Positions 1 to 55,392 of a DNA stretch of 55,392 nt are shown one piece after another (the stretch's first letter is position 1; each line of letters starts with the position of its first letter). Below the pieces are notes generated by a model. The model did not search any database. It was not told where the DNA came from and worked only from the letters and a program-made list of their open reading frames with translations. The position numbers and the translations under genes were made by a program. The DNA is from Oscillospiraceae bacterium (GTDB lineage: Bacteria; Bacillota; Clostridia; Oscillospirales; Ruminococcaceae). The stretch is taken from contig JAFQIY010000039.1 of assembly GCA_017415165.1 (NCBI GenBank), forward strand, positions 1 through 55,392, in the 5' to 3' direction.

Positions 1-317
1 TTGAGAAAGAAAAACAGAAAGCACAGCAGGAGTACGTAGTAAGCGAACTGGAAGAAAAGCTTGAATGTCTCCCCACTCTGATTTATCAGAATGAAGCTAT
101 GTGTAACATCATTCTTTCGTTGCCGAACGATGAACTGAAAATTGTGTTAAAAGAGATTTTCAGTTCAACTGAATTTATTAACTGGTTCAAGGCAACAATC
201 GAAGGAAGTACAGAGCTTGCAAAGAGGCGCCGGTCTAAAGTTGATAAGGCTGAAAAGCGTAAGCGTAATTCAGCTGTGAAGGCGCAGGCTGTTCCGACTG
301 ACGAAATCACCCCTTAA
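1..317 (+). CDS. C-terminal fragment of an unidentified element protein
   Basis: The frame is open from the first complete codon (base 3) to the TAA at 315-317, so the gene starts before the window and about 104 residues are visible. It is highly charged and mostly helical. A Lys/Glu/Gln-rich start leads to a short Leu/Ile-rich segment near the middle and a basic tail rich in Lys, Arg and Ala that ends in TDEITP. I do not recognise a family. It lies just upstream of the putative transfer origin and relaxase, so it is probably an element-borne accessory protein, but nothing visible shows its function. An internal ATG at 99 exists but the reading frame clearly continues upstream of it. Confidence 0.6.
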   Translation, partial: EKEKQKAQQEYVVSELEEKLECLPTLIYQNEAMCNIILSLPNDELKIVLKEIFSSTEFINWFKATIEGSTELAKRRRSKVDKAEKRKRNSAVKAQAVPTDEITP

Positions 318-334
318 GCGGAACAGCCCTAAAA

Positions 335-361
335 CTAATAACTAATAAAATTAGTTATTAG
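335..361. repeat. Inverted repeat, 10-bp stem
   Basis: CTAATAACTA (335-344) and TAGTTATTAG (352-361) are perfect complements around a 7-base loop. This is the first of four stem-loops packed into the 315-bp gap before the mobilization genes. It could be a terminator for the preceding gene, but no T-run follows. Confidence 0.6.
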
Positions 362-378
362 TCACGAAAGGGGTCGCA

Positions 379-414
379 GGGGAAAACGTTTGAATTTTTT
401 CAAATGTTTTCCCC
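379..414. repeat. Inverted repeat, 16-bp arms
   Basis: The arm at 379-394 (starting GGGGAAAAC) pairs with 399-414 (ending GTTTTCCCC) with a single G/T wobble and a 4-T loop. It is too symmetrical to be chance and has no T-run after it. It is probably part of the transfer-origin or regulatory structure upstream of the relaxase operon. Confidence 0.65.
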
Positions 415-423
415 CGCAAGTAA

Positions 424-540
424 TGCTAATCTTCAATCAAAGTATAGACAAAAAATCTGCACCAAAGCCATATAAAACTGTTTTCAACAGTTACAAGCTT
501 TGGTTTGATTTTTTGAATACTTTGTAATTGAAGATTTGCA
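424..540. repeat. 117-nt nested inverted repeat (extended cruciform)
   Basis: Four successive helices are nested in register. 424-445 pairs with 517-540 (two-base bulge), 449-457 with 507-515, 461-468 (ACCAAAGC) with 497-504 (GCTTTGGT), and 476-482 with 486-492 around a 3-base loop. Almost the whole segment folds into one long hairpin. On a mobilizable element such a structure could be a single-strand replication or priming origin, part of oriT, or a structured leader RNA. The sequence alone does not decide. Confidence 0.7.
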
Positions 541-580
541 TATAGGGTTGCCGCACCGCAACCCTATACTTGCAATTTTG
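541..580 (+). other. Candidate oriT core: inverted repeat plus possible nic region
   Basis: TATAGGGTTGC (541-551) and GCAACCCTATA (558-568) form a perfect 11-bp stem with a 6-base loop, followed directly by CTTGC. The layout of an inverted repeat ending in CCTAT followed by a short C/T/G motif resembles the MobP-type nic region of RP4 (consensus YATCCTGY), but the match is only partial. Its place immediately before mobC and the relaxase supports a transfer-origin role. The exact nic position is inferred. Confidence 0.45.
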
Positions 581-632
581 TGATAGTGAGCGGAAATGAC
601 AATTTTTATGACAGGATGGAGGAAGTCAGTTT

Positions 633-1157
633 ATGGATACAAAAGCAATTGCGATGGATTATGACATTGTGGATTTCGGCGAGCAGCTTGTTCCTGTTAC
701 AGTGCGTTTACCGGAGAATAGATATTTTCAGCTGAAGGAACTTGCTGAAGAATCTTCACTCAGTTTTGCTTCGGTTGCAAGAATTGCACTGGAAGCAGAA
801 CTTGAAAATTATCTTGGCACTGTAAAATATATTGACAAGGAACAGGCTGACAAAATCAGTGAAGCTGTGCGTGAACTTACTGATGAATGCAGAGAGATAA
901 AAAACCACATAAAGCGTATCGGAATCAACTACAATCAGGAGATAAGATTAAAAAATACAACACAGAAATATCATGATGTGTTGAATGATAAAACTGCAAG
1001 CGAACATCGTAGACTTGAAGCAAGAAAAGAATATGAAGATGCAGTGAAAAGTATAGATGATACTTGTCTAAACAAAACGGAACTTAAAGAGTTGCTTGAA
1101 CGTTTTGAAGCAGCGACGGATAAAACGGAGGAGCTGGCATGGCTTATTCATCAGTAA
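633..1157 (+). CDS. MobC-like relaxosome accessory protein (ribbon-helix-helix)
   Basis: A protein of 174 residues. Residues about 20-62 start with VPVTVRLPENRYFQLKELAE, a short strand followed by two helices as in ribbon-helix-helix DNA-binding proteins. The middle contains INYNQEIRLKN, similar to the conserved Asn-rich segment of MobC/MbeC mobilization proteins. The rest is predicted coiled coil. MobC-family proteins bind oriT and help the relaxase open the DNA. A GGAGG lies 10 bases before the ATG. The 3' end overlaps the relaxase gene by 19 bases, so the two are translationally coupled, and the structured candidate oriT lies directly upstream. Confidence 0.75.
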   Translation: MDTKAIAMDYDIVDFGEQLVPVTVRLPENRYFQLKELAEESSLSFASVARIALEAELENYLGTVKYIDKEQADKISEAVRELTDECREIKNHIKRIGINYNQEIRLKNTTQKYHDVLNDKTASEHRRLEARKEYEDAVKSIDDTCLNKTELKELLERFEAATDKTEELAWLIHQ

Positions 1158-2512
1158 AGAGAGTTGTCTGTGGATACTCTGCGTTGCATTATGTGATTTA
1201 TGAGCACGGACATAACGGACATGAAAAGCGAAACGCAATGCTTACAGCAATAAATATGTGCAGAAAAGTTCCGTATGAAATACAGATGAACAGGTATTGG
1301 CGCAGAGCAAGGTCAAATCATAAAATACAGATTATTGCAATAGTGCAGTCCTTTTCAAAGAAAGAATTTGACCCCAAGAACGAGGGCGACATTCTTAAAG
1401 CAAATCAAGTGGGACAGCAGCTTGTGAATGAACATTTCAAAGGCAGACAGGCATTGGTCTGCACACAGATTGATGGCAAGAAAGGTTACGTTCATAATCA
1501 CATTCTTATCAATGATGTTTCAATGATTGATTTGAAGGGTTGTACAAAACAACAGTATTATTACAAGAACATTGAGATATGGACAGATGAAATCACACAG
1601 GAGTATACCATACTCGATTTGGGTGAGAAAAACGCCGAGGAAAAGGTAACACGAACAGAACGTGCGAAACGTGAAAAGGGCGAGTATGTATACAGAGATG
1701 ACATACGGGAACGTGTGCTGGCAGCGATGAAAAATTCCGCAAGTGAGGAAGATTATTTTCGCAGGTTAAGTAAGAACGGTATTGGCGTAAAAAAGAAAAG
1801 CTCTCCGAAGTACGGAGAGCATTATGTGTATGAGCTTCTGGATTTTTCTAAAGTTCCCGAAGGAACAAAGCTACCCAAGCACGGCAATCGTTCCGCACGT
1901 TCATACAGGCTTGGAACACTTTACGGACCTGAAGCACTTCAAGTGGAAATTGAACGTTTTAATCGGATTATGAAGAAGATTGAAGAGGAAGGAACATTTA
2001 CACTTGATATATCAATCGATATGCCGACAACAACGGTTAAGATTGAGAAAGAAACTGTTCAGCCTACAGCTGTTACTGCAGCTGAAATATCATACGAAAC
2101 TGTATCAGCACCCGTTGAAATTGAAGCTGAAGAACAGGAATTTGAATATGTACCCAAACACAAAAAGTCTGTTACAGATGAAGGAAAAACGGAAGAAGAA
2201 ATTACTGTAACTGCACCTGTTTCGCAGGTTGAAGTCCAGCGAGCTGGAGCCCAGCTTGAACAGCAGATGGTTGCTCCGCCTCCGATTGTTGATGATGAGG
2301 AGGACAATGACGATGAAATCGTCAAGGAAGTGGAGAACTATGCGAAGCGGGAAAAATCGCAGGAAAACTTTTTTGCAAAGGTTCAAAGAAAGTTTAAGGA
2401 AAAGAAGGAAAGCAAGCATAGGAATCTTTCAAATAGGTTTAGAAATTTGCCACTTAGTGGTGTTTCGGAGGATTTGGATAAGGAGAAGGATGATAGGGAT
2501 TTGGGTGGTTAA
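1139..2512 (+). CDS. Relaxase / mobilization nuclease
   Basis: A protein of 457 residues. The N-terminal 250 residues form the relaxase domain. QSFSKKEFD near residue 70 and GYVHNHILIND near residue 120 match the metal-binding HxxxHNH-type motif of MobP-like relaxases, which nick one strand at oriT and lead it into the recipient. The C-terminal half is low-complexity, rich in Glu/Val/Thr, and ends in an acidic run followed by a basic tail (KVQRKFKEKKE), typical of relaxase tails that contact partners. No coupling protein or type IV secretion genes are in the window, so the element is probably mobilizable rather than self-transmissible, unless those genes lie to the left. Confidence 0.88.
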   Translation: MAYSSVKRVVCGYSALHYVIYEHGHNGHEKRNAMLTAINMCRKVPYEIQMNRYWRRARSNHKIQIIAIVQSFSKKEFDPKNEGDILKANQVGQQLVNEHFKGRQALVCTQIDGKKGYVHNHILINDVSMIDLKGCTKQQYYYKNIEIWTDEITQEYTILDLGEKNAEEKVTRTERAKREKGEYVYRDDIRERVLAAMKNSASEEDYFRRLSKNGIGVKKKSSPKYGEHYVYELLDFSKVPEGTKLPKHGNRSARSYRLGTLYGPEALQVEIERFNRIMKKIEEEGTFTLDISIDMPTTTVKIEKETVQPTAVTAAEISYETVSAPVEIEAEEQEFEYVPKHKKSVTDEGKTEEEITVTAPVSQVEVQRAGAQLEQQMVAPPPIVDDEEDNDDEIVKEVENYAKREKSQENFFAKVQRKFKEKKESKHRNLSNRFRNLPLSGVSEDLDKEKDDRDLGG

Positions 2513-2526
2513 ATAAATTTATTGTG

Positions 2527-2560
2527 CACTCGGCAGCCGTGGGGGTTGCCGAGTGTTTTT
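2527..2560 (+). terminator. Rho-independent terminator of mob operon
   Basis: CACTCGGCA (2527-2535) and TGCCGAGTG (2547-2555) form a perfect 9-bp stem followed by TTTTT, 14 bases after the relaxase stop codon. Confidence 0.85.
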
Positions 2561-2678
2561 GCGTTTAGTTTTACAAATTTTTAGGGCGCGAGGGTGCGTG
2601 TCAAATTGCTGTCCGTACTTTTGGACAGGTTGTATGATATAATAGAATCAAGAAAAAGTGAGCAAAGGAGATGTCACT

Positions 2679-2972
2679 ATGTCATTTATGGATTGGAATC
2701 ACGATGGCAACAAGGATTTTACAGACGATTTTATCGAGTTTCAGATTTATGAGGACGTTATGGATGATGACAATAATTCCTATGATGACGATGATTTTGA
2801 CATTGACTATGGTAGCAACTCATACAGCAGCGGACACTTGAATTTTGGCTCAGACTCAAACAGGATTTCTCAAGGCACTGATGCTTCGGCAGGCTGTCTG
2901 ACAACAATACTTATTATAGTAGCAGCACTGGGATGGCTTTGGTTTATAGGAATAATATTCGAAGCTTTGTAA
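2679..2972 (+). CDS. Small EF-hand-like, membrane-anchored acidic protein
   Basis: A protein of 97 residues. The start at 2679 is chosen because AAAGGAG lies 8 bases upstream. Residues 4-15 read DWNHDGNKDFTD and fit the 12-residue EF-hand calcium loop (Asp/Asn at 1, 3, 5, Gly at 6, Asp at 9 and 12). A run of Asp/Asn/Ser follows, then one C-terminal transmembrane helix (about residues 74-95, CLTTILIIVAALGWLWFIGI). The soluble part is strongly acidic, so calcium binding is plausible but not shown. A TATAAT at 2638-2643 lies 35 bases upstream. No function is known to me. It lies between the mob operon and a MazF-type toxin. Confidence 0.65.
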   Translation: MSFMDWNHDGNKDFTDDFIEFQIYEDVMDDDNNSYDDDDFDIDYGSNSYSSGHLNFGSDSNRISQGTDASAGCLTTILIIVAALGWLWFIGIIFEAL

Positions 2973-2991
2973 TTGAACGGAGGACGTTGTA

Positions 2992-3063
2992 ATGAGATAC
3001 GCTGTTGTGGATGTAGAGCGGATAAATTTGTACGATAAAAATGATTTGGGGGTATGGGTGTGA
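2992..3063 (+). CDS. 23-codon small ORF upstream of MazF gene
   Basis: ATG at 2992 is preceded by CGGAGG (7-bp spacing) and reads 23 codons to TGA at 3061-3063. The encoded peptide starts MRYAVVDVERINLY. Its stop overlaps the GTG start of the MazF gene as GTGA, a typical translational-coupling junction. It may be a real small protein, a leader controlling toxin translation, or the remnant of an antitoxin. It is too short to place in a family. Confidence 0.45.
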   Translation: MRYAVVDVERINLYDKNDLGVWV

Positions 3064-3881
3064 CTGAAAGAATATGTAAACGTGGCGATGTATATTATGC
3101 TGACCTTGACCAGAATGCTGTTGGCAGTGAGCAATATGGAGTAAGGCCTGTTATTGTACTTCAGAATGATAAAGGAAATCTTTTTTCTCCCACAGTAATA
3201 ATCGCAATAATTACCACAAAGCATAAGAGAAATATGCCCACACACGTTGAGTTCAGAAATTACAGTATATTGAAGGAACCGAGCGTTATCTGTCTTGAAC
3301 AGATTAAAACTATTGACAAGTCAAGACTTGGAACGTATCTGGGTAATGCGGGTGCAGCACTTATGAATAAGGTAAATAAGGCTGCGGTCGTAAGTCTGGG
3401 AATGAGCGAGGGAACGCTTGAAGATATTGATGATGTTGATGATACGGAAGAACAGGAGTGCGTACATATGGATATGGTAAAGAGAAAGACAGTATTTGAT
3501 AATTTTGATAACAATGTTGATGGATGGATTGAGGTTGCAAAACAGCAGATGTTGTTCTTTTCCGATATTCAGCAGCACATCATAAATCTTAAAATAGAAA
3601 AAGAAACGCTTGATAATGAAATCGAGTGTATTTTATCATTTATTGAAACGACAACCTATAATGTTGCACAGGGTTACAAGGTTTATAAGATATTAAGAGA
3701 TAAGAGCTCCCACCGTAAGAAACTAAAGAAAGAAATTGACCAGCTTGAAGCACTGGTTGGGAATTTTGATTGCTCGGAAATGAGAAGACTTTATCAGAGT
3801 GCAGTTGGTAAAATGCAACACGCTTTAAGCACTTATGAAATTCCTGATTCTATAAAGGAACTTATGGAAGAAGCGGTGTAA
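3060..3881 (+). CDS. MazF/PemK-family endoribonuclease toxin with C-terminal coiled coil
   Basis: A protein of 273 residues from GTG 3060. An ATG at 3054 is possible, but its GGGGG ribosome site would be only 1 base away, against 7 for the GTG. Residues about 6-115 are a MazF fold: RGDVYYADLDQNAVGSEQYG with the conserved substrate-loop Gly, then RPVIVLQND, and a core ending QIKTIDKSRLG. MazF enzymes cut mRNA at short motifs. Ordinary MazF is about 110 residues. Here about 150 extra residues rich in Lys/Glu/Leu heptads follow, predicted to be coiled coil. No conventional antitoxin gene is adjacent. The extension or the upstream small ORF could serve that role, but this is inference. Confidence 0.8.
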   Translation: MTERICKRGDVYYADLDQNAVGSEQYGVRPVIVLQNDKGNLFSPTVIIAIITTKHKRNMPTHVEFRNYSILKEPSVICLEQIKTIDKSRLGTYLGNAGAALMNKVNKAAVVSLGMSEGTLEDIDDVDDTEEQECVHMDMVKRKTVFDNFDNNVDGWIEVAKQQMLFFSDIQQHIINLKIEKETLDNEIECILSFIETTTYNVAQGYKVYKILRDKSSHRKKLKKEIDQLEALVGNFDCSEMRRLYQSAVGKMQHALSTYEIPDSIKELMEEAV

Positions 3882-3883
3882 CG

Positions 3884-3928
3884 ATGGGTTTGGTAGAAAA
3901 TACCTGTACAGATTTTTACCCAACCCAT
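3884..3928. repeat. Inverted repeat after MazF gene
   Basis: ATGGGTTTGGTA (3884-3895) pairs with TACCCAACCCAT (3917-3928) at 11 of 12 positions, loop of 21 bases. It begins 3 bases after the toxin stop codon. It has no T-run, and a TATAAT (3933-3938) follows, so it may be an operator or a processed 3' end rather than a terminator. Confidence 0.5.
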
Positions 3929-3971
3929 ATGCTATAATATATGTAACAAGTAGAATTCGGAGGTAAAGGTT

Positions 3972-4118
3972 ATGTTTTTATTCTGGTTATTTGTAGCGAT
4001 TGCAATCGGCGTTATTGAAAATATTTCGGACAGCTATCAGGCTTACAAGCACCCTTATCAGACACCCGATTGCTTCAAGCCTAAGCCTTGGCAGGAAGAT
4101 TGGCTGAACAAGAAATAA
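3972..4118 (+). CDS. 48-residue single-pass membrane peptide
   Basis: ATG 3972 is preceded by CGGAGGTAAAGG, a strong ribosome site, and a TATAAT at 3933-3938. The first 16 residues (MFLFWLFVAIAIGVIE) are hydrophobic and likely membrane-embedded. The rest is polar, with a Lys/Pro/Trp-rich tail ending WLNKK. It is not a recognised family. The good start context and a coding-like composition support it as a real small gene of the mobile element. Confidence 0.6.
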   Translation: MFLFWLFVAIAIGVIENISDSYQAYKHPYQTPDCFKPKPWQEDWLNKK

Positions 4119-4136
4119 CATTGCGGGGTGAGGTAT

Positions 4137-4715
4137 ATGAACAGGGAGATTTATGCAACTGACGGTGAGTATACGCTATGTCCGATTACAAAGGAAGATA
4201 TAAAATATTACTACCCGGATGCGTATAGTATGATAGATGATGAAGATTTACCATATATGAGTAATATACTATGGAAAAGGTTAATGACAGAGGGAAATAG
4301 GGTATACTTAATATTTGATGACAACTCAGAATACTGTGGGAGTATAGAGTTGCAGCACCCTGATGATGATACACCTGAAATTGGTATAGATTTGTTGAAA
4401 AACAAACGAAATAAAGGTATTGCTACAAAAGTTGTCAAGTTGCTTGCAAGGAAAGCATATGAAGAAAAAGCTGTTGAGTATTATCTTATACGTATACACT
4501 CAAAAAATAGTCATAGCAGACACGTTTTTGAAAAAATGGGTGCAGTTCTAATCGGTGACGAATGTACTTTTTATGACCGTTTTATAAGTTCCTTGAAAGA
4601 TGAAGGTGAAAGCGAACTGTTAGAATATATACAGAAAAGATTTGATAATAGTTCAGATGGTGAAAAATCAGTTGTATACAGATATAAATTAACACCGGAT
4701 ATATTCAACAAGTAA
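4137..4715 (+). CDS. GNAT-family N-acetyltransferase (copy 1)
   Basis: A protein of 192 residues from ATG 4137, preceded by GGGTGAGG. The GNAT core is visible in order: the beta strand CGSIELQHP, the acceptor-side EIGIDLLKNKRNKG, the acetyl-CoA pyrophosphate loop (residues about 88-98, RNKGIATKVV) and SRHVFEKMGA, a normal C-terminal GNAT helix. The family moves acetyl groups from acetyl-CoA to amines on small molecules or proteins; the substrate cannot be told. A second, broken copy follows directly, and the start regions (including the ribosome site) are almost identical, showing tandem duplication. Confidence 0.8.
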   Translation: MNREIYATDGEYTLCPITKEDIKYYYPDAYSMIDDEDLPYMSNILWKRLMTEGNRVYLIFDDNSEYCGSIELQHPDDDTPEIGIDLLKNKRNKGIATKVVKLLARKAYEEKAVEYYLIRIHSKNSHSRHVFEKMGAVLIGDECTFYDRFISSLKDEGESELLEYIQKRFDNSSDGEKSVVYRYKLTPDIFNK

Positions 4716-4777
4716 TTACTACCAGGGCAATTTATGAAAAAATCTATAATGAAAACGGAAATGTGAGGGTGAGTTAT

Positions 4778-5368
4778 ATGAATAGGGAAATTTATGCTAC
4801 TGACGGTGAGTATACGCTATGTCCGATTGCAGAGGAAGACAGAGAAATATATTGTGAGCTAAGCAAGCAGGTTTCGGAAAATCCGGAGTTGTATTATGAG
4901 CATATAAGTAAAAAAAGCATATGGAGTACGGTTTTATATATGTCGGATAAGAATTACTCCATATTTGACAGAGACGGTGATTATTGTGGCAATGTTTCGT
5001 TGCAGCGTCCCGAATCTAAAGAACCTGAAATAGGCGTTGATTTGATGGAGGAAAACGAAATAAGGGTATTGCTGCAAGAGCAATAAAGATGCTTGCCCAA
5101 AAGGGCATATGAAGAAAACGGCTATGAAAGCTTTACTATAAGAGCTTTGGAGAAAAATACCCATAGCAGACATATGATAGAAAAACTTGGTGCGGTACTT
5201 GAAAATAAGGAAAACCCATACAGGCGTAGGATAGATAATTTGCTGAAATCAGCAGAAAAAACTGAATGTGAAGATACAAAAAAATGCCTGATAAAAACTG
5301 CTGAAGATTTTGAACAGTGTACAGAAATTGCGTATGTGTACAGGTATATGCCTGATATGTTTATATGA
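4778..5368 (+). pseudogene. GNAT-family acetyltransferase (copy 2), two frameshifts
   Basis: Paralogue of the preceding gene, with the same first 15 residues (MNREIYATDGEYTLC) and the same ribosome-site context. The original frame stops at TAA 5084-5086. Alignment to copy 1 shows the cause: one A appears lost in the A-run near 5059 (expected NENKGIA), and one C appears gained near 5097, where the frame returns to read KRAYEENGYES and continues to 5368. The two changes compensate, but the segment between them meets a stop, so a full protein cannot be made. Both lie in homopolymers, so sequencing error is possible. Confidence 0.8.
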
Positions 5369-5375
5369 GAGGGTG

Positions 5376-5410
5376 AAAAAGCTGTTGCATGGGTTGTGTG
5401 ACGGCTTTTT
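5376..5410 (+). terminator. Probable terminator after the acetyltransferase pair
   Basis: AAAAAGCTGT (5376-5385) pairs with ACGGCTTTTT (5401-5410) with one wobble around a 15-base loop. The T-run is inside the stem. It lies 8 bases after the second copy. Confidence 0.6.
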
Positions 5411-5571
5411 AGGTTTACATATGAAATGTTTTTTGATAAGTTATAAAAATGTATAAGTAATCTCTTTTGATACTGAATTCTATATAGATAATTTTGTCAT
5501 TGCTTCCTGAAGCAAATTACTATTTTTTTGTAGTGTTTTATTTATAATATGTCGATTTTTAGATTTTTTAA

Positions 5572-5600
5572 TTGAAAATTAGATATATATATGCTATAAT
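5572..5600 (+). promoter_or_regulatory. Sigma-A promoter of the defence operon
   Basis: TTGAAA (5572-5577) and TATAAT (5595-5600) are separated by exactly 17 bases, in a very AT-rich 225-bp gap. The first start codon of the seven-gene defence operon is 36 bases downstream. No other gene is supported in 5411-5635. Confidence 0.8.
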
Positions 5601-5635
5601 CAGATATAATTGATATTTAGCTTCGGAGGTATTTT

Positions 5636-5845
5636 ATGAGAGTATGTTATAACAAAATGTGGAAACTACTTATTGATAGAAAGATGACAAAGGCTGATAT
5701 ACGAAGAATGACTAACCTTTCGAGCTGTACAATGACTCGTTTAAATCGTGATGAACCAGTATCTTTGACTGTTATGTTAAAAATTGCAGAAGTTCTACAT
5801 GCTGATATAAGCGATTTATGTGAATTTGTAAGCTCGGAGGCGTAA
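5636..5845 (+). CDS. XRE-type helix-turn-helix regulator
   Basis: A protein of 69 residues that is almost only a Cro/C1 helix-turn-helix domain: NKMWKLLIDRKMTKADIRR, then NLSSCTMTRLNRDEPVSLTV as recognition region, then MLKIAEVLHADISDLCEF. It starts at ATG 5636 after GGAGG. It is the first gene after a consensus promoter, and its stop is two bases before the helicase start. Such small XRE proteins often control restriction-modification operons, keeping nuclease expression low until methylation is established. Autoregulation is inferred. Confidence 0.85.
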   Translation: MRVCYNKMWKLLIDRKMTKADIRRMTNLSSCTMTRLNRDEPVSLTVMLKIAEVLHADISDLCEFVSSEA

Positions 5846-5847
5846 TT

Positions 5848-8800
5848 ATGAAGTTACCTAAAATTATAGATAACAAGAAGAATGGAAAAGTTGTTACTGA
5901 ACTTCGAGAAAATGTTATAAAAGGGTCCAAACTTTCCATAATATCTGCTTACTTTACTATATATGCGTATGCCGAACTAAAAAAAGAGCTTTCAAAAATT
6001 GATAAGCTCAGATTTCTGTTTACAGAACCGTCCTTTGTAAAATCAGATAATGAAGTTCAGCGAGAATTTTATATCCAGCATAATGAAAAGAATATTTCCG
6101 GCAATGAGTTTGAAATGAAGCTCCGTAATGAAATGCGCCAATCCGCTATTGCCAAGGAATGTGCAGAGTGGCTTTTAAAAAAGGCTGAAATAAAGTCATT
6201 GAAAAGAGAAAACCCTGCCCAGCCTCGTCTGATACATATTGATAATGGCGATGATAGTATTTGCATAAATGGTTCTGTTGACTTTACAACTGACGGTTTA
6301 GGAATAACCCCCTCAAATCGAATTGACTCAAACACCTGTATGTATGGGAACGAATTTACATCAGTATATTTACAGATGTTCGATGAACTCTGGAACAATT
6401 CTGCTGCGGTGGAAGATGTCAAGGAAAAGGTTCTTGAACATATGCAGGTGCTTTATAAAGAGAACACACCTGAGTTTATCTACTTCATAACTCTTTACAA
6501 TGTATTCAGGGAATATCTCGGCGAGCTTACCGAAGATAATATTGTGAAGACCAAAACAGGCATTAAGGAAACCCTCATTTGGAATAAATTATACAAATTC
6601 CAGCGTGATGGTGTTATTGGTGCTATTGATAAGATAGAACGATATAACGGCTGTATCATTGCCGATAGTGTTGGTCTCGGAAAAACATTTACAGCTCTCG
6701 CAATTATTAAATATTATGAACTTCGCAATGACCGTGTTCTTGTACTTACTCCTAAAAAGCTTCACGATAACTGGGCTGTATATACCCGAAACGACAAGAG
6801 AAATATTTTTGTTTCCGACAGATTCAATTATGATGTTCTTAATCATACCGATTTAAGCAGAACAAGTGGTTATACTGGCGATATTCCTCTTGAAACAGTA
6901 AACTGGGGTAACTATGACCTTGTTGTAATTGATGAGAGTCACAATTTTAGAAACAATCCTCCCGTTAAAGGCAGAGTAACACGCTATGAGCGTCTGATGA
7001 ATGAAATTATTAAGTCAGGTGTAAAAACAAAGGTGCTTATGTTGTCCGCTACACCTGTAAATAATCGTATGAACGATATAAAGAATCAGATTGCCTTTAT
7101 TACAGAAGGAAAAGATACAGCATTATCTGGTGTAGGTATTGCAAGCATTGAACAAGTATTGAAGAAGGCACAGACTGTATTTAACAGATGGTCAGAACTT
7201 TCTGATGCAAAGCGCACAACGGAAAGCTTTGTTGAGATGATGAATGTTGATTATTTCAAGCTACTTGATACGCTTACTATAGCTCGTTCGAGAAAGCACA
7301 TCGAAAAATATTATGATTCATCTGAAATAGGTAAATTCCCCGAAAGAAGAAAGCCTGATAATGTTTATGCTGATATTGATACGCTTGGAGAATTTCCTCC
7401 TATTGAAAAGGTGAATAAGCAGATTAAAAAGCTGACATTAGGTCTGTATTCTCCGCTTTCTTATGTTCTTCCAGAAAAGCGTGCAGAGTATGAGCGTAAA
7501 TACGATATGTCGGTAGGTTCGGGCCAGTCTGTATTCAAGCAGGCAGACCGTGAAGCAAGCCTTATCGGACTTATCCGTGTGGGACTGCTTAAAAGAATGG
7601 AAAGCTCCATATACTCTTTTGCTTTAACTATTGAAAAGATACTCGGACGTATTAAAGATACTATATCTATTATCGACAACAATCAGTATGATATAGGCGA
7701 TAATATGAGTATTGAGGATATTGACCTTGATGAAAACGACCTCGACAATATGCTTTTCGGCAATAAAGTCAAGGTTTTACTTCAGGATATGGATTTAGTA
7801 AAGTGGCGTCAGCATTTGTCTGATGATGCTGAAAAATTACAGCTTATCCTTGATGATGCAAGAAAAATCACTGTTGAACGTGATGCAAAGCTTCTTGAAC
7901 TGAAACGGATAATCAATCATAAAATCGATAACCCTATAAATACAGGAAACAAAAAGGTTATTGTATTTACAGCCTTTGCAGATACGGCAAATTATCTTTA
8001 CGACTGCTTATCTGAGGAACTGAAAAATCGTGGTATTTACTCTGCTATTGTAACAGGTGCAGGCAATAACCGCTCTACTTTACCCGTGGGCAGAGAGTAC
8101 AAAAACAGTATAAGATTGACCGACCTTAATACTGCTCTTACGCTGTTTTCACCTAAATCAAAGGAATGTGCAAAGATATATCCCGAAATGCAGGGCGAAA
8201 TCGATGTGCTTATTGCCACAGACTGTATTTCCGAAGGTCAGAATTTACAGGACTGCGATTATCTTATCAACTATGATATTCACTGGAATCCTGTCCGCAT
8301 TATACAGCGTTTCGGACGAATTGACCGTATCGGCTCTTCAAATGCAGAAATTCAACTTGTAAACTTCTGGGCGATGAAAGAACTTGACGATTATATCAAC
8401 CTTGCTCAGCGTGTAAAGGGACGAATGGTTCTTTTGAATGTTTCCGCAACTGGCGAAGAGGACTATATCGAAGAAAACGAAAGCAAGGAAATGAAAGACC
8501 TTGAATATCGTAAAAAGCAGCTCCAGCAGTTACAAACTGAGGTTGTTGACCTTGAAGAGATTTCTGGTGGTATTTCTATCACCGATGTTACATTCAATGA
8601 CTTCAAAACAGACTTGATGGAATACATGAAAAATCACCGCAAGCAGTTAAGCAACGCCCCGACAGGACTTTATGCTGTAACTGATATAGACGAAAGTCTG
8701 CGTGATGCAGTTAAGCCCGGTGTGATATTTACTCTCCGTCAGATTCAGGGTAAGGAGCAGACAAAAGAGCAAAATCCTCTGTATCCGTTTTATCTTGTAT

Positions 8801-9114
8801 ATATTACTGATGACGGTGAAGTCAAGCTGTCATATTTACAGGTTAAACGTATTCTTGATTATTATAAAAAGTTGTGCTGTGGTAAAAATCAAGTGCTTAC
8901 AGAGCTTGTTGCCGAGTTCAACAAGGAAACCGATGACGGTCACGATATGAAAAAATACTCCGACTTGCTTGAAACGGCAATTCAGGAGCTTATCGGCAGA
9001 AAGCAGGAAATCGGTGTTGCAAGTCTTTTCAGCAGAGGCGGAACAACTATGCAGACCGCTTTCTTTGACGGTATTGAGGACTTTGAACTTATAACATTTC
9101 TTGTGTTAAGATAA
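5848..9114 (+). CDS. PLD-like domain plus SNF2-type helicase
   Basis: A protein of 1088 residues. Residues 1-200 look like the phospholipase-D-like domain found on defence helicases. The motif region RLIHIDNGDDS...INGS.DFTTDGL keeps the Gly-Ser of an HKD motif but lacks the usual Lys, so nuclease activity is uncertain. A complete SF2/SNF2 motor follows: ADSVGLGKTFTA (motif I), VVIDESHNFRN (II, DESH), LMLSATPVNN (III), VIVFTAFAD (IV), LIATDCISEGQNLQ (V) and QRFGRIDRIGS (VI). Such enzymes move along double-stranded DNA. The long C-terminal region (about 250 residues) is helical. It is first in a type III restriction operon, so it probably adds a DNA-remodelling or nuclease step, which is inference. 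Confidence 0.88.
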   Translation: MKLPKIIDNKKNGKVVTELRENVIKGSKLSIISAYFTIYAYAELKKELSKIDKLRFLFTEPSFVKSDNEVQREFYIQHNEKNISGNEFEMKLRNEMRQSAIAKECAEWLLKKAEIKSLKRENPAQPRLIHIDNGDDSICINGSVDFTTDGLGITPSNRIDSNTCMYGNEFTSVYLQMFDELWNNSAAVEDVKEKVLEHMQVLYKENTPEFIYFITLYNVFREYLGELTEDNIVKTKTGIKETLIWNKLYKFQRDGVIGAIDKIERYNGCIIADSVGLGKTFTALAIIKYYELRNDRVLVLTPKKLHDNWAVYTRNDKRNIFVSDRFNYDVLNHTDLSRTSGYTGDIPLETVNWGNYDLVVIDESHNFRNNPPVKGRVTRYERLMNEIIKSGVKTKVLMLSATPVNNRMNDIKNQIAFITEGKDTALSGVGIASIEQVLKKAQTVFNRWSELSDAKRTTESFVEMMNVDYFKLLDTLTIARSRKHIEKYYDSSEIGKFPERRKPDNVYADIDTLGEFPPIEKVNKQIKKLTLGLYSPLSYVLPEKRAEYERKYDMSVGSGQSVFKQADREASLIGLIRVGLLKRMESSIYSFALTIEKILGRIKDTISIIDNNQYDIGDNMSIEDIDLDENDLDNMLFGNKVKVLLQDMDLVKWRQHLSDDAEKLQLILDDARKITVERDAKLLELKRIINHKIDNPINTGNKKVIVFTAFADTANYLYDCLSEELKNRGIYSAIVTGAGNNRSTLPVGREYKNSIRLTDLNTALTLFSPKSKECAKIYPEMQGEIDVLIATDCISEGQNLQDCDYLINYDIHWNPVRIIQRFGRIDRIGSSNAEIQLVNFWAMKELDDYINLAQRVKGRMVLLNVSATGEEDYIEENESKEMKDLEYRKKQLQQLQTEVVDLEEISGGISITDVTFNDFKTDLMEYMKNHRKQLSNAPTGLYAVTDIDESLRDAVKPGVIFTLRQIQGKEQTKEQNPLYPFYLVYITDDGEVKLSYLQVKRILDYYKKLCCGKNQVLTELVAEFNKETDDGHDMKKYSDLLETAIQELIGRKQEIGVASLFSRGGTTMQTAFFDGIEDFELITFLVLR

Positions 9115-9123
9115 GGAGCGGTT

Positions 9124-9834
9124 ATGGATATTTACGATAAACTGAATATTCCCGATGAATGTAAAATCAGCCGTACTGTATTCAAGAAGATGTTCTATGA
9201 AAACGCTGCTCTTTCCAAAGGCGACAAGGATTTGTTTGTTGATTCCATAGACAAGATAACGTGGATTTATTGTCTTAATCAGGAGAATATGAACATTTCA
9301 GCATATACTACTGAGGAACGTGAGTACCTTGAAATCGAGGTTATGGAAGTAGTCCTTAGCGAGAATAAGGGAATAAAGCGTATTGCGGAAATTATTATGC
9401 GTGCTATTCCATATCCTATGATGCTGATATTCAGCTTTGAGGGCAAATATCAGCTGTGGACGGCTCATCAGCGTTTTAACCTTGCGGATAACAATAAAAT
9501 CACCCTTGAAGAGCCTATCTGCACCGAATGGCAGGACGCAGACAGCAACTTATGGGACAGGCTTAATATCAGTAATTTCCGATATACCAACTTTTTTGAT
9601 ATGTATTCGGATATTGTCGATGCAGTTGCTGTTTTCAATGCGGAAAAGCTTACTGATGAGGAAATCAGTGGTGAGGAAGCCCGTGAGCTGTTACGCAAAA
9701 ATGCTGAGATTGATAATCAGATTGCCGCTTTGCGTGCGGAGCTTAAAAAGGCTACCGAGTTTAATAAGAAAATGGAAATCAATATGAAGATTAAGAAACT
9801 GGAAAAGGAAAGATTTTATGGAAAGTTTAGTTGA
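9124..9834 (+). CDS. DUF4391-family protein
   Basis: A protein of 236 residues whose layout matches DUF4391: an N-terminal start such as LNIPDECKISRTVFKKMFYE, a central strand-rich part with EREYLEIEVMEVVL and YPMMLIFSFEGKYQLWTAHQR, and a C-terminal coiled coil (RELLRKNAEIDNQIAALRAE). DUF4391 proteins have no known activity, but from memory they lie between a PLD/SNF2 helicase and a type III methyltransferase in many Firmicutes. Here it sits exactly there, 9 bases after the helicase. It overlaps the next gene by 17 bases. A role in assembling or regulating the restriction complex is plausible only by context. Confidence 0.75.
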   Translation: MDIYDKLNIPDECKISRTVFKKMFYENAALSKGDKDLFVDSIDKITWIYCLNQENMNISAYTTEEREYLEIEVMEVVLSENKGIKRIAEIIMRAIPYPMMLIFSFEGKYQLWTAHQRFNLADNNKITLEEPICTEWQDADSNLWDRLNISNFRYTNFFDMYSDIVDAVAVFNAEKLTDEEISGEEARELLRKNAEIDNQIAALRAELKKATEFNKKMEINMKIKKLEKERFYGKFS

Positions 9835-10399
9835 TGTTCTTGTGGAGTTTGTAAAAAAATTCCGTTTTATTGAGTTTGTTCTGAGTGTAACAATAGTACT
9901 TGCTATGATGATTATTCCAACAATAAACTTTTTGAGTTTTATTATGCCGTTAGATGATAGAACTGATTGGATAATTTTTGTATTTTGTGTTTGTTTAACA
10001 TATCTCTTAATATTACTTGTTAAAAAGATTACTATTTATCTAAAAGAAAGAAAAAGACAATCTAATGAAAAGAAAAAGAAGCAAGCAATTCTTTTACAAA
10101 ATGAAGAAGTCAAAAATAAACATCAGATTGATTTGTATGAAATGTTGGATGAAACTAAGAAAATATACATAGATAATGCATTTATAAAAAAAGGTAATGT
10201 TCCTCAACGGTTACGTATCGACAATGATTCGATAATTTATTTAATAAAAACAAATATAGCATTATATTATTCGGATACATTAGAGAACGTTGAAGATAAA
10301 AAAAACGGTAAATATTATAATAGCTATATGTGTTATTTGAGCCCTGTTATATATGACTATATAAAAAATAAGGAGGACACCCAAAATGCCAACACTTAA
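9818..10399 (+). CDS. SieB-like two-TM membrane protein
   Basis: A protein of 193 residues. Two hydrophobic helices (about residues 19-42 and 50-68, the latter WIIFVFCVCLTYLLILLV) are followed by a Lys/Arg-rich stretch and a soluble C-terminal domain that begins IDLYEMLDETKKIYIDNAF. This order of two TM helices, basic linker and a small domain with a D-E-K motif resembles superinfection-exclusion protein B (SieB) family members, but the match is by pattern only. The gene is clearly more AT-rich than its neighbours and overlaps both (17 and 14 bases). It looks inserted into the restriction operon and could give membrane-based phage exclusion or sensing. Confidence 0.5.
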   Translation: MESLVDVLVEFVKKFRFIEFVLSVTIVLAMMIIPTINFLSFIMPLDDRTDWIIFVFCVCLTYLLILLVKKITIYLKERKRQSNEKKKKQAILLQNEEVKNKHQIDLYEMLDETKKIYIDNAFIKKGNVPQRLRIDNDSIIYLIKTNIALYYSDTLENVEDKKNGKYYNSYMCYLSPVIYDYIKNKEDTQNANT

Positions 10400-12305
10400 C
10401 GGAAATTCCCTTGATTTACTGGAAGAAAACATAAAAAATCTCCGTCAGCTGTTCCCTGAAGTGGAATGTGACGGAAAGATTGACTTTGATATGCTCCGTC
10501 AGATACTTGGCGAGTATGTTGACGATGACAAGGAGCGTTACAACTTCAAATGGAACGGTAAAGGCAAAGCCTTACGCTTTTCGCAGACACCCTCAACAGG
10601 TACTCTCCGTCCTTGCAAGGAAGAAAGCAAGGACTGGGACGATACACAGAATCTCTATATTGAGGGCGATAACCTTGAAGTGCTGAAAATATTGCAGAAA
10701 AGCTATCACGGCAAAATCAAGATGATTTACATAGATCCGCCCTACAACACAGGCAATGATTTCGTCTATCCCGATAATTATCACGACAGCCTTGAAAACT
10801 ACAAGGCTATTACGGGGCAGACTGACGAAGAGGGCAACAGAATAAGCACAAACACAGAAGCAAGCGGACGTTTTCACACCGACTGGCTTAATATGATGTA
10901 CCCTCGTTTAAGGCTTGCAAGAAATCTGCTTACTGATGACGGTGTTATTTTTATTTCGATTGATGATAATGAAGTTGATAATCTCAGACGTTTATGCAAT
11001 GAAATATTTGGTGAAGATAATTTTATTGCAACATTCCCATGGAGAAAAAGAACTGCTAAATCGGATGTTCCGTTTGGCGTTTCACAAGATTATGAGTGGA
11101 TTTTATGCTATTCAAAATCGAATAATTATATTGCAAGAGTAGATGGAACTGAAAGAAAATATTATGAAACAGATGATTTTCCTAATCGTCCTTGGAGAGT
11201 CCATGATTTAACTAAGCAGACAACAGCAAGTGAAAGACCAAATAGTTATTTTACAATTGTTAATCCCCAAAACGGAAATGAATATCCAGCTAACCCAAAT
11301 AGAACATGGGCTATTACAGAAGAAACTTTTCAAAAGTATTATGCTGAAAACAGAATTGTATTTCCTGGAGATTATGATTTTTTAAATATATCCAAACCCG
11401 TATTACGTTATTGGAAAGAAGATGATATGAAAAAAGCAGGTGATATGTTTGGAATGATGCCTGCAAGTACAAAATTGCCAGAAGACATAGGTATGTCACT
11501 TGATGGCACAAAAGAAATTACAGATTTATTTGATGGCAAAGTATTTAGCTTTCCAAAAACTATAAATTTGATTAGACATTTTATTGATATGTCTACAAAA
11601 ATAGATAAAAATGCAATTATCCTCGATTTTTTCAGCGGTTCAGCAACAACAGCCCATGCTGTTATGCAGTTAAATGCAGAGGACGGCGGAAACAGACGCT
11701 TTATCTGCGTTCAGCTTCCTGAGCCAACAACAGAAGATACAGAAGCTTTCAAGGCAGGCTATAAGAATATCTGCGAAATAGGCAAGGAAAGAATAAGACG
11801 TGCAGGCGAAAAGATAAAGACTGAAATCGAAAGCGGAAACGGTCAGCTTAAATTTGATGAAGAGCCGAAGAAAGTTCCCGATATCGGCTTTAAGGTGTTC
11901 AAGCTTGATAGCTCCAATCTTAAAAAGTGGAATCCCGATTTTGATAATCTTGAACTTACTCTCGATGATATGATAAACAACTATGTTCCCGACAGAACAG
12001 AAGAGGACGTGGTCTATGAGTTTATGCTCAAAATGGGACTTGACCTTTCCTATCCTGTTGATGTTACCGAGATTGACGGCAAAAAGGTGCATTCTATTGG
12101 CTTTGGTGCATTGATGATGTGCCTTGACGATAATGTTACTGTTTCCGTTGCAGAGGGTATGGTTAAGATGTATAAGGAGCTTGCTCCCGAAACATGGAAG
12201 GTTATCTTCAAGGACGAGGGCTTTGCCGACGACTGCACAAAGACAAATATCAAGCTGACGCTTATTCAGGCAGGTCTTGAAGAAGATGCGTTTACTACGG
12301 TGTGA
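10386..12305 (+). CDS. mod: Type III DNA methyltransferase, modification subunit
   Basis: A protein of 639 residues of the beta-class N6-adenine methyltransferases. Motif IV is IDPPYNTGNDF (near residue 116), motif I is LDFFSGSATTAHAV (near residue 413), and the N-terminus resembles that of EcoP-type Mod proteins. Type III Mod reads an asymmetric site, methylates one strand, and also directs the Res subunit. The target-recognition part lies between the two motifs. That part, about 10,930-11,630, is much more AT-rich (near 25 percent GC in a 60-base line) than the flanks (near 50 percent), which suggests a swapped specificity domain. It starts after AAGGAGG and is paired with Res downstream. 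Confidence 0.93.
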   Translation: MPTLNGNSLDLLEENIKNLRQLFPEVECDGKIDFDMLRQILGEYVDDDKERYNFKWNGKGKALRFSQTPSTGTLRPCKEESKDWDDTQNLYIEGDNLEVLKILQKSYHGKIKMIYIDPPYNTGNDFVYPDNYHDSLENYKAITGQTDEEGNRISTNTEASGRFHTDWLNMMYPRLRLARNLLTDDGVIFISIDDNEVDNLRRLCNEIFGEDNFIATFPWRKRTAKSDVPFGVSQDYEWILCYSKSNNYIARVDGTERKYYETDDFPNRPWRVHDLTKQTTASERPNSYFTIVNPQNGNEYPANPNRTWAITEETFQKYYAENRIVFPGDYDFLNISKPVLRYWKEDDMKKAGDMFGMMPASTKLPEDIGMSLDGTKEITDLFDGKVFSFPKTINLIRHFIDMSTKIDKNAIILDFFSGSATTAHAVMQLNAEDGGNRRFICVQLPEPTTEDTEAFKAGYKNICEIGKERIRRAGEKIKTEIESGNGQLKFDEEPKKVPDIGFKVFKLDSSNLKKWNPDFDNLELTLDDMINNYVPDRTEEDVVYEFMLKMGLDLSYPVDVTEIDGKKVHSIGFGALMMCLDDNVTVSVAEGMVKMYKELAPETWKVIFKDEGFADDCTKTNIKLTLIQAGLEEDAFTTV

Positions 12306-12315
12306 GGTGGGAGAG

Positions 12316-12915
12316 ATGAAAAGTTTGAACAGAAAACAAAACATTCCGTCAGCAACTGTTTGTATTGACTATTTGCAAAATGCATTTACTTTGTCAGAAA
12401 TAAAAGATATGACTGAAATGTTATCTACAGAAAACTTAATATTAAAAACAAAATCGCACAGTCCAAAACATATTTTAGGTATAGATGAGTTATTTGCACA
12501 AATTTCTATTTATTTACCGCCTGATATAGTTACTTTAATATGTCAAACTGTTATTACAAGAGGAGTTTATGACTGTTTAAAAGCATTAATAATAAAAGTT
12601 TATAAATATATTAGAAACAAGCCATTTACTGAAATAAAAAATGGTGAAATAATAGAGAATTCTATTCTTAACGTGCATCTCGTAGTTGGGAATAATAAAA
12701 TAATTCTGCCAATGGCTTTGGAACAAGAGAAATTTGAATATGCGTTAGATACATTTAAAGAAGTTGTTAATGATAAAACTGTAACAACAAAACATGTTTC
12801 GAAGTATAATGAACAAACACAATCTTTTGAATGTTACGAAGAATCAGAATTTGTAATGAGAATTGCGCGAGAAGGATTAAAAAAACAGGAGGAAACCGAT
12901 GAAACTTCAATTTGA
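12316..12915 (+). CDS. Unknown 199-residue protein between mod and res
   Basis: I do not recognise this protein. ATG 12316 follows GGTGGGAG, 10 bases after the mod stop, and the 3' end overlaps res by 17 bases. A hydrophobic amphipathic part (about residues 55-95, including LPPDIVTLICQTVITRG) is followed by a strand pair (ILNVHLVVGNNKIILPM), a helix, and a Lys/Glu-rich tail. This order loosely recalls small effector-associated modules seen in some conflict systems, but that is weak. The gene is very AT-rich (about 27 percent GC in one 60-base line against about 45 in res), indicating separate origin. Confidence 0.6.
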   Translation: MKSLNRKQNIPSATVCIDYLQNAFTLSEIKDMTEMLSTENLILKTKSHSPKHILGIDELFAQISIYLPPDIVTLICQTVITRGVYDCLKALIIKVYKYIRNKPFTEIKNGEIIENSILNVHLVVGNNKIILPMALEQEKFEYALDTFKEVVNDKTVTTKHVSKYNEQTQSFECYEESEFVMRIAREGLKKQEETDETSI

Positions 12916-15865
12916 CGCCAACCTTGAATATCAGGAGCAGGCTGTTTCCTCCGTTGTTGACCTTTTCAGAGGGCAGACACCCAAGCAGTCAAACTTCACC
13001 GTTTCTATGTACGATTCAATGGGACAGGGTACATTCTTTTCCTCAACAGGTATCGGAAACAAGCTGGAGCTTGACGAGGAAGATATTCTCGATAATCTGA
13101 AAGAAGTACAGCTTAGAAACGGTCTGAAGCAGTCAACCGCTCTTGAACACGGCAAGTATGATTTTGATATTGAAATGGAAACAGGTACAGGTAAAACCTA
13201 TGTGTATCTGCGTACAATTTTTGAGCTTAATGCAAACTATGGCTTTACAAAGTTTATTATAGTTGTACCGAGTATTGCAATTAAAGAGGGCGTAAGCAAA
13301 TCCCTTGATATTACCAAAGAGCATTTCGATATGTTGTTTGATAATACTCCTTACGATTATTTTGTATATGACAGTGGAAAGCTTAGTCAGGTTCGAGATT
13401 TTGCAACTGCCGATAATATTCAGATAATGGTTATAAATATCGATGCATTCCGTAAAAGCTTTACCGACCCTGAAAAGGAAAACAAGGCTAATCTTATTCA
13501 CCGTTCCAATGATAAGATGAACGGTATGCGTCCTATTGACCTTATTGCTGAAACAAATCCTTTCGTTATCATAGACGAGCCACAATCGGTTGATACAACA
13601 CCTAAATCAAAAGAGGCTATTGCTTCTCTTAATCCGTTATGTACGCTCAGATATTCCGCTACACACGTTGACAAGCACAACTGCGTTTACAAGCTTGATG
13701 CTATCGACGCTTTTGAAATGAATCTTGTAAAGCAGATTGAGGTTGCAAGCTTTGCAACAGCGGATTATCATAACCGAGCATATATGTTGCTGAAATCCGT
13801 TGATAATAAAAAATCGCCTATTACGGCGAAAATTGAGATTGATGCACTTGTAAAAGGCGAGGTCAAGCGTAAGGTTGTTACAGTAAAGCAAGGCAGCGAC
13901 CTTTCTGAAAAGCTTTCGGGAAACCGTGCTATCTATGAGGGGTATATCGTAGATGAAATATACTGCGAAAAAGGTGAAGAATATGTAAGCTTTACTATGA
14001 AGCCTGAAATACTGCGTATAGGACGAGCTGTAGGCGATATTGACGATACAGCAGTAAAGGAGCAGCAGATACGCAAAACTATTGAGGAACATTTGAACAA
14101 GGAGCTTATTCTCAGCAGTAAGGGTGTTAAGGTCCTCAGCCTGTTCTTTATCGACAGGGTTGCGAATTATCGTTATTACGACGATGACGGTGTAGCTCAT
14201 AAGGGCAGATATGCAGAACTTTTTGAAAAGCACTATAAAGAGCTTATTCAGCGTCCAAAATACAAAAAGCTGATTGATGCAGGAATAATCAGCGATGATG
14301 AAACTGTTGTACACAACGGTTATTTCTCGGTTGACAAGAAAGGTGTTTTCAAAGACACAAATGGCAATACCACTTCCGATGATGACGCATATAATCTAAT
14401 CATGAAGGATAAGGAAAAGCTGTTATCCTTTGATACAAAGCTCCGTTTCATTTTCTCACATTCTGCTCTTCGTGAAGGCTGGGACAATCCTAACGTGTTC
14501 CAGATTTGTACCCTCAATGAAACTAACAGCGACATAAAGAAACGTCAGGAAATAGGACGAGGACTGCGTTTATGCGTTAATCAGACAGGAGAACGCCTAT
14601 ATGGCTCGTCGATAAACACTCTTACTGTTATGGCAAATGAAAGCTATGAAGATTTTGCGAAGAAATTACAGAAGGAATACGAAACAGATGAAGGTATCCG
14701 TTTCGGCTTTATTGAGAAGCATACATTTGCAAATATTACTGTTACAGATGAAAACGGTGAAGTAAGCTATCTCGGTGCAGAAAAGTCTGCGGATATCTAT
14801 AAGGTATTTGAAGAAAAGGGATATATCGATAATAAAGGCAAGGTTCAGGATAAACTGAAAAAGGCTCTTAAAGATAATACTCTCGAAGTTCCCGATGAAG
14901 TTAAAAATAGTTTGCCTGCAATTACTGCTGTATGTAAGAAAATCAGTGGCAATCTTAATATCAAGCCTGCTTCCGAAAAGAAGTCGATAAGTCTTAACAA
15001 GCAGATTTATCTGAATCCTGATTTCAAAGAGCTTTGGGATAGGATAAAGTATAAAACATCATATTCTGTATCCTTTAAAAGTGAGGAGCTTATAAGAAAA
15101 TGTAGCGAGGAAATGAAAGCTAATCTCAGTACAAGTTCGGCAAAGCTTATCTACTCCAAAGCGGAACTTAAACACACAGCAGGCGGTCTTGAAACAACCG
15201 AAAAGGTACATACTGCTGTTTTATCAGGAGAAGAAACACAGTTACTCCCTGACATTGTTACATATTTGCAGGCGAATACAAGCCTTACACGCCGTACTCT
15301 TGTTGCTATTTTAAAAGATAGTGGTACGCTTGATATGTTCAAAAAGAATCCTCAGCGTTATATGGAGGATGTCAACAAAATCATTTCTGCAAATATGAAA
15401 GCAATGCTTGTTGACGGTATCAAGTATACTAAGTTGGGCGATGATGAATATTACGCTCAGGAGCTGTTTGATACAGAAGAACTTACAGGATATTTAGAGC
15501 ATAATATGATTGAAGCTCAGAAGTCTGTTTATGAGTATGTAGTATATGACAGTGACAACGAAGCAGAATTTGCTAAGAAATTTGAAGCAAATGAAGATAT
15601 AAAGCTGTATGCAAAGCTTCCTGACTGGTTTAAAATTTCCACTCCGCTTGGCTCGTATAATCCCGACTGGGCTGTTCTTATCGAAAAAGATGGTGATAAA
15701 AAGCTTTATTTTGTTCTCGAGACAAAGGCAAATGTAAGCGAACAGACTCTTCGTCAAACCGAGTATCAGAAAATCAAATGTGGCAGAAAACATTTTGAGG
15801 CTCTTGGGAATGATGCTATTTACGAAGCTACAGATGATTTTAATAAATTTGTAGAAAGCATATAG
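12899..15865 (+). CDS. res: Type III restriction endonuclease, Res subunit
   Basis: A protein of 988 residues. The motor has METGTGKTYVYLRT (motif I, near residue 96), VIIDEPQSVD (motif II, DEPQ), LRYSATHVD (III) and EIGRGLRLCVN (VI), all in SF2 order. The C-terminus has a PD-(D/E)xK nuclease signature: YNPDWAV followed by LYFVLETKAN near residue 930. Together with Mod it forms the complex that cuts between head-to-head unmethylated sites after ATP-driven communication along DNA. Length fits the family (about 970-1000). It is the last gene of the defence operon, and no key motif appears damaged. Confidence 0.93.
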   Translation: MKLQFDANLEYQEQAVSSVVDLFRGQTPKQSNFTVSMYDSMGQGTFFSSTGIGNKLELDEEDILDNLKEVQLRNGLKQSTALEHGKYDFDIEMETGTGKTYVYLRTIFELNANYGFTKFIIVVPSIAIKEGVSKSLDITKEHFDMLFDNTPYDYFVYDSGKLSQVRDFATADNIQIMVINIDAFRKSFTDPEKENKANLIHRSNDKMNGMRPIDLIAETNPFVIIDEPQSVDTTPKSKEAIASLNPLCTLRYSATHVDKHNCVYKLDAIDAFEMNLVKQIEVASFATADYHNRAYMLLKSVDNKKSPITAKIEIDALVKGEVKRKVVTVKQGSDLSEKLSGNRAIYEGYIVDEIYCEKGEEYVSFTMKPEILRIGRAVGDIDDTAVKEQQIRKTIEEHLNKELILSSKGVKVLSLFFIDRVANYRYYDDDGVAHKGRYAELFEKHYKELIQRPKYKKLIDAGIISDDETVVHNGYFSVDKKGVFKDTNGNTTSDDDAYNLIMKDKEKLLSFDTKLRFIFSHSALREGWDNPNVFQICTLNETNSDIKKRQEIGRGLRLCVNQTGERLYGSSINTLTVMANESYEDFAKKLQKEYETDEGIRFGFIEKHTFANITVTDENGEVSYLGAEKSADIYKVFEEKGYIDNKGKVQDKLKKALKDNTLEVPDEVKNSLPAITAVCKKISGNLNIKPASEKKSISLNKQIYLNPDFKELWDRIKYKTSYSVSFKSEELIRKCSEEMKANLSTSSAKLIYSKAELKHTAGGLETTEKVHTAVLSGEETQLLPDIVTYLQANTSLTRRTLVAILKDSGTLDMFKKNPQRYMEDVNKIISANMKAMLVDGIKYTKLGDDEYYAQELFDTEELTGYLEHNMIEAQKSVYEYVVYDSDNEAEFAKKFEANEDIKLYAKLPDWFKISTPLGSYNPDWAVLIEKDGDKKLYFVLETKANVSEQTLRQTEYQKIKCGRKHFEALGNDAIYEATDDFNKFVESI

Positions 15866-15882
15866 CATGAAATAAGCCTTGA

Positions 15883-16005
15883 TTAATAAATATTGAGTAT
15901 CATAAGTTTAATTGTGATTTCGGTAAAAAAGTTATTAATTATTTGCAGGGAAAAGAACAACCCCAAGCTCAAGCCAAACAGCCTGACCTTGGGGAAACGT
16001 TATAG
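15883..16005 (+). pseudogene. Possible 3' coding remnant (40 codons, no start)
   Basis: Between the TGA at 15880-15882 and the TAG at 16003-16005 one frame is open and reads protein-like, including FGKKVINYLQGKEQPQAQAK and ending DLGETL. There is no start codon with a ribosome site. It may be the tail of a lost gene left between res and the integrase. The short length means chance cannot be excluded. Confidence 0.3.
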
Positions 16006-16074
16006 GTAAACAATAAACCCGAAATTACACCCAACATAAATAGGTTCTTTTGTTATTGAGTTGGGTTCACCAAG

Positions 16075-16108
16075 AAAATCCTCGAAACTATGTGGTTTCG
16101 AGGATTTT
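16075..16108. terminator. Bidirectional terminator between res and integrase
   Basis: AAAATCCTCGAAAC (16075-16088) and GTTTCGAGGATTTT (16095-16108) form a perfect 14-bp stem with A/T runs on both sides. It serves the convergent defence operon and integrase gene. Confidence 0.9.
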
Positions 16109-16120
16109 TCTTTTTATAAG

Positions 16121-16157
16121 GTACACACAAAAGTACACACTTTTTATTTTAGTACAC
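16121..16157. repeat. Three GTACAC direct repeats next to the integrase gene
   Basis: GTACACAC occurs at 16121-16128 and 16133-16140, with a third GTACAC at 16152-16157, all within the 60 bases after the integrase stop. Short direct repeats beside an integrase gene can be arm-type Int or excisionase sites. The role is inferred. Confidence 0.45.
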
Positions 16158-16168
16158 GGATTTTCATT

Positions 16169-17266
16169 TTATCCCGTCAAAATTTCTTTGAAAATATCCT
16201 GCACCATTGCTGCTGTTTCGGACATATCTCCGTCCATTTCGTGGGAGTACACGCCGTAAGTATCCATATCCTTTGAATGCCCCACAAGCTGTTTGAGATA
16301 ACCCTCAGGAAGCGTTTTTACAGCTGATACAAAAGTGTGGCGAAGTTCGTAAGGTGTAACATGCGGCATATTGTGATACTCACGGTATCGTTGCCAGTTA
16401 TCTTTATAGGTGGCACTGCGTATCGGGTCGCCGTATTTATCGCTGAACACATAGTCACTTACGATATTATTTTCTTCCTGAAGCTGTTTTTGCTCATTAA
16501 GCAAGGCAGAGGTAAAAATGTTGAGTGCAAAATTTCTTTGTGCGTTGTGGTTCTTGCCCGTTGTAGTTTCGCCGAGAATGTTGATTGCTCTGCGGAGGTA
16601 CACAGTTCCGTTTCGGATGTCGTTCCATTTCAGACCGATAAGCTCTCCAGGGCGGAGTCCCGTCAGAACGTGGAAGCGGTACGCATAAATAAACATATCA
16701 GCTTTAGGCTTGTTTCTGTAGGTTGTCATATTATCTGCAAACAATACCTTCAAGTGAGCAGGTTGCAGAATTTGCTTTTCTCCGACCTTTGCGTCCTTCG
16801 GAATAGTCAAGTCCTCAGGCAGTAGGGTAGTAAGCTTATTCTTGCGGCAGTATTTTATAAATGCTACAAGGCAGGCACGCAAGTTCATCAGCGTTTTCTT
16901 TGCAAGTCCAGTGCCGTAAGAACGGTCAATAACGTCCTGAAGGTGCTGTTCGTTGATGTTCTCAACACGAACATTGCCTATATACGGATTGATTTGATTT
17001 TTGAAAAAGCATTCGTATTTCATCCAGTGACTTTTTGAGGTGGAGAGCTTCAGGCTCTCAATGTACTGTTCAGCAGCTTGTCTGACTTTGATTTTGGTGT
17101 TGTTGATGCCGTCATCGAGCCACGCATCAGCCTTTGCGTTTGCTTCTCGCTGTCCCATTCTGCCCGGAGTGGATGATGTGAACGTCTTTCTTATACCGTC
17201 TTTCTGTACATTGATTTGCCAGCGATTGCGGGATTCAATCCATTGTGCCGTGTTGGTACGTTTCAT
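16169..17266 (-). CDS. int: Tyrosine recombinase (element integrase)
   Basis: A protein of 365 residues from ATG 17266, chosen because AAGGAG lies 7 bases upstream. An N-terminal arm-binding part rich in basic residues is followed by a SAM-like core-binding domain (residues about 60-150) and the catalytic domain: LTGLRPGELIGLKW (first Arg), TPYELRHTFVS (His-x-x-Arg box), LVGHS, and MDTYGVYSHEM with the likely nucleophile Tyr. It integrates and excises the element. It reads leftward, and its first 32 bases overlap the end of the PadR-operon membrane gene, so the right attachment junction probably lies just upstream of its ribosome site. Confidence 0.9.
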   Translation of the reverse strand: MKRTNTAQWIESRNRWQINVQKDGIRKTFTSSTPGRMGQREANAKADAWLDDGINNTKIKVRQAAEQYIESLKLSTSKSHWMKYECFFKNQINPYIGNVRVENINEQHLQDVIDRSYGTGLAKKTLMNLRACLVAFIKYCRKNKLTTLLPEDLTIPKDAKVGEKQILQPAHLKVLFADNMTTYRNKPKADMFIYAYRFHVLTGLRPGELIGLKWNDIRNGTVYLRRAINILGETTTGKNHNAQRNFALNIFTSALLNEQKQLQEENNIVSDYVFSDKYGDPIRSATYKDNWQRYREYHNMPHVTPYELRHTFVSAVKTLPEGYLKQLVGHSKDMDTYGVYSHEMDGDMSETAAMVQDIFKEILTG

Positions 17267-18044
17267 AGGCATACTCCTTGAAATAATCGTCTTTGACAGC
17301 AATTGTCATAATTGCAAGTGCGGCAACACTAACAAGGATTGCTCCCGAAAGACAAGGTGCGTAAAGCGAAATAAGTGCAGGTGGAGCAACAAGCACAAAA
17401 CAGCTTAATACAAACCATTTGAAATTTTTTCCGCGCATTGAAAAAACAAATCCGCACATCAGCGGCACGAGAAGTGCTGACCCATAAAAAGCAAAATGTC
17501 CTGAAAGTGTATTTCGGAATGCAATTGTTACCCATTCAGCGCCGCTTACATTTGCAATATTAGCTCTGCCTACATTCCAAATCACTATAACTGCGAGTAA
17601 CAGCGTAAAAGCAGCATAAGCAGTTTTAGGCTTGCGAACAAGAATTGTATAATCGACAAAATAAAACAGCAATGCAGCTGCTATGCAGATAATTGCATTG
17701 GGAATATCACTGTTTATGAAAACATTATAAGCAGGCGGAAATGCAAAAAAGCCTTCTCCCAAATGCCGTGCAATAATACCTGTGAACAGAAGAATTAAAG
17801 AGGGGAGAAAAACGGCTAAAGGAAAGCTTGGACGGTGTGCAGAGTCAAGTCCCACACCGGCTTCAACAGGGTCACCCATTGTTTTTACAGCTTCTTCCTC
17901 AGCATTTTCTTCAGGAAGTCCGACGGCAATAAAGGCTTCTGCCTGCTCGTCAATGTGTGATGCAAGTTCAGCCTTCAATGGTTCGTGAACAGCTTTGCAC
18001 CTAACCTGTTCAAGTACGGTATTGATATATTCATCCTTTTTCAT
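17235..18044 (-). CDS. Permease-prefix-domain membrane protein, probably truncated
   Basis: A protein of 269 residues. Residues 1-70 (DEYINTVLEQVRCK...EEEAVKTMGDPVEAG) are the cytoplasmic prefix domain found on permeases encoded beside PadR regulators. About six transmembrane helices follow. The last 10 or so residues (YAYETYQHGTMD) are encoded inside the start of the integrase gene and do not look native. From family memory, such proteins often continue into an FtsW-like or other membrane domain. I infer that the element inserted here and cut off the 3' part, which would lie left of the window. It overlaps PadR by 4 bases (ATGA). Confidence 0.7.
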   Translation of the reverse strand: MKKDEYINTVLEQVRCKAVHEPLKAELASHIDEQAEAFIAVGLPEENAEEEAVKTMGDPVEAGVGLDSAHRPSFPLAVFLPSLILLFTGIIARHLGEGFFAFPPAYNVFINSDIPNAIICIAAALLFYFVDYTILVRKPKTAYAAFTLLLAVIVIWNVGRANIANVSGAEWVTIAFRNTLSGHFAFYGSALLVPLMCGFVFSMRGKNFKWFVLSCFVLVAPPALISLYAPCLSGAILVSVAALAIMTIAVKDDYFKEYAYETYQHGTMD

Positions 18045-18379
18045 ACAGCTGCACCTCCGTCAAGAACCTTGTTTACCGCACCGCTGAATAAACTCCATTC
18101 ATTCTTTTTGTCTGCAAGGAAACCGTTGCCTTTATCAGTAATTGAATAGTATTTTCTCATTCTGCCGTTTTCAGCTTCCGCTTCCCGTGAAGAAACATAA
18201 CCTGCTTTTTCAAGAGAATGAAGAAGGGGATAGAGCGTTCCCGCTTTAAGAGAAAAAGTGCTGTCAGAACGTTTTTCCAGCGTTTCAATCATTTCGTAAC
18301 CGTACATTTCTTTTTCGGCAAGCAGATGAAGGATAAGCATTCCTGTTGACCCTGCCATAAGACCTTTATCGATTTTCAT
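18041..18379 (-). CDS. PadR-family transcriptional regulator
   Basis: A protein of 112 residues with the PadR winged helix: MLILHLLAEKEMYGYEMIE, then FSLKAGTLYPLLHSLEKAGY as recognition helix and wing, then GRMRKYYSITDKG. PadR proteins repress membrane-stress or efflux genes until a ligand or stress releases them. GGAGG lies 9 bases before the ATG. It is the first gene of a two-gene operon with its membrane partner. A dyad centred in the promoter is the likely autoregulatory operator. Confidence 0.92.
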   Translation of the reverse strand: MKIDKGLMAGSTGMLILHLLAEKEMYGYEMIETLEKRSDSTFSLKAGTLYPLLHSLEKAGYVSSREAEAENGRMRKYYSITDKGNGFLADKKNEWSLFSGAVNKVLDGGAAV

Positions 18380-18393
18380 TGCACGTTGCCTCC

Positions 18394-18444
18394 TATATAT
18401 AGATTGTCTACATATATTATATATCGACCATCTATATATGTCAA
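18394..18444 (-). promoter_or_regulatory. PadR promoter with embedded dyad operator
   Basis: On the minus strand TTGACA (18444-18439) and TATAAT (18421-18416) are both perfect consensus with 17-bp spacing. A dyad overlaps it: 18394-18408 and 18426-18440 are inverted copies matching at 13 of 15 positions (core ATATAGATnGTC). One half lies in the -35/-10 spacer and the other just downstream of the -10, well placed for repression. Confidence 0.85.
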
Positions 18445-18465
18445 GAGGAAAATATAATTTGCAAA

Positions 18466-18500
18466 AAAAATCTCCCCGTATTCAAACGGAGAGAAATTTT
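18466..18500 (-). terminator. Terminator of the BlaI/M56 operon
   Basis: A hairpin between 18466-18479 and 18486-18500 (core CTCCCCGT / ACGGAGAG, one mismatch) with A/T flanks directly follows the stop codon at 18501 on the minus strand. Confidence 0.7.
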
Positions 18501-21500
18501 TTATTCCGCAACAGCACTGACAAACATATACCCCTTATCAGTATTACGCAAGGTAAACACCAGCGTTTTCTCAAGATACAGACAGCAGGTGTCTCTGTAC
18601 TTTTCCACGGTTACATAAACGTAATCGCCGTCAAGTCTTGTTTCGGTGAAAAGGTACTTTTCAGGCAGCGGTATTCCCATACCCTGCGAATAATATCTGC
18701 CTGTTTCGCTGTTGTAGTAGCGGCTTTCCTCAGATGGCTGTATCTCTGTACCAAAGCGTGCGAGAGAAGCCTCTTTGAGCCTTTCGGGGGTAACTCCGTC
18801 ATATTTTCCGCCTGTGCTGTCAAGGTATCTCCACGGCTCGCCGCTGTAAAGAAGATAGAACAGCATTGTTTCGTCTGGAATATCCTCAGTTGTTTCAAAC
18901 TCGTCGGCAACAGATGCAAACATCAGATAATCATATACCGCATATTCGGGACTGTTATTGCGTGAAAGTACATTTTTATGGTGCATATAATCATCATAAT
19001 CCGTCAGCTTCACAATTCTTGTTGCACCGCTTTCAAACGGCTCGCCGATTACAAGTGCAAGGCGGTTATGTCCGTTTTTGAACGGCGCAGGATTAAGGCT
19101 GTTCACTTCAAATTCAAGGCGGTAGATTGCCTGATGATTTGCGTTGGGATACTCATCAGCAAGAGTAATATCAACATCTGAAATTACGCTGACATTTTTG
19201 AAAATTTCCCAGCTTGACGGCGGGTCAGCGTAATGCTCCTCGCCGTTTACGGTGTAGTATGCTTCGTTGCTCACAAGTGCGTCCATAAGGCTCATACTTC
19301 TGTCATTGTTGTCAAGCTGATTTGCAAAGGTCTGGGCAATATAATCGACAGCACCGCCTCGTGTTATTTCAATTGCTGAAAGGTACGCTTCACGCTCCTT
19401 GTCGGTGAGAAGATAATATTCGTCGGTATTATCCGTGCGGAAGTGCAGAACGTTATTGCTGTACAGCTTAAAGAAGTAATGCTCGTCGCTGCAATAGAAG
19501 GTCGTTTCAACCGCATCTGCATTTGCAGGCGGTGTATCCATATTGCTTTGCGAGAAACGTACAGCCTTCTGAATGTTGGTGAAAATCCGTGTTACATCAT
19601 AATAGCTGCCGTCAACGTGTGGATAATAGGACATCTCATTACCTTGCTGTTCAGTTGTGTAAACAAAATCCCCCTGCTTAGCCGTGGTAAATGTAAGTTG
19701 GTCAAGCACACGCTCAGTTGTCAGCTCAACAACGCTCACAACCATTGTGCTTCCGTCATAAGCATAGGGATAACGGCGGATAATTTCAACACCGTTTTGT
19801 TTTACATAGCTGTCGTAGAAATATTGTCCGCCCGTTGCGTCGGTGAAATTCTCGCTTGCCTGAATAGTTTCGGTGTAGCTGCCGTCCTCGTATCTGAATT
19901 TCACGGGATAAAGCTCCTCGTCGCCGTCAGCCATATAGGCGGAAACAGTGTAGAACCCGTCATCATTTTTCTGTCGGAAGAATACGAGTCCGGGGTGCGT
20001 GCCTGTATTCTCAGTGTTGTGGATAAACATTTCATCCATCAGTTCAGGTCTGAATGAAAATACATTGAAATTTTCAAAGGGGCACCATGCAATGAATTTT
20101 TCATAGCTCATAAGACGCAACGCAAAGCTGCCCATTACCTCATCGGGATTGTCAGACTCAAGCTCCTCAACACGGACAAGCTGGAGATTATATGGCTCGT
20201 CGTAGCCCTCTATACGATATGTCCACACAATATCGTGTGATCTTTGCGCACGATAGCGGTAATCCGTATCACCCGAAAATGCGACATTTCCCGTAGGCAC
20301 GAGAACACCGTCTTTAAACTTGTATTCGATTTTAGCATTGCAGATACCCTGTGTGCTTGATGGACCGTATTTTTCGTCACGGATCGTTATAGCACGGTTA
20401 CCGTACAGCATTCCGTTTTCCACGGTGTACATTGTTCCGCCGCCGAAATTGACTGTGCCGTCATCATTAGTTTCAGCGTTATTTTCAAGCTGATATGAGG
20501 AGATAAAATCGTGCTCCTTGCCATTGTAGGAAACGGTAAATTTACTGCGGTTGATTTGCGTTACTTGAAAGCTTTCCGCAAGCTTGTCCTCGGCGGCAGT
20601 ATCAATTTTGATTTCGTCAAGGGTTGCACCGTCAATTACAATAATGCTGTTATCAAGTACCATTGTTCCCGAATAATATTTTTCGAGTGCTGTATCATTT
20701 ACACCGTCACCATTGAAGTCATAAAAATAGAACTCAGTGCGAAATGGGTCAATTCCTCCGAAATCGGTGTCAAAGCCTTTTTCTTTGTCACCCTTGCGGA
20801 CTGTAAAGGTTCTCCAATCTTGGTCATTAAAATGAAAACTCAAATCCGTTTTACCGTCTGTGTTTCGTATTTCATAGCCCTCATCTGTCAGAAACATTAC
20901 CATATTTTCCATTCTTTGATTAAAGCTGTCAATGGTGTCATAAAAGCTTTGATAATTATTTTTATATTGCACCTGCATCGTGTATTCGCCCACAGTAAAC
21001 AAGCCTTTTTTCAGTTCGTATGTAACCGCTACATCAAGGCTTGTATCCTGCTGATAATCAAAATACAATGCAAGCTCAATATCACGATTTTCCTTGTCAA
21101 AATCAGCTTCAATAATTGCTTCGGACTGGTTTTCCACAGGCTCATCGGGAATAAGCCTGTATTTGGTCAATCCCTTGATGTCAAAGGTTGCGTGTGCATC
21201 ACCGAGGGTGTATTCCTCGCTGTCAAAATCAAGTATGAAGTGATAGTAGTTTGATGGAGTTGTATCGCCGTAATCATTATCAAGAGTAAGATTTATGGTA
21301 GCTGTTTCGCCGTTGCTGCCATTGACAATCTGGCTGTACACCTGATTTTCTCCTGCGGGAATAAAATCCGAATGGGTGATTTCAGCGGAAAGGCTTTTGC
21401 CCGTGCCGAAAACCGCCGCTGAAATTATTATCAGCAGAACAAGCACAATAACCGTTCCTGTTCTAACCTTCTTCATACTCATTACAGCTTTTATTCTGCT

Positions 21501-22385
21501 TTTTATATCGCTTTCACCAAAGCCTGAAACAAACATAAGCATACGGCTTCTTTCCGCCGCACATTTAAGCAGGCTCTCCGCATATGCTTTTTTGTTGTCC
21601 GTGCCGATTGTTTCCACAACCGTTTCGTCACAGTAACGTTCCGTGTCCTTTAGAAAAAGCACACGGCTTACCCATACGAAAGGGTTGTACCAGTTAACAG
21701 CACATATAAGAAGCGTAAGTACATTCCACAGTGGGTCACGATGTCGGATGTGGGTTGTTTCGTGAAGAAGAATATGACGAAGAGATACTTCATCTGTAAA
21801 ATCCGTGCTGTAGGGAAGCAGAATTTTCGGGCGGATTATTCCGAATACAGCAGGTGTGCCGATATTGCCTTTTCGCAAATCAGAGTTACCCTGTAACAGG
21901 TTGCTCTGCACCTTTTCAAACCGTGAAAATCTTATCGCACAGAATATGTAGGCGATTATGATTGCAGAGCATAGAATTGCTGTTACGGAAATGTACACCA
22001 TTTTCAGCACAGTTTCTGCGTCGGGCAACGGTTTTTCCTGTACTGTTTCGACAGGGGATGGTGATATTGTTTCGCTTTGGGGAGAAGTTACATCTACCTG
22101 CGGTCTTTCTACATCAATGTGGTATGTAACGTCAGGCTGAGCTACAGGAGCAGTAACAATCGGCTCGCTGTATTCTTCGCTTGGCAGGTCGGTTACAGTC
22201 TGAGTCTGCGTGAAAAAATTCATCACGGAAACTGCCGACGGAATATTTATCGGCAGGGCAAATTTCAAGAACACCACTGCCCACATAAGCATAAGAATTC
22301 TGCCGTTCATTTTCTTTCCCAGCACCGCACGGAGAATTATTGCCGCAAGGGCAAGCAGTACCGAGGTTATAACTGTTGCAAGCAT
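18501..22385 (-). CDS. BlaR1-type M56 sensor peptidase with very large extracellular region
   Basis: A protein of 1294 residues. The N-terminal 330 residues are a BlaR1/MecR1-like M56 unit: TM helices near 4-22, 30-50 and 130-150, the zinc motif HETTH at 208-212, a downstream DTERYCDETVV (third ligand region), and a TM near 308-328. The roughly 960 residues after that are predicted outside the cell and contain NGDGVND-type repeats; they are much longer than the about 250-residue penicillin-binding domain of BlaR1. On signal, M56 proteins cleave or trigger loss of the BlaI repressor. It is 12 bases after the BlaI gene, in the same operon. The signal is unknown and need not be a beta-lactam. 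Confidence 0.9.
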   Translation of the reverse strand: MLATVITSVLLALAAIILRAVLGKKMNGRILMLMWAVVFLKFALPINIPSAVSVMNFFTQTQTVTDLPSEEYSEPIVTAPVAQPDVTYHIDVERPQVDVTSPQSETISPSPVETVQEKPLPDAETVLKMVYISVTAILCSAIIIAYIFCAIRFSRFEKVQSNLLQGNSDLRKGNIGTPAVFGIIRPKILLPYSTDFTDEVSLRHILLHETTHIRHRDPLWNVLTLLICAVNWYNPFVWVSRVLFLKDTERYCDETVVETIGTDNKKAYAESLLKCAAERSRMLMFVSGFGESDIKSRIKAVMSMKKVRTGTVIVLVLLIIISAAVFGTGKSLSAEITHSDFIPAGENQVYSQIVNGSNGETATINLTLDNDYGDTTPSNYYHFILDFDSEEYTLGDAHATFDIKGLTKYRLIPDEPVENQSEAIIEADFDKENRDIELALYFDYQQDTSLDVAVTYELKKGLFTVGEYTMQVQYKNNYQSFYDTIDSFNQRMENMVMFLTDEGYEIRNTDGKTDLSFHFNDQDWRTFTVRKGDKEKGFDTDFGGIDPFRTEFYFYDFNGDGVNDTALEKYYSGTMVLDNSIIVIDGATLDEIKIDTAAEDKLAESFQVTQINRSKFTVSYNGKEHDFISSYQLENNAETNDDGTVNFGGGTMYTVENGMLYGNRAITIRDEKYGPSSTQGICNAKIEYKFKDGVLVPTGNVAFSGDTDYRYRAQRSHDIVWTYRIEGYDEPYNLQLVRVEELESDNPDEVMGSFALRLMSYEKFIAWCPFENFNVFSFRPELMDEMFIHNTENTGTHPGLVFFRQKNDDGFYTVSAYMADGDEELYPVKFRYEDGSYTETIQASENFTDATGGQYFYDSYVKQNGVEIIRRYPYAYDGSTMVVSVVELTTERVLDQLTFTTAKQGDFVYTTEQQGNEMSYYPHVDGSYYDVTRIFTNIQKAVRFSQSNMDTPPANADAVETTFYCSDEHYFFKLYSNNVLHFRTDNTDEYYLLTDKEREAYLSAIEITRGGAVDYIAQTFANQLDNNDRSMSLMDALVSNEAYYTVNGEEHYADPPSSWEIFKNVSVISDVDITLADEYPNANHQAIYRLEFEVNSLNPAPFKNGHNRLALVIGEPFESGATRIVKLTDYDDYMHHKNVLSRNNSPEYAVYDYLMFASVADEFETTEDIPDETMLFYLLYSGEPWRYLDSTGGKYDGVTPERLKEASLARFGTEIQPSEESRYYNSETGRYYSQGMGIPLPEKYLFTETRLDGDYVYVTVEKYRDTCCLYLEKTLVFTLRNTDKGYMFVSAVAE

Positions 22386-22397
22386 AAAATCACCGCC

Positions 22398-22757
22398 TTA
22401 ATTGTCGCTCATCTTATCTATAAGCTCACGAAGCTCCTTCAGCTCATCTTCGCTAAGACGCTTGTCCTTGATAAATCCTGAAACAAGAAGCTTTGCCGAG
22501 CCATTGTAAAGTCTCGAAAGCAGGCCCTCGGTTTCATCAGTGCGGACGTCTTCCTTTTTCACAAGAGCCGTGCAGATGTAATCAGGGTCAGTGCGTTTGA
22601 TTGCACCTTTCTTGATAAGACGGTCAAGAAGTGTGTAAACAGTAGGCTTTTTCCAGCCTTTTTCCTTGGCAAGCTGTTCTGCAATTTCAATTGCGGGGAT
22701 TTCGCCCGCTTCCCATATAAGGTTCATTACCGCAAAGTCGTTATCACTGAATTTCAT
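22398..22757 (-). CDS. BlaI/MecI-family repressor
   Basis: A protein of 119 residues: an N-terminal winged helix (FAVMNLIWEAGEIPAIEIAE, GWKKPTVYTLLDRLIKKGAI) and a C-terminal dimer region with ELKELRELIDKM. In the family the repressor binds TACAnnTGTA dyads and is released when the M56 partner is activated. The matching sites overlap its own promoter. It is followed directly by the M56 gene. The wing sequence IKRTDPDYICTALV is normal for the family. Confidence 0.93.
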   Translation of the reverse strand: MKFSDNDFAVMNLIWEAGEIPAIEIAEQLAKEKGWKKPTVYTLLDRLIKKGAIKRTDPDYICTALVKKEDVRTDETEGLLSRLYNGSAKLLVSGFIKDKRLSEDELKELRELIDKMSDN

Positions 22758-22767
22758 AGTATTACTC

Positions 22768-22825
22768 CATTCTACAGTTGTATAATGTTTTCTTTATTAT
22801 ACAACTGTAGAATGAGGTTTGTCAA
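22768..22825 (-). promoter_or_regulatory. BlaI operator pair and promoter
   Basis: The arms 22768-22786 and 22796-22814 are a perfect 19-bp inverted repeat, and each contains the BlaI core TACAnnTGTA. On the minus strand TTGACA (22825-22820) and TATAAT (22801-22796) with an 18-bp spacer lie across the same site. This is a very clear autorepressed promoter. Confidence 0.93.
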
Positions 22826-22900
22826 TAGTTTTTTTAGATGTTTTTATTTGTTATTGGCTGTATTTATAAATGTATGATAACGTATTTTTTATATACAACA

Positions 22901-22930
22901 AAGCCTGAGAAGATAGTTCCTCTCAGGCTT
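22901..22930. terminator. Hairpin, possible terminator
   Basis: AAGCCTGAG (22901-22909) and CTCAGGCTT (22922-22930) form a 9-bp stem in the gap between the BlaI promoter and the following gene. It may end transcription of the 23,054-25,252 genes. A further small dyad (AGCAAGT/ACTTGCT, 22987-23003) lies closer to that stop codon. Confidence 0.6.
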
Positions 22931-23053
22931 TTGCCTTATACATTATACTCATCATCAATAAGAATATAATTTGCACTGTGTTTTTCAGCAAGTGGCACTT
23001 GCTATCAGAATAATAATACTGGTCTCTTTTTAGGTTTAAAACATTTATTATTT

Positions 23054-23938
23054 CTATTTACAAACCACAGATATTTCCGCATTTGGAAAAGCGTCAGATA
23101 ACTTGCTCTCAAATTCTTGAGAACTCTCATCTGTATATAATGTAAAAGACTTAACTGCATTATGTGAAACATCCGAGAAATCAATACGCATGCTGTCTGC
23201 GGTTATTGTCAAATTTTCTAACTCAGGAAGTTCATTTAAAAAGCTGAGATCAGAAACAATATTATTATCACCGACAAATGATAAATCCAACTCTTTTAAT
23301 CCTTTAAACGATGTGATTGCTGAAAAGTTATCCGTGTATCCGGAATGACCTTTAAGGGATGTAACAGAATTATTTGTCGGTAATTCTGTTGTTATGGTGT
23401 CTAATTGATAATCAGGCATAGTCCAGTTGTCACAAATAATTGTGTGGATATTATCGGTAAGCATTATTTGTCTCAACGCATCATAAAAAGATATAGAACA
23501 TTCCGGATTATCTGCTTTCTTTGACCACGCCATTTCAATACACCCGTCATCTATTATACAATCAGGATAACTGCTTCCTATTGTACCTGTGCTTACCCAA
23601 ATTCGTTTATCTGCATATTGCTTTGATAATTCTTTATATATATTAATCGCACTATAAAAATCATCTGCAGATGCATCATAGTCTGTAAATGCATATGTCG
23701 GAAAATTAAGCCTTAACGTTACGACTATTGCATCTTCTTCTACTTCAATTGAAGCAACACGCTGAGAATAAATATTGGTGTTTTTGCAAGTTATTCCATA
23801 AATGTTTCTAAAATCCTTATCATATAAAAAAACAAAGTGCTTAAAAAATCCAAAGCCATATCCTATTGGTATGAGAACAAGTACTGATATTAAAATACCG
23901 ATAACAATGAGCCGCTTAATCAACGACTTGTTTTTCAA
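23054..23938 (-). CDS. Membrane-anchored protein with leucine-rich repeats
   Basis: A protein of 294 residues. The start is TTG 23938, with AGGAG 9 bases upstream. Residues about 8-30 are one signal-anchor helix (RLIVIGILISVLVLIPIG), so the rest is outside the cell. From about residue 195 the spacing of leucines (FKGLKELDLSFVGDN, LNELPELENLTITAD) shows two or three LRR-type repeats. Function unknown. It follows the lipoprotein gene after a 33-bp gap and is fairly AT-rich. A protein of similar layout lies at 43,438-44,076. Confidence 0.7.
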   Translation of the reverse strand: MKNKSLIKRLIVIGILISVLVLIPIGYGFGFFKHFVFLYDKDFRNIYGITCKNTNIYSQRVASIEVEEDAIVVTLRLNFPTYAFTDYDASADDFYSAINIYKELSKQYADKRIWVSTGTIGSSYPDCIIDDGCIEMAWSKKADNPECSISFYDALRQIMLTDNIHTIICDNWTMPDYQLDTITTELPTNNSVTSLKGHSGYTDNFSAITSFKGLKELDLSFVGDNNIVSDLSFLNELPELENLTITADSMRIDFSDVSHNAVKSFTLYTDESSQEFESKLSDAFPNAEISVVCK

Positions 23939-23971
23939 ATAAAATCACTCCTGATGTGTACTCTGCATTAG

Positions 23972-25252
23972 TCATTTTCTCACTAACGATTCACTATTTT
24001 TTGAACTGTAATATTCATAATCCTCTTCTGTAACAGTAAAATTGGCGTAATAAATAATTTCCTCAAAATCCTCATCACTGCATCTGTTAATTACAGGTTT
24101 TCCGATACGGTATTTTCCTGAAGTAAGCATATTATCAAAACCGAATATCTGATAATATTCTGTACGTCCGAATTCTGCAAGCACAGCTTCTTCATCATCG
24201 GGAACTGTCGGACATTCAATCTGCACCCAACCGTTACCGCTTTCAAATTTTTCAAGAGTGTAACTGCTGTCGATAAATAAATTGCCTATATTTTCACCGC
24301 CGTATTGCTCAAAAAGAATTTTAACCAATTGCGGATAAGCTTCTTCTGTGGTAACTTTTATACCCAATGGGTCTACAATTTCCAAAAATCCCAACTGTTC
24401 TTTTGGAACAATTCCCATACAGAATACAGCTTGAGAATCGCAGGTTTGCACATAAGGACAGGTTACTTCGTAATCAAAGATTATTTCTTCATTCTGAACA
24501 TAAACGCCATCTTTAAGCGTTTCAACGTATGAAGAACTGCCAAACCACTCAACCTTGAGTGCTACCGCATATTTATCAAAATCAACACCCTTGCCCCATT
24601 CAGCGAGTCTTTTTCCGTTTATGTCATATTTTTCATAATTTAAATTAGCAAATGCCCAATAATCAGATATGAATTTTGATGAACAGTATTCCATTGCTTC
24701 ATAGCTTCCAAAAATATATACACCGTCCAAATCAGGTCTGAAATACTGTACTTCATACATCAGCACATCCATATCTTCTCTCGGAATTGCTGCGGCAATA
24801 ACAGCAATTTTGTCTTCCTCACTTTCAGTGTCGTGCGTGCAGACAAAATCAACCATTCCATTGTAAACATAAGCATTATCAGGCTTACATCCCGATGAAC
24901 AGAAATCGACAAAAATAATCTCTTTTTTAAAGTCAATTCCCGAACACCATTCGTAAAATTCTTCAATAGGTTCACCGCAAAATAAGGCTAAATCATCAAT
25001 GCCCTTTGTGCTTCCGATAACACGCCATTCGTAACGGTATTTTATATCGTCATCATCTGATATGGGAATATTCACAGAAAAAAGCTTATCCTTCGGAAGC
25101 TGTTTTGCAGTATCGGCAGGGGAAACAGCTTCAATAATTTCTGTTTGAGTTTCACTTGCAGTATTCTGTGAAGTATTCGGTGTATTTTGGTTGCAACCTG
25201 TCATCAATATAATTATTGTAAATAATAATGCAAGTAATTTTGTAAATCTCAT
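23972..25252 (-). CDS. Lipoprotein of unknown function
   Basis: A protein of 426 residues. MRFTKLLALLFTIIILMTGC is a lipoprotein signal with the lipobox LMTGC. A Thr/Ser/Gln-rich spacer of about 35 residues follows, then a soluble part with several cysteines (FVDFCSSGCKPDN) and many aromatic residues. No known domain could be named. The gene begins 19 bases after the PHP gene stop, so it may be transcribed with the hydrogenase-sensor operon, though a separate weak start cannot be excluded. A GGA ribosome site precedes the ATG. Confidence 0.75.
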   Translation of the reverse strand: MRFTKLLALLFTIIILMTGCNQNTPNTSQNTASETQTEIIEAVSPADTAKQLPKDKLFSVNIPISDDDDIKYRYEWRVIGSTKGIDDLALFCGEPIEEFYEWCSGIDFKKEIIFVDFCSSGCKPDNAYVYNGMVDFVCTHDTESEEDKIAVIAAAIPREDMDVLMYEVQYFRPDLDGVYIFGSYEAMEYCSSKFISDYWAFANLNYEKYDINGKRLAEWGKGVDFDKYAVALKVEWFGSSSYVETLKDGVYVQNEEIIFDYEVTCPYVQTCDSQAVFCMGIVPKEQLGFLEIVDPLGIKVTTEEAYPQLVKILFEQYGGENIGNLFIDSSYTLEKFESGNGWVQIECPTVPDDEEAVLAEFGRTEYYQIFGFDNMLTSGKYRIGKPVINRCSDEDFEEIIYYANFTVTEEDYEYYSSKNSESLVRK

Positions 25253-25271
25253 AGCTGTTCCTTTCGATAAA

Positions 25272-25985
25272 TTAACGTCTCACCAAAGCCGCAAGTATAT
25301 CCTTAACATCCTTCGACTCCGCCTCAATAAAAAACTCAGGCTCGTGAATGTGCTCCAGATAGTGCGCATCGCTGTCGTGAATAATATTGCAGTTTTTCAG
25401 GTACGGGTTAGATTCAAGCAGCTTATCCATAAACCCGATGTGCTTAACCTCAGCACAGGTAAACTTGCTGTCGGGCGGAATAAAACCAAGGTTGGAAAGC
25501 AGACTTGTGCTGCTCTTGTCAACGTGGGCAGGTATCATAATTCCGCCGTATTTTGTAACAAGCCCGTGCACCGACTCAAAATCAATGCTCGTAGCATTTA
25601 TCAGCAGATACGGCTCTTTCGCAATGATATTGTCGTCCTCATCAACAAACAGCTGTCTGCCGAAAACCTCCTCATCATTGGGAAACGGCATCATACACTG
25701 ATGCACATACTTGTCAAATTCCATCGCATTGTCAAGCTCGGGAAACAGGCATACAACGTGAACTTCTTCCTCCGTGGTAAGCTCCATTCCGGGAATTGCA
25801 GTAACCCCGTAAGCCTCCGCAAGCTTCATAACCGCAGGACAGTTTCCGCAGGAGTTATGGTCAGTAACAGCAATAACATCCAGTTCTTTAAGCGCTGCCA
25901 TTCCGACAATGTTGCTGGGCAGCATATCCTCGTCGCCGCAAGGGGACAAGCAGGAATGAATGTGCAAATCGTAGCTCAGCCTCAC
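25272..25985 (-). CDS. PHP-domain phosphoesterase of the hydrogenase-sensor operon
   Basis: A protein of 237 residues. GTG 25985 is chosen because GGAGG lies 8 bases before it. PHP motifs are present: YDLHIHSCLSPCG (HxH), AVTDHNSCGN (DH), PGMELTTEEEVHVV (E and H), and a C-terminal DSDAHYLEH. The family are metal-dependent phosphoesterases. From memory, PHP genes recur with the sensory [FeFe] hydrogenase and DRTGG genes in Clostridia, so it may be the output or signal-handling enzyme of a hydrogen-sensing pathway, which is inferred. Confidence 0.88.
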   Translation of the reverse strand: MRLSYDLHIHSCLSPCGDEDMLPSNIVGMAALKELDVIAVTDHNSCGNCPAVMKLAEAYGVTAIPGMELTTEEEVHVVCLFPELDNAMEFDKYVHQCMMPFPNDEEVFGRQLFVDEDDNIIAKEPYLLINATSIDFESVHGLVTKYGGIMIPAHVDKSSTSLLSNLGFIPPDSKFTCAEVKHIGFMDKLLESNPYLKNCNIIHDSDAHYLEHIHEPEFFIEAESKDVKDILAALVRR

Positions 25986-26002
25986 GGCAGACACCTCCTG
26001 TA

Positions 26003-26335
26003 TTATTCTGTAAGAAGCTTGTGAGCCGCAAGTGCCGCCTCAAAAACAGGCATATCTGTTTTAAGTATCGCAACACCCTGCTGCTTTGCTTTTTCAAGCG
26101 TGGTTTCATCAATTTCAGCACCCTCAGCAACTACAATGCAGCCGCCCTCAGTGAGTACCGCAACTGCAACCGTGTTGACGTTGCCCATAACCGTAACCCA
26201 AACCGACCCCGACGGGTTTCTTGACATTGCAAAGGAAAGCAGGTCACAGCAGTAAACCTTTGTCAGTTCGATATCCTCAGCACCCTCATTAACAAGTGTA
26301 AATCCGCATTTTTCAATAAATTCATTCAGTTTCAT
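26003..26335 (-). CDS. DRTGG-domain protein (second copy)
   Basis: A protein of 110 residues matching the DRTGG-type small domain, with strands such as SVWVTVMGNVNTVAVAVL and EGGCIVVAEGAEID, and KQQGVAILKTDMPVFEAA near the end. The fold is that of CBS-pair-associated regulatory domains and probably binds a nucleotide. It lies between the HydS-like and PHP genes. A second protein of the same family opens the operon (29,206-29,556), as is usual in sensory hydrogenase clusters. Confidence 0.75.
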   Translation of the reverse strand: MKLNEFIEKCGFTLVNEGAEDIELTKVYCCDLLSFAMSRNPSGSVWVTVMGNVNTVAVAVLTEGGCIVVAEGAEIDETTLEKAKQQGVAILKTDMPVFEAALAAHKLLTE

Positions 26336-26350
26336 AGTTACATCCTCACA

Positions 26351-27688
26351 TTAATAGTCAGTGTAGTCAGACTCAGTATAATCATTATAATCGTTGTCAT
26401 TATCATCATCGCCAAGGGAATCAAGACTGCTGAACTGACGGGAAATACGATGAATGTAGTCCCTCAGCAGATATACGCAGTCACGCTCGTGAGCACGTCC
26501 GCTGACAATATCCTCAGCAAGCGCACGGCAAGTAGGTGCACCGCAGGAGCCGCAGTCAAGTCCGGGGAATTTTTCCAGCAGTGCGTCAATTTTAGCCATA
26601 GCCGCAATGCTGTCCTTGAGGCTTGTTCCGATTTTGAAAACAGGCGTATACTCAATTTCCTTTTCAAAGAAAGGCTTGTCAAGGCTCTTGCCTTCAAGAT
26701 GACACCGTGAAACAGGCTGGTACTTTCTGAGCTTGTTGAGCTTTGATTTTGCAACATATGCATTTTCAACCGTAAGCGTGCCGCCTACACAACCACCCGA
26801 ACAAGCGTTAAGCTCAATGAAATCAAGGTCGGAGAATTTCTGGTCTTCAAGGTCCTCAAGTACCTTGATAACATTTTCAATACCGTCAGCAGCAAGATAG
26901 CTGTCAGTGAGAACACCGCCTGCTTCGCCGCCGCTTCGCCCCCAGCTTATGCCGATTTTACCCGATGTCATCAAATCTTCCTCATCATCAACCGAGTTAG
27001 CCATATGCTTGAGCATAACAGGGTAAATCTCTTTTATTGCAATAACCGCGTCAACCTCAGATTTTTCAAATCCAACAGGAGAGCGTGTTGCCGTAACCTT
27101 GGCAGGGCAGGGGGAAATAAATATTATTCCGATTTTTTCAGCAGGAAGTCCCGTCTTTTCCATAGCAATCTTTCTTGCCTCAGAAGCAGCAATATCAACA
27201 GGTGCGTTGATAGGAATGACGTGCTCAATAAGATTGGGAAAACGCACACTGATAAGCCGTACAACCGACGGACAGGCAGACGAAATAAACGGACGCTTAT
27301 CAGGATTTTCCTCTATGTATTTTCGTGACAGCTCGCTGACAAGCTCCGCCGCAGCAGAAACCTCATAAACCGCATCAAATCCCATTTTCAGCAGCGCACG
27401 CAGTACAATATTGATATCATCAAGATTGTTGAACTGTGCATATAATGACGGCGCAGGCAGAGCAACCGTGTACTCATAATTATCCATAACCGAAAGCGGG
27501 TCATAAATAGCAAGCTTTGCGTGATGCGGACAAATGCGTATACATTCGCCGCAGTCAATGCAGAATTCGTTTATAATAGCTGCCTTGCCCCCACGAACAC
27601 GGATAGCTTGTGTCGGACATCTTTTTATACAGTTGATACAACCCATACACTTGCTTTTGTCAAGCTGTACCGAATGGGTAAAATTCAT
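26351..27688 (-). CDS. Sensory-type [FeFe] hydrogenase-like protein (HydS)
   Basis: A protein of 445 residues. Two 4Fe-4S motifs lie at the N-terminus (CMGCINCIKRCP, CIDCGECIRICP). The H-cluster domain follows but its motifs differ from catalytic HydA: SSACPSVV instead of TSCxPGW, ISPCPAKV instead of MPCxxKK, and ELNACSGGCVGG at the third. A further Fe-S motif (LDCGSCGAPTC...C) ends the protein. No PAS domain was seen. Such changed active sites are known for group C/D, putative hydrogen-sensing enzymes. It lies in an operon with DRTGG, HATPase and PHP genes opposite the catalytic hydrogenase, so it may report hydrogen or redox state. Confidence 0.85.
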   Translation of the reverse strand: MNFTHSVQLDKSKCMGCINCIKRCPTQAIRVRGGKAAIINEFCIDCGECIRICPHHAKLAIYDPLSVMDNYEYTVALPAPSLYAQFNNLDDINIVLRALLKMGFDAVYEVSAAAELVSELSRKYIEENPDKRPFISSACPSVVRLISVRFPNLIEHVIPINAPVDIAASEARKIAMEKTGLPAEKIGIIFISPCPAKVTATRSPVGFEKSEVDAVIAIKEIYPVMLKHMANSVDDEEDLMTSGKIGISWGRSGGEAGGVLTDSYLAADGIENVIKVLEDLEDQKFSDLDFIELNACSGGCVGGTLTVENAYVAKSKLNKLRKYQPVSRCHLEGKSLDKPFFEKEIEYTPVFKIGTSLKDSIAAMAKIDALLEKFPGLDCGSCGAPTCRALAEDIVSGRAHERDCVYLLRDYIHRISRQFSSLDSLGDDDNDNDYNDYTESDYTDY

Positions 27689-27722
27689 TGCAAAACCTCC
27701 CTTTGCAGTAACCGAAAAAAGG

Positions 27723-28787
27723 TTAGTTTCTCTTTGTGATTTTTATGCTGCTTAGTCCGCTTTTCATAACCAGCTTTCTTAAAGAAGGCACATACATAAA
27801 CGGACATTTCAGCACCTTTGCAAATATCTTAATACGCATAGGAATGATTTTTATCCCATATACTTTATCAGCAGTCATATTATTTTTGTTGAGTACCTCA
27901 GCAAGAATACGTGCGCTGTTTATAGCAAAGCTTATTCCCTCCAAAGAGCTCGGACTGATAAGTCCAGCCGCTTCACCTATAAGAAAAGCATTGTTCTTTC
28001 CCGTGCATATATCAAACGGAGATTTCGGACGCAGTACAACGCAAGCCTCCGTTTTAAGTATCTCACCGAATTTGAAGCCGTAGTCCGAAAGCCTCTGCTT
28101 CTGAATTTCGAACATCATACGGCAGTCCTTCGGCTCAAACGCACCGCCGTAAATGAAAACATTGTCCTTTGAAATTGTCCAGGAGCAGCAGTCGCTTGTT
28201 GCAGGGTCAAAAATGCAGCTGTAAAAAGGCTTTGCGTTTTCTTCCCTGAACCATTGCTGAATAGCAGTGTACCTGCGGATTTCTTTTTCAGGGTACAGAT
28301 ATTTCCGTACCATTGAATTTGCACCGTCAGCACCAACAATTTTCTTTGCGGCAATTGTTCTTTCAGCGCCGTCATTGTCGGTGCATTTCAGACAGTACAG
28401 CTTATCCTGCTGTGTAATTTCCTTGCATCTGCCATAAAATCTTTCCACGCTTTCGGGAATAAGGCTTTCAAGCCATAAGTCAAATTTGCGTCGGTCAAGA
28501 TTCATATAGAAACGCTGATAATGCCTTTCAAATTTTGTCTGAAGGTCAATAGTGCGTACCGAAAAAATCTGCGGGTCAACCAGCAAATCCTTCGGCAGAG
28601 TCAGGTCAAACTCAGCAAAAGCCTTCTGTGCGTCAGGCGAGAGAAGTCCACCGCAGCATTTGCTGAAGCTATTTTCATCATCTGTTTTTTCATCAATGAG
28701 TATAACGCGGAATTTTTCGTCCAACAGACGAGCAAGAGTTGCCCCTGCAGGACCACCGCCTATAATTGCTATATCAAAGTTTTCCAT
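27723..28787 (-). CDS. FAD-dependent oxidoreductase, geranylgeranyl-reductase-like
   Basis: A protein of 354 residues. The Rossmann motif IIGGGPAGATLARLL is at residue 7, followed by SKCCGGLLSP near residue 43, a second FAD motif (VGADGANSMVRKYL), and GEAAGLISPSSLEGI near residue 260. This order is that of the FixC / geranylgeranyl reductase group of flavoproteins. The substrate is unknown. The ATG overlaps the HATPase stop as TGATG, so the two are translationally coupled. A flavoprotein inside the sensory-hydrogenase operon is unusual. It may couple the sensor to a redox carrier, which is inference. Confidence 0.82.
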   Translation of the reverse strand: MENFDIAIIGGGPAGATLARLLDEKFRVILIDEKTDDENSFSKCCGGLLSPDAQKAFAEFDLTLPKDLLVDPQIFSVRTIDLQTKFERHYQRFYMNLDRRKFDLWLESLIPESVERFYGRCKEITQQDKLYCLKCTDNDGAERTIAAKKIVGADGANSMVRKYLYPEKEIRRYTAIQQWFREENAKPFYSCIFDPATSDCCSWTISKDNVFIYGGAFEPKDCRMMFEIQKQRLSDYGFKFGEILKTEACVVLRPKSPFDICTGKNNAFLIGEAAGLISPSSLEGISFAINSARILAEVLNKNNMTADKVYGIKIIPMRIKIFAKVLKCPFMYVPSLRKLVMKSGLSSIKITKRN

Positions 28788-29209
28788 CACATATTCACTT
28801 TCATAGTCACAGTTGTTCCGACGCCGAGCTCTGTGTCAATCTTCATATCGTCGGAATATTTCTTCATATTGGGCAAGCCCATTCCTGCACCGAAACCAAG
28901 AGAGCGTATGTTGTCAGGAGCAGTTGACCAGCCTGCCTGCATAGCCTTTTCAACATCAGCAATTCCCGGACCCTTGTCTGCAAGTATCATAGTAATATCA
29001 TTTTCGGAAATTTCCACATCAATATCTCCGCCGTCAGCGTGGATAACCATATTGATTTCACCTTCGTACATAGCAATGGCAACCTTGCGGACAGCCTCAG
29101 GGGAAACACCCATTTTTTTCAGCTTGCTCTTGACATCGCCGGAAGCCTCGCCGGCACGTGTGAAATCGTCAGGGGAAACCGTGTAGTGCAATTTAATTGT
29201 ATCGCTCAA
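28787..29209 (-). CDS. HATPase, anti-sigma-factor/serine kinase-like
   Basis: A protein of 140 residues from TTG 29209, with GGAGG 9 bases upstream and a 4-base overlap with the DRTGG gene. The GHKL ATP site is visible: AIAMYEGEINMVIHAD (N box), MILADKGPGIADVEKA (G1), GFGAGMGLPNMKKYSD (G2). The size and lack of other domains match SpoIIAB/RsbW-type kinases. Such a protein is a usual member of sensory-hydrogenase clusters. It may phosphorylate or sequester a partner in response to HydS. No matching sigma factor or anti-anti-sigma gene is in the window. Confidence 0.85.
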   Translation of the reverse strand: MSDTIKLHYTVSPDDFTRAGEASGDVKSKLKKMGVSPEAVRKVAIAMYEGEINMVIHADGGDIDVEISENDITMILADKGPGIADVEKAMQAGWSTAPDNIRSLGFGAGMGLPNMKKYSDDMKIDTELGVGTTVTMKVNM

Positions 29210-29556
29210 TTGTCAACGCCTCCCCGTAAGCCATTAGTGTAAAGAATACCGCACGCAGGGAACATTCTCATAGAAGTGGATAAAATAACAATTCCGCGTT
29301 CTTCCGCAAGTTCAATCATAGATTCATCAGGCATCTTGCCACGGACAAAAACGATGCAGACAATATCCATCATCTCAGCCGTGCGTATAGCCTGAGGGTT
29401 GCAAAGACCTGTAAGAAGTACAGACTGGTCTTTTACAAAAGCAAGAACATCACTCATCATATCGCTTCCGCAGGCAGTGTGAACCTCACGGTCAATATGT
29501 TCTTCGCCGCAGAGAATTTTTGCTTCAAGCAGATTTTTAATATCATTAACAGTCAC
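29206..29556 (-). CDS. DRTGG-domain protein (first copy), start of sensor operon
   Basis: A protein of 116 residues. GTG 29556 is chosen because AAGGAGG lies 9 bases upstream. The sequence has the DRTGG-type strands (SVLLTGLCNPQAIRTAEMMD, IVCIVFVRGKMPDE, GIVILSTSMRMFPACGILY). Two Cys (C17, C30 region: ILCGEEHIDREVHTACGSD) are present. It probably binds a small ligand and regulates the HATPase encoded next. The Rex-type operator 37 bases before the start codon suggests NADH-controlled expression. Confidence 0.78.
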   Translation of the reverse strand: MTVNDIKNLLEAKILCGEEHIDREVHTACGSDMMSDVLAFVKDQSVLLTGLCNPQAIRTAEMMDIVCIVFVRGKMPDESMIELAEERGIVILSTSMRMFPACGILYTNGLRGGVDN

Positions 29557-29592
29557 GGTAGAAAACCTCCTTCGAAAACATTTTTGCAAGTT

Positions 29593-29610
29593 TTGTTAAA
29601 TAATTAACAT
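29593..29610. promoter_or_regulatory. Rex-type NADH-sensing operator
   Basis: TTGTTAAATAATTAACAT matches the clostridial Rex consensus TTGTTAA-n4-TTAACAA at all but the last base. Further half sites follow (TTGTTAA 29612-29618, TTAACAA 29647-29653). It lies between the divergent hydrogen-sensor and hydrogenase operons. In Clostridia Rex represses fermentation and hydrogenase genes when NADH is low. Confidence 0.8.
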
Positions 29611-29634
29611 TTTGTTAAAATGCACAAAATTATT

Positions 29635-29662
29635 TTGACATTAATTTTAACAATAATATGAT
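29635..29662 (+). promoter_or_regulatory. Candidate promoter for the hydrogenase operon
   Basis: TTGACA (29635-29640) and TATGAT (29657-29662) with a 16-bp spacer point to hydC, leaving a leader of about 300 bases. A second possible -10, TATAAT (29888-29893), lies closer but lacks a clear -35. The first overlaps a Rex half site. The remainder of the 380-bp gap shows no gene. Confidence 0.5.
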
Positions 29663-29969
29663 ACCATATTTTTGATAAAAGTAAAATAGGCATTACTTAT
29701 AATATTTTCGTGCAATCTCTATAAAAAGTGTTTAAAGATAATGACGAATATTAATAAAAGTTACTTAAATGCAGTTTTTTGCTGCGAAAATAAAATATAC
29801 TTGTTTGGTGTGAATTTGTGACAAATAAACAAAAAATGGGGGTAACGTTAGTAATATATTTTTGTAGCATTTTGTCGCAGTTTGTGTTATAATGTATTCA
29901 TTATGGTAAGTATGGTGTATAACTGTGTGTTTGCGCCTGAATTACCGAGATAATTGAGGAGGTTCTATA

Positions 29970-30467
29970 ATGGGTTCTACAATTTCATCCATCCCTTTTG
30001 CAGGTACTCCTGAACAGGAGAAGCAGCTTCTTGAAGTTATCGCTGCTCATAAGACCGAAAAGGGCTGCCTGATGCCTATTCTTCAGAAGGCTCAGGAAAT
30101 CTATGGCTATCTGCCAATCGAAGTACAGACAATTATTGCAAGAGAAACAGGTTATCCTCTTGAGAAGGTTTACGGCGTTGTAACATTCTACGCTCAGTTC
30201 TCCCTCAATCCAAAGGGTAAGTATAAGATTTCTGTCTGTCTTGGTACTGCTTGCTACGTTAAGGGCAGCGGTGATCTCTACAATAAGCTCCAGGAAGTTC
30301 TCGGTATCGAGGGCGGCGGATGCACACCTGACGGAAAGTTCTCTCTCGAAGCTTGCCGTTGTATCGGTGCTTGCGGTCTTGCTCCTGTACTTACAGTCAA
30401 CGAAGATGTTTACGGCAGACTCGTTGTTGATGATATCGAAGGTATCCTCGCTAAGTACAACGACTGA
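29970..30467 (+). CDS. hydC: Electron-bifurcating hydrogenase subunit C (NuoE-like)
   Basis: A protein of 165 residues with the thioredoxin-like 2Fe-2S fold: CLGTAC near residue 90 and CRCIGACGLAP near residue 132 give the CxxxxC...CxxxC set of NuoE/HydC. It forms the electron-entry part of the HydABC complex, which couples NADH and reduced ferredoxin oxidation to hydrogen formation (or the reverse) in the cytoplasm. GAGGAGG precedes the ATG. It is the first gene of the operon. The stop overlaps the next start (TGATG). Confidence 0.93.
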   Translation: MGSTISSIPFAGTPEQEKQLLEVIAAHKTEKGCLMPILQKAQEIYGYLPIEVQTIIARETGYPLEKVYGVVTFYAQFSLNPKGKYKISVCLGTACYVKGSGDLYNKLQEVLGIEGGGCTPDGKFSLEACRCIGACGLAPVLTVNEDVYGRLVVDDIEGILAKYND

Positions 30468-31021
30468 TGATGACCGAAATTTCCCTCAACATTCTCGATG
30501 TTGCACAGAACTCTGTCCGTGCCGAAGCGTCACTTATTGAAATTTCAGTAATGATAGATACCGCGGGGGACAGGCTCACCGTTACAATTAAGGATAACGG
30601 CTGCGGAATGAGCGAGGAGCAGGTCAAAAATGTAATCGACCCGTTCTTCACAACCCGTACAACCCGTAAAATCGGCTTGGGAATTCCATTCTTCAAGCAG
30701 TCGGCGGAAATGACGGGCGGCAGCTTTTCCATAAAATCCGAACTCGGTGTCGGAACGGTTACAGAAGCTGTTTATGTGCTTTCATCAATCGACAGAATGC
30801 CGTTAGGGAATATGACGCAGACTATCCACTCCCTTGTTACTATGAATACGCACATTGATTTCCTCTATACATATTCTGCGGACGGCAAGGAATTCGCTCT
30901 TGATACAAGAGAATTCCGTGAAATTCTCGGCAGCGGCGATTTTGCCAATCCTGAGGTTTCGGCGTTCATTATGGATTTTCTCAGGGAAAACCACGCAGAA
31001 GTATCCGATTTAGCGGAGTAG
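30467..31021 (+). CDS. HATPase-domain protein in hydrogenase operon
   Basis: A protein of 184 residues. A GHKL ATPase occupies the first half: NILDVAQNSVRAEAS (N box), VTIKDNGCGMSEEQVKN (G1), TTRKIGLGIPFFKQSAEM (G2). The second half is a small unidentified domain ending in FLRENHAEVSDLAE. There is no HisKA dimer domain, so it is not an ordinary sensor kinase. It lies between hydC and a 2Fe-2S gene, as in many clostridial hydrogenase operons. Its role is unknown but it probably regulates or assembles the complex. Confidence 0.82.
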   Translation: MMTEISLNILDVAQNSVRAEASLIEISVMIDTAGDRLTVTIKDNGCGMSEEQVKNVIDPFFTTRTTRKIGLGIPFFKQSAEMTGGSFSIKSELGVGTVTEAVYVLSSIDRMPLGNMTQTIHSLVTMNTHIDFLYTYSADGKEFALDTREFREILGSGDFANPEVSAFIMDFLRENHAEVSDLAE

Positions 31022-31067
31022 ATGCGTAAAGGGAGATTATACAATATAATTAAGGAGGAAAAATATC

Positions 31068-31442
31068 ATGAAATCACTGGACGAACTCAAAGCAATCCGT
31101 GACAGAATGAAGGGTCAGGTTGATATCCGTGAGGAAGGCTCTGACGCTACAAGAGTAGTAGTAGGTATGGCTACATGCGGTATCGCAGCAGGCGCACGTC
31201 CTGTTCTTACAGCATTCTCCAACGCTGTACAGGAAAGAGACCTTCAGAATGTTGCAGTAGTACAGACAGGCTGTATCGGTCTTTGTATGTATGAACCAAT
31301 CGTTGAGGTTTATAAGGCTGACGGCGAAAAGACAACATATGTAAAGGTTAAGCCTGAAATGGTTGAAGAAATCATCGACCAGCACATTATCAAGGGCAAC
31401 GTTGTTACAAAATATACTATCGAGACTGCTAAGCTCGGTTAA
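31068..31442 (+). CDS. Thioredoxin-like (2Fe-2S) ferredoxin-domain protein
   Basis: A protein of 124 residues similar to the C-terminal part of NuoE: MATCGIAAGARPVL near residue 35 and VQTGCIGLCMYEPIVEV near residue 67. Only three cysteines are present, since the first CxxxxC motif has lost one, so cluster binding needs a different fourth ligand or is absent. Genes of this kind are regularly found between hydC and hydB. It starts after AAGGAGG and is read with the same high-expression codon set as hydB and hydA. Confidence 0.8.
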   Translation: MKSLDELKAIRDRMKGQVDIREEGSDATRVVVGMATCGIAAGARPVLTAFSNAVQERDLQNVAVVQTGCIGLCMYEPIVEVYKADGEKTTYVKVKPEMVEEIIDQHIIKGNVVTKYTIETAKLG

Positions 31443-31461
31443 TCCTGAGGAGGTAAAATAA

Positions 31462-33276
31462 ATGTATCGTTCACATGTATTGGTTTGCGGTGGTACAGGC
31501 TGTACTTCTTCCGGAAGTGCCAAGATTATTGAAACACTGCAGGCAGAAATCGACAAGAACGGACTTCACGATGAAGTTCAGGTAGTAAAGACCGGTTGTT
31601 TCGGTCTTTGTGCACTGGGTCCAATTATGATTGTTTATCCGGAGGGCTCTTTCTATTCTATGGTTAAGGAAGAAGATATTCCTGAAATCGTATCCGAGCA
31701 CCTTCTCAAGGGTCGTATCGTTTCCAGACTTCTTTATCAGGAAACAGTTACAGATGATGGTATCAAGGCTCTTAACGATACAAGCTTCTACAAGAAGCAG
31801 CTCCGTATCGCTCTGAGAAACTGCGGCGTTATCAACCCTGAAAATATCGACGAATATATCGGTACAGACGGTTACGCTGCTCTCGGTAAGGTTCTTACAG
31901 AAATGACTCCTGAACAGGTTATTCAGGAAATCCTCGATTCCGGTCTCCGCGGACGCGGCGGCGGCGGATTCCCAACAGGTATGAAGTGGAAGCTTGCAAG
32001 AAATATCGTTCCTGATGCTGACCAGAAGTATGTCTGTTGTAATGCCGACGAAGGCGACCCGGGTGCATTTATGGACCGTTCCGTTCTCGAAGGTGACCCA
32101 CATGTAGTTCTCGAAGCTATGGCAATCGCAGGTTATGCTATCGGTGCTAACCAGGGTTACATATATGTTCGTGCTGAGTACCCAATCGCTATTCAGCGTC
32201 TCGAAATTGCTATCAATCAGGCTCGTGAGTACGGTCTTCTCGGTAAGAACATCTTCAATTCCGGTTTTGACTTCGACATCGACCTTCGTCTCGGTGCTGG
32301 TGCATTCGTATGTGGTGAAGAAACAGCTCTTATGACTTCTATCGAAGGTAACAGAGGTGAGCCACGTCCACGTCCGCCATTCCCAGCTGAAAAGGGTCTT
32401 TACGGCAAGCCAACTATCCTTAATAACGTTGAAACATACGCTAACATCCCAAGAATTATTCTTAACGGTGCTAAGTGGTTCAGCGAAATGGGTACAGAAA
32501 AGTCCAAGGGTACTAAGGTATTCGCTCTCGGTGGTAAAATCAACAACACAGGTCTCGTAGAAGTACCAATGGGTACAACTCTCCGTGAAGTTGTTGAAGA
32601 AATCGGCGGCGGTATTCCTAACGGCAAGAAGTTCAAGGCTGCTCAGACAGGTGGTCCTTCCGGCGGTTGTATCCCTGCAGAGCACTTCGATGTTCCGATT
32701 GACTACGATAACCTCATCGCTATCGGCTCTATGATGGGTTCAGGCGGTCTTATCGTAATGGACGAAGACAACTGTATGGTTGATATCGCTAAGTTCTTCC
32801 TCGAATTTACTGTAGACGAATCCTGCGGTAAGTGTACACCTTGCCGTGTTGGTACAAAGAGACTCTACGAAATGCTCGACAAGATCACAAAGGGTCAGGG
32901 TACTCTCGAAGATATCGACAAGATGGAAGAGCTCTGCTACTATATCAAGGCTAACTCCCTCTGCGGTCTCGGACAGACAGCTCCAAACCCAGTTCTCTCT
33001 ACACTCAAGTTCTTCCGTGATGAGTATATTGCTCACGTTGTTGACAAGAAGTGTCCTGCAGGCGTATGTAAGGACCTCCTCCAGTTCACAATCGAAAAGG
33101 ACAAGTGTATCGGCTGCGGTATGTGTGCTAAGCAGTGTCCTGCAAACGCTATCACAAGAACAGATTACATCGCTCCGGGCAAGAAGCTTGCTGCATTCGA
33201 AATCGATCCTGCTAAGTGCGTTAAGTGCGGCGCTTGTATCGAAAAGTGTAAGCCTGGCGCAATCTATAAGAAGTAA
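31462..33276 (+). CDS. hydB: Electron-bifurcating hydrogenase subunit B (NuoF-like)
   Basis: A protein of 604 residues. Residues 1-85 are a thioredoxin-like 2Fe-2S domain (CGGTGC, TGCFGLCALGP). The NuoF core has the NADH/FMN loop GLRGRGGGGFPTG near 168, NADEGDPGAFMDR, the SLBB domain, and the 4Fe-4S motif SCGKCTPCRVG near 455. Two more 4Fe-4S clusters (CIGCGMCAKQCP, CVKCGACIEKCK) end the protein. This subunit holds the FMN where NADH is oxidised and, in HydABC complexes, bifurcation is thought to occur. Nearly all Lys codons are AAG, and Ile/Phe/Leu use C-ending codons, pointing to strong expression. Confidence 0.96.
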   Translation: MYRSHVLVCGGTGCTSSGSAKIIETLQAEIDKNGLHDEVQVVKTGCFGLCALGPIMIVYPEGSFYSMVKEEDIPEIVSEHLLKGRIVSRLLYQETVTDDGIKALNDTSFYKKQLRIALRNCGVINPENIDEYIGTDGYAALGKVLTEMTPEQVIQEILDSGLRGRGGGGFPTGMKWKLARNIVPDADQKYVCCNADEGDPGAFMDRSVLEGDPHVVLEAMAIAGYAIGANQGYIYVRAEYPIAIQRLEIAINQAREYGLLGKNIFNSGFDFDIDLRLGAGAFVCGEETALMTSIEGNRGEPRPRPPFPAEKGLYGKPTILNNVETYANIPRIILNGAKWFSEMGTEKSKGTKVFALGGKINNTGLVEVPMGTTLREVVEEIGGGIPNGKKFKAAQTGGPSGGCIPAEHFDVPIDYDNLIAIGSMMGSGGLIVMDEDNCMVDIAKFFLEFTVDESCGKCTPCRVGTKRLYEMLDKITKGQGTLEDIDKMEELCYYIKANSLCGLGQTAPNPVLSTLKFFRDEYIAHVVDKKCPAGVCKDLLQFTIEKDKCIGCGMCAKQCPANAITRTDYIAPGKKLAAFEIDPAKCVKCGACIEKCKPGAIYKK

Positions 33277-33296
33277 GCCAAGGAGGAATTGCAGAA

Positions 33297-35045
33297 ATGG
33301 ATATGATAAATGTAAAAATCAATGGCGTAGAGGTTTCTGCGCCTAAGGGTACAACAATTCTTCAGGCTGCACGTATGGCTAATATCGATATTCCAACACT
33401 TTGCTACCTGAAGGATATCAATGAAATCGGCGCATGCCGTATCTGTGTAGTTGAGGCTGACGAGGGAAGAGGCAAGAGACTTGTTGCTTCCTGCGTATAC
33501 CCAATCACAGAAGGTATGCAGGTTTATACAAATACACCAAACGTTCTTGAGTCCAGAAAGAAGACTCTCCAGCTCATCCTTTCCACTCACGACAAGAAGT
33601 GTACTTCCTGCGTAAGAAGTGAAAACTGTGAGCTCAAGAAGATGGCTAACGATATGGGTCTCACTGACGAATTCAAGTATGAAGGCGAAAACATCCAGTA
33701 TGAAATTGATGATTCCGCAGCTCATATGATTCGTGATAACAACAAGTGTATCCTCTGCCGTCGTTGTGTTGCTGTATGTAACGCAAATCAGGGTGTTGGC
33801 GTAATCGGCGCTAACGAAAGAGGCTTCAAGACACACATCAGCTCCGCATTCGAGCTCGGTCTTGGTACAACAAGCTGTATCTCCTGCGGTCAGTGTATCG
33901 CTGTATGTCCAGTTGGTGCTATCACTGAAAAGGACAGCACAGACGACGTTCTCAAGGCTATCGCTGACGAGAAGAAGTTTGTTATCGTTCAGACTGCTCC
34001 TGCTGTTCGTGCTGCTCTCGGTGAAGAATTCGGCTACGAAATGGGCACAAACGTTGAGGGCAAGATGGCTGCTGCACTCAGAAGAATTGGTTTTGATAAG
34101 GTATTCGATACTAATTTTGCAGCTGACCTTACAATTATGGAAGAAGCTACAGAGCTCGTTGAGCGTGTAACAAACGGCGGCAAGCTCCCAATGATTACTT
34201 CCTGTTCACCAGGATGGATCAAGTACTGTGAGCACTATTTCCCTGATATGACTGAGAACCTCTCATCCTGTAAGTCTCCAATGCAGATGTTCGGTGCAAC
34301 AGCTAAGACATACTATGCAGAGAAGATGGGCATCGACCCTAAGGATATGGTTGTAGTAGCAGTAATGCCATGTACAGCTAAGAAGTTCGAAATCGGCAGA
34401 GATGACCAGAACGCAGCAGGTGTTCCTGATGTTGATATTTCTATCACAACAAGAGAACTCGCTCGCCTCATCAAGAGATGCGGTATCAAGTTCGATAAGC
34501 TTGCTGACGAACAGTTCGACCAGCCACTCGGCATCGGTACAGGTGCTGCTGTTATCTTCGGCGCAACAGGCGGCGTAATGGAAGCAGCTCTCCGTACAGC
34601 GGTTAAGATGATCACAGGCAGCGAAGCAGGCGACATCAACTTCACAGAAGTTCGTGGCGTTGCAGGTATCAAGGAAGCTTCCTACAAGGTTGGCGACCTT
34701 GATGTTAAGGTTGCAGTAGCTTCCGGTACAGCAAACGCAGCTGAACTCCTCAAGAAGGTTCAGAACGGCGAAGCTGACTATACATTCATCGAAATTATGG
34801 GTTGCCCAGGCGGTTGTGTAAACGGCGGCGGTCAGCCACAGGTTCCTGCATCTGTTCGTAACTTTGAGGACATTCGTGCAATCCGTGCGAAGGCTCTCTA
34901 CGATCAGGACGCAGCAAGCGAAATCAGACTCTCTCACGAGAACCCAGCTATCAAGTCCCTCTACGAGGAATTCTTTGAGAAGCCAGGCAGCCACAAGGCT
35001 CACGAAATTCTCCATACAAGCTATGTTAAGAGAGGTCTTTATTAA
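33297..35045 (+). CDS. hydA: [FeFe] hydrogenase catalytic subunit A
   Basis: A protein of 582 residues. Domains in order: plant-type 2Fe-2S (CYLKDINEIGACRICV near 37-51), His-Cys3 4Fe-4S (HDKKCTSCVRSENC), two 4Fe-4S motifs (CILCRRCVAVC, CISCGQCIAVC), and the H-cluster with all three catalytic signatures: TSCSPGW near 301, MPCTAKK near 357 and GCPGGCVNGGGQP near 502. It reduces protons or oxidises hydrogen in the HydABC complex. The short C-terminal region is the small-subunit-like part. It ends the operon before a strong terminator and shows the same biased codons as hydB. Confidence 0.97.
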   Translation: MDMINVKINGVEVSAPKGTTILQAARMANIDIPTLCYLKDINEIGACRICVVEADEGRGKRLVASCVYPITEGMQVYTNTPNVLESRKKTLQLILSTHDKKCTSCVRSENCELKKMANDMGLTDEFKYEGENIQYEIDDSAAHMIRDNNKCILCRRCVAVCNANQGVGVIGANERGFKTHISSAFELGLGTTSCISCGQCIAVCPVGAITEKDSTDDVLKAIADEKKFVIVQTAPAVRAALGEEFGYEMGTNVEGKMAAALRRIGFDKVFDTNFAADLTIMEEATELVERVTNGGKLPMITSCSPGWIKYCEHYFPDMTENLSSCKSPMQMFGATAKTYYAEKMGIDPKDMVVVAVMPCTAKKFEIGRDDQNAAGVPDVDISITTRELARLIKRCGIKFDKLADEQFDQPLGIGTGAAVIFGATGGVMEAALRTAVKMITGSEAGDINFTEVRGVAGIKEASYKVGDLDVKVAVASGTANAAELLKKVQNGEADYTFIEIMGCPGGCVNGGGQPQVPASVRNFEDIRAIRAKALYDQDAASEIRLSHENPAIKSLYEEFFEKPGSHKAHEILHTSYVKRGLY

Positions 35046-35053
35046 TTAAAACC

Positions 35054-35089
35054 AAAGAGCAGTATCACTTAATTGTGGTACTGCTCTTT
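35054..35089. terminator. Bidirectional terminator after hydA
   Basis: AAAGAGCAGTATCAC and GTGGTACTGCTCTTT form a 15-bp stem (one wobble) followed by T-rich sequence on both strands. It separates hydA from the convergent Mrp gene. Confidence 0.92.
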
Positions 35090-35137
35090 TTCTTGTACAA
35101 AAATAATGGCACCGAATAAACCGATGCCATTACGTTT

Positions 35138-35965
35138 TTACTGCATATTTTCAATTGTTTCAACAGCAAGATTAAGGAAATCACCGCTGAAATCCTCAAT
35201 AAGACCCATATCACAAGCGTGTGTGATATCAGGAGAAATCGGAATCTGTGCAAGAAGCGGAATACCGTTTTCAGCACAAACAGCATCAATATGGCTGTCA
35301 CCGTAAAGCTTGATTTTCTTGCCGCAGTCAGGACATTCAACATAGCTCATATTCTCAACAACACCAAGAATAGGAATGTTCATCATATTCGCCATACTTA
35401 CAGCCTTGTTAACAATCATAGCAACAAGGTCCTGCGGAGAAGAAACAATTATAATTCCGTCCAGCGGAATGGACTGGAAAACAGTCAGCGGAACATCACC
35501 TGTTCCCGGAGGCATATCAACAAACATATAGTCAACATCGCCCCAGATAACATCTGTCCAGAACTGCTTTACAACACCTGCAATGACAGGACCTCTCCAG
35601 ATAACAGGGTCACTTGGATTTTCAAGAAGCAGATTTACAGACATAATCTCAATCTTGTTGCGTGAAATTGCAGGAAGAATACCTTCCTGAGTGCCCTTAG
35701 CCCTGCCGCCTACGCCAAACATTTTTGGAATGGACGGACCTGTAATATCAGCGTCCATAACAGCTGTCTTGTAGCCTTTTCGTGAGAAAAGAGTAGCAAG
35801 CATACCTGTAACAAGAGATTTACCAACGCCGCCCTTACCACTGACTACACCAATAACTTTTTTTACACTGCTCTGTGCGTTGAGAGGCTCAATCATACTC
35901 TGAGGCTGATTTCTGGACTCACAGTTTGCGCTGCAGCTTGAACAATCGTGTGTACATTCACTCAT
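35138..35965 (-). CDS. mrp: Mrp/Nbp35-type iron-sulfur carrier ATPase
   Basis: A protein of 275 residues. The start at 35965 gives MSECTHDCSSCSANC, an N-terminal Cys-rich motif as in Nbp35, and has AAAGGA upstream. The Walker A is VVSGKGGVGKSLV near residue 40, switch regions are DADITGPSIPKMFG and DMPPGTGDVPL, and the C-terminal ECPDCGKK is the cluster-bridging CPxC. Mrp proteins carry 4Fe-4S clusters to target enzymes. Placed next to hydA, it could help load the many clusters of the hydrogenase, though it is convergent and not in the same operon. Confidence 0.92.
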   Translation of the reverse strand: MSECTHDCSSCSANCESRNQPQSMIEPLNAQSSVKKVIGVVSGKGGVGKSLVTGMLATLFSRKGYKTAVMDADITGPSIPKMFGVGGRAKGTQEGILPAISRNKIEIMSVNLLLENPSDPVIWRGPVIAGVVKQFWTDVIWGDVDYMFVDMPPGTGDVPLTVFQSIPLDGIIIVSSPQDLVAMIVNKAVSMANMMNIPILGVVENMSYVECPDCGKKIKLYGDSHIDAVCAENGIPLLAQIPISPDITHACDMGLIEDFSGDFLNLAVETIENMQ

Positions 35966-36144
35966 TTCAACATTTCCTTTCAGAAAAAAAATTAATATTA
36001 TTCTAAAACAATATTTACTAAGTATAGTATACACCTTTTTTGTTGAATTGTCAATAATCCGTACAATTATTCACGAAAAGTTGTGGACTTTTACATTAAT
36101 ATGGAGTATAATAGATGTAACAATTAAGGTAAGGAGTAATTCTT

Positions 36145-37086
36145 ATGGCAATGAACTATATCAGAGCAACAGATATCAACAGCGGTCTTTCCACAGGAGC
36201 AGGGGATTATGTTTCCGCTTGCGAAAGAATTTATAACCTTCGTCTTGCCGAAGCCGCAGAAAAAATATATATGGACGCCAAAACACGTCCGCTTGTTCTC
36301 CTTTCAGGACCATCAGGCTCAGGCAAAACAACCAGTGCATTGCGTATCGGTAAGCGTCTGCGTGAAAAGGGACTGTCTGTGCATATAATTTCAATGGATA
36401 ACTATTTTCTTCCAGACGGAGTAGGGGAAATGCCTCTTGATGATGAGGGTAAAATAGACCTCGAGTCACCTCTCAGAATGGATATCCCGCTTTTCAGCGA
36501 GCACCTGAAAAAAATGTTCAAGGGTGAACCTGTGGAGCTTCCTAAATTTGATTTTGTAACTCAGAGCAGAAGCTTCGGCGAAACACTTTGCCGCCGTCCC
36601 GATGAAATTATAATTCTCGAGGGTATCCACGCACTCAACCCTCAGGTAACAGGTGATACCGATGACTTTACAACCTGTATCTATGTCAGTGTCCGTACCC
36701 GTATACAGGGCGCTGATGATACTGTCCTCCATCCGAGAACAATCCGCCTTATGCGTCGACTTTGCAGAGATAAGCTGTTTCGCGGAAGAAGCGCTTCTGA
36801 CGTCTTTGGTATGCTCCCAAGCGTAACACGCGGAGAGGATTTGTACATTATGCCGCATAAGCACCGTGCTCACTTTGATATTGATACATTCCTTGCATAT
36901 GAGCCATCAGTCTATAAAACAATGCTCCTTCCTGAGCTTGAAAAAGCAAGTGACCTTGCTAAGCTCAGTACAGATTATGATGCGCTGCTCAATACACTGC
37001 GTAATCTTAATCCGATTGATAAAGGTTCTGTACCATCTGACTCCCTTGTCCGTGAATTTATCGGCGGCAGCAGCTTTGTATATTAA
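36145..37086 (+). CDS. Uridine kinase-like P-loop nucleoside kinase
   Basis: A protein of 313 residues. Walker A is LLSGPSGSGKTTSA near residue 54; SMDNYFLPDG and the region LESPLRMDIPLFSEHL match the phosphoribulokinase/uridine kinase group, and IILEGIHALNP is the Walker B-side strand. These enzymes phosphorylate nucleosides using ATP. The N-terminal 45 residues are not part of the standard fold and resemble the TGS-like leader of threonyl-tRNA-synthetase-associated udk-type proteins only weakly. AAGGAG precedes the ATG. Confidence 0.85.
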   Translation: MAMNYIRATDINSGLSTGAGDYVSACERIYNLRLAEAAEKIYMDAKTRPLVLLSGPSGSGKTTSALRIGKRLREKGLSVHIISMDNYFLPDGVGEMPLDDEGKIDLESPLRMDIPLFSEHLKKMFKGEPVELPKFDFVTQSRSFGETLCRRPDEIIILEGIHALNPQVTGDTDDFTTCIYVSVRTRIQGADDTVLHPRTIRLMRRLCRDKLFRGRSASDVFGMLPSVTRGEDLYIMPHKHRAHFDIDTFLAYEPSVYKTMLLPELEKASDLAKLSTDYDALLNTLRNLNPIDKGSVPSDSLVREFIGGSSFVY

Positions 37087-37091
37087 AAATC

Positions 37092-37119
37092 AGGCACACG
37101 GGTGAATTTCCGTGTGCCT
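37092..37119. terminator. Bidirectional terminator
   Basis: AGGCACACGG (37092-37101) and CCGTGTGCCT (37110-37119) form a 10-bp stem followed by a T-rich run. It lies between the kinase gene and the convergent XRE-VOC fusion gene. Confidence 0.9.
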
Positions 37120-37126
37120 TGTTTTG

Positions 37127-37963
37127 TTATTTTTTCCATCTTTTCAAAGTTGGGTAAAGCTTTGCCAGATACTCCCGTGCCACTTCGGCAGTTTCAAATT
37201 CTTTACCAACATAAAACGGAATACAGCTTTCAATCATTTCCTCCATTGTCTCATCTTTTCTGAATTTTCCGTCAGAATAACAATGTCTGCAATAATCTGT
37301 TGTAACATTATTATCAGCATTTCTGCCGAAATCGCTGTCGTGCATTGCCATTCCGCAGCTTTGACAAATGTGATAACCGCCCGTCACCTCAATAATGTTG
37401 TTGTCAGGGTCAGTAAGATGAAAATAATTATATGTAGGATAAGCCTCAAGTATCGCCGTAACCTCGCCAATGTTCAGCGCCTTAACACGCTCATATTCAG
37501 TCAGCAAATCCTCAACCCAGTAGTTCTGCACAAATTTATATGGACTGTTCAAATCTGTGCAGTGCCCAATAAGATTGTTCTCGTTCATAAGCGAAAGACA
37601 CTTGTTGTCAAAATAGAACTCCACGAACTTGTTCCCGCTACGACATCGGTCATCAACCTTCACGCCAAGGAACTTTTCATAAAAATCAATTGATTTTTCA
37701 AAATCCTTGACAATAAGATAAATGCTCCCAAGGTGCAGAGGATTTCTGTTTGTCTGTTCATTTTCAGCATTGCAAAGTAACAAGGTGTCAGTGGAAACAT
37801 TGAACAGCTCGCTCATACGAATAATCTTGTCAACATCAGGTATAGCTTGTCCAAGCTCCCACTTTGAAACCGATTGTCTCGAAACCTCAAGCATTTCCGC
37901 AAGCTGTTCCTGCGTCAAACCTTTCTGAATACGCAAATTCTGTATCTGTTCACCGATTGTCAT
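37127..37963 (-). CDS. XRE regulator fused to VOC and zinc-ribbon domains
   Basis: A protein of 278 residues. Residues 1-62 are an XRE helix-turn-helix (IQNLRIQKGLTQEQLAEMLE, RQSVSKWELGQAIPD). Residues about 75-195 are a VOC/glyoxalase-type domain (LGSIYLIVKDFEKSIDFYEK, YNYFHLTDPDNNIIEVTGG). After it comes a CQSCGMAMHDSDFG zinc-ribbon with a later CRHC pair, and a short helical tail of the same DUF. The VOC part probably binds a small ligand that changes DNA binding, and the ribbon may hold zinc. The ligand is unknown. AGGAGG precedes the ATG. Confidence 0.85.
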   Translation of the reverse strand: MTIGEQIQNLRIQKGLTQEQLAEMLEVSRQSVSKWELGQAIPDVDKIIRMSELFNVSTDTLLLCNAENEQTNRNPLHLGSIYLIVKDFEKSIDFYEKFLGVKVDDRCRSGNKFVEFYFDNKCLSLMNENNLIGHCTDLNSPYKFVQNYWVEDLLTEYERVKALNIGEVTAILEAYPTYNYFHLTDPDNNIIEVTGGYHICQSCGMAMHDSDFGRNADNNVTTDYCRHCYSDGKFRKDETMEEMIESCIPFYVGKEFETAEVAREYLAKLYPTLKRWKK

Positions 37964-38182
37964 AAAACCGCCTCCTTTTAGTACATTGTAACATATTTAT
38001 AAGTGGTAGTCCACCAATCTGAATTGGAATTTACGCAACCGAAAGTTGCAAAATTAAGCGCAAAAAGTTATCAGCATATTTCGAACTGTTAATATAAGTC
38101 AATATTAAACCATAAACGACAGTAAAATAATATGCAGGAACTCCTTCCTCTGCTTACATTACGACGTTACATTGACATAAAA

Positions 38183-38210
38183 ACGGTCAGGGGAATTTCC
38201 CTCTGACCGT
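38183..38210. terminator. Repeated terminator hairpin, copy 1
   Basis: ACGGTCAGGGG and CCCTCTGACCGT pair in a strong hairpin immediately after the ABC gene stop codon at 38216 (minus strand). A near-identical copy in inverted orientation is at 43160-43187, and similarity extends beyond the stem. The remaining gap 37964-38182 shows no supported gene. Confidence 0.85.
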
Positions 38211-38215
38211 CATTT

Positions 38216-40039
38216 TTATGCCTGTGCAAACTGAGAATTATAAAGGGACGCATAGAATCCGTCCTTGGCGAGAAGCTCGGTATGGCTGCCCTGCTCGATG
38301 ATGTCGCCGTCCTTCATTACAAGGATAAGGTCGGCGTCACGGATTGTTGATAAGCGGTGAGCGATTACAAAGCTTGTTCTGCCTTTCATAAGGTTGTTCA
38401 TTGCCTTTTGAATACGGATTTCCGTTCTTGTATCGACAGAGCTTGTTGCTTCGTCAAGGATAAGAATTCGGTTATCCGCGAGGATTGCTCTTGCGATTGT
38501 GAGAAGCTGTTTCTGTCCTTGTGAAACGTTGCCCGACTCCTCATTCAGCACGGTCTGATAGCCATCGGGAAGTGTTCGGATAAAGTGGTCAACGTGTGCA
38601 GCTTTAGCGGCGGCGATGACCTCCTCGTCTGTTGCTTCAAGTCTGCCGTAACGGATATTTTCCATAATTGTTCCGTTATACAGCCAAGTGTCCTGAAGCA
38701 CCATTCCAAATGCTTCACGCAAGCTGCTTCGGTTGAAGTCGCGGACGTCGTGTCCGTCGACCTTGATTGCACCGTCATTTACGTCGTAAAAACGCATAAG
38801 AAGCTTAACCATTGTGGTTTTTCCTGCGCCTGTCGGTCCGACAATCGCAACCATCTGACCCTTTTCAACCTTGGCGCTGAAATCCTTGATGATGATTTTA
38901 TCGGGGTTATAGCCAAAACGGACGTGCTCAAATTCGACATTACCCTGAATTTCAGATGGAGCAATCGGGTTTGTATCACTGTTGATTTCTTCATCTTCTT
39001 CAAGAAATTCGAATACTCTTTCGGCAGCCGCGGCTGTTGACTGGAGCATATTTGAAACCTGTGCTATCTGATTGATTGGCTGGGTAAACTGGCGAACATA
39101 CTGAATAAATGCCTGAATGTCGCCCACAGAAATTGTACCCTTTATTGCAAGCCACGCACCTGTTGCCACAACGCCTACATAACCGAGGTTGCCTACAAAA
39201 GCCATTACAGGCTGCATAAGACCCGAAAGGAACTGCGCCATAAGTGCGGATTTGTAGAGAGTACGGTTGTCACGCTGAAAGGCTTCAAGGGATTTTTCCT
39301 CACGGTTGAAGGCTTTGATTACAAGATGTCCGCCGTAGACTTCTTCAACCTGACCGTTAACGTGACCAAGGTATTCCTGCTGCTGTTTGAAATATTTCTG
39401 CGATTTTTTGACAACGAGAAGAATAAGGGTTGTGGAAATCGGCAGGATTACAAGTGCAATAAGAGTCATTATCCAGCTGATTGAAAGCATCATTATCAGC
39501 ACGCCCACAAGGGTTGTCATTGCTGTAATAAGCTGGGTGATACTTTGATTAAGGTGCATACCTACAGTATCGACATCATTTGTTACACGGGAGAGAATTT
39601 CGCCGTGGGTATTGCTTTCATAGTATTTCATTGGTATGCGGTGGATTTTTTCGGAAATATCCTTACGCATACGGTAGGTCATTTTCTGCGACATTTCCGT
39701 CATAATCAAACCCTGAATGAAGCTGAACGAACCGCTGAAAACGTACATAACCATAACGGTCATTATTATTTGGAAAATCTTATCAAAGTCAATTCCGGCG
39801 CCGCCCTGAACCTTGCTGACAAGACCGTTGAAGATTTCAGTTGTTGCTTTACTGAGAATTTTCGGTCCGACGATATTGAAAACTGTTCCTGCAACTGCAA
39901 AAAGCAGCACTATAACAATTCCTGCCTTATATCTGCCGATATATTTCAGTAGTTTTTTGGCTGTACCTTTCAAATCCTTCGGCTTTTCCATAGGAGGAGG
40001 TCCGCCGTGCCTTCTTGGAGGTCTGCGTGTTTCTGCCAT
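38216..40039 (-). CDS. ABC exporter half-transporter (second of a pair)
   Basis: A protein of 607 residues: six-TM exporter domain (residues about 35-330) then the ATPase. Walker A is VGPTGAGKTTMV, signature VSQGQKQLLTIAR (a Q for the usual G), and Walker B ILILDEATSSVDT with the catalytic Glu kept. The C-terminal HRLSTIRDADLILVM holds the H-loop. It is one base after its partner and GGAGG overlaps that stop. Together they form a heterodimeric exporter for drugs, lipids or peptides. The substrate cannot be told from sequence. The N-terminus is Arg/Pro-rich. Confidence 0.93.
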   Translation of the reverse strand: MAETRRPPRRHGGPPPMEKPKDLKGTAKKLLKYIGRYKAGIVIVLLFAVAGTVFNIVGPKILSKATTEIFNGLVSKVQGGAGIDFDKIFQIIMTVMVMYVFSGSFSFIQGLIMTEMSQKMTYRMRKDISEKIHRIPMKYYESNTHGEILSRVTNDVDTVGMHLNQSITQLITAMTTLVGVLIMMLSISWIMTLIALVILPISTTLILLVVKKSQKYFKQQQEYLGHVNGQVEEVYGGHLVIKAFNREEKSLEAFQRDNRTLYKSALMAQFLSGLMQPVMAFVGNLGYVGVVATGAWLAIKGTISVGDIQAFIQYVRQFTQPINQIAQVSNMLQSTAAAAERVFEFLEEDEEINSDTNPIAPSEIQGNVEFEHVRFGYNPDKIIIKDFSAKVEKGQMVAIVGPTGAGKTTMVKLLMRFYDVNDGAIKVDGHDVRDFNRSSLREAFGMVLQDTWLYNGTIMENIRYGRLEATDEEVIAAAKAAHVDHFIRTLPDGYQTVLNEESGNVSQGQKQLLTIARAILADNRILILDEATSSVDTRTEIRIQKAMNNLMKGRTSFVIAHRLSTIRDADLILVMKDGDIIEQGSHTELLAKDGFYASLYNSQFAQA

Positions 40040-40040
40040 A

Positions 40041-42188
40041 TTATTCAGCCTCCTTTCTGCCTTGCTTGAGCTCCGACTCAGAAAGCTGGGAGCTTGCTAT
40101 CTGACTGTAGATTTCGCAGTTTTCAAGCAATTCTTCGTGCTTGCCGATACCTGCGATTTTACCCTCATCAAGTACGATAATTTTGTCAGCATTGAGAATT
40201 GTGCTGATACGCTGTGCAACAATAATTACGGTTGAGTCCGCAACCTTTTCGTGGAGTGCCTTACGGAGTGCAGCGTCAGTTTTGTAGTCGAGTGCGGAGA
40301 AGCTGTCGTCAAAAATATAAATTTTCGGCTTCTTAACGATTGCTCTTGCAATGGAAAGACGCTGTTTCTGACCGCCTGAGACGTTTGTACCGCCCTGTGC
40401 AATCGGACTTTCAAACTTTTCTTCCTTTTCCTCAATAAAGTTTCTTGCCTGTGCAATTTCTGCTGCCTCAGCAAGCTGCTCTGCTGTTGCTTCTTCAAGC
40501 CCGAAACTGAGATTGCTTGAAATTGTACCGCTGAAAAGGACACCCTTCTGCGGCACAAGACCAATATTTTCACGGAGGTAATGTTGCGTAAAGTCACGGA
40601 CATCTGTGCCGTCAATGGTAATTTTACCACTTGTTACATCAAAAAATCTTGGGATAAGGTTGATAAGCGTTGTTTTACCGCTGCCTGTACTGCCTATGAT
40701 TGCCGTTGTTTCACCTGCTTCGGCAGTAAAGGTTATATCGTGAAGCACCTGCTCCTCGGAGTCACCATAGCTGAAAGAAACGTTGTCGAAAACAACCTTA
40801 CCTGTTGTAATGCCCTTTTCGGCAGCATTGTCCTTATCTGTTACAGACGGCTCGCTTTCAAGGACTTCGTTGATACGTCCCGCAGAAACAGCTGCTCTCG
40901 GAAGCATAATGGAAATCATTGTGAGCATAAGGAAGGACATAACAATCTGCATTGAGTAGGTAAGAAATGCCATCATATCGCCGACCTGCATTTCGCCGTT
41001 GTCGATGCCCTTTGCGCCAAACCATATAATCAGCACGCTGATACCATTCATTATAAGCGTCATAAACGGCATCATTACTGTCATTACTCTATTGGTGAAA
41101 AGCTGTGTTTTCATAAGGTCGGAATTTGCCTTATCAAAGCGTTCTTCCTCATATTCCTCACGGCTGAACGCACGGATTACCTGTAATCCTGTGAGGATTT
41201 CACGGGTAACAAGGTTAAGTCTGTCAACCAGCTTCTGCATAATTTTGAATTTCGGCATTGCAACAGCCATAAGAATTGCCACAAGAGAAACTATTGCCGC
41301 AACTGCAACAACAATTATCCAGCCCATTCCCGTGCCTGTATTCACAACCTTTATAATACCTCCGATGCCCATAATCGGTGCATAGAGTACCATTCGCAAA
41401 ATCATTATCACAACCATCTGAACCTGCATAATATCGTTTGTGGAACGGGTTATAAGCGAGGCAGTGGAGAACTTATCCATTTCGCTGTTTGAAAAAGAAA
41501 TAACCTTACGGAAAATCTTTTCGCGGACGTTCATACCGAACAGTGAGCCAAGCTGTGCTGCGAGGTAGCCTACAACAATAGTTACAAGCATTATGATAAA
41601 AGCGATACCAAGCATTTTTGCACCTGTTCGAAAGATATAATTCATTTGCAGGGAATTCATATCTGTGCCTTGTGCATTGAGTTCTGCTCTTGCAAACTCA
41701 ATCGCCATCTGTGACAGCATTATATCGCTGTAGCCTTCAAATCCGGCGTTTATCTGCTCTATAACAGGTGCACGCTGTTCCTCAGGCATTGCAAGCAAAG
41801 CATCGGTGAGTGTCATTCCGTCAGGAAGGGGAGGCATACCTTCCATTTGTGATAAATCTGCGTTATCAAGAGCATAGACTACTGCGGCGGGGTACAAAAT
41901 AGCTTCTTCGGCATTTTCATTAGCAATACTATAATCACCGTCCCCGTCATTTAAATAACATTTCATCAGTATGTTATTTTTATCAAACATAAGAAGCTTC
42001 TGAAACGATTCGTCACGGATTGTTTCAATTGCTGCTGACTCAATACCGCCCTGCTGGATACCTACGTCTACGATATCTGACGTGTATTGCGGTAAGGACA
42101 AATCACAGTAAGCCTGAATTATCAGCAGCACGACAATCACAGGTATCCACAGTGCTGATTTGCCCAGGTGTTTAAGTATTTTTATCAT
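40041..42188 (-). CDS. ABC exporter half-transporter (first of a pair) with large extracellular loop
   Basis: A protein of 715 residues from ATG 42188, with GGGAGG 6 bases upstream. It is longer than usual because about 110 residues between TM1 and TM2 form an extracellular domain rich in acidic residues (DGDGDYSIANENAEEAI). The ATPase has GSTGSGKTTLI, VSGGQKQRLSIAR and KIYIFDDSFSALD. The Walker B ends in Asp-Asp instead of Asp-Glu, so this half probably has the non-catalytic site typical of heterodimeric exporters. It opens the operon behind a consensus promoter with a palindromic operator. Confidence 0.93.
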   Translation of the reverse strand: MIKILKHLGKSALWIPVIVVLLIIQAYCDLSLPQYTSDIVDVGIQQGGIESAAIETIRDESFQKLLMFDKNNILMKCYLNDGDGDYSIANENAEEAILYPAAVVYALDNADLSQMEGMPPLPDGMTLTDALLAMPEEQRAPVIEQINAGFEGYSDIMLSQMAIEFARAELNAQGTDMNSLQMNYIFRTGAKMLGIAFIIMLVTIVVGYLAAQLGSLFGMNVREKIFRKVISFSNSEMDKFSTASLITRSTNDIMQVQMVVIMILRMVLYAPIMGIGGIIKVVNTGTGMGWIIVVAVAAIVSLVAILMAVAMPKFKIMQKLVDRLNLVTREILTGLQVIRAFSREEYEEERFDKANSDLMKTQLFTNRVMTVMMPFMTLIMNGISVLIIWFGAKGIDNGEMQVGDMMAFLTYSMQIVMSFLMLTMISIMLPRAAVSAGRINEVLESEPSVTDKDNAAEKGITTGKVVFDNVSFSYGDSEEQVLHDITFTAEAGETTAIIGSTGSGKTTLINLIPRFFDVTSGKITIDGTDVRDFTQHYLRENIGLVPQKGVLFSGTISSNLSFGLEEATAEQLAEAAEIAQARNFIEEKEEKFESPIAQGGTNVSGGQKQRLSIARAIVKKPKIYIFDDSFSALDYKTDAALRKALHEKVADSTVIIVAQRISTILNADKIIVLDEGKIAGIGKHEELLENCEIYSQIASSQLSESELKQGRKEAE

Positions 42189-42208
42189 CGGATTCCTCCC
42201 AATTTTCA

Positions 42209-42230
42209 TAATAAATAACGTTATTTATTA
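42209..42230. promoter_or_regulatory. Perfect 22-bp palindrome, likely operator
   Basis: The 22 bases read identically on both strands (half site TAATAAATAAC). It lies just downstream of the -10 of the ABC promoter and before the ribosome site, fitting a repressor of MarR or TetR type. No such regulator gene is adjacent. Confidence 0.85.
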
Positions 42231-42256
42231 TAACACCTATATATATCGAGTGTCAA
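42227..42256 (-). promoter_or_regulatory. Consensus promoter of the ABC exporter operon
   Basis: On the minus strand TTGACA (42256-42251) and TATAAT (42232-42227) with an 18-bp spacer. The -10 overlaps the end of the palindrome, so a bound regulator would block the polymerase. Confidence 0.88.
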
Positions 42257-42311
42257 TTATTGTTAAAAAAGTTTCATCTTATTAACACAAAAACTGTTAC
42301 TGCATTGTAAC

Positions 42312-42340
42312 TTGACATAAAAATAATCAAGTGCTAAAAT
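42312..42340 (+). promoter_or_regulatory. Promoter of the small lipoprotein gene
   Basis: TTGACA (42312-42317) and TAAAAT (42335-42340), spacer 17. The start codon is 30 bases downstream, after CGGAG. Confidence 0.75.
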
Positions 42341-42370
42341 TATTATATTAATTCAACGGAGATTATACAT

Positions 42371-42916
42371 ATGAAAATGAAATTAATTGCGCTGCTTTTA
42401 GGTGCTTTTATATTTACGGGATGCGGTCAAAAAACTCCTGAAACACCGCCCACAATTACGGTTGATGCAGGCGGAATTTCTGTTTCAAATACTACTAATA
42501 TTTCCTGCTGGGACAACACCGTTTACCTGATTGACGGGACAGCTTCGGAGTGGATTGCTGAATACGGCGAGCCTGTTTTCTTTCCGCTTGGAACAGTGTT
42601 TAGTGTTACCATTCCTGAAAAAACGGCTGTGCCTGACAAAATTACCGTTACTGATACGCTTATCAGTGAGGATGGTACACCCAAATATGATAAAAAAGCT
42701 GCTGTCAATGAGATTATTCCTGAAATTGAAGAAAATGATGTTGTCTTTTCTCTTGACAATCACTGGGCAACAGGTCTTAGTTCTGATTCGAATGATTATC
42801 AGGAGGGTGCAGCTTGGAGATGTTTTGAGGTTACCTGCACTTGGGGAGAAAATGTCTGTGTTTATACCTTTTGTGTAAGGTCAAATCCTATTATGATTAT
42901 GGATGATGTGCAATAA
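42371..42916 (+). CDS. Small lipoprotein of unknown function
   Basis: A protein of 181 residues. MKMKLIALLLGAFIFTGC is a lipoprotein signal with the lipobox FTGC. The mature part is mostly beta (TITVDAGGISVSNTTNIS, TVFSVTIPEKTAVPDKITV) and ends in a Cys-containing strand region (FEVTCTWGENVCVYTFCV). It resembles the many small secreted lipoproteins of Clostridia but no family could be named. It is alone, with its own promoter, divergent from the ABC operon and upstream of tRNA-Leu. Confidence 0.75.
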   Translation: MKMKLIALLLGAFIFTGCGQKTPETPPTITVDAGGISVSNTTNISCWDNTVYLIDGTASEWIAEYGEPVFFPLGTVFSVTIPEKTAVPDKITVTDTLISEDGTPKYDKKAAVNEIIPEIEENDVVFSLDNHWATGLSSDSNDYQEGAAWRCFEVTCTWGENVCVYTFCVRSNPIMIMDDVQ

Positions 42917-42936
42917 AAAATATTTTGCGTTGGGTA

Positions 42937-42965
42937 TTGACAATTCATTCAGAATTTGGTATAAT
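42937..42965 (+). promoter_or_regulatory. Promoter of tRNA-Leu
   Basis: TTGACA (42937-42942) and TATAAT (42960-42965), perfect consensus with a 17-bp spacer, ending 16 bases before the tRNA. Confidence 0.9.
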
Positions 42966-42981
42966 AATTAAGCTGTCAAAT

Positions 42982-43068
42982 GCGGATATGGCGGAATCGG
43001 CAGACGCGCTAGATTCAGGTTCTAGTGGTAGCAATACCGTGTGTGTTCAAGTCACATTATCCGCACCA
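42982..43068 (+). tRNA. tRNA-Leu (anticodon CAG)
   Basis: The acceptor stem GCGGATA / TATCCGC, the D arm, an anticodon stem CTAGA / TCTAG with loop TTCAGGT (anticodon CAG, reading CUG), a long variable arm typical of Leu, the T arm with GTTCAAGTC, discriminator A and an encoded CCA are all visible. Length is 87 bases. Confidence 0.95.
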
Positions 43069-43075
43069 CATCAAA

Positions 43076-43111
43076 AAAGCACTTTCAAGGCTTTGACTTT
43101 GAAAGTGCTTT
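43076..43111. terminator. Terminator after tRNA-Leu
   Basis: AAAGCACTTTCAA and TTGAAAGTGCTTT form a 13-bp stem followed by TTTTTG, 8 bases after the tRNA. Confidence 0.9.
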
Positions 43112-43159
43112 TTGTATAGTAAAAGCTCACAGCGAATGTGAGGGGAATATACAAAAATT

Positions 43160-43187
43160 ACGGTCAGAGGAAAAATCCCCTGACCGT
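43160..43187. terminator. Repeated terminator hairpin, copy 2
   Basis: ACGGTCAGAGG and CCCCTGACCGT form a strong stem, nearly the reverse complement of the hairpin at 38183-38210. It lies 40 bases after the small peptide stop on the minus strand and would end that transcript. Confidence 0.85.
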
Positions 43188-43227
43188 TTTTGTTTATGTT
43201 AAGTAATGTCGTAACCATAAAAATGGT

Positions 43228-43287
43228 TTACTGGCAGTTGCCTCTGAAGCAGTTAAGAATGTACTTGATGATATCGAAACAGCTCAT
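43228..43287 (-). CDS. 19-residue cysteine-containing peptide
   Basis: On the minus strand GGAGGTG (43300-43294) is 6 bases before an ATG that reads MSCFDIIKYILNCFRGNCQ and stops at TAA. The peptide has three Cys (3, 13, 18) and a hydrophobic helix-like centre. It has its own promoter (TTGATT 43375-43370, TATAAT 43352-43347, spacer 17) and is followed by a terminator hairpin, so this is a complete tiny transcription unit. No processing or transport gene is adjacent. It may be a signal or toxic peptide; nothing in the sequence decides the role. Confidence 0.65.
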   Translation of the reverse strand: MSCFDIIKYILNCFRGNCQ

Positions 43288-43317
43288 TTATTTCACCTCC
43301 GCTATTTATTTCCGTTT

Positions 43318-43375
43318 CGGTTACAACCCGGTAACGGATTAATTAAATTATAACAGAACGGTTACAACAAATCAA
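43318..43375 (-). promoter_or_regulatory. Promoter and repeated motif of the small peptide gene
   Basis: TTGATT and TATAAT (minus strand, 43375-43347, spacer 17) form the promoter. The motif CGGTTACAAC occurs at 43318-43327 and 43359-43368, and CGGTAACGG lies between them, so a repressor or activator may bind repeated sites that flank the -10. Confidence 0.65.
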
Positions 43376-43437
43376 GCTGTAAGTTATGGAAGGGGAGGGA
43401 GGTATTACCTGAGGTTATTTTAATATTGCAAAAGGTA

Positions 43438-44076
43438 CTAATCAATAATTAGTTTTACTCCTTTTTCAGTTAATTCGTTTGCTGTATTTTCATCTATCTG
43501 ATTTTCACTAACATATATTATTTCTAATTCAGGACACTGCAATAGATAATCGTAATTAGAAATTGAACAATTTGATATATCAAAATATTTAAGCTTTTTT
43601 AAATTAACAATCAAAGATATATCTGTAATTAATGTATCTTTTATAACAAGCGTTTTTAAATTATTCATTTCAGTTATAAAATTCATATTTTCAACACGAC
43701 AGCTACGTATATTTAAGTATTCAATATCAGAATAATTTTCAAGAAAATATAAATCATTAACATCTGTATAGCTATTCAAAATTTCATCTACCTGTTGTTC
43801 ATTATCTTCAGTACAATATACTGTCACATTATATTTAAACGGATGTATAGATATCTCCTTTAAATTTTTAAATTCTTCAATTTTTTTAATATATTCATCC
43901 GTTTTAGGAATCAAGGTTATTGAAGTTGAATTTTTATCATATTCATATCCGTCAATTGTAACTTTAGTATTGCATTTTTCAAATAAAAGCGGAAGTTGAG
44001 TAATTGCCAGGATAATTACTCCCATAATTAATGCTAAGAAAACAATAAATACTATGTCTTTTATTTTGGATTTCAT
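43438..44076 (-). CDS. Membrane-anchored protein with leucine-rich repeats
   Basis: A protein of 212 residues from ATG 44076, with GGAGG 7 bases upstream. Residues about 8-30 (IVFIVFLALIMGVIILAITQ) are a signal anchor, so the remainder is outside. The C-terminal 110 residues have LRR spacing (NNLKTLVIKDTLITDISLIV, LKKLKYFDISNCSISNY). The layout matches the 294-residue protein at 23,054-23,938. The gene is very AT-rich compared with its neighbours. Function unknown. Confidence 0.72.
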   Translation of the reverse strand: MKSKIKDIVFIVFLALIMGVIILAITQLPLLFEKCNTKVTIDGYEYDKNSTSITLIPKTDEYIKKIEEFKNLKEISIHPFKYNVTVYCTEDNEQQVDEILNSYTDVNDLYFLENYSDIEYLNIRSCRVENMNFITEMNNLKTLVIKDTLITDISLIVNLKKLKYFDISNCSISNYDYLLQCPELEIIYVSENQIDENTANELTEKGVKLIID

Positions 44077-44148
44077 TACTAATCCTCCGTTTTTTACACA
44101 ATTTATACAATAATTATACCACACCCACCCCCACAATTCAACCCAATC

Positions 44149-44177
44149 TTGCACTCCATTACAAAATATGCTATAAT
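44149..44177 (+). promoter_or_regulatory. Promoter of the rRNA methylase-like gene
   Basis: TTGCAC (44149-44154) and TATAAT (44172-44177) with 17-bp spacing, 28 bases before the start codon. Confidence 0.8.
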
Positions 44178-44205
44178 AAACCAAACAGCGAAAGGACGAA
44201 TTTCT

Positions 44206-44778
44206 ATGATAAACCGAACATCATTCAGTGCCCTCGATATTATCAGGCGAGTACTTGAAGAAAACGTAAAAGATGGCGATATCTGCATAGACGCAACCGC
44301 AGGCAGGGGACACGATACCGCCTTTCTCTGCTCCCTCGTAGGCGAAAGCGGACGCGTCACCGCCCTTGATATCCAGCAGGACGCCGTCGACAGTACAAAA
44401 CAGCTTGTTGCCGAAAAAGGCTATGCTGACCGTGCGGAAGTGCTGCTGAAAAGTCATAGCGAAATGGACGAGCTTTTCGACGAGGAAACCGTGTCCTGTA
44501 TTACATTTAATTTCGGCTGGCTTCCAAGGGGCGACCACAACATCTTCACCCGCAAGGAAACAAGTATCCCAGCCATTGAAAAAGGCTTGAAGCTTCTTAA
44601 ACACGGCGGAATAATGACCCTTATCATCTACTATGGCAGGGAAACAGGCTTCGAGGAAAAGGATGCACTCCTCGAATATCTCCCGACCCTCGACAGCAAC
44701 AAATATACCGTAATCGAAATGCCCTTTGTCAACCGTCCAAACTGTCCTCCAATTCCTATAGTTATAATCAAAGACTAA
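44206..44778 (+). CDS. Putative rRNA methylase (YtqB-like, class I SAM)
   Basis: A protein of 190 residues from ATG 44206 after AAAGGA. The SAM site is ICIDATAGRGHDTAFLCSLV (motif I) followed by VTALDIQQDAVDSTKQL, and CITFNFGWLPRGDHNI near residue 105 is the characteristic motif of the YtqB / putative rRNA methylase family. The target is not firmly known for the family. The gene stands alone, and a bidirectional terminator follows it. Confidence 0.9.
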   Translation: MINRTSFSALDIIRRVLEENVKDGDICIDATAGRGHDTAFLCSLVGESGRVTALDIQQDAVDSTKQLVAEKGYADRAEVLLKSHSEMDELFDEETVSCITFNFGWLPRGDHNIFTRKETSIPAIEKGLKLLKHGGIMTLIIYYGRETGFEEKDALLEYLPTLDSNKYTVIEMPFVNRPNCPPIPIVIIKD

Positions 44779-44784
44779 AAAATC

Positions 44785-44809
44785 TGCCTTGCACTGAAAA
44801 TGCAAGGCA
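44785..44809. terminator. Bidirectional terminator
   Basis: TGCCTTGCA (44785-44793) and TGCAAGGCA (44801-44809) with A and T runs on both sides separate the methylase and the convergent CotH gene. Confidence 0.9.
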
Positions 44810-44817
44810 ATAATTTT

Positions 44818-46392
44818 TTATTCAGCAGAATTTTCACCCCATACAGTATCAAGCCACTTGATACGTCCCGAAACAAAATCAGCAATGTCACCCGCCGAGT
44901 TAATTCTCCAGCTTTCTTCTTCGCCAAGGTCGTGCTCAAGAGATACAGCAACCTCGCAAACCTCAGCAACAACCCTGTTCAGACTGTCATCAGCCTGAAG
45001 TTCAGCCCATTTGTCCTTGACAATATCCTGAAACCAGTCCGCATTCATAAACATAATCAGCCATATGTTTGAACGCTCATAACCGTCATGAACAGGCTTC
45101 TGGAATGTTCCTGCGTAATAAGCACCGCTTGCACTGTCATTATAAGCCCAGTTGAAATCCCACGGTGCAAGGAACGTTAAACGCTCATACTTGCTTGTTT
45201 CGCTGAAATCCACCGCCATAAAGAAGCTTCCTGCTCCAACATCATAGTTGTGCACAAGTTCTTCGAGAATAAGCATATTCGCAAGAGAATTTGTGTCAAC
45301 AACAGCCTCAATAGCTTCCTGAGCAGTTGCATAAGTTCCCTCAGCAGAAACAACATTGTAATTTTCGTCAAACATCATAGGCTTGCTGTTTTCAATGCCC
45401 TCATAACAAATCTTGAAAACACCCTTGTAATATTTTTCAATGAAAGCACGCTGTTCATCAGAGAATGTATCACTTTTTATTGTGTAACCATCCATCTCAA
45501 CCTTACGCTTTTCACCAAGCATATCAGTATATTCCATACCATTGTAGTCCAGCTCAAAGAACGGTTCATTCGGGTCTTCACCCGCATAGTTGTCCATCTC
45601 AATAAGATAGCCTATATCTGTATGCAGTTCATCTTCCTTAGGCTCGTAAACATCAACCCTGTCCTCAGCCGCCTGAGTGTGCTCACAAAGTAGATAAATT
45701 CCCTCGAATTCACCGTTTATGTAAAGGTTAACGTAAGTGCAGTCCGAGCTGTAATACTTGCCGTCAAAAATTTCCTTTGCAAGACTCAGTGCCATAAAAT
45801 CAGGTACAAGATTCCAGTTTGATTTCAGCAGCACCCAGCTTTTGTATTCCTTGCCGTCGTGAAGCCCAAGCATATTCTGCTTTTCGTTGAACTTGATACG
45901 ATAGGGAAGAACAGAGTCATTCGCCGAGGAATTGCCCCTTACCTTGACGCCGCCCTCAGCAGTAAGCCTGTATTCCTCATCACAGTTGAAAACATCAATT
46001 ACAGTGTCGTTGTAAAATTTCTTTGAAGCAATCTTTTCACCATTGTAGGTAAGAATATGTACCACAGGATAATCTCTGTCCTCGCATATTTCAGCAAAAA
46101 GCGGGTCAATTTTTTCAGCAATTTCAATGTATTGCTGCATAACCAGCGACATTTCATCTTCAACAGCTGTTTCGCTTGCAGCTTCAGCGGTTTCAGATGT
46201 TTCTTCTTCAGTCACAGCTGTAGTTTCAGGAACTGTTGTAACTGTTGCTGCCGTTTCGGTTTCAATTTCAGTAATTTCCGATAATGACGTCACAGCAGCA
46301 GTATCCTCTTTTTCGATATTGCTTTCAGTTTTTCCGCAGGAACATAGTATCAAAGCAGCTGCAAGAACAGCAAGAAAAAATGTATATTTCAT
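44818..46392 (-). CDS. CotH-like kinase-fold lipoprotein
   Basis: A protein of 524 residues from ATG 46392 (GAAGGGAA upstream). MKYTFFLAVLAAALILCSC is a lipoprotein signal with the Cys at 19. A Thr/Glu/Ala-rich linker of about 60 residues follows, then the CotH fold: GGVKVRGNSSAND, PYRIKFNEKQN, GIYLLCEHTQAAEDRVDVY, EELVHNYDVGAGSFF and APWDFNWAY. In spore-coat CotH kinases the last motif is usually WDxD; here Asn replaces the second Asp, so activity is uncertain. In this group such proteins are usually secreted surface proteins rather than spore components. Confidence 0.85.
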   Translation of the reverse strand: MKYTFFLAVLAAALILCSCGKTESNIEKEDTAAVTSLSEITEIETETAATVTTVPETTAVTEEETSETAEAASETAVEDEMSLVMQQYIEIAEKIDPLFAEICEDRDYPVVHILTYNGEKIASKKFYNDTVIDVFNCDEEYRLTAEGGVKVRGNSSANDSVLPYRIKFNEKQNMLGLHDGKEYKSWVLLKSNWNLVPDFMALSLAKEIFDGKYYSSDCTYVNLYINGEFEGIYLLCEHTQAAEDRVDVYEPKEDELHTDIGYLIEMDNYAGEDPNEPFFELDYNGMEYTDMLGEKRKVEMDGYTIKSDTFSDEQRAFIEKYYKGVFKICYEGIENSKPMMFDENYNVVSAEGTYATAQEAIEAVVDTNSLANMLILEELVHNYDVGAGSFFMAVDFSETSKYERLTFLAPWDFNWAYNDSASGAYYAGTFQKPVHDGYERSNIWLIMFMNADWFQDIVKDKWAELQADDSLNRVVAEVCEVAVSLEHDLGEEESWRINSAGDIADFVSGRIKWLDTVWGENSAE

Positions 46393-46474
46393 ATCCGAAT
46401 TCCCTTCATTTATATATGCTATAATTATACAATTATGTTGCATTAAGTTCAAGACCGTAAAGTGTACTTTAAAC

Positions 46475-47161
46475 CTATATTTTTTCAAATAATATAAATT
46501 TCAGATGCCGCCAGCCGTCAGGAATACTCCTCAGATGTGACTTTGCATTCCGTCCGTCCCTTCGCAGGGGTACAGCTATCTCTGTAATTTTTGCACCGCT
46601 TTTTACGAAACGTGCAATAATTTCCGTAGCAAATTCCATACCCTCGCACTTTAACCCCAGTGCAAGTGCCTTTTCACGGTCAAATCCGCGTATTCCGCAG
46701 TGAAAATCTCCGATTGTTGTCTTGTAGCGTAATCTGCCCGCAAGCGAGAGAGCAGGTACACCAAAATACTTGTGACTGAACGGCATAGCACCCTTTTCAA
46801 TGCCGCCCCTGAAGCGGTTACCCATTACCAGTCCGTAGCCCTCACGAAGCTTTTCTATGAACTTGTCAAGATGATAAAAATCATAGCTCATATCACAGTC
46901 GCCCATAATTATGTATTTTCCGTAAGCCGCATTAATGCCGCCAATAAGTGCATTTCCGTACCCTTTTTCTTGTACCGTGACAACCCTCGCACCCATACTT
47001 TCCGCAATTTCAGCCGAGCGGTCTGTGCTGCCGTTATCCGCAATCAGTATTTCAGCTGAAATACCGCTTTCTTCAATATAGCGTTTAGCTTCTTCAATGC
47101 AGAAGCCGATTGTTTTTTCCTCATTAAGACAGGGCATAAGAACAGTAAGCTCAATACTCAT
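46475..47161 (-). CDS. Family 2 glycosyltransferase
   Basis: A protein of 228 residues. The GT-A motifs are LTVLMPCLNEEKTIGF at the start, ILIADNGSTDRSAEIAES, and the metal-binding DCDMSYDFYHLDKF near residue 94. TTIGDFHCGIRGFDREKA matches polyprenyl-phosphate mannose/glucose synthase-like enzymes. It probably loads a sugar onto a lipid carrier on the cytoplasmic side. It overlaps the upstream membrane gene by 4 bases, so the two proteins likely act together. Confidence 0.9.
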   Translation of the reverse strand: MSIELTVLMPCLNEEKTIGFCIEEAKRYIEESGISAEILIADNGSTDRSAEIAESMGARVVTVQEKGYGNALIGGINAAYGKYIIMGDCDMSYDFYHLDKFIEKLREGYGLVMGNRFRGGIEKGAMPFSHKYFGVPALSLAGRLRYKTTIGDFHCGIRGFDREKALALGLKCEGMEFATEIIARFVKSGAKITEIAVPLRRDGRNAKSHLRSIPDGWRHLKFILFEKI

Positions 47162-48456
47162 ACTTTTTTCCTGCCTTTCTTGAATGTGCTCAGGTCAATA
47201 TTATACAGCACTGCTGCACATAAGCAGAGAATAACCGTAAGCTGTGCGCGGTAGGTGAAAAATTCGTGCAGATAAGAATGATTGCTAAGCACCATATACC
47301 GCGCATACGGAATAATCATAATTACGACCAACGTAAGTGCAAGTACACTATTTTTCTTCTTACCTCTGAAAAGCAGGAATATTCCGCCGAAAATCAATAC
47401 CGTACCAAGCAGACCAATTGCTGTATTCAGTACCTCAATGCGCTCAGTGCCTCCGAAAAGCGTAGACAGATTTGCCGCAACAGCCGCAGGAATTTGTTTG
47501 TATATCGGCATTACTGCTTCACCCGTGTCACCGTATAAACGTACACCAGCCGCCGAAAAAGCAGTGCTGAACTTATTTTCTCCCGTAACAAGACTCGCCG
47601 CCGTCCATTTTACAACGTAGCTCATTACATATGATATACCCCAGCATAACCCGCATTTTACCGTAAGTAGGAAATTTTCCTTAAAGCCGCCAAGTCTTTT
47701 TTTATCATTTCTTATAATGAATACAAGTGCAAGAGGAACAAGAATTGTAATTGTTTCAGTAGTGAGAAAATCAAAGAAAGCAATCATTGCCCCACCTGCA
47801 ACAGAAAGCAGCGTCAGGAAAATGTCGCCCTTTTTTTCAAGAAGTATGTACAGCGGACACAGGGCAAAACAAACCATAAATGCAGGAATGTATTCCAGTG
47901 ACAGCCTGACGTTCCAGAATTGTACGCCAAGGAGTGAAATCAGAAGTGATACCGACGCAAAGTAATGTTTTTTTACAATAAGCATAGCCAGTGTTGCCGT
48001 GATAAGCAATAATAAAACTGTAAAGCTTATTGCTTTTACACCGCTGACATCGGTAAAAAGCATAAGCGGTCTGATGAAAACAACCGAACCGTGCCAGTAA
48101 CGTGTGTAATCAGTGTTCGGCATAGTACCGTTTACAGCCTGATATAATCCCCAGTTTTCACCATAATTTTCTCCGTCATAATATTTTGTATCAAGTGACG
48201 AAACAAAAGGAGAGCTGCTTTTGATATTCCACATAACATTCAGAAGAATAGAGTCAGCGTAATTGTCGCTGACAGCATTGTATCTTTCACTGCCGTCAAA
48301 TTCAAACGCATCCTTGTCAGTGAAAAAAAGTGCACTTTTCATTACGTTGTCACGAATAGCGGAATTGGGTATGCAGGATGTAACAATAAGCATACCCCAT
48401 AAAATCAGAATAGCAGCCGCAAATACAGCAATATGAAGCAGAAGTTTTCTCAGCAC
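47158..48456 (-). CDS. Polytopic membrane protein paired with the glycosyltransferase
   Basis: A protein of 432 residues from GTG 48456, chosen because GGAGGTG lies 6 bases upstream. About ten TM helices are visible after a first helix near residue 8-28 and an extracellular loop with FFTDKDAFEFDGSERYNAVS and DTKYYDGENYGENWGLYQAV. The layout resembles GT-C-type sugar transferases that use lipid-linked sugars, but no catalytic motif could be named. It is encoded with the GT2 gene that probably makes the sugar donor. Confidence 0.75.
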   Translation of the reverse strand: MLRKLLLHIAVFAAAILILWGMLIVTSCIPNSAIRDNVMKSALFFTDKDAFEFDGSERYNAVSDNYADSILLNVMWNIKSSSPFVSSLDTKYYDGENYGENWGLYQAVNGTMPNTDYTRYWHGSVVFIRPLMLFTDVSGVKAISFTVLLLLITATLAMLIVKKHYFASVSLLISLLGVQFWNVRLSLEYIPAFMVCFALCPLYILLEKKGDIFLTLLSVAGGAMIAFFDFLTTETITILVPLALVFIIRNDKKRLGGFKENFLLTVKCGLCWGISYVMSYVVKWTAASLVTGENKFSTAFSAAGVRLYGDTGEAVMPIYKQIPAAVAANLSTLFGGTERIEVLNTAIGLLGTVLIFGGIFLLFRGKKKNSVLALTLVVIMIIPYARYMVLSNHSYLHEFFTYRAQLTVILCLCAAVLYNIDLSTFKKGRKKV

Positions 48457-48580
48457 AGTAATCACCTCCGACAAATTTACCGACTCACATAAATTTATTT
48501 GCCAAAATATTTTCAGCCCGATAAAAATAAAAAGCCTCCTAAACAACGTAACAACGTGCTTTGAGACTTTTAGTGGACAA

Positions 48581-48656
48581 TGGAGCTAGTGACGTGACTC
48601 GAACACGCGACCTGCTCATTACGAATGAGCTGCACTACCGACTGTGCTACACTAGC
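48581..48656 (-). tRNA. tRNA-Thr (anticodon CGT)
   Basis: On the minus strand the acceptor stem GCTAGTG / CACTAGC (with the other arm at 48584-48590), the D arm, an anticodon stem GCTCA / TGAGC with loop TTCGTAA (anticodon CGT, reading ACG), the T arm GTTCGAGTC and an encoded CCA (48583-48581) are visible. Length is 76 bases. Confidence 0.95.
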
Positions 48657-48673
48657 AAATATAATACTTATTA

Positions 48674-48702
48674 ATTATATATTCATTTTTTGAAAAAGTC
48701 AA
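48674..48702 (-). promoter_or_regulatory. Promoter of tRNA-Thr
   Basis: On the minus strand TTGACT (48702-48697) and TATAAT (48679-48674), spacer 17, 18 bases before the tRNA. Confidence 0.88.
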
Positions 48703-48721
48703 TATAAAAATAAAATTTTAT

Positions 48722-48750
48722 TTGAAATTTCCGAAATAGTATGTTATAAT
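48722..48750 (+). promoter_or_regulatory. Promoter of the S26-like gene
   Basis: TTGAAA (48722-48727) and TATAAT (48745-48750), spacer 17, 49 bases before the start codon. Confidence 0.82.
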
Positions 48751-48798
48751 GTATTTGTATTGTATTTTATGTAATGTTTGGACTTCAGGAGGGCTTTT

Positions 48799-50061
48799 AT
48801 GGCACGTTCTAAGAAAAAAGTTTCAGCCTTTGCGGTTGTTGAAATAATTTTTATAGCAATTCTCGTTCTTGTTATGGTTGCAATGCTTGCATTCAATTTC
48901 CTTTTCAAGAAAAATAATACCGCAGCAACCGTTTTGGGTTACAGCTTCTATAATACCAAAGCAGTAAATATGCTTCCGGATTTCCCGGAAAATACCGTGG
49001 TAATCGCCAAAGAATCGGAAATTGCCAATATAGTCGAGGGCTCTGTAATTCTGTGCAATATCGGTGACTTCACAACTCTTATCCGTGTTACGCAAATTCA
49101 GCAGGAAGCCGATAAAACCTATTATGTTGTTAAATTTGATACCTCGTCAGCAAATGAAACCTTCCGTATAGAATCAGATGCGGTAATCGCTAAGGCTGTC
49201 TGGCAGATAAACGGCTTCGGCAAGTTTCTCGATTTTGCTACATCAACTGTCGGTATCATAATTGCAGTTGTTATTCCGCTTATATTTATCATATCAATTC
49301 AGGTTGCAAGAATACTCAGTATACGCAAGCTTGAGGACGAAGCCGATGCTCTCGATGACATCGATGATATCATTCAATCCCGCAATGATAAAGAGCCTGC
49401 ACCCGTTACATTTACAGAACCTAAATTCGTTGAGGATGTAACAGGAAAAATTCCTGTTATCCATCGTGAGCCGGAGCCTAAGCCCGAAAAAATTCTTTCT
49501 GTTGATAATAAAGGACGTGCAGAATATATCGAACGCAAACAGGAGCCACAGGATAATTCACCGCTGTTTTCCTATGAAAATCTCAGAAAGTCACAGCAGA
49601 CCCGTGAGCCTGTTGCCGCAGGTGTTGCTCATACAGTTACAGAGGACGATGTGTATATAAACCGTCCTACAAGAATTAATCCTGAAATGAAAAAGACAAA
49701 CGAGTTCCTTGAAAAGTATGCTCCTCAGAAATCTGAAAATGATAATTTTGCTGCAAACAAAAGCGAGTCTGTAGTATTTACACCTCACCTCAGCAACATC
49801 ATTCCCGAAAGTATTGCCGCTGTACAGGAAGAAACCTCTGCACCTAAAAAATCAGGATTTGACAACAGTGTCAAGGCGTATTTCGACAGAAAAACAGAAA
49901 TTTCTCCCGAGCAGGAAAAACCTCAGGAAGAAGCGCTTATACCTGAACAGGCTGTAGTGCCCAAGGAAACTATTGCTCCGCCTAAAAAGAAGAAAAACAA
50001 TAAGGCTCTTGCCGAATTGATGAGCATTATCGACGCAGAAGAAACCAAGTTGAAAAAATAA
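48799..50061 (+). CDS. Signal-peptidase-I-like membrane protein, probably inactive, with long tail
   Basis: A protein of 420 residues from ATG 48799 (AGGAGG upstream). TM1 is near residues 10-32; the extracellular part (LGYSFYNTKAVNML, NTVVIAKESEIANIVEGSVI) has the strand order of SipW-type S26 peptidases, and a second TM (about 150-172) follows INGFGKFLDF. The catalytic Ser of the SGSMEP motif is not seen, nor a clear second catalytic residue, so it is likely an inactive relative. The cytoplasmic tail of about 240 residues is Pro/Glu/Lys-rich and disordered. Function unknown. It could be a scaffold at the membrane. Confidence 0.6.
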   Translation: MARSKKKVSAFAVVEIIFIAILVLVMVAMLAFNFLFKKNNTAATVLGYSFYNTKAVNMLPDFPENTVVIAKESEIANIVEGSVILCNIGDFTTLIRVTQIQQEADKTYYVVKFDTSSANETFRIESDAVIAKAVWQINGFGKFLDFATSTVGIIIAVVIPLIFIISIQVARILSIRKLEDEADALDDIDDIIQSRNDKEPAPVTFTEPKFVEDVTGKIPVIHREPEPKPEKILSVDNKGRAEYIERKQEPQDNSPLFSYENLRKSQQTREPVAAGVAHTVTEDDVYINRPTRINPEMKKTNEFLEKYAPQKSENDNFAANKSESVVFTPHLSNIIPESIAAVQEETSAPKKSGFDNSVKAYFDRKTEISPEQEKPQEEALIPEQAVVPKETIAPPKKKKNNKALAELMSIIDAEETKLKK

Positions 50062-50070
50062 AACAAAGCA

Positions 50071-50185
50071 AGGGTACCGAGTTTAGGGTGATGACCATAT
50101 AGAAGTTTTCGAAATACTAATGGTTATTGACTAAACGGTGGCTAATGAAACGAACGACAGGCGTATGCGGAAAGCATACGCCTGT
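50071..50185 (+). ncRNA. Candidate structured RNA ending in a terminator
   Basis: After the S26-like stop codon the sequence folds as nested helices: CCGAGTTTAG (50077-50086) with CTAAACGG (50131-50138), inside it GACCAT (50093-50098) with ATGGTT (50120-50125), and a small inner hairpin. A single-stranded part (GGTGGCTAATGAAACGAACG region) leads to a perfect 12-bp terminator stem (50157-50168 with 50174-50185) and T-run. I could not match it to a known riboswitch or RNA class. It may be a 3'-UTR-derived small RNA. Confidence 0.45.
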
Positions 50186-50190
50186 TTTAC
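50157..50190 (+). terminator. Strong terminator
   Basis: ACAGGCGTATGC (50157-50168) and GCATACGCCTGT (50174-50185) with a GGAAA loop, followed by TTTTA. This ends the S26-like transcript and the candidate RNA. Confidence 0.93.
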
Positions 50191-50260
50191 TTATGATAAT
50201 CAAAAGACTCTGATATATCATCATTGGTATAGCAGAGTCTTTTCTAAATATTTTCGATAT

Positions 50261-50313
50261 TAACATTTCTCAAACATTTCCTAAAACTTTCTCAAACAAC
50301 CATCCAGTATAAT
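50261..50313 (+). promoter_or_regulatory. 11-bp direct-repeat box and promoter, copy 1
   Basis: TAACATTTCTCAAACATTTC (50261-50280) starts a run of 11-bp repeats: ACATTTCTCAA, ACATTTCCTAA and AACTTTCTCAA (50263-50295). The TATAAT -10 is at 50308-50313, 27 bases after the 20-bp box, and no good -35 exists. This is the layout of promoters activated by OmpR/PhoB-type regulators. Confidence 0.75.
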
Positions 50314-50346
50314 ACAGACATAAAATAACGAAAGGACGGAAATAAA

Positions 50347-50727
50347 ATGGAAAATAAATTTGAATACACCTATTCTGCACCTAAAAATGCAGAGATTGAA
50401 AAAATCAGAAAAAAATATGCACCGCAGACATCTGCCGAGTCAAAGCTTGAGCAAATTAAAAAGCTGGATAGCAGTGTTGAAAGTGAGGCGGTAGGATGTG
50501 CACTCGGAATCGGAATTCCTGGCTCACTCATTCTCGGTCTTGGTATGAGCTGCTGTATGGTGTGGACAGATTTGTTCATTCTCGGTATCATTGTAGGAAT
50601 TATCGGTATGATAATGTGCGGTGCAGCATATCCGATATATAAAAACACAATAAAGAAAAAGCGTGCGGAAATCGCTCCGCAGATTTTAAAGCTCAGTGAG
50701 GAAATTGAAAGAGGAATCCGAAATTAA
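50347..50727 (+). CDS. Two-TM small membrane protein (paralogue A)
   Basis: A protein of 126 residues. A charged N-terminal part (FEYTYSAPKNAEIEKIRKKY) is followed by two TM helices (about 50-68 and 76-98, LFILGIIVGIIGMIMCGAAY) and a Lys-rich helical tail. It is clearly paralogous to the protein encoded at 52,728-53,096 (shared F.YTYSA, IRKYAP, GMS.CMVWT.LFILGIIVG). Function unknown. Its promoter carries the 11-bp repeats. A start after AAAGGA is well supported. Confidence 0.8.
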   Translation: MENKFEYTYSAPKNAEIEKIRKKYAPQTSAESKLEQIKKLDSSVESEAVGCALGIGIPGSLILGLGMSCCMVWTDLFILGIIVGIIGMIMCGAAYPIYKNTIKKKRAEIAPQILKLSEEIERGIRN

Positions 50728-50777
50728 CATTTCTCAAACATTTCAAAAACATCTTGCCAATATGCGGATGATAAAAT
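50725..50777 (+). promoter_or_regulatory. 11-bp direct-repeat box and promoter, copy 2
   Basis: The same 20 bases TAACATTTCTCAAACATTTC (50725-50744) start 11-bp repeats (ACATTTCTCAA, ACATTTCAAAA, ACATCTTGCCA). The -10 is TAAAAT at 50772-50777, again exactly 27 bases after the box. It drives the 85-residue gene and probably cardiolipin synthase. Confidence 0.75.
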
Positions 50778-50811
50778 AAAAACACAAAAAACAATAACGG
50801 AGGTATTTATA

Positions 50812-51069
50812 ATGAGTAACAAGGTAACAGAATTTTTCAAGGACGCATTTGAGGATATGAAGGAAAGTGCAAAAGCACAGCACGAAGTTGATAAGGCTAA
50901 TTTCGCCGCAGCAAAGGCAGAGTCCAAAGCACAGTGGGAAGAAGCAAAAGCGATGTCAAATCCTGAAAAACGCAAGGCTATGATGCAGGCTGAACGTGAT
51001 GAGCAGATTGCGTCGGCAAATAAAAGAATTGCTGAAGCACAGGAGCGTATTGATTCGGCTAAGAAGTAA
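50812..51069 (+). CDS. 85-residue charged helical protein
   Basis: The whole protein is rich in Ala, Lys and Glu and predicted as one or two long amphipathic helices (FFKDAFEDMKESAKAQHEVD, NKRIAEAQERIDSAKK). No signal or TM segment is seen. The composition recalls stress-induced or envelope-associated coiled-coil proteins, but no family is recognised. CGGAGG precedes the ATG. It has its own repeat-controlled promoter and is followed after 53 bases by cardiolipin synthase. Confidence 0.75.
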   Translation: MSNKVTEFFKDAFEDMKESAKAQHEVDKANFAAAKAESKAQWEEAKAMSNPEKRKAMMQAERDEQIASANKRIAEAQERIDSAKK

Positions 51070-51122
51070 AAAACAGGCAGTCTTGTCTAAGCAGGACTGC
51101 CTTATGCCTTTCAGGAGGGCTT

Positions 51123-52688
51123 ATGAAAAAGAAAATAATAATTCACGATAGATATGGCGTGAAGGAAAAGGAAATCGACTATATCCCTGTGCGGTTTATT
51201 ATCGCAATGCTACTGATAATTCTTGAAACAGCGGCGGTTATCGGTATCACTCTCCTTTGTGGTGCATATATTCCGTATTTCTATCTTGCGATGTGGGCGA
51301 CAGAAATTTTCTGCGTACTGAAAATTATCAACTCGGAAGAGAATCCCGACTATAAAATTCCGTGGCTATTAGTTACACTGCTTATTCCCGTTGCGGGATT
51401 TATGCTTTACTTTATGTTCTATGACCGTAAGCTTACAAAAAAGCAGGTAAAGCGTATCGATAAGCTTGCACAGCAGCAGGTTCATACTGATGATAAAGAA
51501 AACTTCGCTATTCTTGAAAAGGAAGATAAAAAAGCATATTTACAAGCGAAATTGCTTTGTAAATTGTCCCATTCCCATTTGTACTGCAACACAAAAGCAA
51601 AGTATTTTTCCTTTGGCGAGGATATGAATTCAGCTATGCTGGAGGACTTGAAGAAAGCCGAAAAGTTCATTTTCCTTGAATATTTTATTATTGAAGAGGG
51701 TATTTTCTGGAACGGTATACTTGAAATTCTCAAAGAAAAAGCCTCACAGGGTGTTGAAGTCCGTGTGGTTTATGACGATGTAGGCTGTATGCTGACACTC
51801 CCAGGAGATTACTATAAAACGCTTCAGAGCTATGGGATAAAGGCAGTCCGTTTTTCGCCTCTGAAGGGACAGGCTGATAACGAGTTCAACAACCGCAGTC
51901 ACCGCAAGATTATGGTTATTGATGGGAAAATCGGTTACACAGGCGGCGTGAATATTGCTGACGAATACATAAATGAAAAGAAGCTTTTCGGCAAGTGGAA
52001 GGACGTGGGGATTCGACTTGAGGGTGAGGCAGTCAGACAGCTCACCTCAATTTTTCTTGCAGATTATGAGCTTAATGTTAAAACACCCGTGGAGGATTTC
52101 TCTCCTTACTTCGAAAACAGCTATTCTCTTTCCGACAGCGGATATGTTGTGCCTTTCGGTGACGGTCCCAGACCTATGTTCAGGCACCGTGTTGCAAAAA
52201 CAATGATAATGAATATGCTTAATCAGTCACAGAGTTATGTCTATATGATGAGTCCGTATCTTATTATAGACAATGAGCTTTGTCAGGCTATGGAGAATGC
52301 GGCAATGCGTGGAATTGATGTGAGAATTATTACGCCTCACATTCCTGACAAGAAGATTGTTTTTATGATGACGCAGAGTTATTACAAGCGTCTTACAGAA
52401 GCGGGTGTTCGTATATTTGAGTACGAACCCGGATTTGTTCACGCAAAGGTTTATCTTTCCGATGACGAATATGGAATTGTAGGTACGGTAAACCTTGATT
52501 ACCGAAGCCTTGTTCACCATTTTGAAAATGGAGTGTGGCTCTATAAGCACGATGTACTTACGGAAATTAAGGAAGATATGACTGCAACAATGGAGCAGTC
52601 CATTGAAATGAATGAGAGCAATATCAAAGATAATATTCTGCAAAGGCTTATCCGTTCGCTTGTGAGAATTTTCTCGCCAATGCTATAA
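51123..52688 (+). CDS. cls: Cardiolipin synthase
   Basis: A protein of 521 residues. Two N-terminal TM helices (about 24-46 and 70-92) precede two phospholipase-D-type HKD motifs: HRKIMVIDGKIGYTGGVN near residue 260 and HAKVYLSDDEYGIVGTVN near residue 440. It joins two phosphatidylglycerol molecules to make cardiolipin at the membrane. All catalytic residues are present and the length is normal. AGGAGG precedes the ATG. The hairpin at 51075-51102 just upstream has no T-run, so read-through from the 85-residue gene is likely. Confidence 0.95.
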   Translation: MKKKIIIHDRYGVKEKEIDYIPVRFIIAMLLIILETAAVIGITLLCGAYIPYFYLAMWATEIFCVLKIINSEENPDYKIPWLLVTLLIPVAGFMLYFMFYDRKLTKKQVKRIDKLAQQQVHTDDKENFAILEKEDKKAYLQAKLLCKLSHSHLYCNTKAKYFSFGEDMNSAMLEDLKKAEKFIFLEYFIIEEGIFWNGILEILKEKASQGVEVRVVYDDVGCMLTLPGDYYKTLQSYGIKAVRFSPLKGQADNEFNNRSHRKIMVIDGKIGYTGGVNIADEYINEKKLFGKWKDVGIRLEGEAVRQLTSIFLADYELNVKTPVEDFSPYFENSYSLSDSGYVVPFGDGPRPMFRHRVAKTMIMNMLNQSQSYVYMMSPYLIIDNELCQAMENAAMRGIDVRIITPHIPDKKIVFMMTQSYYKRLTEAGVRIFEYEPGFVHAKVYLSDDEYGIVGTVNLDYRSLVHHFENGVWLYKHDVLTEIKEDMTATMEQSIEMNESNIKDNILQRLIRSLVRIFSPML

Positions 52689-52695
52689 TTAAAAT

Positions 52696-52723
52696 ACCGT
52701 GCTGAAAATCAAATCAGCACGGT
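52696..52723. terminator. Bidirectional terminator
   Basis: ACCGTGCTGA (52696-52705) and TCAGCACGGT (52714-52723) form a perfect 10-bp stem between the convergent cls and 2-TM protein genes. Confidence 0.9.
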
Positions 52724-52727
52724 TGTT

Positions 52728-53096
52728 TCATTTCATAAGCTCATCTGTAAGCCGTATGATTTCAGGAGCGATTTTTTCATGCTCTTTTTTCGTCACATAG
52801 TTGTAAAGCGGATACGCAAGAGATACAGCTGCAATGCCGATTACTCCGACTATAATCCCAAGTATGAAAAGCTCTGTCCATACCATACACATAGACATTC
52901 CCGTTCCGAGAATAAGCGCACCGATAATTCCGACAACAAGAGAAACCACCGTACCCTTTTGCGTTACGCCTGCGTCAAGACGGCGAAGCTGTTCCATTTT
53001 GTCAGCCTCTTTAGGCGCATATTTTTCTCGGATTTTCTTTATTTCCTCCTGCTCTTTGGCAGAGTAGGTATAGCTGAAGGTTTCCTTATTCTCCAT
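52728..53096 (-). CDS. Two-TM small membrane protein (paralogue B)
   Basis: A protein of 122 residues from ATG 53096, preceded by GGAG at 10 bases. It is the paralogue of the 50,347-50,727 product: same N-terminal F.YTYSA, IREKYAP, two TM helices with MCMVWTELFILGIIVGVIG, and a charged tail. It overlaps the end of the upstream membrane gene by 11 bases and is the last gene of the two-component-system operon. The two copies flank cardiolipin synthase and may act at the membrane in the same response. Confidence 0.8.
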   Translation of the reverse strand: MENKETFSYTYSAKEQEEIKKIREKYAPKEADKMEQLRRLDAGVTQKGTVVSLVVGIIGALILGTGMSMCMVWTELFILGIIVGVIGIAAVSLAYPLYNYVTKKEHEKIAPEIIRLTDELMK

Positions 53097-53994
53097 AGTT
53101 ATCATTCTCCATAATTCTTTTAATTTCTCTCGAGTTTTTTACAATGCTGTATACGGACATCGTTACAATGATAATGCTCACGCCTGCACCTGTCAGCATT
53201 ATAAAAATCTGCTTGTTTTCGTTTGACATATCCTTGCCGAACTGCGAAAACATTGCTGTTTCCAAAGACAGCATCGAAACAAGTGCCGCCGCCATATTTA
53301 TAATCTTAGTCATTGACATCACGGGGCTTCCAAGCTTTCTGTATTTTATAAGATTGATGATTGCGAGGGTTGTGATGTAAAAGGTGTATGCCGCCATAAC
53401 ATAAATCAGTATGCCGTGATATTCATAACCCTTGTTCTGATACAGGATCATCAGAACCGCACCCGACAAAGCAAGATTCACCGTCAGCAAAATGTATCCG
53501 CAGAGTCTTGAGCGGCGAAGCTCCCTGAAACGGTCGTTACCGATACCTGTGCGGTTCACAAAGCGTACCAGCAGAAACCGCATTACCGCTAAAATCGTGT
53601 AGTAAAAGGCAAGTACGAAAAACCAAGCCGTATGGTATAAAAAGCCAAGCACAACATTCAGTGCAACGTACAGGAGATTTACCCCAAGTGAGCCGTAAAG
53701 CGAAACGTGAGTTCTGAATTTCATATCGGTCATAAGCCGTTCGCCTACGGGATTGTCATAAACACGCTTTTTTGCAGATTTGTAATGCTTGGGGATTACC
53801 CTTATGCACCGCATAACAACCGTAGTCAGCGCGTAAAATGACAGCACATAGGTAAAATATGCGACAGGGTGTGCTTCGTATCCACCGATAAATGTGTAAA
53901 CAAGAGCCGCTGTGCATAAGGGAATAAGCAGAGCGATTATCCACAAAGGCGGGTAGAGATATTTAATCAGCTTTTTCCATTCCAATGTTGTCAC
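53086..53994 (-). CDS. Eight-TM membrane protein of unknown function
   Basis: A protein of 302 residues with about eight TM helices (for example WIIALLIPLCTAALVYTFIG, YILLTVNLALSGAVLMILY, ILIYVMAAYTFYITTLAII). Basic loops lie between TM2 and TM3 (KHYKSAKKRVYDNPVGERL) and mid-protein. No family recognised. It starts inside the histidine kinase gene (32-base overlap), so it is translated together with it and may sense or report membrane state for the kinase. Confidence 0.78.
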   Translation of the reverse strand: MTTLEWKKLIKYLYPPLWIIALLIPLCTAALVYTFIGGYEAHPVAYFTYVLSFYALTTVVMRCIRVIPKHYKSAKKRVYDNPVGERLMTDMKFRTHVSLYGSLGVNLLYVALNVVLGFLYHTAWFFVLAFYYTILAVMRFLLVRFVNRTGIGNDRFRELRRSRLCGYILLTVNLALSGAVLMILYQNKGYEYHGILIYVMAAYTFYITTLAIINLIKYRKLGSPVMSMTKIINMAAALVSMLSLETAMFSQFGKDMSNENKQIFIMLTGAGVSIIIVTMSVYSIVKNSREIKRIMENDNYGE

Positions 53995-55051
53995 CCCTCT
54001 TTAGCCTTACGGTAAATGTACTGCCCATTCCGACCTTGCTTTCAACGGCAATTTCTCCGTTCATAATATCAACAACACGCTTTACAAGTGCAAGTCCCAG
54101 ACCGTTCCCCTTCATAGCGTGAGAGGTATCGCCCTGATAGAATTTTTCAAAGATGTGTGCACCTGTTTCAGCAGAAATCCCACAGCCTGTATCGGAGATT
54201 TTTATTGTTGCACAGCTTTCGTCAGCGGTAAGGGAAATCAACACCGTACCGCCACTTTCGGTGAATTTGAACGCATTGGAAAACAGGTTGTTCCATACAA
54301 GTCCAAGCAACTCGGAGTCGGAATTGATGTTAATTTCGTCCTCAATGTCCGTTTCGATTTCAATGCCTTTCTGCTCCCATATCTCCTCAAACTGCAAAAG
54401 CGATTGACAAAGCTGTTCGCTTAAATCAAACCGTTCCGATACGGGAAAAATCTGCTGATTTTCAAGTTTGTTGAGCTTCAGAATATTGGTGATAAGGCTT
54501 GCAAGTCTGCGTGAATTATCAGTAATTCCCTTTGCGTATTCAATACGCTTTTCATCGGGCAAATCGGGAGACCCCAGCATTGTTCCGTAGTTCTGCATTA
54601 CCGCAAGAGGTGTTTTCAGCTCGTGAGAAACATTTGCTATAAAGTCGGTGCGCAGCATTTCAACGCTCCCAAGCTCCTGCGCCATTTTATTAAAGCAGTC
54701 AATGATGCTGTTGAAGCTTTCGTATGCATAATTATCTCCGAAAGACTCTATACGCACGGAAAAATCTCCGCTTGTAATTTTTTCGCCTGCGGAAATAATA
54801 CGCTTTGTGGGACGGTCAACCATAAGCTTTCTGCGCATAGCGTCAATTACCGTGAAAAGCAGGCTTATAAGCAGAACGTTTCCGAAGGTGAGCTTTGCTG
54901 CCGCTGAAATATTCTCTTCAGTAAAAGTCAGGTCAAGAGTGTCAGCCATTACCGTTATAAACAGCGTCATACAGCAGGTTACTACAAACGCTGCAAGGAG
55001 AAAGAACACAAACCAATTGCTGATGCCGTGAAGTATTTTTTTGTAATTCAC
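53963..55051 (-). CDS. Sensor histidine kinase
   Basis: A protein of 362 residues. Two TM helices (about 14-36 and 54-68) enclose a very short outside loop of about 18 residues. HAMP follows (RIISAGEKITSGDFSVRIES), then HisKA with FIANVSHELKTPLAV (phosphorylated His near residue 143), and the ATPase: LVWNNLFSNAFKFTES (N), ISDTGCGISAETG (G1), GNGLGLALVKRVVD (G2). The tiny sensor loop is typical of intramembrane-sensing kinases of the cell-envelope stress type. It overlaps the response regulator gene by 4 bases. Confidence 0.95.
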   Translation of the reverse strand: MNYKKILHGISNWFVFFLLAAFVVTCCMTLFITVMADTLDLTFTEENISAAAKLTFGNVLLISLLFTVIDAMRRKLMVDRPTKRIISAGEKITSGDFSVRIESFGDNYAYESFNSIIDCFNKMAQELGSVEMLRTDFIANVSHELKTPLAVMQNYGTMLGSPDLPDEKRIEYAKGITDNSRRLASLITNILKLNKLENQQIFPVSERFDLSEQLCQSLLQFEEIWEQKGIEIETDIEDEININSDSELLGLVWNNLFSNAFKFTESGGTVLISLTADESCATIKISDTGCGISAETGAHIFEKFYQGDTSHAMKGNGLGLALVKRVVDIMNGEIAVESKVGMGSTFTVRLKRGDNIGMEKAD

Positions 55052-55392
55052 TTTATCACCGCCTTGTAGCCCAGACCGTGAACGGTTACGATTTCAAAGT
55101 CGGTACATTCCGACAGCTTACTGCGTAGCTTTGTCATATATACATCAACGGCACGGGGAGCAGTTTCGGTATCTGCGTCCCAGAATTCGTCCATAAGCTG
55201 AGTGCGTGTAAAAGTCTTTTTCGGATATGACAAAAGCTTGTAGAGAATTGAGAATTCTCTTGTTGTCATAGATATTTCTTCGTCACCGAGATAAGCTGTA
55301 TGCTCGTCAGCGTCCATAACAAAACTGCCGATTTCAAGCTTTCTGCTTGAAGCAATCTTTGCACGTCGCAGAAGCGCACCTATACGCAGAAA
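55048..55392 (-). CDS. OmpR-family response regulator, C-terminal part
   Basis: The gene runs off the right edge; about 114 residues are visible. LRIGALLRRAKIAS is the linker after the receiver domain, and then comes the winged helix: TTREFSILYKLLSYPKKTFT and RAVDVYMTKLRSKL (recognition helix), ending VHGLGYKAVIK. OmpR-type regulators bind tandem direct repeats about 10-11 bp apart, which are exactly the repeats seen before the 50,347 and 50,812 genes, so those are its probable targets. The receiver domain is outside the window. Confidence 0.93.
   Translation of the reverse strand, partial: FLRIGALLRRAKIASSRKLEIGSFVMDADEHTAYLGDEEISMTTREFSILYKLLSYPKKTFTRTQLMDEFWDADTETAPRAVDVYMTKLRSKLSECTDFEIVTVHGLGYKAVIK

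Follow-up and report, generated by a model that had tools for sequence, protein, structure and literature searches.

Classical type III restriction-modification (R-M) systems such as EcoP15I (Mod2Res1) are characterized by ATP-dependent cleavage from two inverted sites and by methylation of one strand. Other multi-gene systems are also recognized by their parts: DISARM by DrmA, DrmB and DrmC with a methyltransferase, and BREX and BREX-related systems by PglZ or a DUF499/BrxC-type ATPase with a PglX-type methylase. HKD (PLD) nucleases carry HxK and GSxN/F motifs. The anticodon nuclease PrrC lies inside the type Ic locus EcoPrrI and serves as a second line when restriction is blocked, according to the portions of two reports that deal with it (PMC12707154, PMC3710099). 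Within the relevant sections of PMC12839542, OLD, HEPN, Schlafen, GmrSD and PD-(D/E)XK effectors are placed adjacent to or within the core of BREX and BREX-related loci, and a type-2 BR system is described with an HKD+Snf2 helicase. The PbeABCD/CxC-ABC systems, in the part of PMC10853773 that describes them, have an HKD domain fused to an SF2 helicase in a modification system. We did not find a four-gene core of the kind reported here in the literature, among the matches listed.

We analyzed a stretch of 55392 bases (the window), in which seven ORFs lie co-directionally on the plus strand and nearly touch one another in the ORF list (Table 1); ORFs throughout were mechanical calls. The junctions in gene order are +2, +9, -17, -14, then -29 or +10, and finally -17 bp, in agreement with the initial annotation, which had described seven genes with overlapping or nearly touching junctions. 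The two values at the Mod-orphan junction correspond to an ORF start at 12277 (-29 bp) or at 12316 (+10 bp), the latter being probably the start of the orphan gene. A Shine-Dalgarno-like stretch was judged by eye to precede every gene of the operon. The promoter-like site ahead of the operon had the best score in the region, tied with one minus-strand site, but it is no proof on its own because the region contained 41 such sites compared to 37.8 in shuffles. Terminator-like sites showed no excess either (6 versus 6.9 in shuffles). In some relatives, small HTH or WYL genes occupied the same place as the XRE gene. The proposal that the operon belongs to a mobilizable element is supported by a relaxase gene and an integrase gene in the window; the left end of the element was not seen because the window is the whole contig, and a repeat search revealed no clear attachment site. 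The gene between mod and res, described initially as AT-rich, is not markedly so, since the GC content at 12-13 kb was 0.354 and that of the neighbouring intervals 0.353 and 0.386.

Table 1. Features of the operon and of its presumed carrying element (positions in the window).
Feature	Positions	Strand	Basis
MobA/VirD2-like relaxase of presumed carrying element	1139..2512	+	E 5.8e-12
Promoter-like site	5572..5600	+	TTGAAA-17-TATAAT, extended -10 (TG before second hexamer), score 11/12
XRE/Cro-type regulator, 69 aa	5636..5845	+	HTH_26, E 3.7e-15
Core gene 1: SNF2-type SF2 motor, 1088 aa, degenerate HKD (PLD-like) N-terminal part	5848..9114	+	PADLOC HKD+Snf2 model, 444 bits
Core gene 2: DUF4391 protein, 236 aa	9124..9834	+	E 2.6e-68
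Cargo, slot B: SieB-like protein, 193 aa, two hydrophobic segments	9818..10399	+	PF14163
Core gene 3: type III Mod, 639 aa, DPPY before FSG motif	10386..12305	+	Motif and profile matches
Cargo, slot C: orphan protein, 199 aa	12316..12915	+	ORF opens at TTG 12277
Core gene 4: type III Res, 988 aa, SF2 motor and PD-(D/E)XK nuclease	12899..15865	+	EcoP15I Res, E 5.7e-64
Terminator-like stem-loop, 16 pairs, after res	16074..16109	+	Site scan
Tyrosine integrase of presumed carrying element	16169..17302	-	Pfam

The conserved core consists of four genes in a fixed order: the SNF2-type motor, DUF4391, Mod and Res. The claim of a single seven-gene system was thus ruled out, as the SieB-like gene and the unknown gene are not kept at their places in relatives, where two variable slots are found instead. 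The initial annotation had offered the co-inheritance of the helicase and DUF4391 with mod/res as its own test, and the outcome in 299 genomes was positive: DUF4391 was present in 25, the helicase in 21 and both in 19, compared to 1.8 expected if the two were independent. Type III Res was present in 24 of the 25 DUF4391 genomes; 17 of the 41 Res-positive genomes lacked DUF4391, so the converse dependence is not obligatory. Two helicase-positive genomes without DUF4391 (G253 and G261) scored 581 and 220 bits against the PADLOC model; the ORFs from their stretches (L101 and L102) did not match the motor profile, and L101 had no Pfam helicase at the expected place.

The loci compared below comprise 59 picked by DUF4391 and 79 picked by the motor. 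Although retrieved for DUF4391, L003 and L062 were left unparsed, as the profile found no DUF4391 there, and L218-L220 are outside the 59. The order hel-DUF4391-mod-res was kept across loci that range from archaea to gut bacteria, and the same four genes occur on plasmids of an archaeon, Actinomycetota, Pseudomonadota and Thermodesulfobacteriota, the last with a Res cut to 156 aa. The DUF4391-Mod gap could be measured in 56 of the 59 loci picked by DUF4391, and a contig end accounts for one of the other three; DUF4391 genes stood without the core in L113 and L119. On the Res tree, with unsure rows removed, 7 changes of the DUF4391 label were needed, and 77 of 500 shuffles gave a number as low, suggesting that the motor-DUF4391 pair is an accessory gained and lost over time and not a subunit of Res. 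Contig-end, remnant and one mislabelled locus were not counted as lacking DUF4391 in this comparison.

The assignment of Mod and Res as type III parts was borne out by the DPPY and FxG motifs of Mod and by the SF2 motor and C-terminal PD-(D/E)XK of Res. The DPPY motif of Mod (60 sequences) and the D923, E941 and K943 residues of Res (59 sequences) made up 100% of the letters in their columns, loci without DUF4391 included. Here mod and res are on the same strand of one operon with a single cargo gene between them. A cargo-free core is present in E. coli in a plasmid form (L034), of which 9 of 5,426 complete E. coli genomes contain 80% or more. Four E. coli copies compared with L034 showed 98.6-99.3% identity in the motor and, in three copies, 99.8-99.9% in Res, with a drop to 18-34% at about residues 250-400 of Mod; judged from these alignments, the change appears to be a swap of the target domain.

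The motor kept its ATPase motifs, the Walker A lysine being K279 in the window protein, and 254 positions were conserved at a level of at least 93% among 49 motors. Its ‘PLD’ nuclease, however, looks dead by sequence, contrary to the initial description of a PLD helicase: the Pfam scan gave no PLD match and the catalytic H and K columns are occupied by Q and R, so that an active PLD nuclease was rejected. Of 110 motors that share a stretch with DUF4391, Mod or Res, 109 lacked the HKD residues, the exception being L041, which kept them beside Mod-Res; a regular-expression match in L043 was false, with T in the H column. All five motors of a sister, fusion-type architecture had intact HKD residues and lay next to a large methyltransferase whose N-terminus is DUF4391-like. 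The loss required 2 changes on the motor tree and not many independent events.

The DUF4391 fold was confidently modelled as an alpha/beta domain followed by a C-terminal helical hairpin. Its comparison with solved structures returned two coiled-coil matches only, the best at E 0.055, and these were rejected; a scan of viral contigs with a single DUF4391 protein found none. The DUF4391-like N-terminal domain of the large proteins beside the five sister motors was matched by hhalign at 91.5% (E 8.5e-7), its Pfam scores of 19.5 and 23.0 being under the cut-off of 29.9. These large proteins are labelled Eco57I-type on the strength of a Pfam check in two of the five, the other three sharing the N-terminal region with them; in L182 this region is cut by the contig end. 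We propose that DUF4391 is an adaptor between the motor and the methyltransferase.

Two variable slots, slot B between DUF4391 and Mod and slot C between Mod and Res, carry cargo, here the SieB-like gene and the unknown gene. Gaps of more than 150 bp were found at 6 of 116 motor-DUF4391 junctions, compared to 41 of 110 for DUF4391-Mod and 27 of 101 for Mod-Res. Thinning of near-copies kept this ranking with weaker statistics: with motors thinned at 90% identity the counts were 4/88, 30/82 and 19/75 (Fisher p 1.6e-7 and 1.8e-4 for slots B and C against the motor-DUF4391 junction), and at 70% the contrast was weak, 4/44 versus 13/42 (p 0.015) and 10/40 (p 0.077). The SieB-like protein matched PF14163 at E 0.0011 and 19.1 bits, under the cut-off of 26, and has two hydrophobic 19-residue segments; it had no relatives in phages or among the fetched loci. 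A clear SieB (E 3e-20) occupied slot B of L058. The 199-aa orphan had no relatives in plasmids or in 119 other genomes, and its best match among the fetched loci was no better than E 0.58. Elsewhere the slots contained TIR, SIR2+HerA, reverse transcriptase, Schlafen, GmrSD, OLD, protease, RhuM, Fic and other families. The Pfam scan covered 55 hand-picked cargo proteins, six of them (from L003, L058, L199 and L208, and two from L205) outside the set of 83 cargo ORFs.

We favor, as somewhat probable, the reading that the operon is a type III R-M variant with a motor-DUF4391-Mod-Res core and two main slots for cargo. On this reading DUF4391 links a nuclease-dead motor to Mod/Res, and exchangeable backup effectors occupy the slots. 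We infer that the core parts act jointly in phage defence. The DUF4391 adaptor would dock the motor onto Mod (or Mod-Res), and this second motor would translocate or remodel unmodified foreign DNA for cutting by Res. Mod would protect self DNA, and its target domain could be swapped without change in the motor or Res. Cargo genes, in this operon those for the SieB-like membrane protein and the orphan, may provide backup immunity once restriction is evaded, in the manner of PrrC within a type I locus.

The motor and DUF4391 might instead be a pair of their own, with a role in defence or regulation, that is carried along with an ordinary type III system and shares its promoter, an arrangement that we consider unlikely. 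Such tandem systems agree with the frequency of type III systems without the pair (the 17 of 41 genomes above) and with a Res tree on which both kinds are interleaved, hardly unlike shuffled labels. The pair, however, is found almost only ahead of Mod/Res (the 56 of 59 loci with a measurable DUF4391-Mod gap), the sister architecture has a DUF4391-like domain within a methyltransferase, and the nuclease residues of the motor are gone wherever Mod/Res is present, except in L041. The location of cargo inside the core, much of it effector-like (TIR, SIR2, Schlafen, RT, OLD, proteases), and the precedent of PrrC in a type I locus, in the portions of the reports that describe it (PMC12707154, PMC3710099), would fit a pair that monitors restriction and unleashes the cargo effectors, with Mod-Res as the guarded line of defence. 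We give this sensor a low probability, as the pair is kept although most junctions are free of cargo (the gap does not exceed 150 bp at 69 of 110 for slot B and 74 of 101 for slot C), and slot C cargo also occurs without the pair, L086 having RhuM in slot C of a type III locus that lacks it. That the slots are selfish landing sites, with passengers that have no functional tie to restriction, appears slightly less likely still to us. The extreme diversity of the cargo (66 clusters from 83 ORFs) and its rarer occurrence between motor and DUF4391 in five loci (L164, L174, L199, L205 and L208) point in that direction; on the other hand, in 61 of 64 locus-slots the cargo lies on the same strand, its spacing is mostly tight (in 43 of 61 it overlaps its two neighbours or lies within 30 bp of them), and 34 of the 55 scanned cargo proteins passed the Pfam cut-off, many of them in conflict-system families.

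Under the type III variant reading, ‘hypothetical’ genes beside type III systems would become a recognizable and widespread defence architecture, and DUF4391 would gain a testable role. The motor suggests how a helicase-nuclease restriction partner may turn into an accessory motor with a dead nuclease when the nuclease is supplied by a different enzyme. New effectors could be sought in the slots, any occupant of which is a candidate defence gene, and the control of embedded genes by R-M operons could be tested on the same core in cargo-free and cargo-bearing forms. As a doubtful proposal, the operon may be an immune chassis in which the motor-DUF4391 pair licenses Res cleavage and controls the slot effector, a type III operon being re-armed when TIR, SIR2-HerA, Gabija-like, RT, Schlafen or protease modules are inserted and re-aimed when the Mod target domain is swapped.

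The comparison with known systems separates this operon from several that share a motor of similar type. Diverse effectors within the locus are a trait shared with BREX and BREX-related systems, as is an HKD+Snf2 helicase with type-2 BR, and the motor matched the BrxHI/BrxHII helicase models of BREX with up to 100.8 bits; here, however, Mod/Res make up the core and the motor has a degenerate HKD. The helicase similarity gave the only model matches to BREX or BREX-related systems among the operon-protein matches listed (the best 25 of 44 for the motor), with no PglZ, DUF499/BrxC-type ATPase or PglX-type methylase, and membership was rejected. As in DISARM class 1 (DrmD), an SNF2-type helicase adjoins a DNA methyltransferase; membership was likewise rejected, with DrmD at 142.5 against a cut-off of 610, a weaker DrmA match to the motor (84.9 bits) and no DrmB or DrmC among the matches listed. 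An HKD+SF2 motor in a modification system recalls PbeABCD/CxC-ABC, but the HKD residues are lost here, and with no CxC ABC-ATPase or DndE match among the operon proteins this assignment was also discarded. The operon resembles PrrC-EcoPrrI in having an extra gene embedded in an R-M operon; in contrast to that single effector in a type I locus, many unrelated effectors occupy fixed type III slots, with a putative link to restriction. In classical type III systems the enzymes are related to those found here: Mod and Res are homologous to those of EcoP15I with their catalytic motifs kept, and Res matches the EcoP15I chain 4zcf_C. A two-gene type III system, however, has neither the two additional core genes at the front of this operon nor the cargo within it.

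We analyzed the operon at 5.6-15.9 kb of the window, where seven genes, all on the + strand, meet at junctions of +10 to -17 bp when the sixth start is taken as 12316, downstream of the GAGGTGGGAG stretch. The co-directional, overlapping or near-touching arrangement reported in the initial annotation was thus borne out. The only solved relative found for the window Res was the EcoP15I restriction subunit (E 5.7e-64). The relaxase and integrase genes flanking the operon make the proposed mobilizable element likely, but the window takes in the contig from end to end, so the element's left end lies out of view.

Features of the window operon and its surroundings, and cargo of related loci (L-numbers) at the DUF4391-Mod (slot B) and Mod-Res (slot C) junctions
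Feature	Location	Strand	Match or loci
Relaxase	window 1139-2512
PemK/MazF-type toxin, 275 aa, long C-terminal extension	window 3054-3881	+	E 1.5e-27
GNAT acetyltransferase, then diverged second copy over two ORFs (4763-5086, 5093-5368)	window 4128-5368	+	80-nt direct repeat (89%)
XRE regulator	window operon	+	Pfam/PADLOC
SNF2-type SF2 helicase (motor)	window operon	+	PADLOC 'HKD+Snf2', 444 bits, almost full length
DUF4391 protein	window operon	+	E 2.6e-68
SieB-like membrane protein	window operon, slot B	+	19.1 bits, below cut-off of 26
Type III Mod	window operon	+	730 bits
Orphan protein	window operon, slot C	+	no family (Pfam, PADLOC)
Type III Res	window operon	+	1138 bits
Integrase	window 16169-17302
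TIR	slot B		L045, L114
SIR2 with HerA	slot B		L044
AAA_13 with DUF4145	slot B		L048
Trypsin-like peptidase	slot B		L051
Schlafen AlbA	slot B		L052, L206
SieB	slot B, as window's SieB-like gene		L058, clear match, E 3e-20
YhcG nuclease	slot B		L109
UvrD	slot B		L131
OLD with DUF2130	slot B		L132
Reverse transcriptase	slot B		L137
GmrSD	slot B		L175
AAA with subtilase	slot B		L193
RhuM	slot C		L045, L047, L048, L111
Fic	slot C		L051
GmrSD	slot C		L127
Schlafen	slot C		L126
PLDc	slot C		L146
Abi_C	slot C		L187
TIR	slot C		L208
OLD-TOPRIM ATPase and UvrD helicase, Gabija-like pair	motor-DUF4391 insert, L205:13157-16880

The seven genes had been read as one defence system. The observed arrangement stands, but it is made up of a four-gene core (motor, DUF4391, mod and res) with two main exchangeable cargo positions, not of one seven-gene system. 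A draw of 299 genomes from the phylum of the window gave 25 with DUF4391, compared to none of 14 controls, 21 with the helicase model (E <= 1e-60) and 41 with the Res model (E <= 1e-40). Helicase and DUF4391 occurred together in 19 genomes against 1.8 expected if independent, and DUF4391 and Res in 24 against 3.4, confirming the co-occurrence with type III genes that the initial annotation had proposed to check. Six DUF4391 genomes lacked a helicase match (G042, G153, G159, G230, G248 and G298), all of them contig ends or broken copies; two genomes (G253, G261) matched the helicase model but not DUF4391, and DUF4391 was absent from 17 of the 41 Res genomes. The places in G253 and G261 (L101, L102) match the PADLOC HKD+Snf2 model, not the motor profile built here.

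To the DUF4391 loci of this draw we added others from a class-level draw of 291 genomes (18 positives, including G000), from 15 of the 46 plasmid records with a match and from two genome contigs (L002, L003). With L003 and L062 left out, 50 of the 59 parsed loci carried the complete core co-directionally, ordered motor-DUF4391-mod-res; the rest were remnants, contig ends and two loci (L113, L119) whose DUF4391 gene stands alone, with neither motor nor Mod nor Res found in the ~10 kb fetched per side. ABC-transporter genes lie near the one in L113. Hosts of the plasmid loci included the archaeon Methanomethylovorans, Mycolicibacterium, Desulforapulum (with Res cut to 156 aa) and many Pseudomonadota. 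Of 20 further genomes in the genus of the window, one had DUF4391, with identical core order (L218). As an independent set, a motor-profile search of viral contigs gave 80 loci, 79 of them confirmed by our own profile. Where more than 800 bp followed the motor (64 loci), DUF4391 lay within 600 bp in 53, overlapped or lay past an insert in four more, and was replaced by a large methyltransferase in five; two had neither (L163, L212).

With the DUF4391-selected and motor-selected sets pooled, gaps of >150 bp occurred at 6/116 motor-DUF4391 junctions (one being a broken motor), 41/110 DUF4391-Mod junctions and 27/101 Mod-Res junctions. After thinning motors to <90% identity, the counts were 4/88, 30/82 and 19/75; for the second and third junctions tested against the first, Fisher p was 1.6e-7 and 1.8e-4. 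At <70% the counts were 4/44, 13/42 and 10/40 and the p values 0.015 and 0.077, and slot C no longer differs significantly from the first junction. The slot statistics thus weaken at low identity, but confidence in the overall reading was left as it was, since the two larger sets are in agreement with the 90% thinning. Cargo lay on the operon strand in 61 of 64 locus-slots holding an ORF of at least 60 aa, and in 43 of these 61 each neighbour was overlapped or lay no more than 30 bp away. The 83 cargo ORFs, including those of three slots with opposite-strand ORFs only, fell into 66 clusters at E <= 1e-3. A Pfam scan of 55 hand-picked cargo proteins, including the window's two, placed 34 above the curated cut-off. 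A slot C family of 223-225 aa recurred in L144, L145, L148, L151 and L154 with 53-100% mutual identity; the one member scanned (L144) had no Pfam match, and the family is a candidate new effector. Slot C cargo also occurs outside this variant: among fetched Res stretches without DUF4391, mod and res are separated by RhuM in L086 and by an 810-bp gap in L085, compared to at most 73 bp in the other mod-then-res loci.

The motor had been annotated as a PLD/SNF2 helicase, but an active PLD nuclease was not supported. Its N-terminal nuclease motif (HKD) has Q and R at the expected H and K positions in the window, and the HKD columns varied freely across 49 motors in which 254 positions, ATPase motifs among them, were at least 93% conserved. 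Among 122 motors, HKD was intact in only one of 110 whose stretch also holds DUF4391, Mod or Res (L041, where the Res nuclease motif is kept too), in one of seven others (the distant L212) and in all five beside the large methyltransferase. L043, a second apparent HKD-intact motor, was rejected as a false regex match. On the motor tree a fully supported branch sets the five sister motors apart, and HKD state needs just two changes, so the pattern rests on few events. Res D923, E941 and K943 were kept in all of the 59 aligned Res with letters at those columns.

Few DUF4391 residues are near-invariant (P10 and K21 in the widest alignment), which speaks against its being a conserved enzyme. A confident AlphaFold2 model from 58 sequences (pLDDT 95.7, pTM 0.89) predicted a mixed alpha/beta domain followed by a C-terminal helical hairpin. 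In the five sister loci (L179, L182, L184, L185 and L192), the large methyltransferase carries an N-terminal DUF4391-like domain. Pfam identified the L179 and L192 proteins as Eco57I/N6 methyltransferases with a TaqI-type target domain, and their N-terminal region is common to the other three. Pfam gave this region weak, sub-threshold matches to DUF4391 (E 0.001 and 8.6e-5); it also matched our own DUF4391 profile in 5/5, and DUF4391 by profile-profile comparison (91.5%, E 8.5e-7, 91 columns). A RecF/AAA-like gene follows in three of the five (by Pfam in L192 only), and the sister architecture may represent a separate restriction system not yet described. Because the domain stands alone beside Mod but is fused to the methyltransferase in the sister loci, DUF4391 is best read as a putative coupler of methyltransferase and motor.

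Once rows with unsure labels were left out, a 43-row Res tree required seven changes in DUF4391 presence, all forced by supported branches (77 of 500 shuffles were as low); the motor-DUF4391 pair is therefore often gained or lost against the Res lineage. The operon is rare in E. coli, with matches in 10 of 5,426 complete genomes, nine over at least 80%. Compared to L034, four other copies had motors 98.6-99.3%, DUF4391 90.8-99.1% and Res (from three, the fourth being broken by an IS) 99.8-99.9% identical, whereas Mod was 18-34% identical in residues 250-400 and 76-100% from about residue 400 on. The presumed target domain of Mod is thus exchanged while motor and Res stay constant. On the E. 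coli plasmids L222 and L224, the operon adjoins repA, a LAGLIDADG homing endonuclease and a 5'-3' exonuclease gene, neighbours that suggest phage-plasmid carriers.

Kinship predicts that the operon likely acts jointly in phage defence. The open-access titles, abstract openings and passages listed gave no description of the four-gene core, and one paper mentioned DUF4391, as a table entry (PMC7784981); since this covers open-access literature only, it leaves novelty unproven. Passages from other papers describe helicases of type III kind with HKD (PMC2292703), a type-2 BR with an HKD+Snf2 helicase (PMC12839542), and YprA-family helicases as the base of ARMADA and kin (PMC12458937). In the passages retrieved, PrrC embedded in a type Ic locus (PMC12707154, PMC3710099), the backup nucleases of BREX and related loci (PMC12839542) and the HKD-SF2 motors of CxC/Pbe systems (PMC10853773) provide precedents for parts of the architecture.
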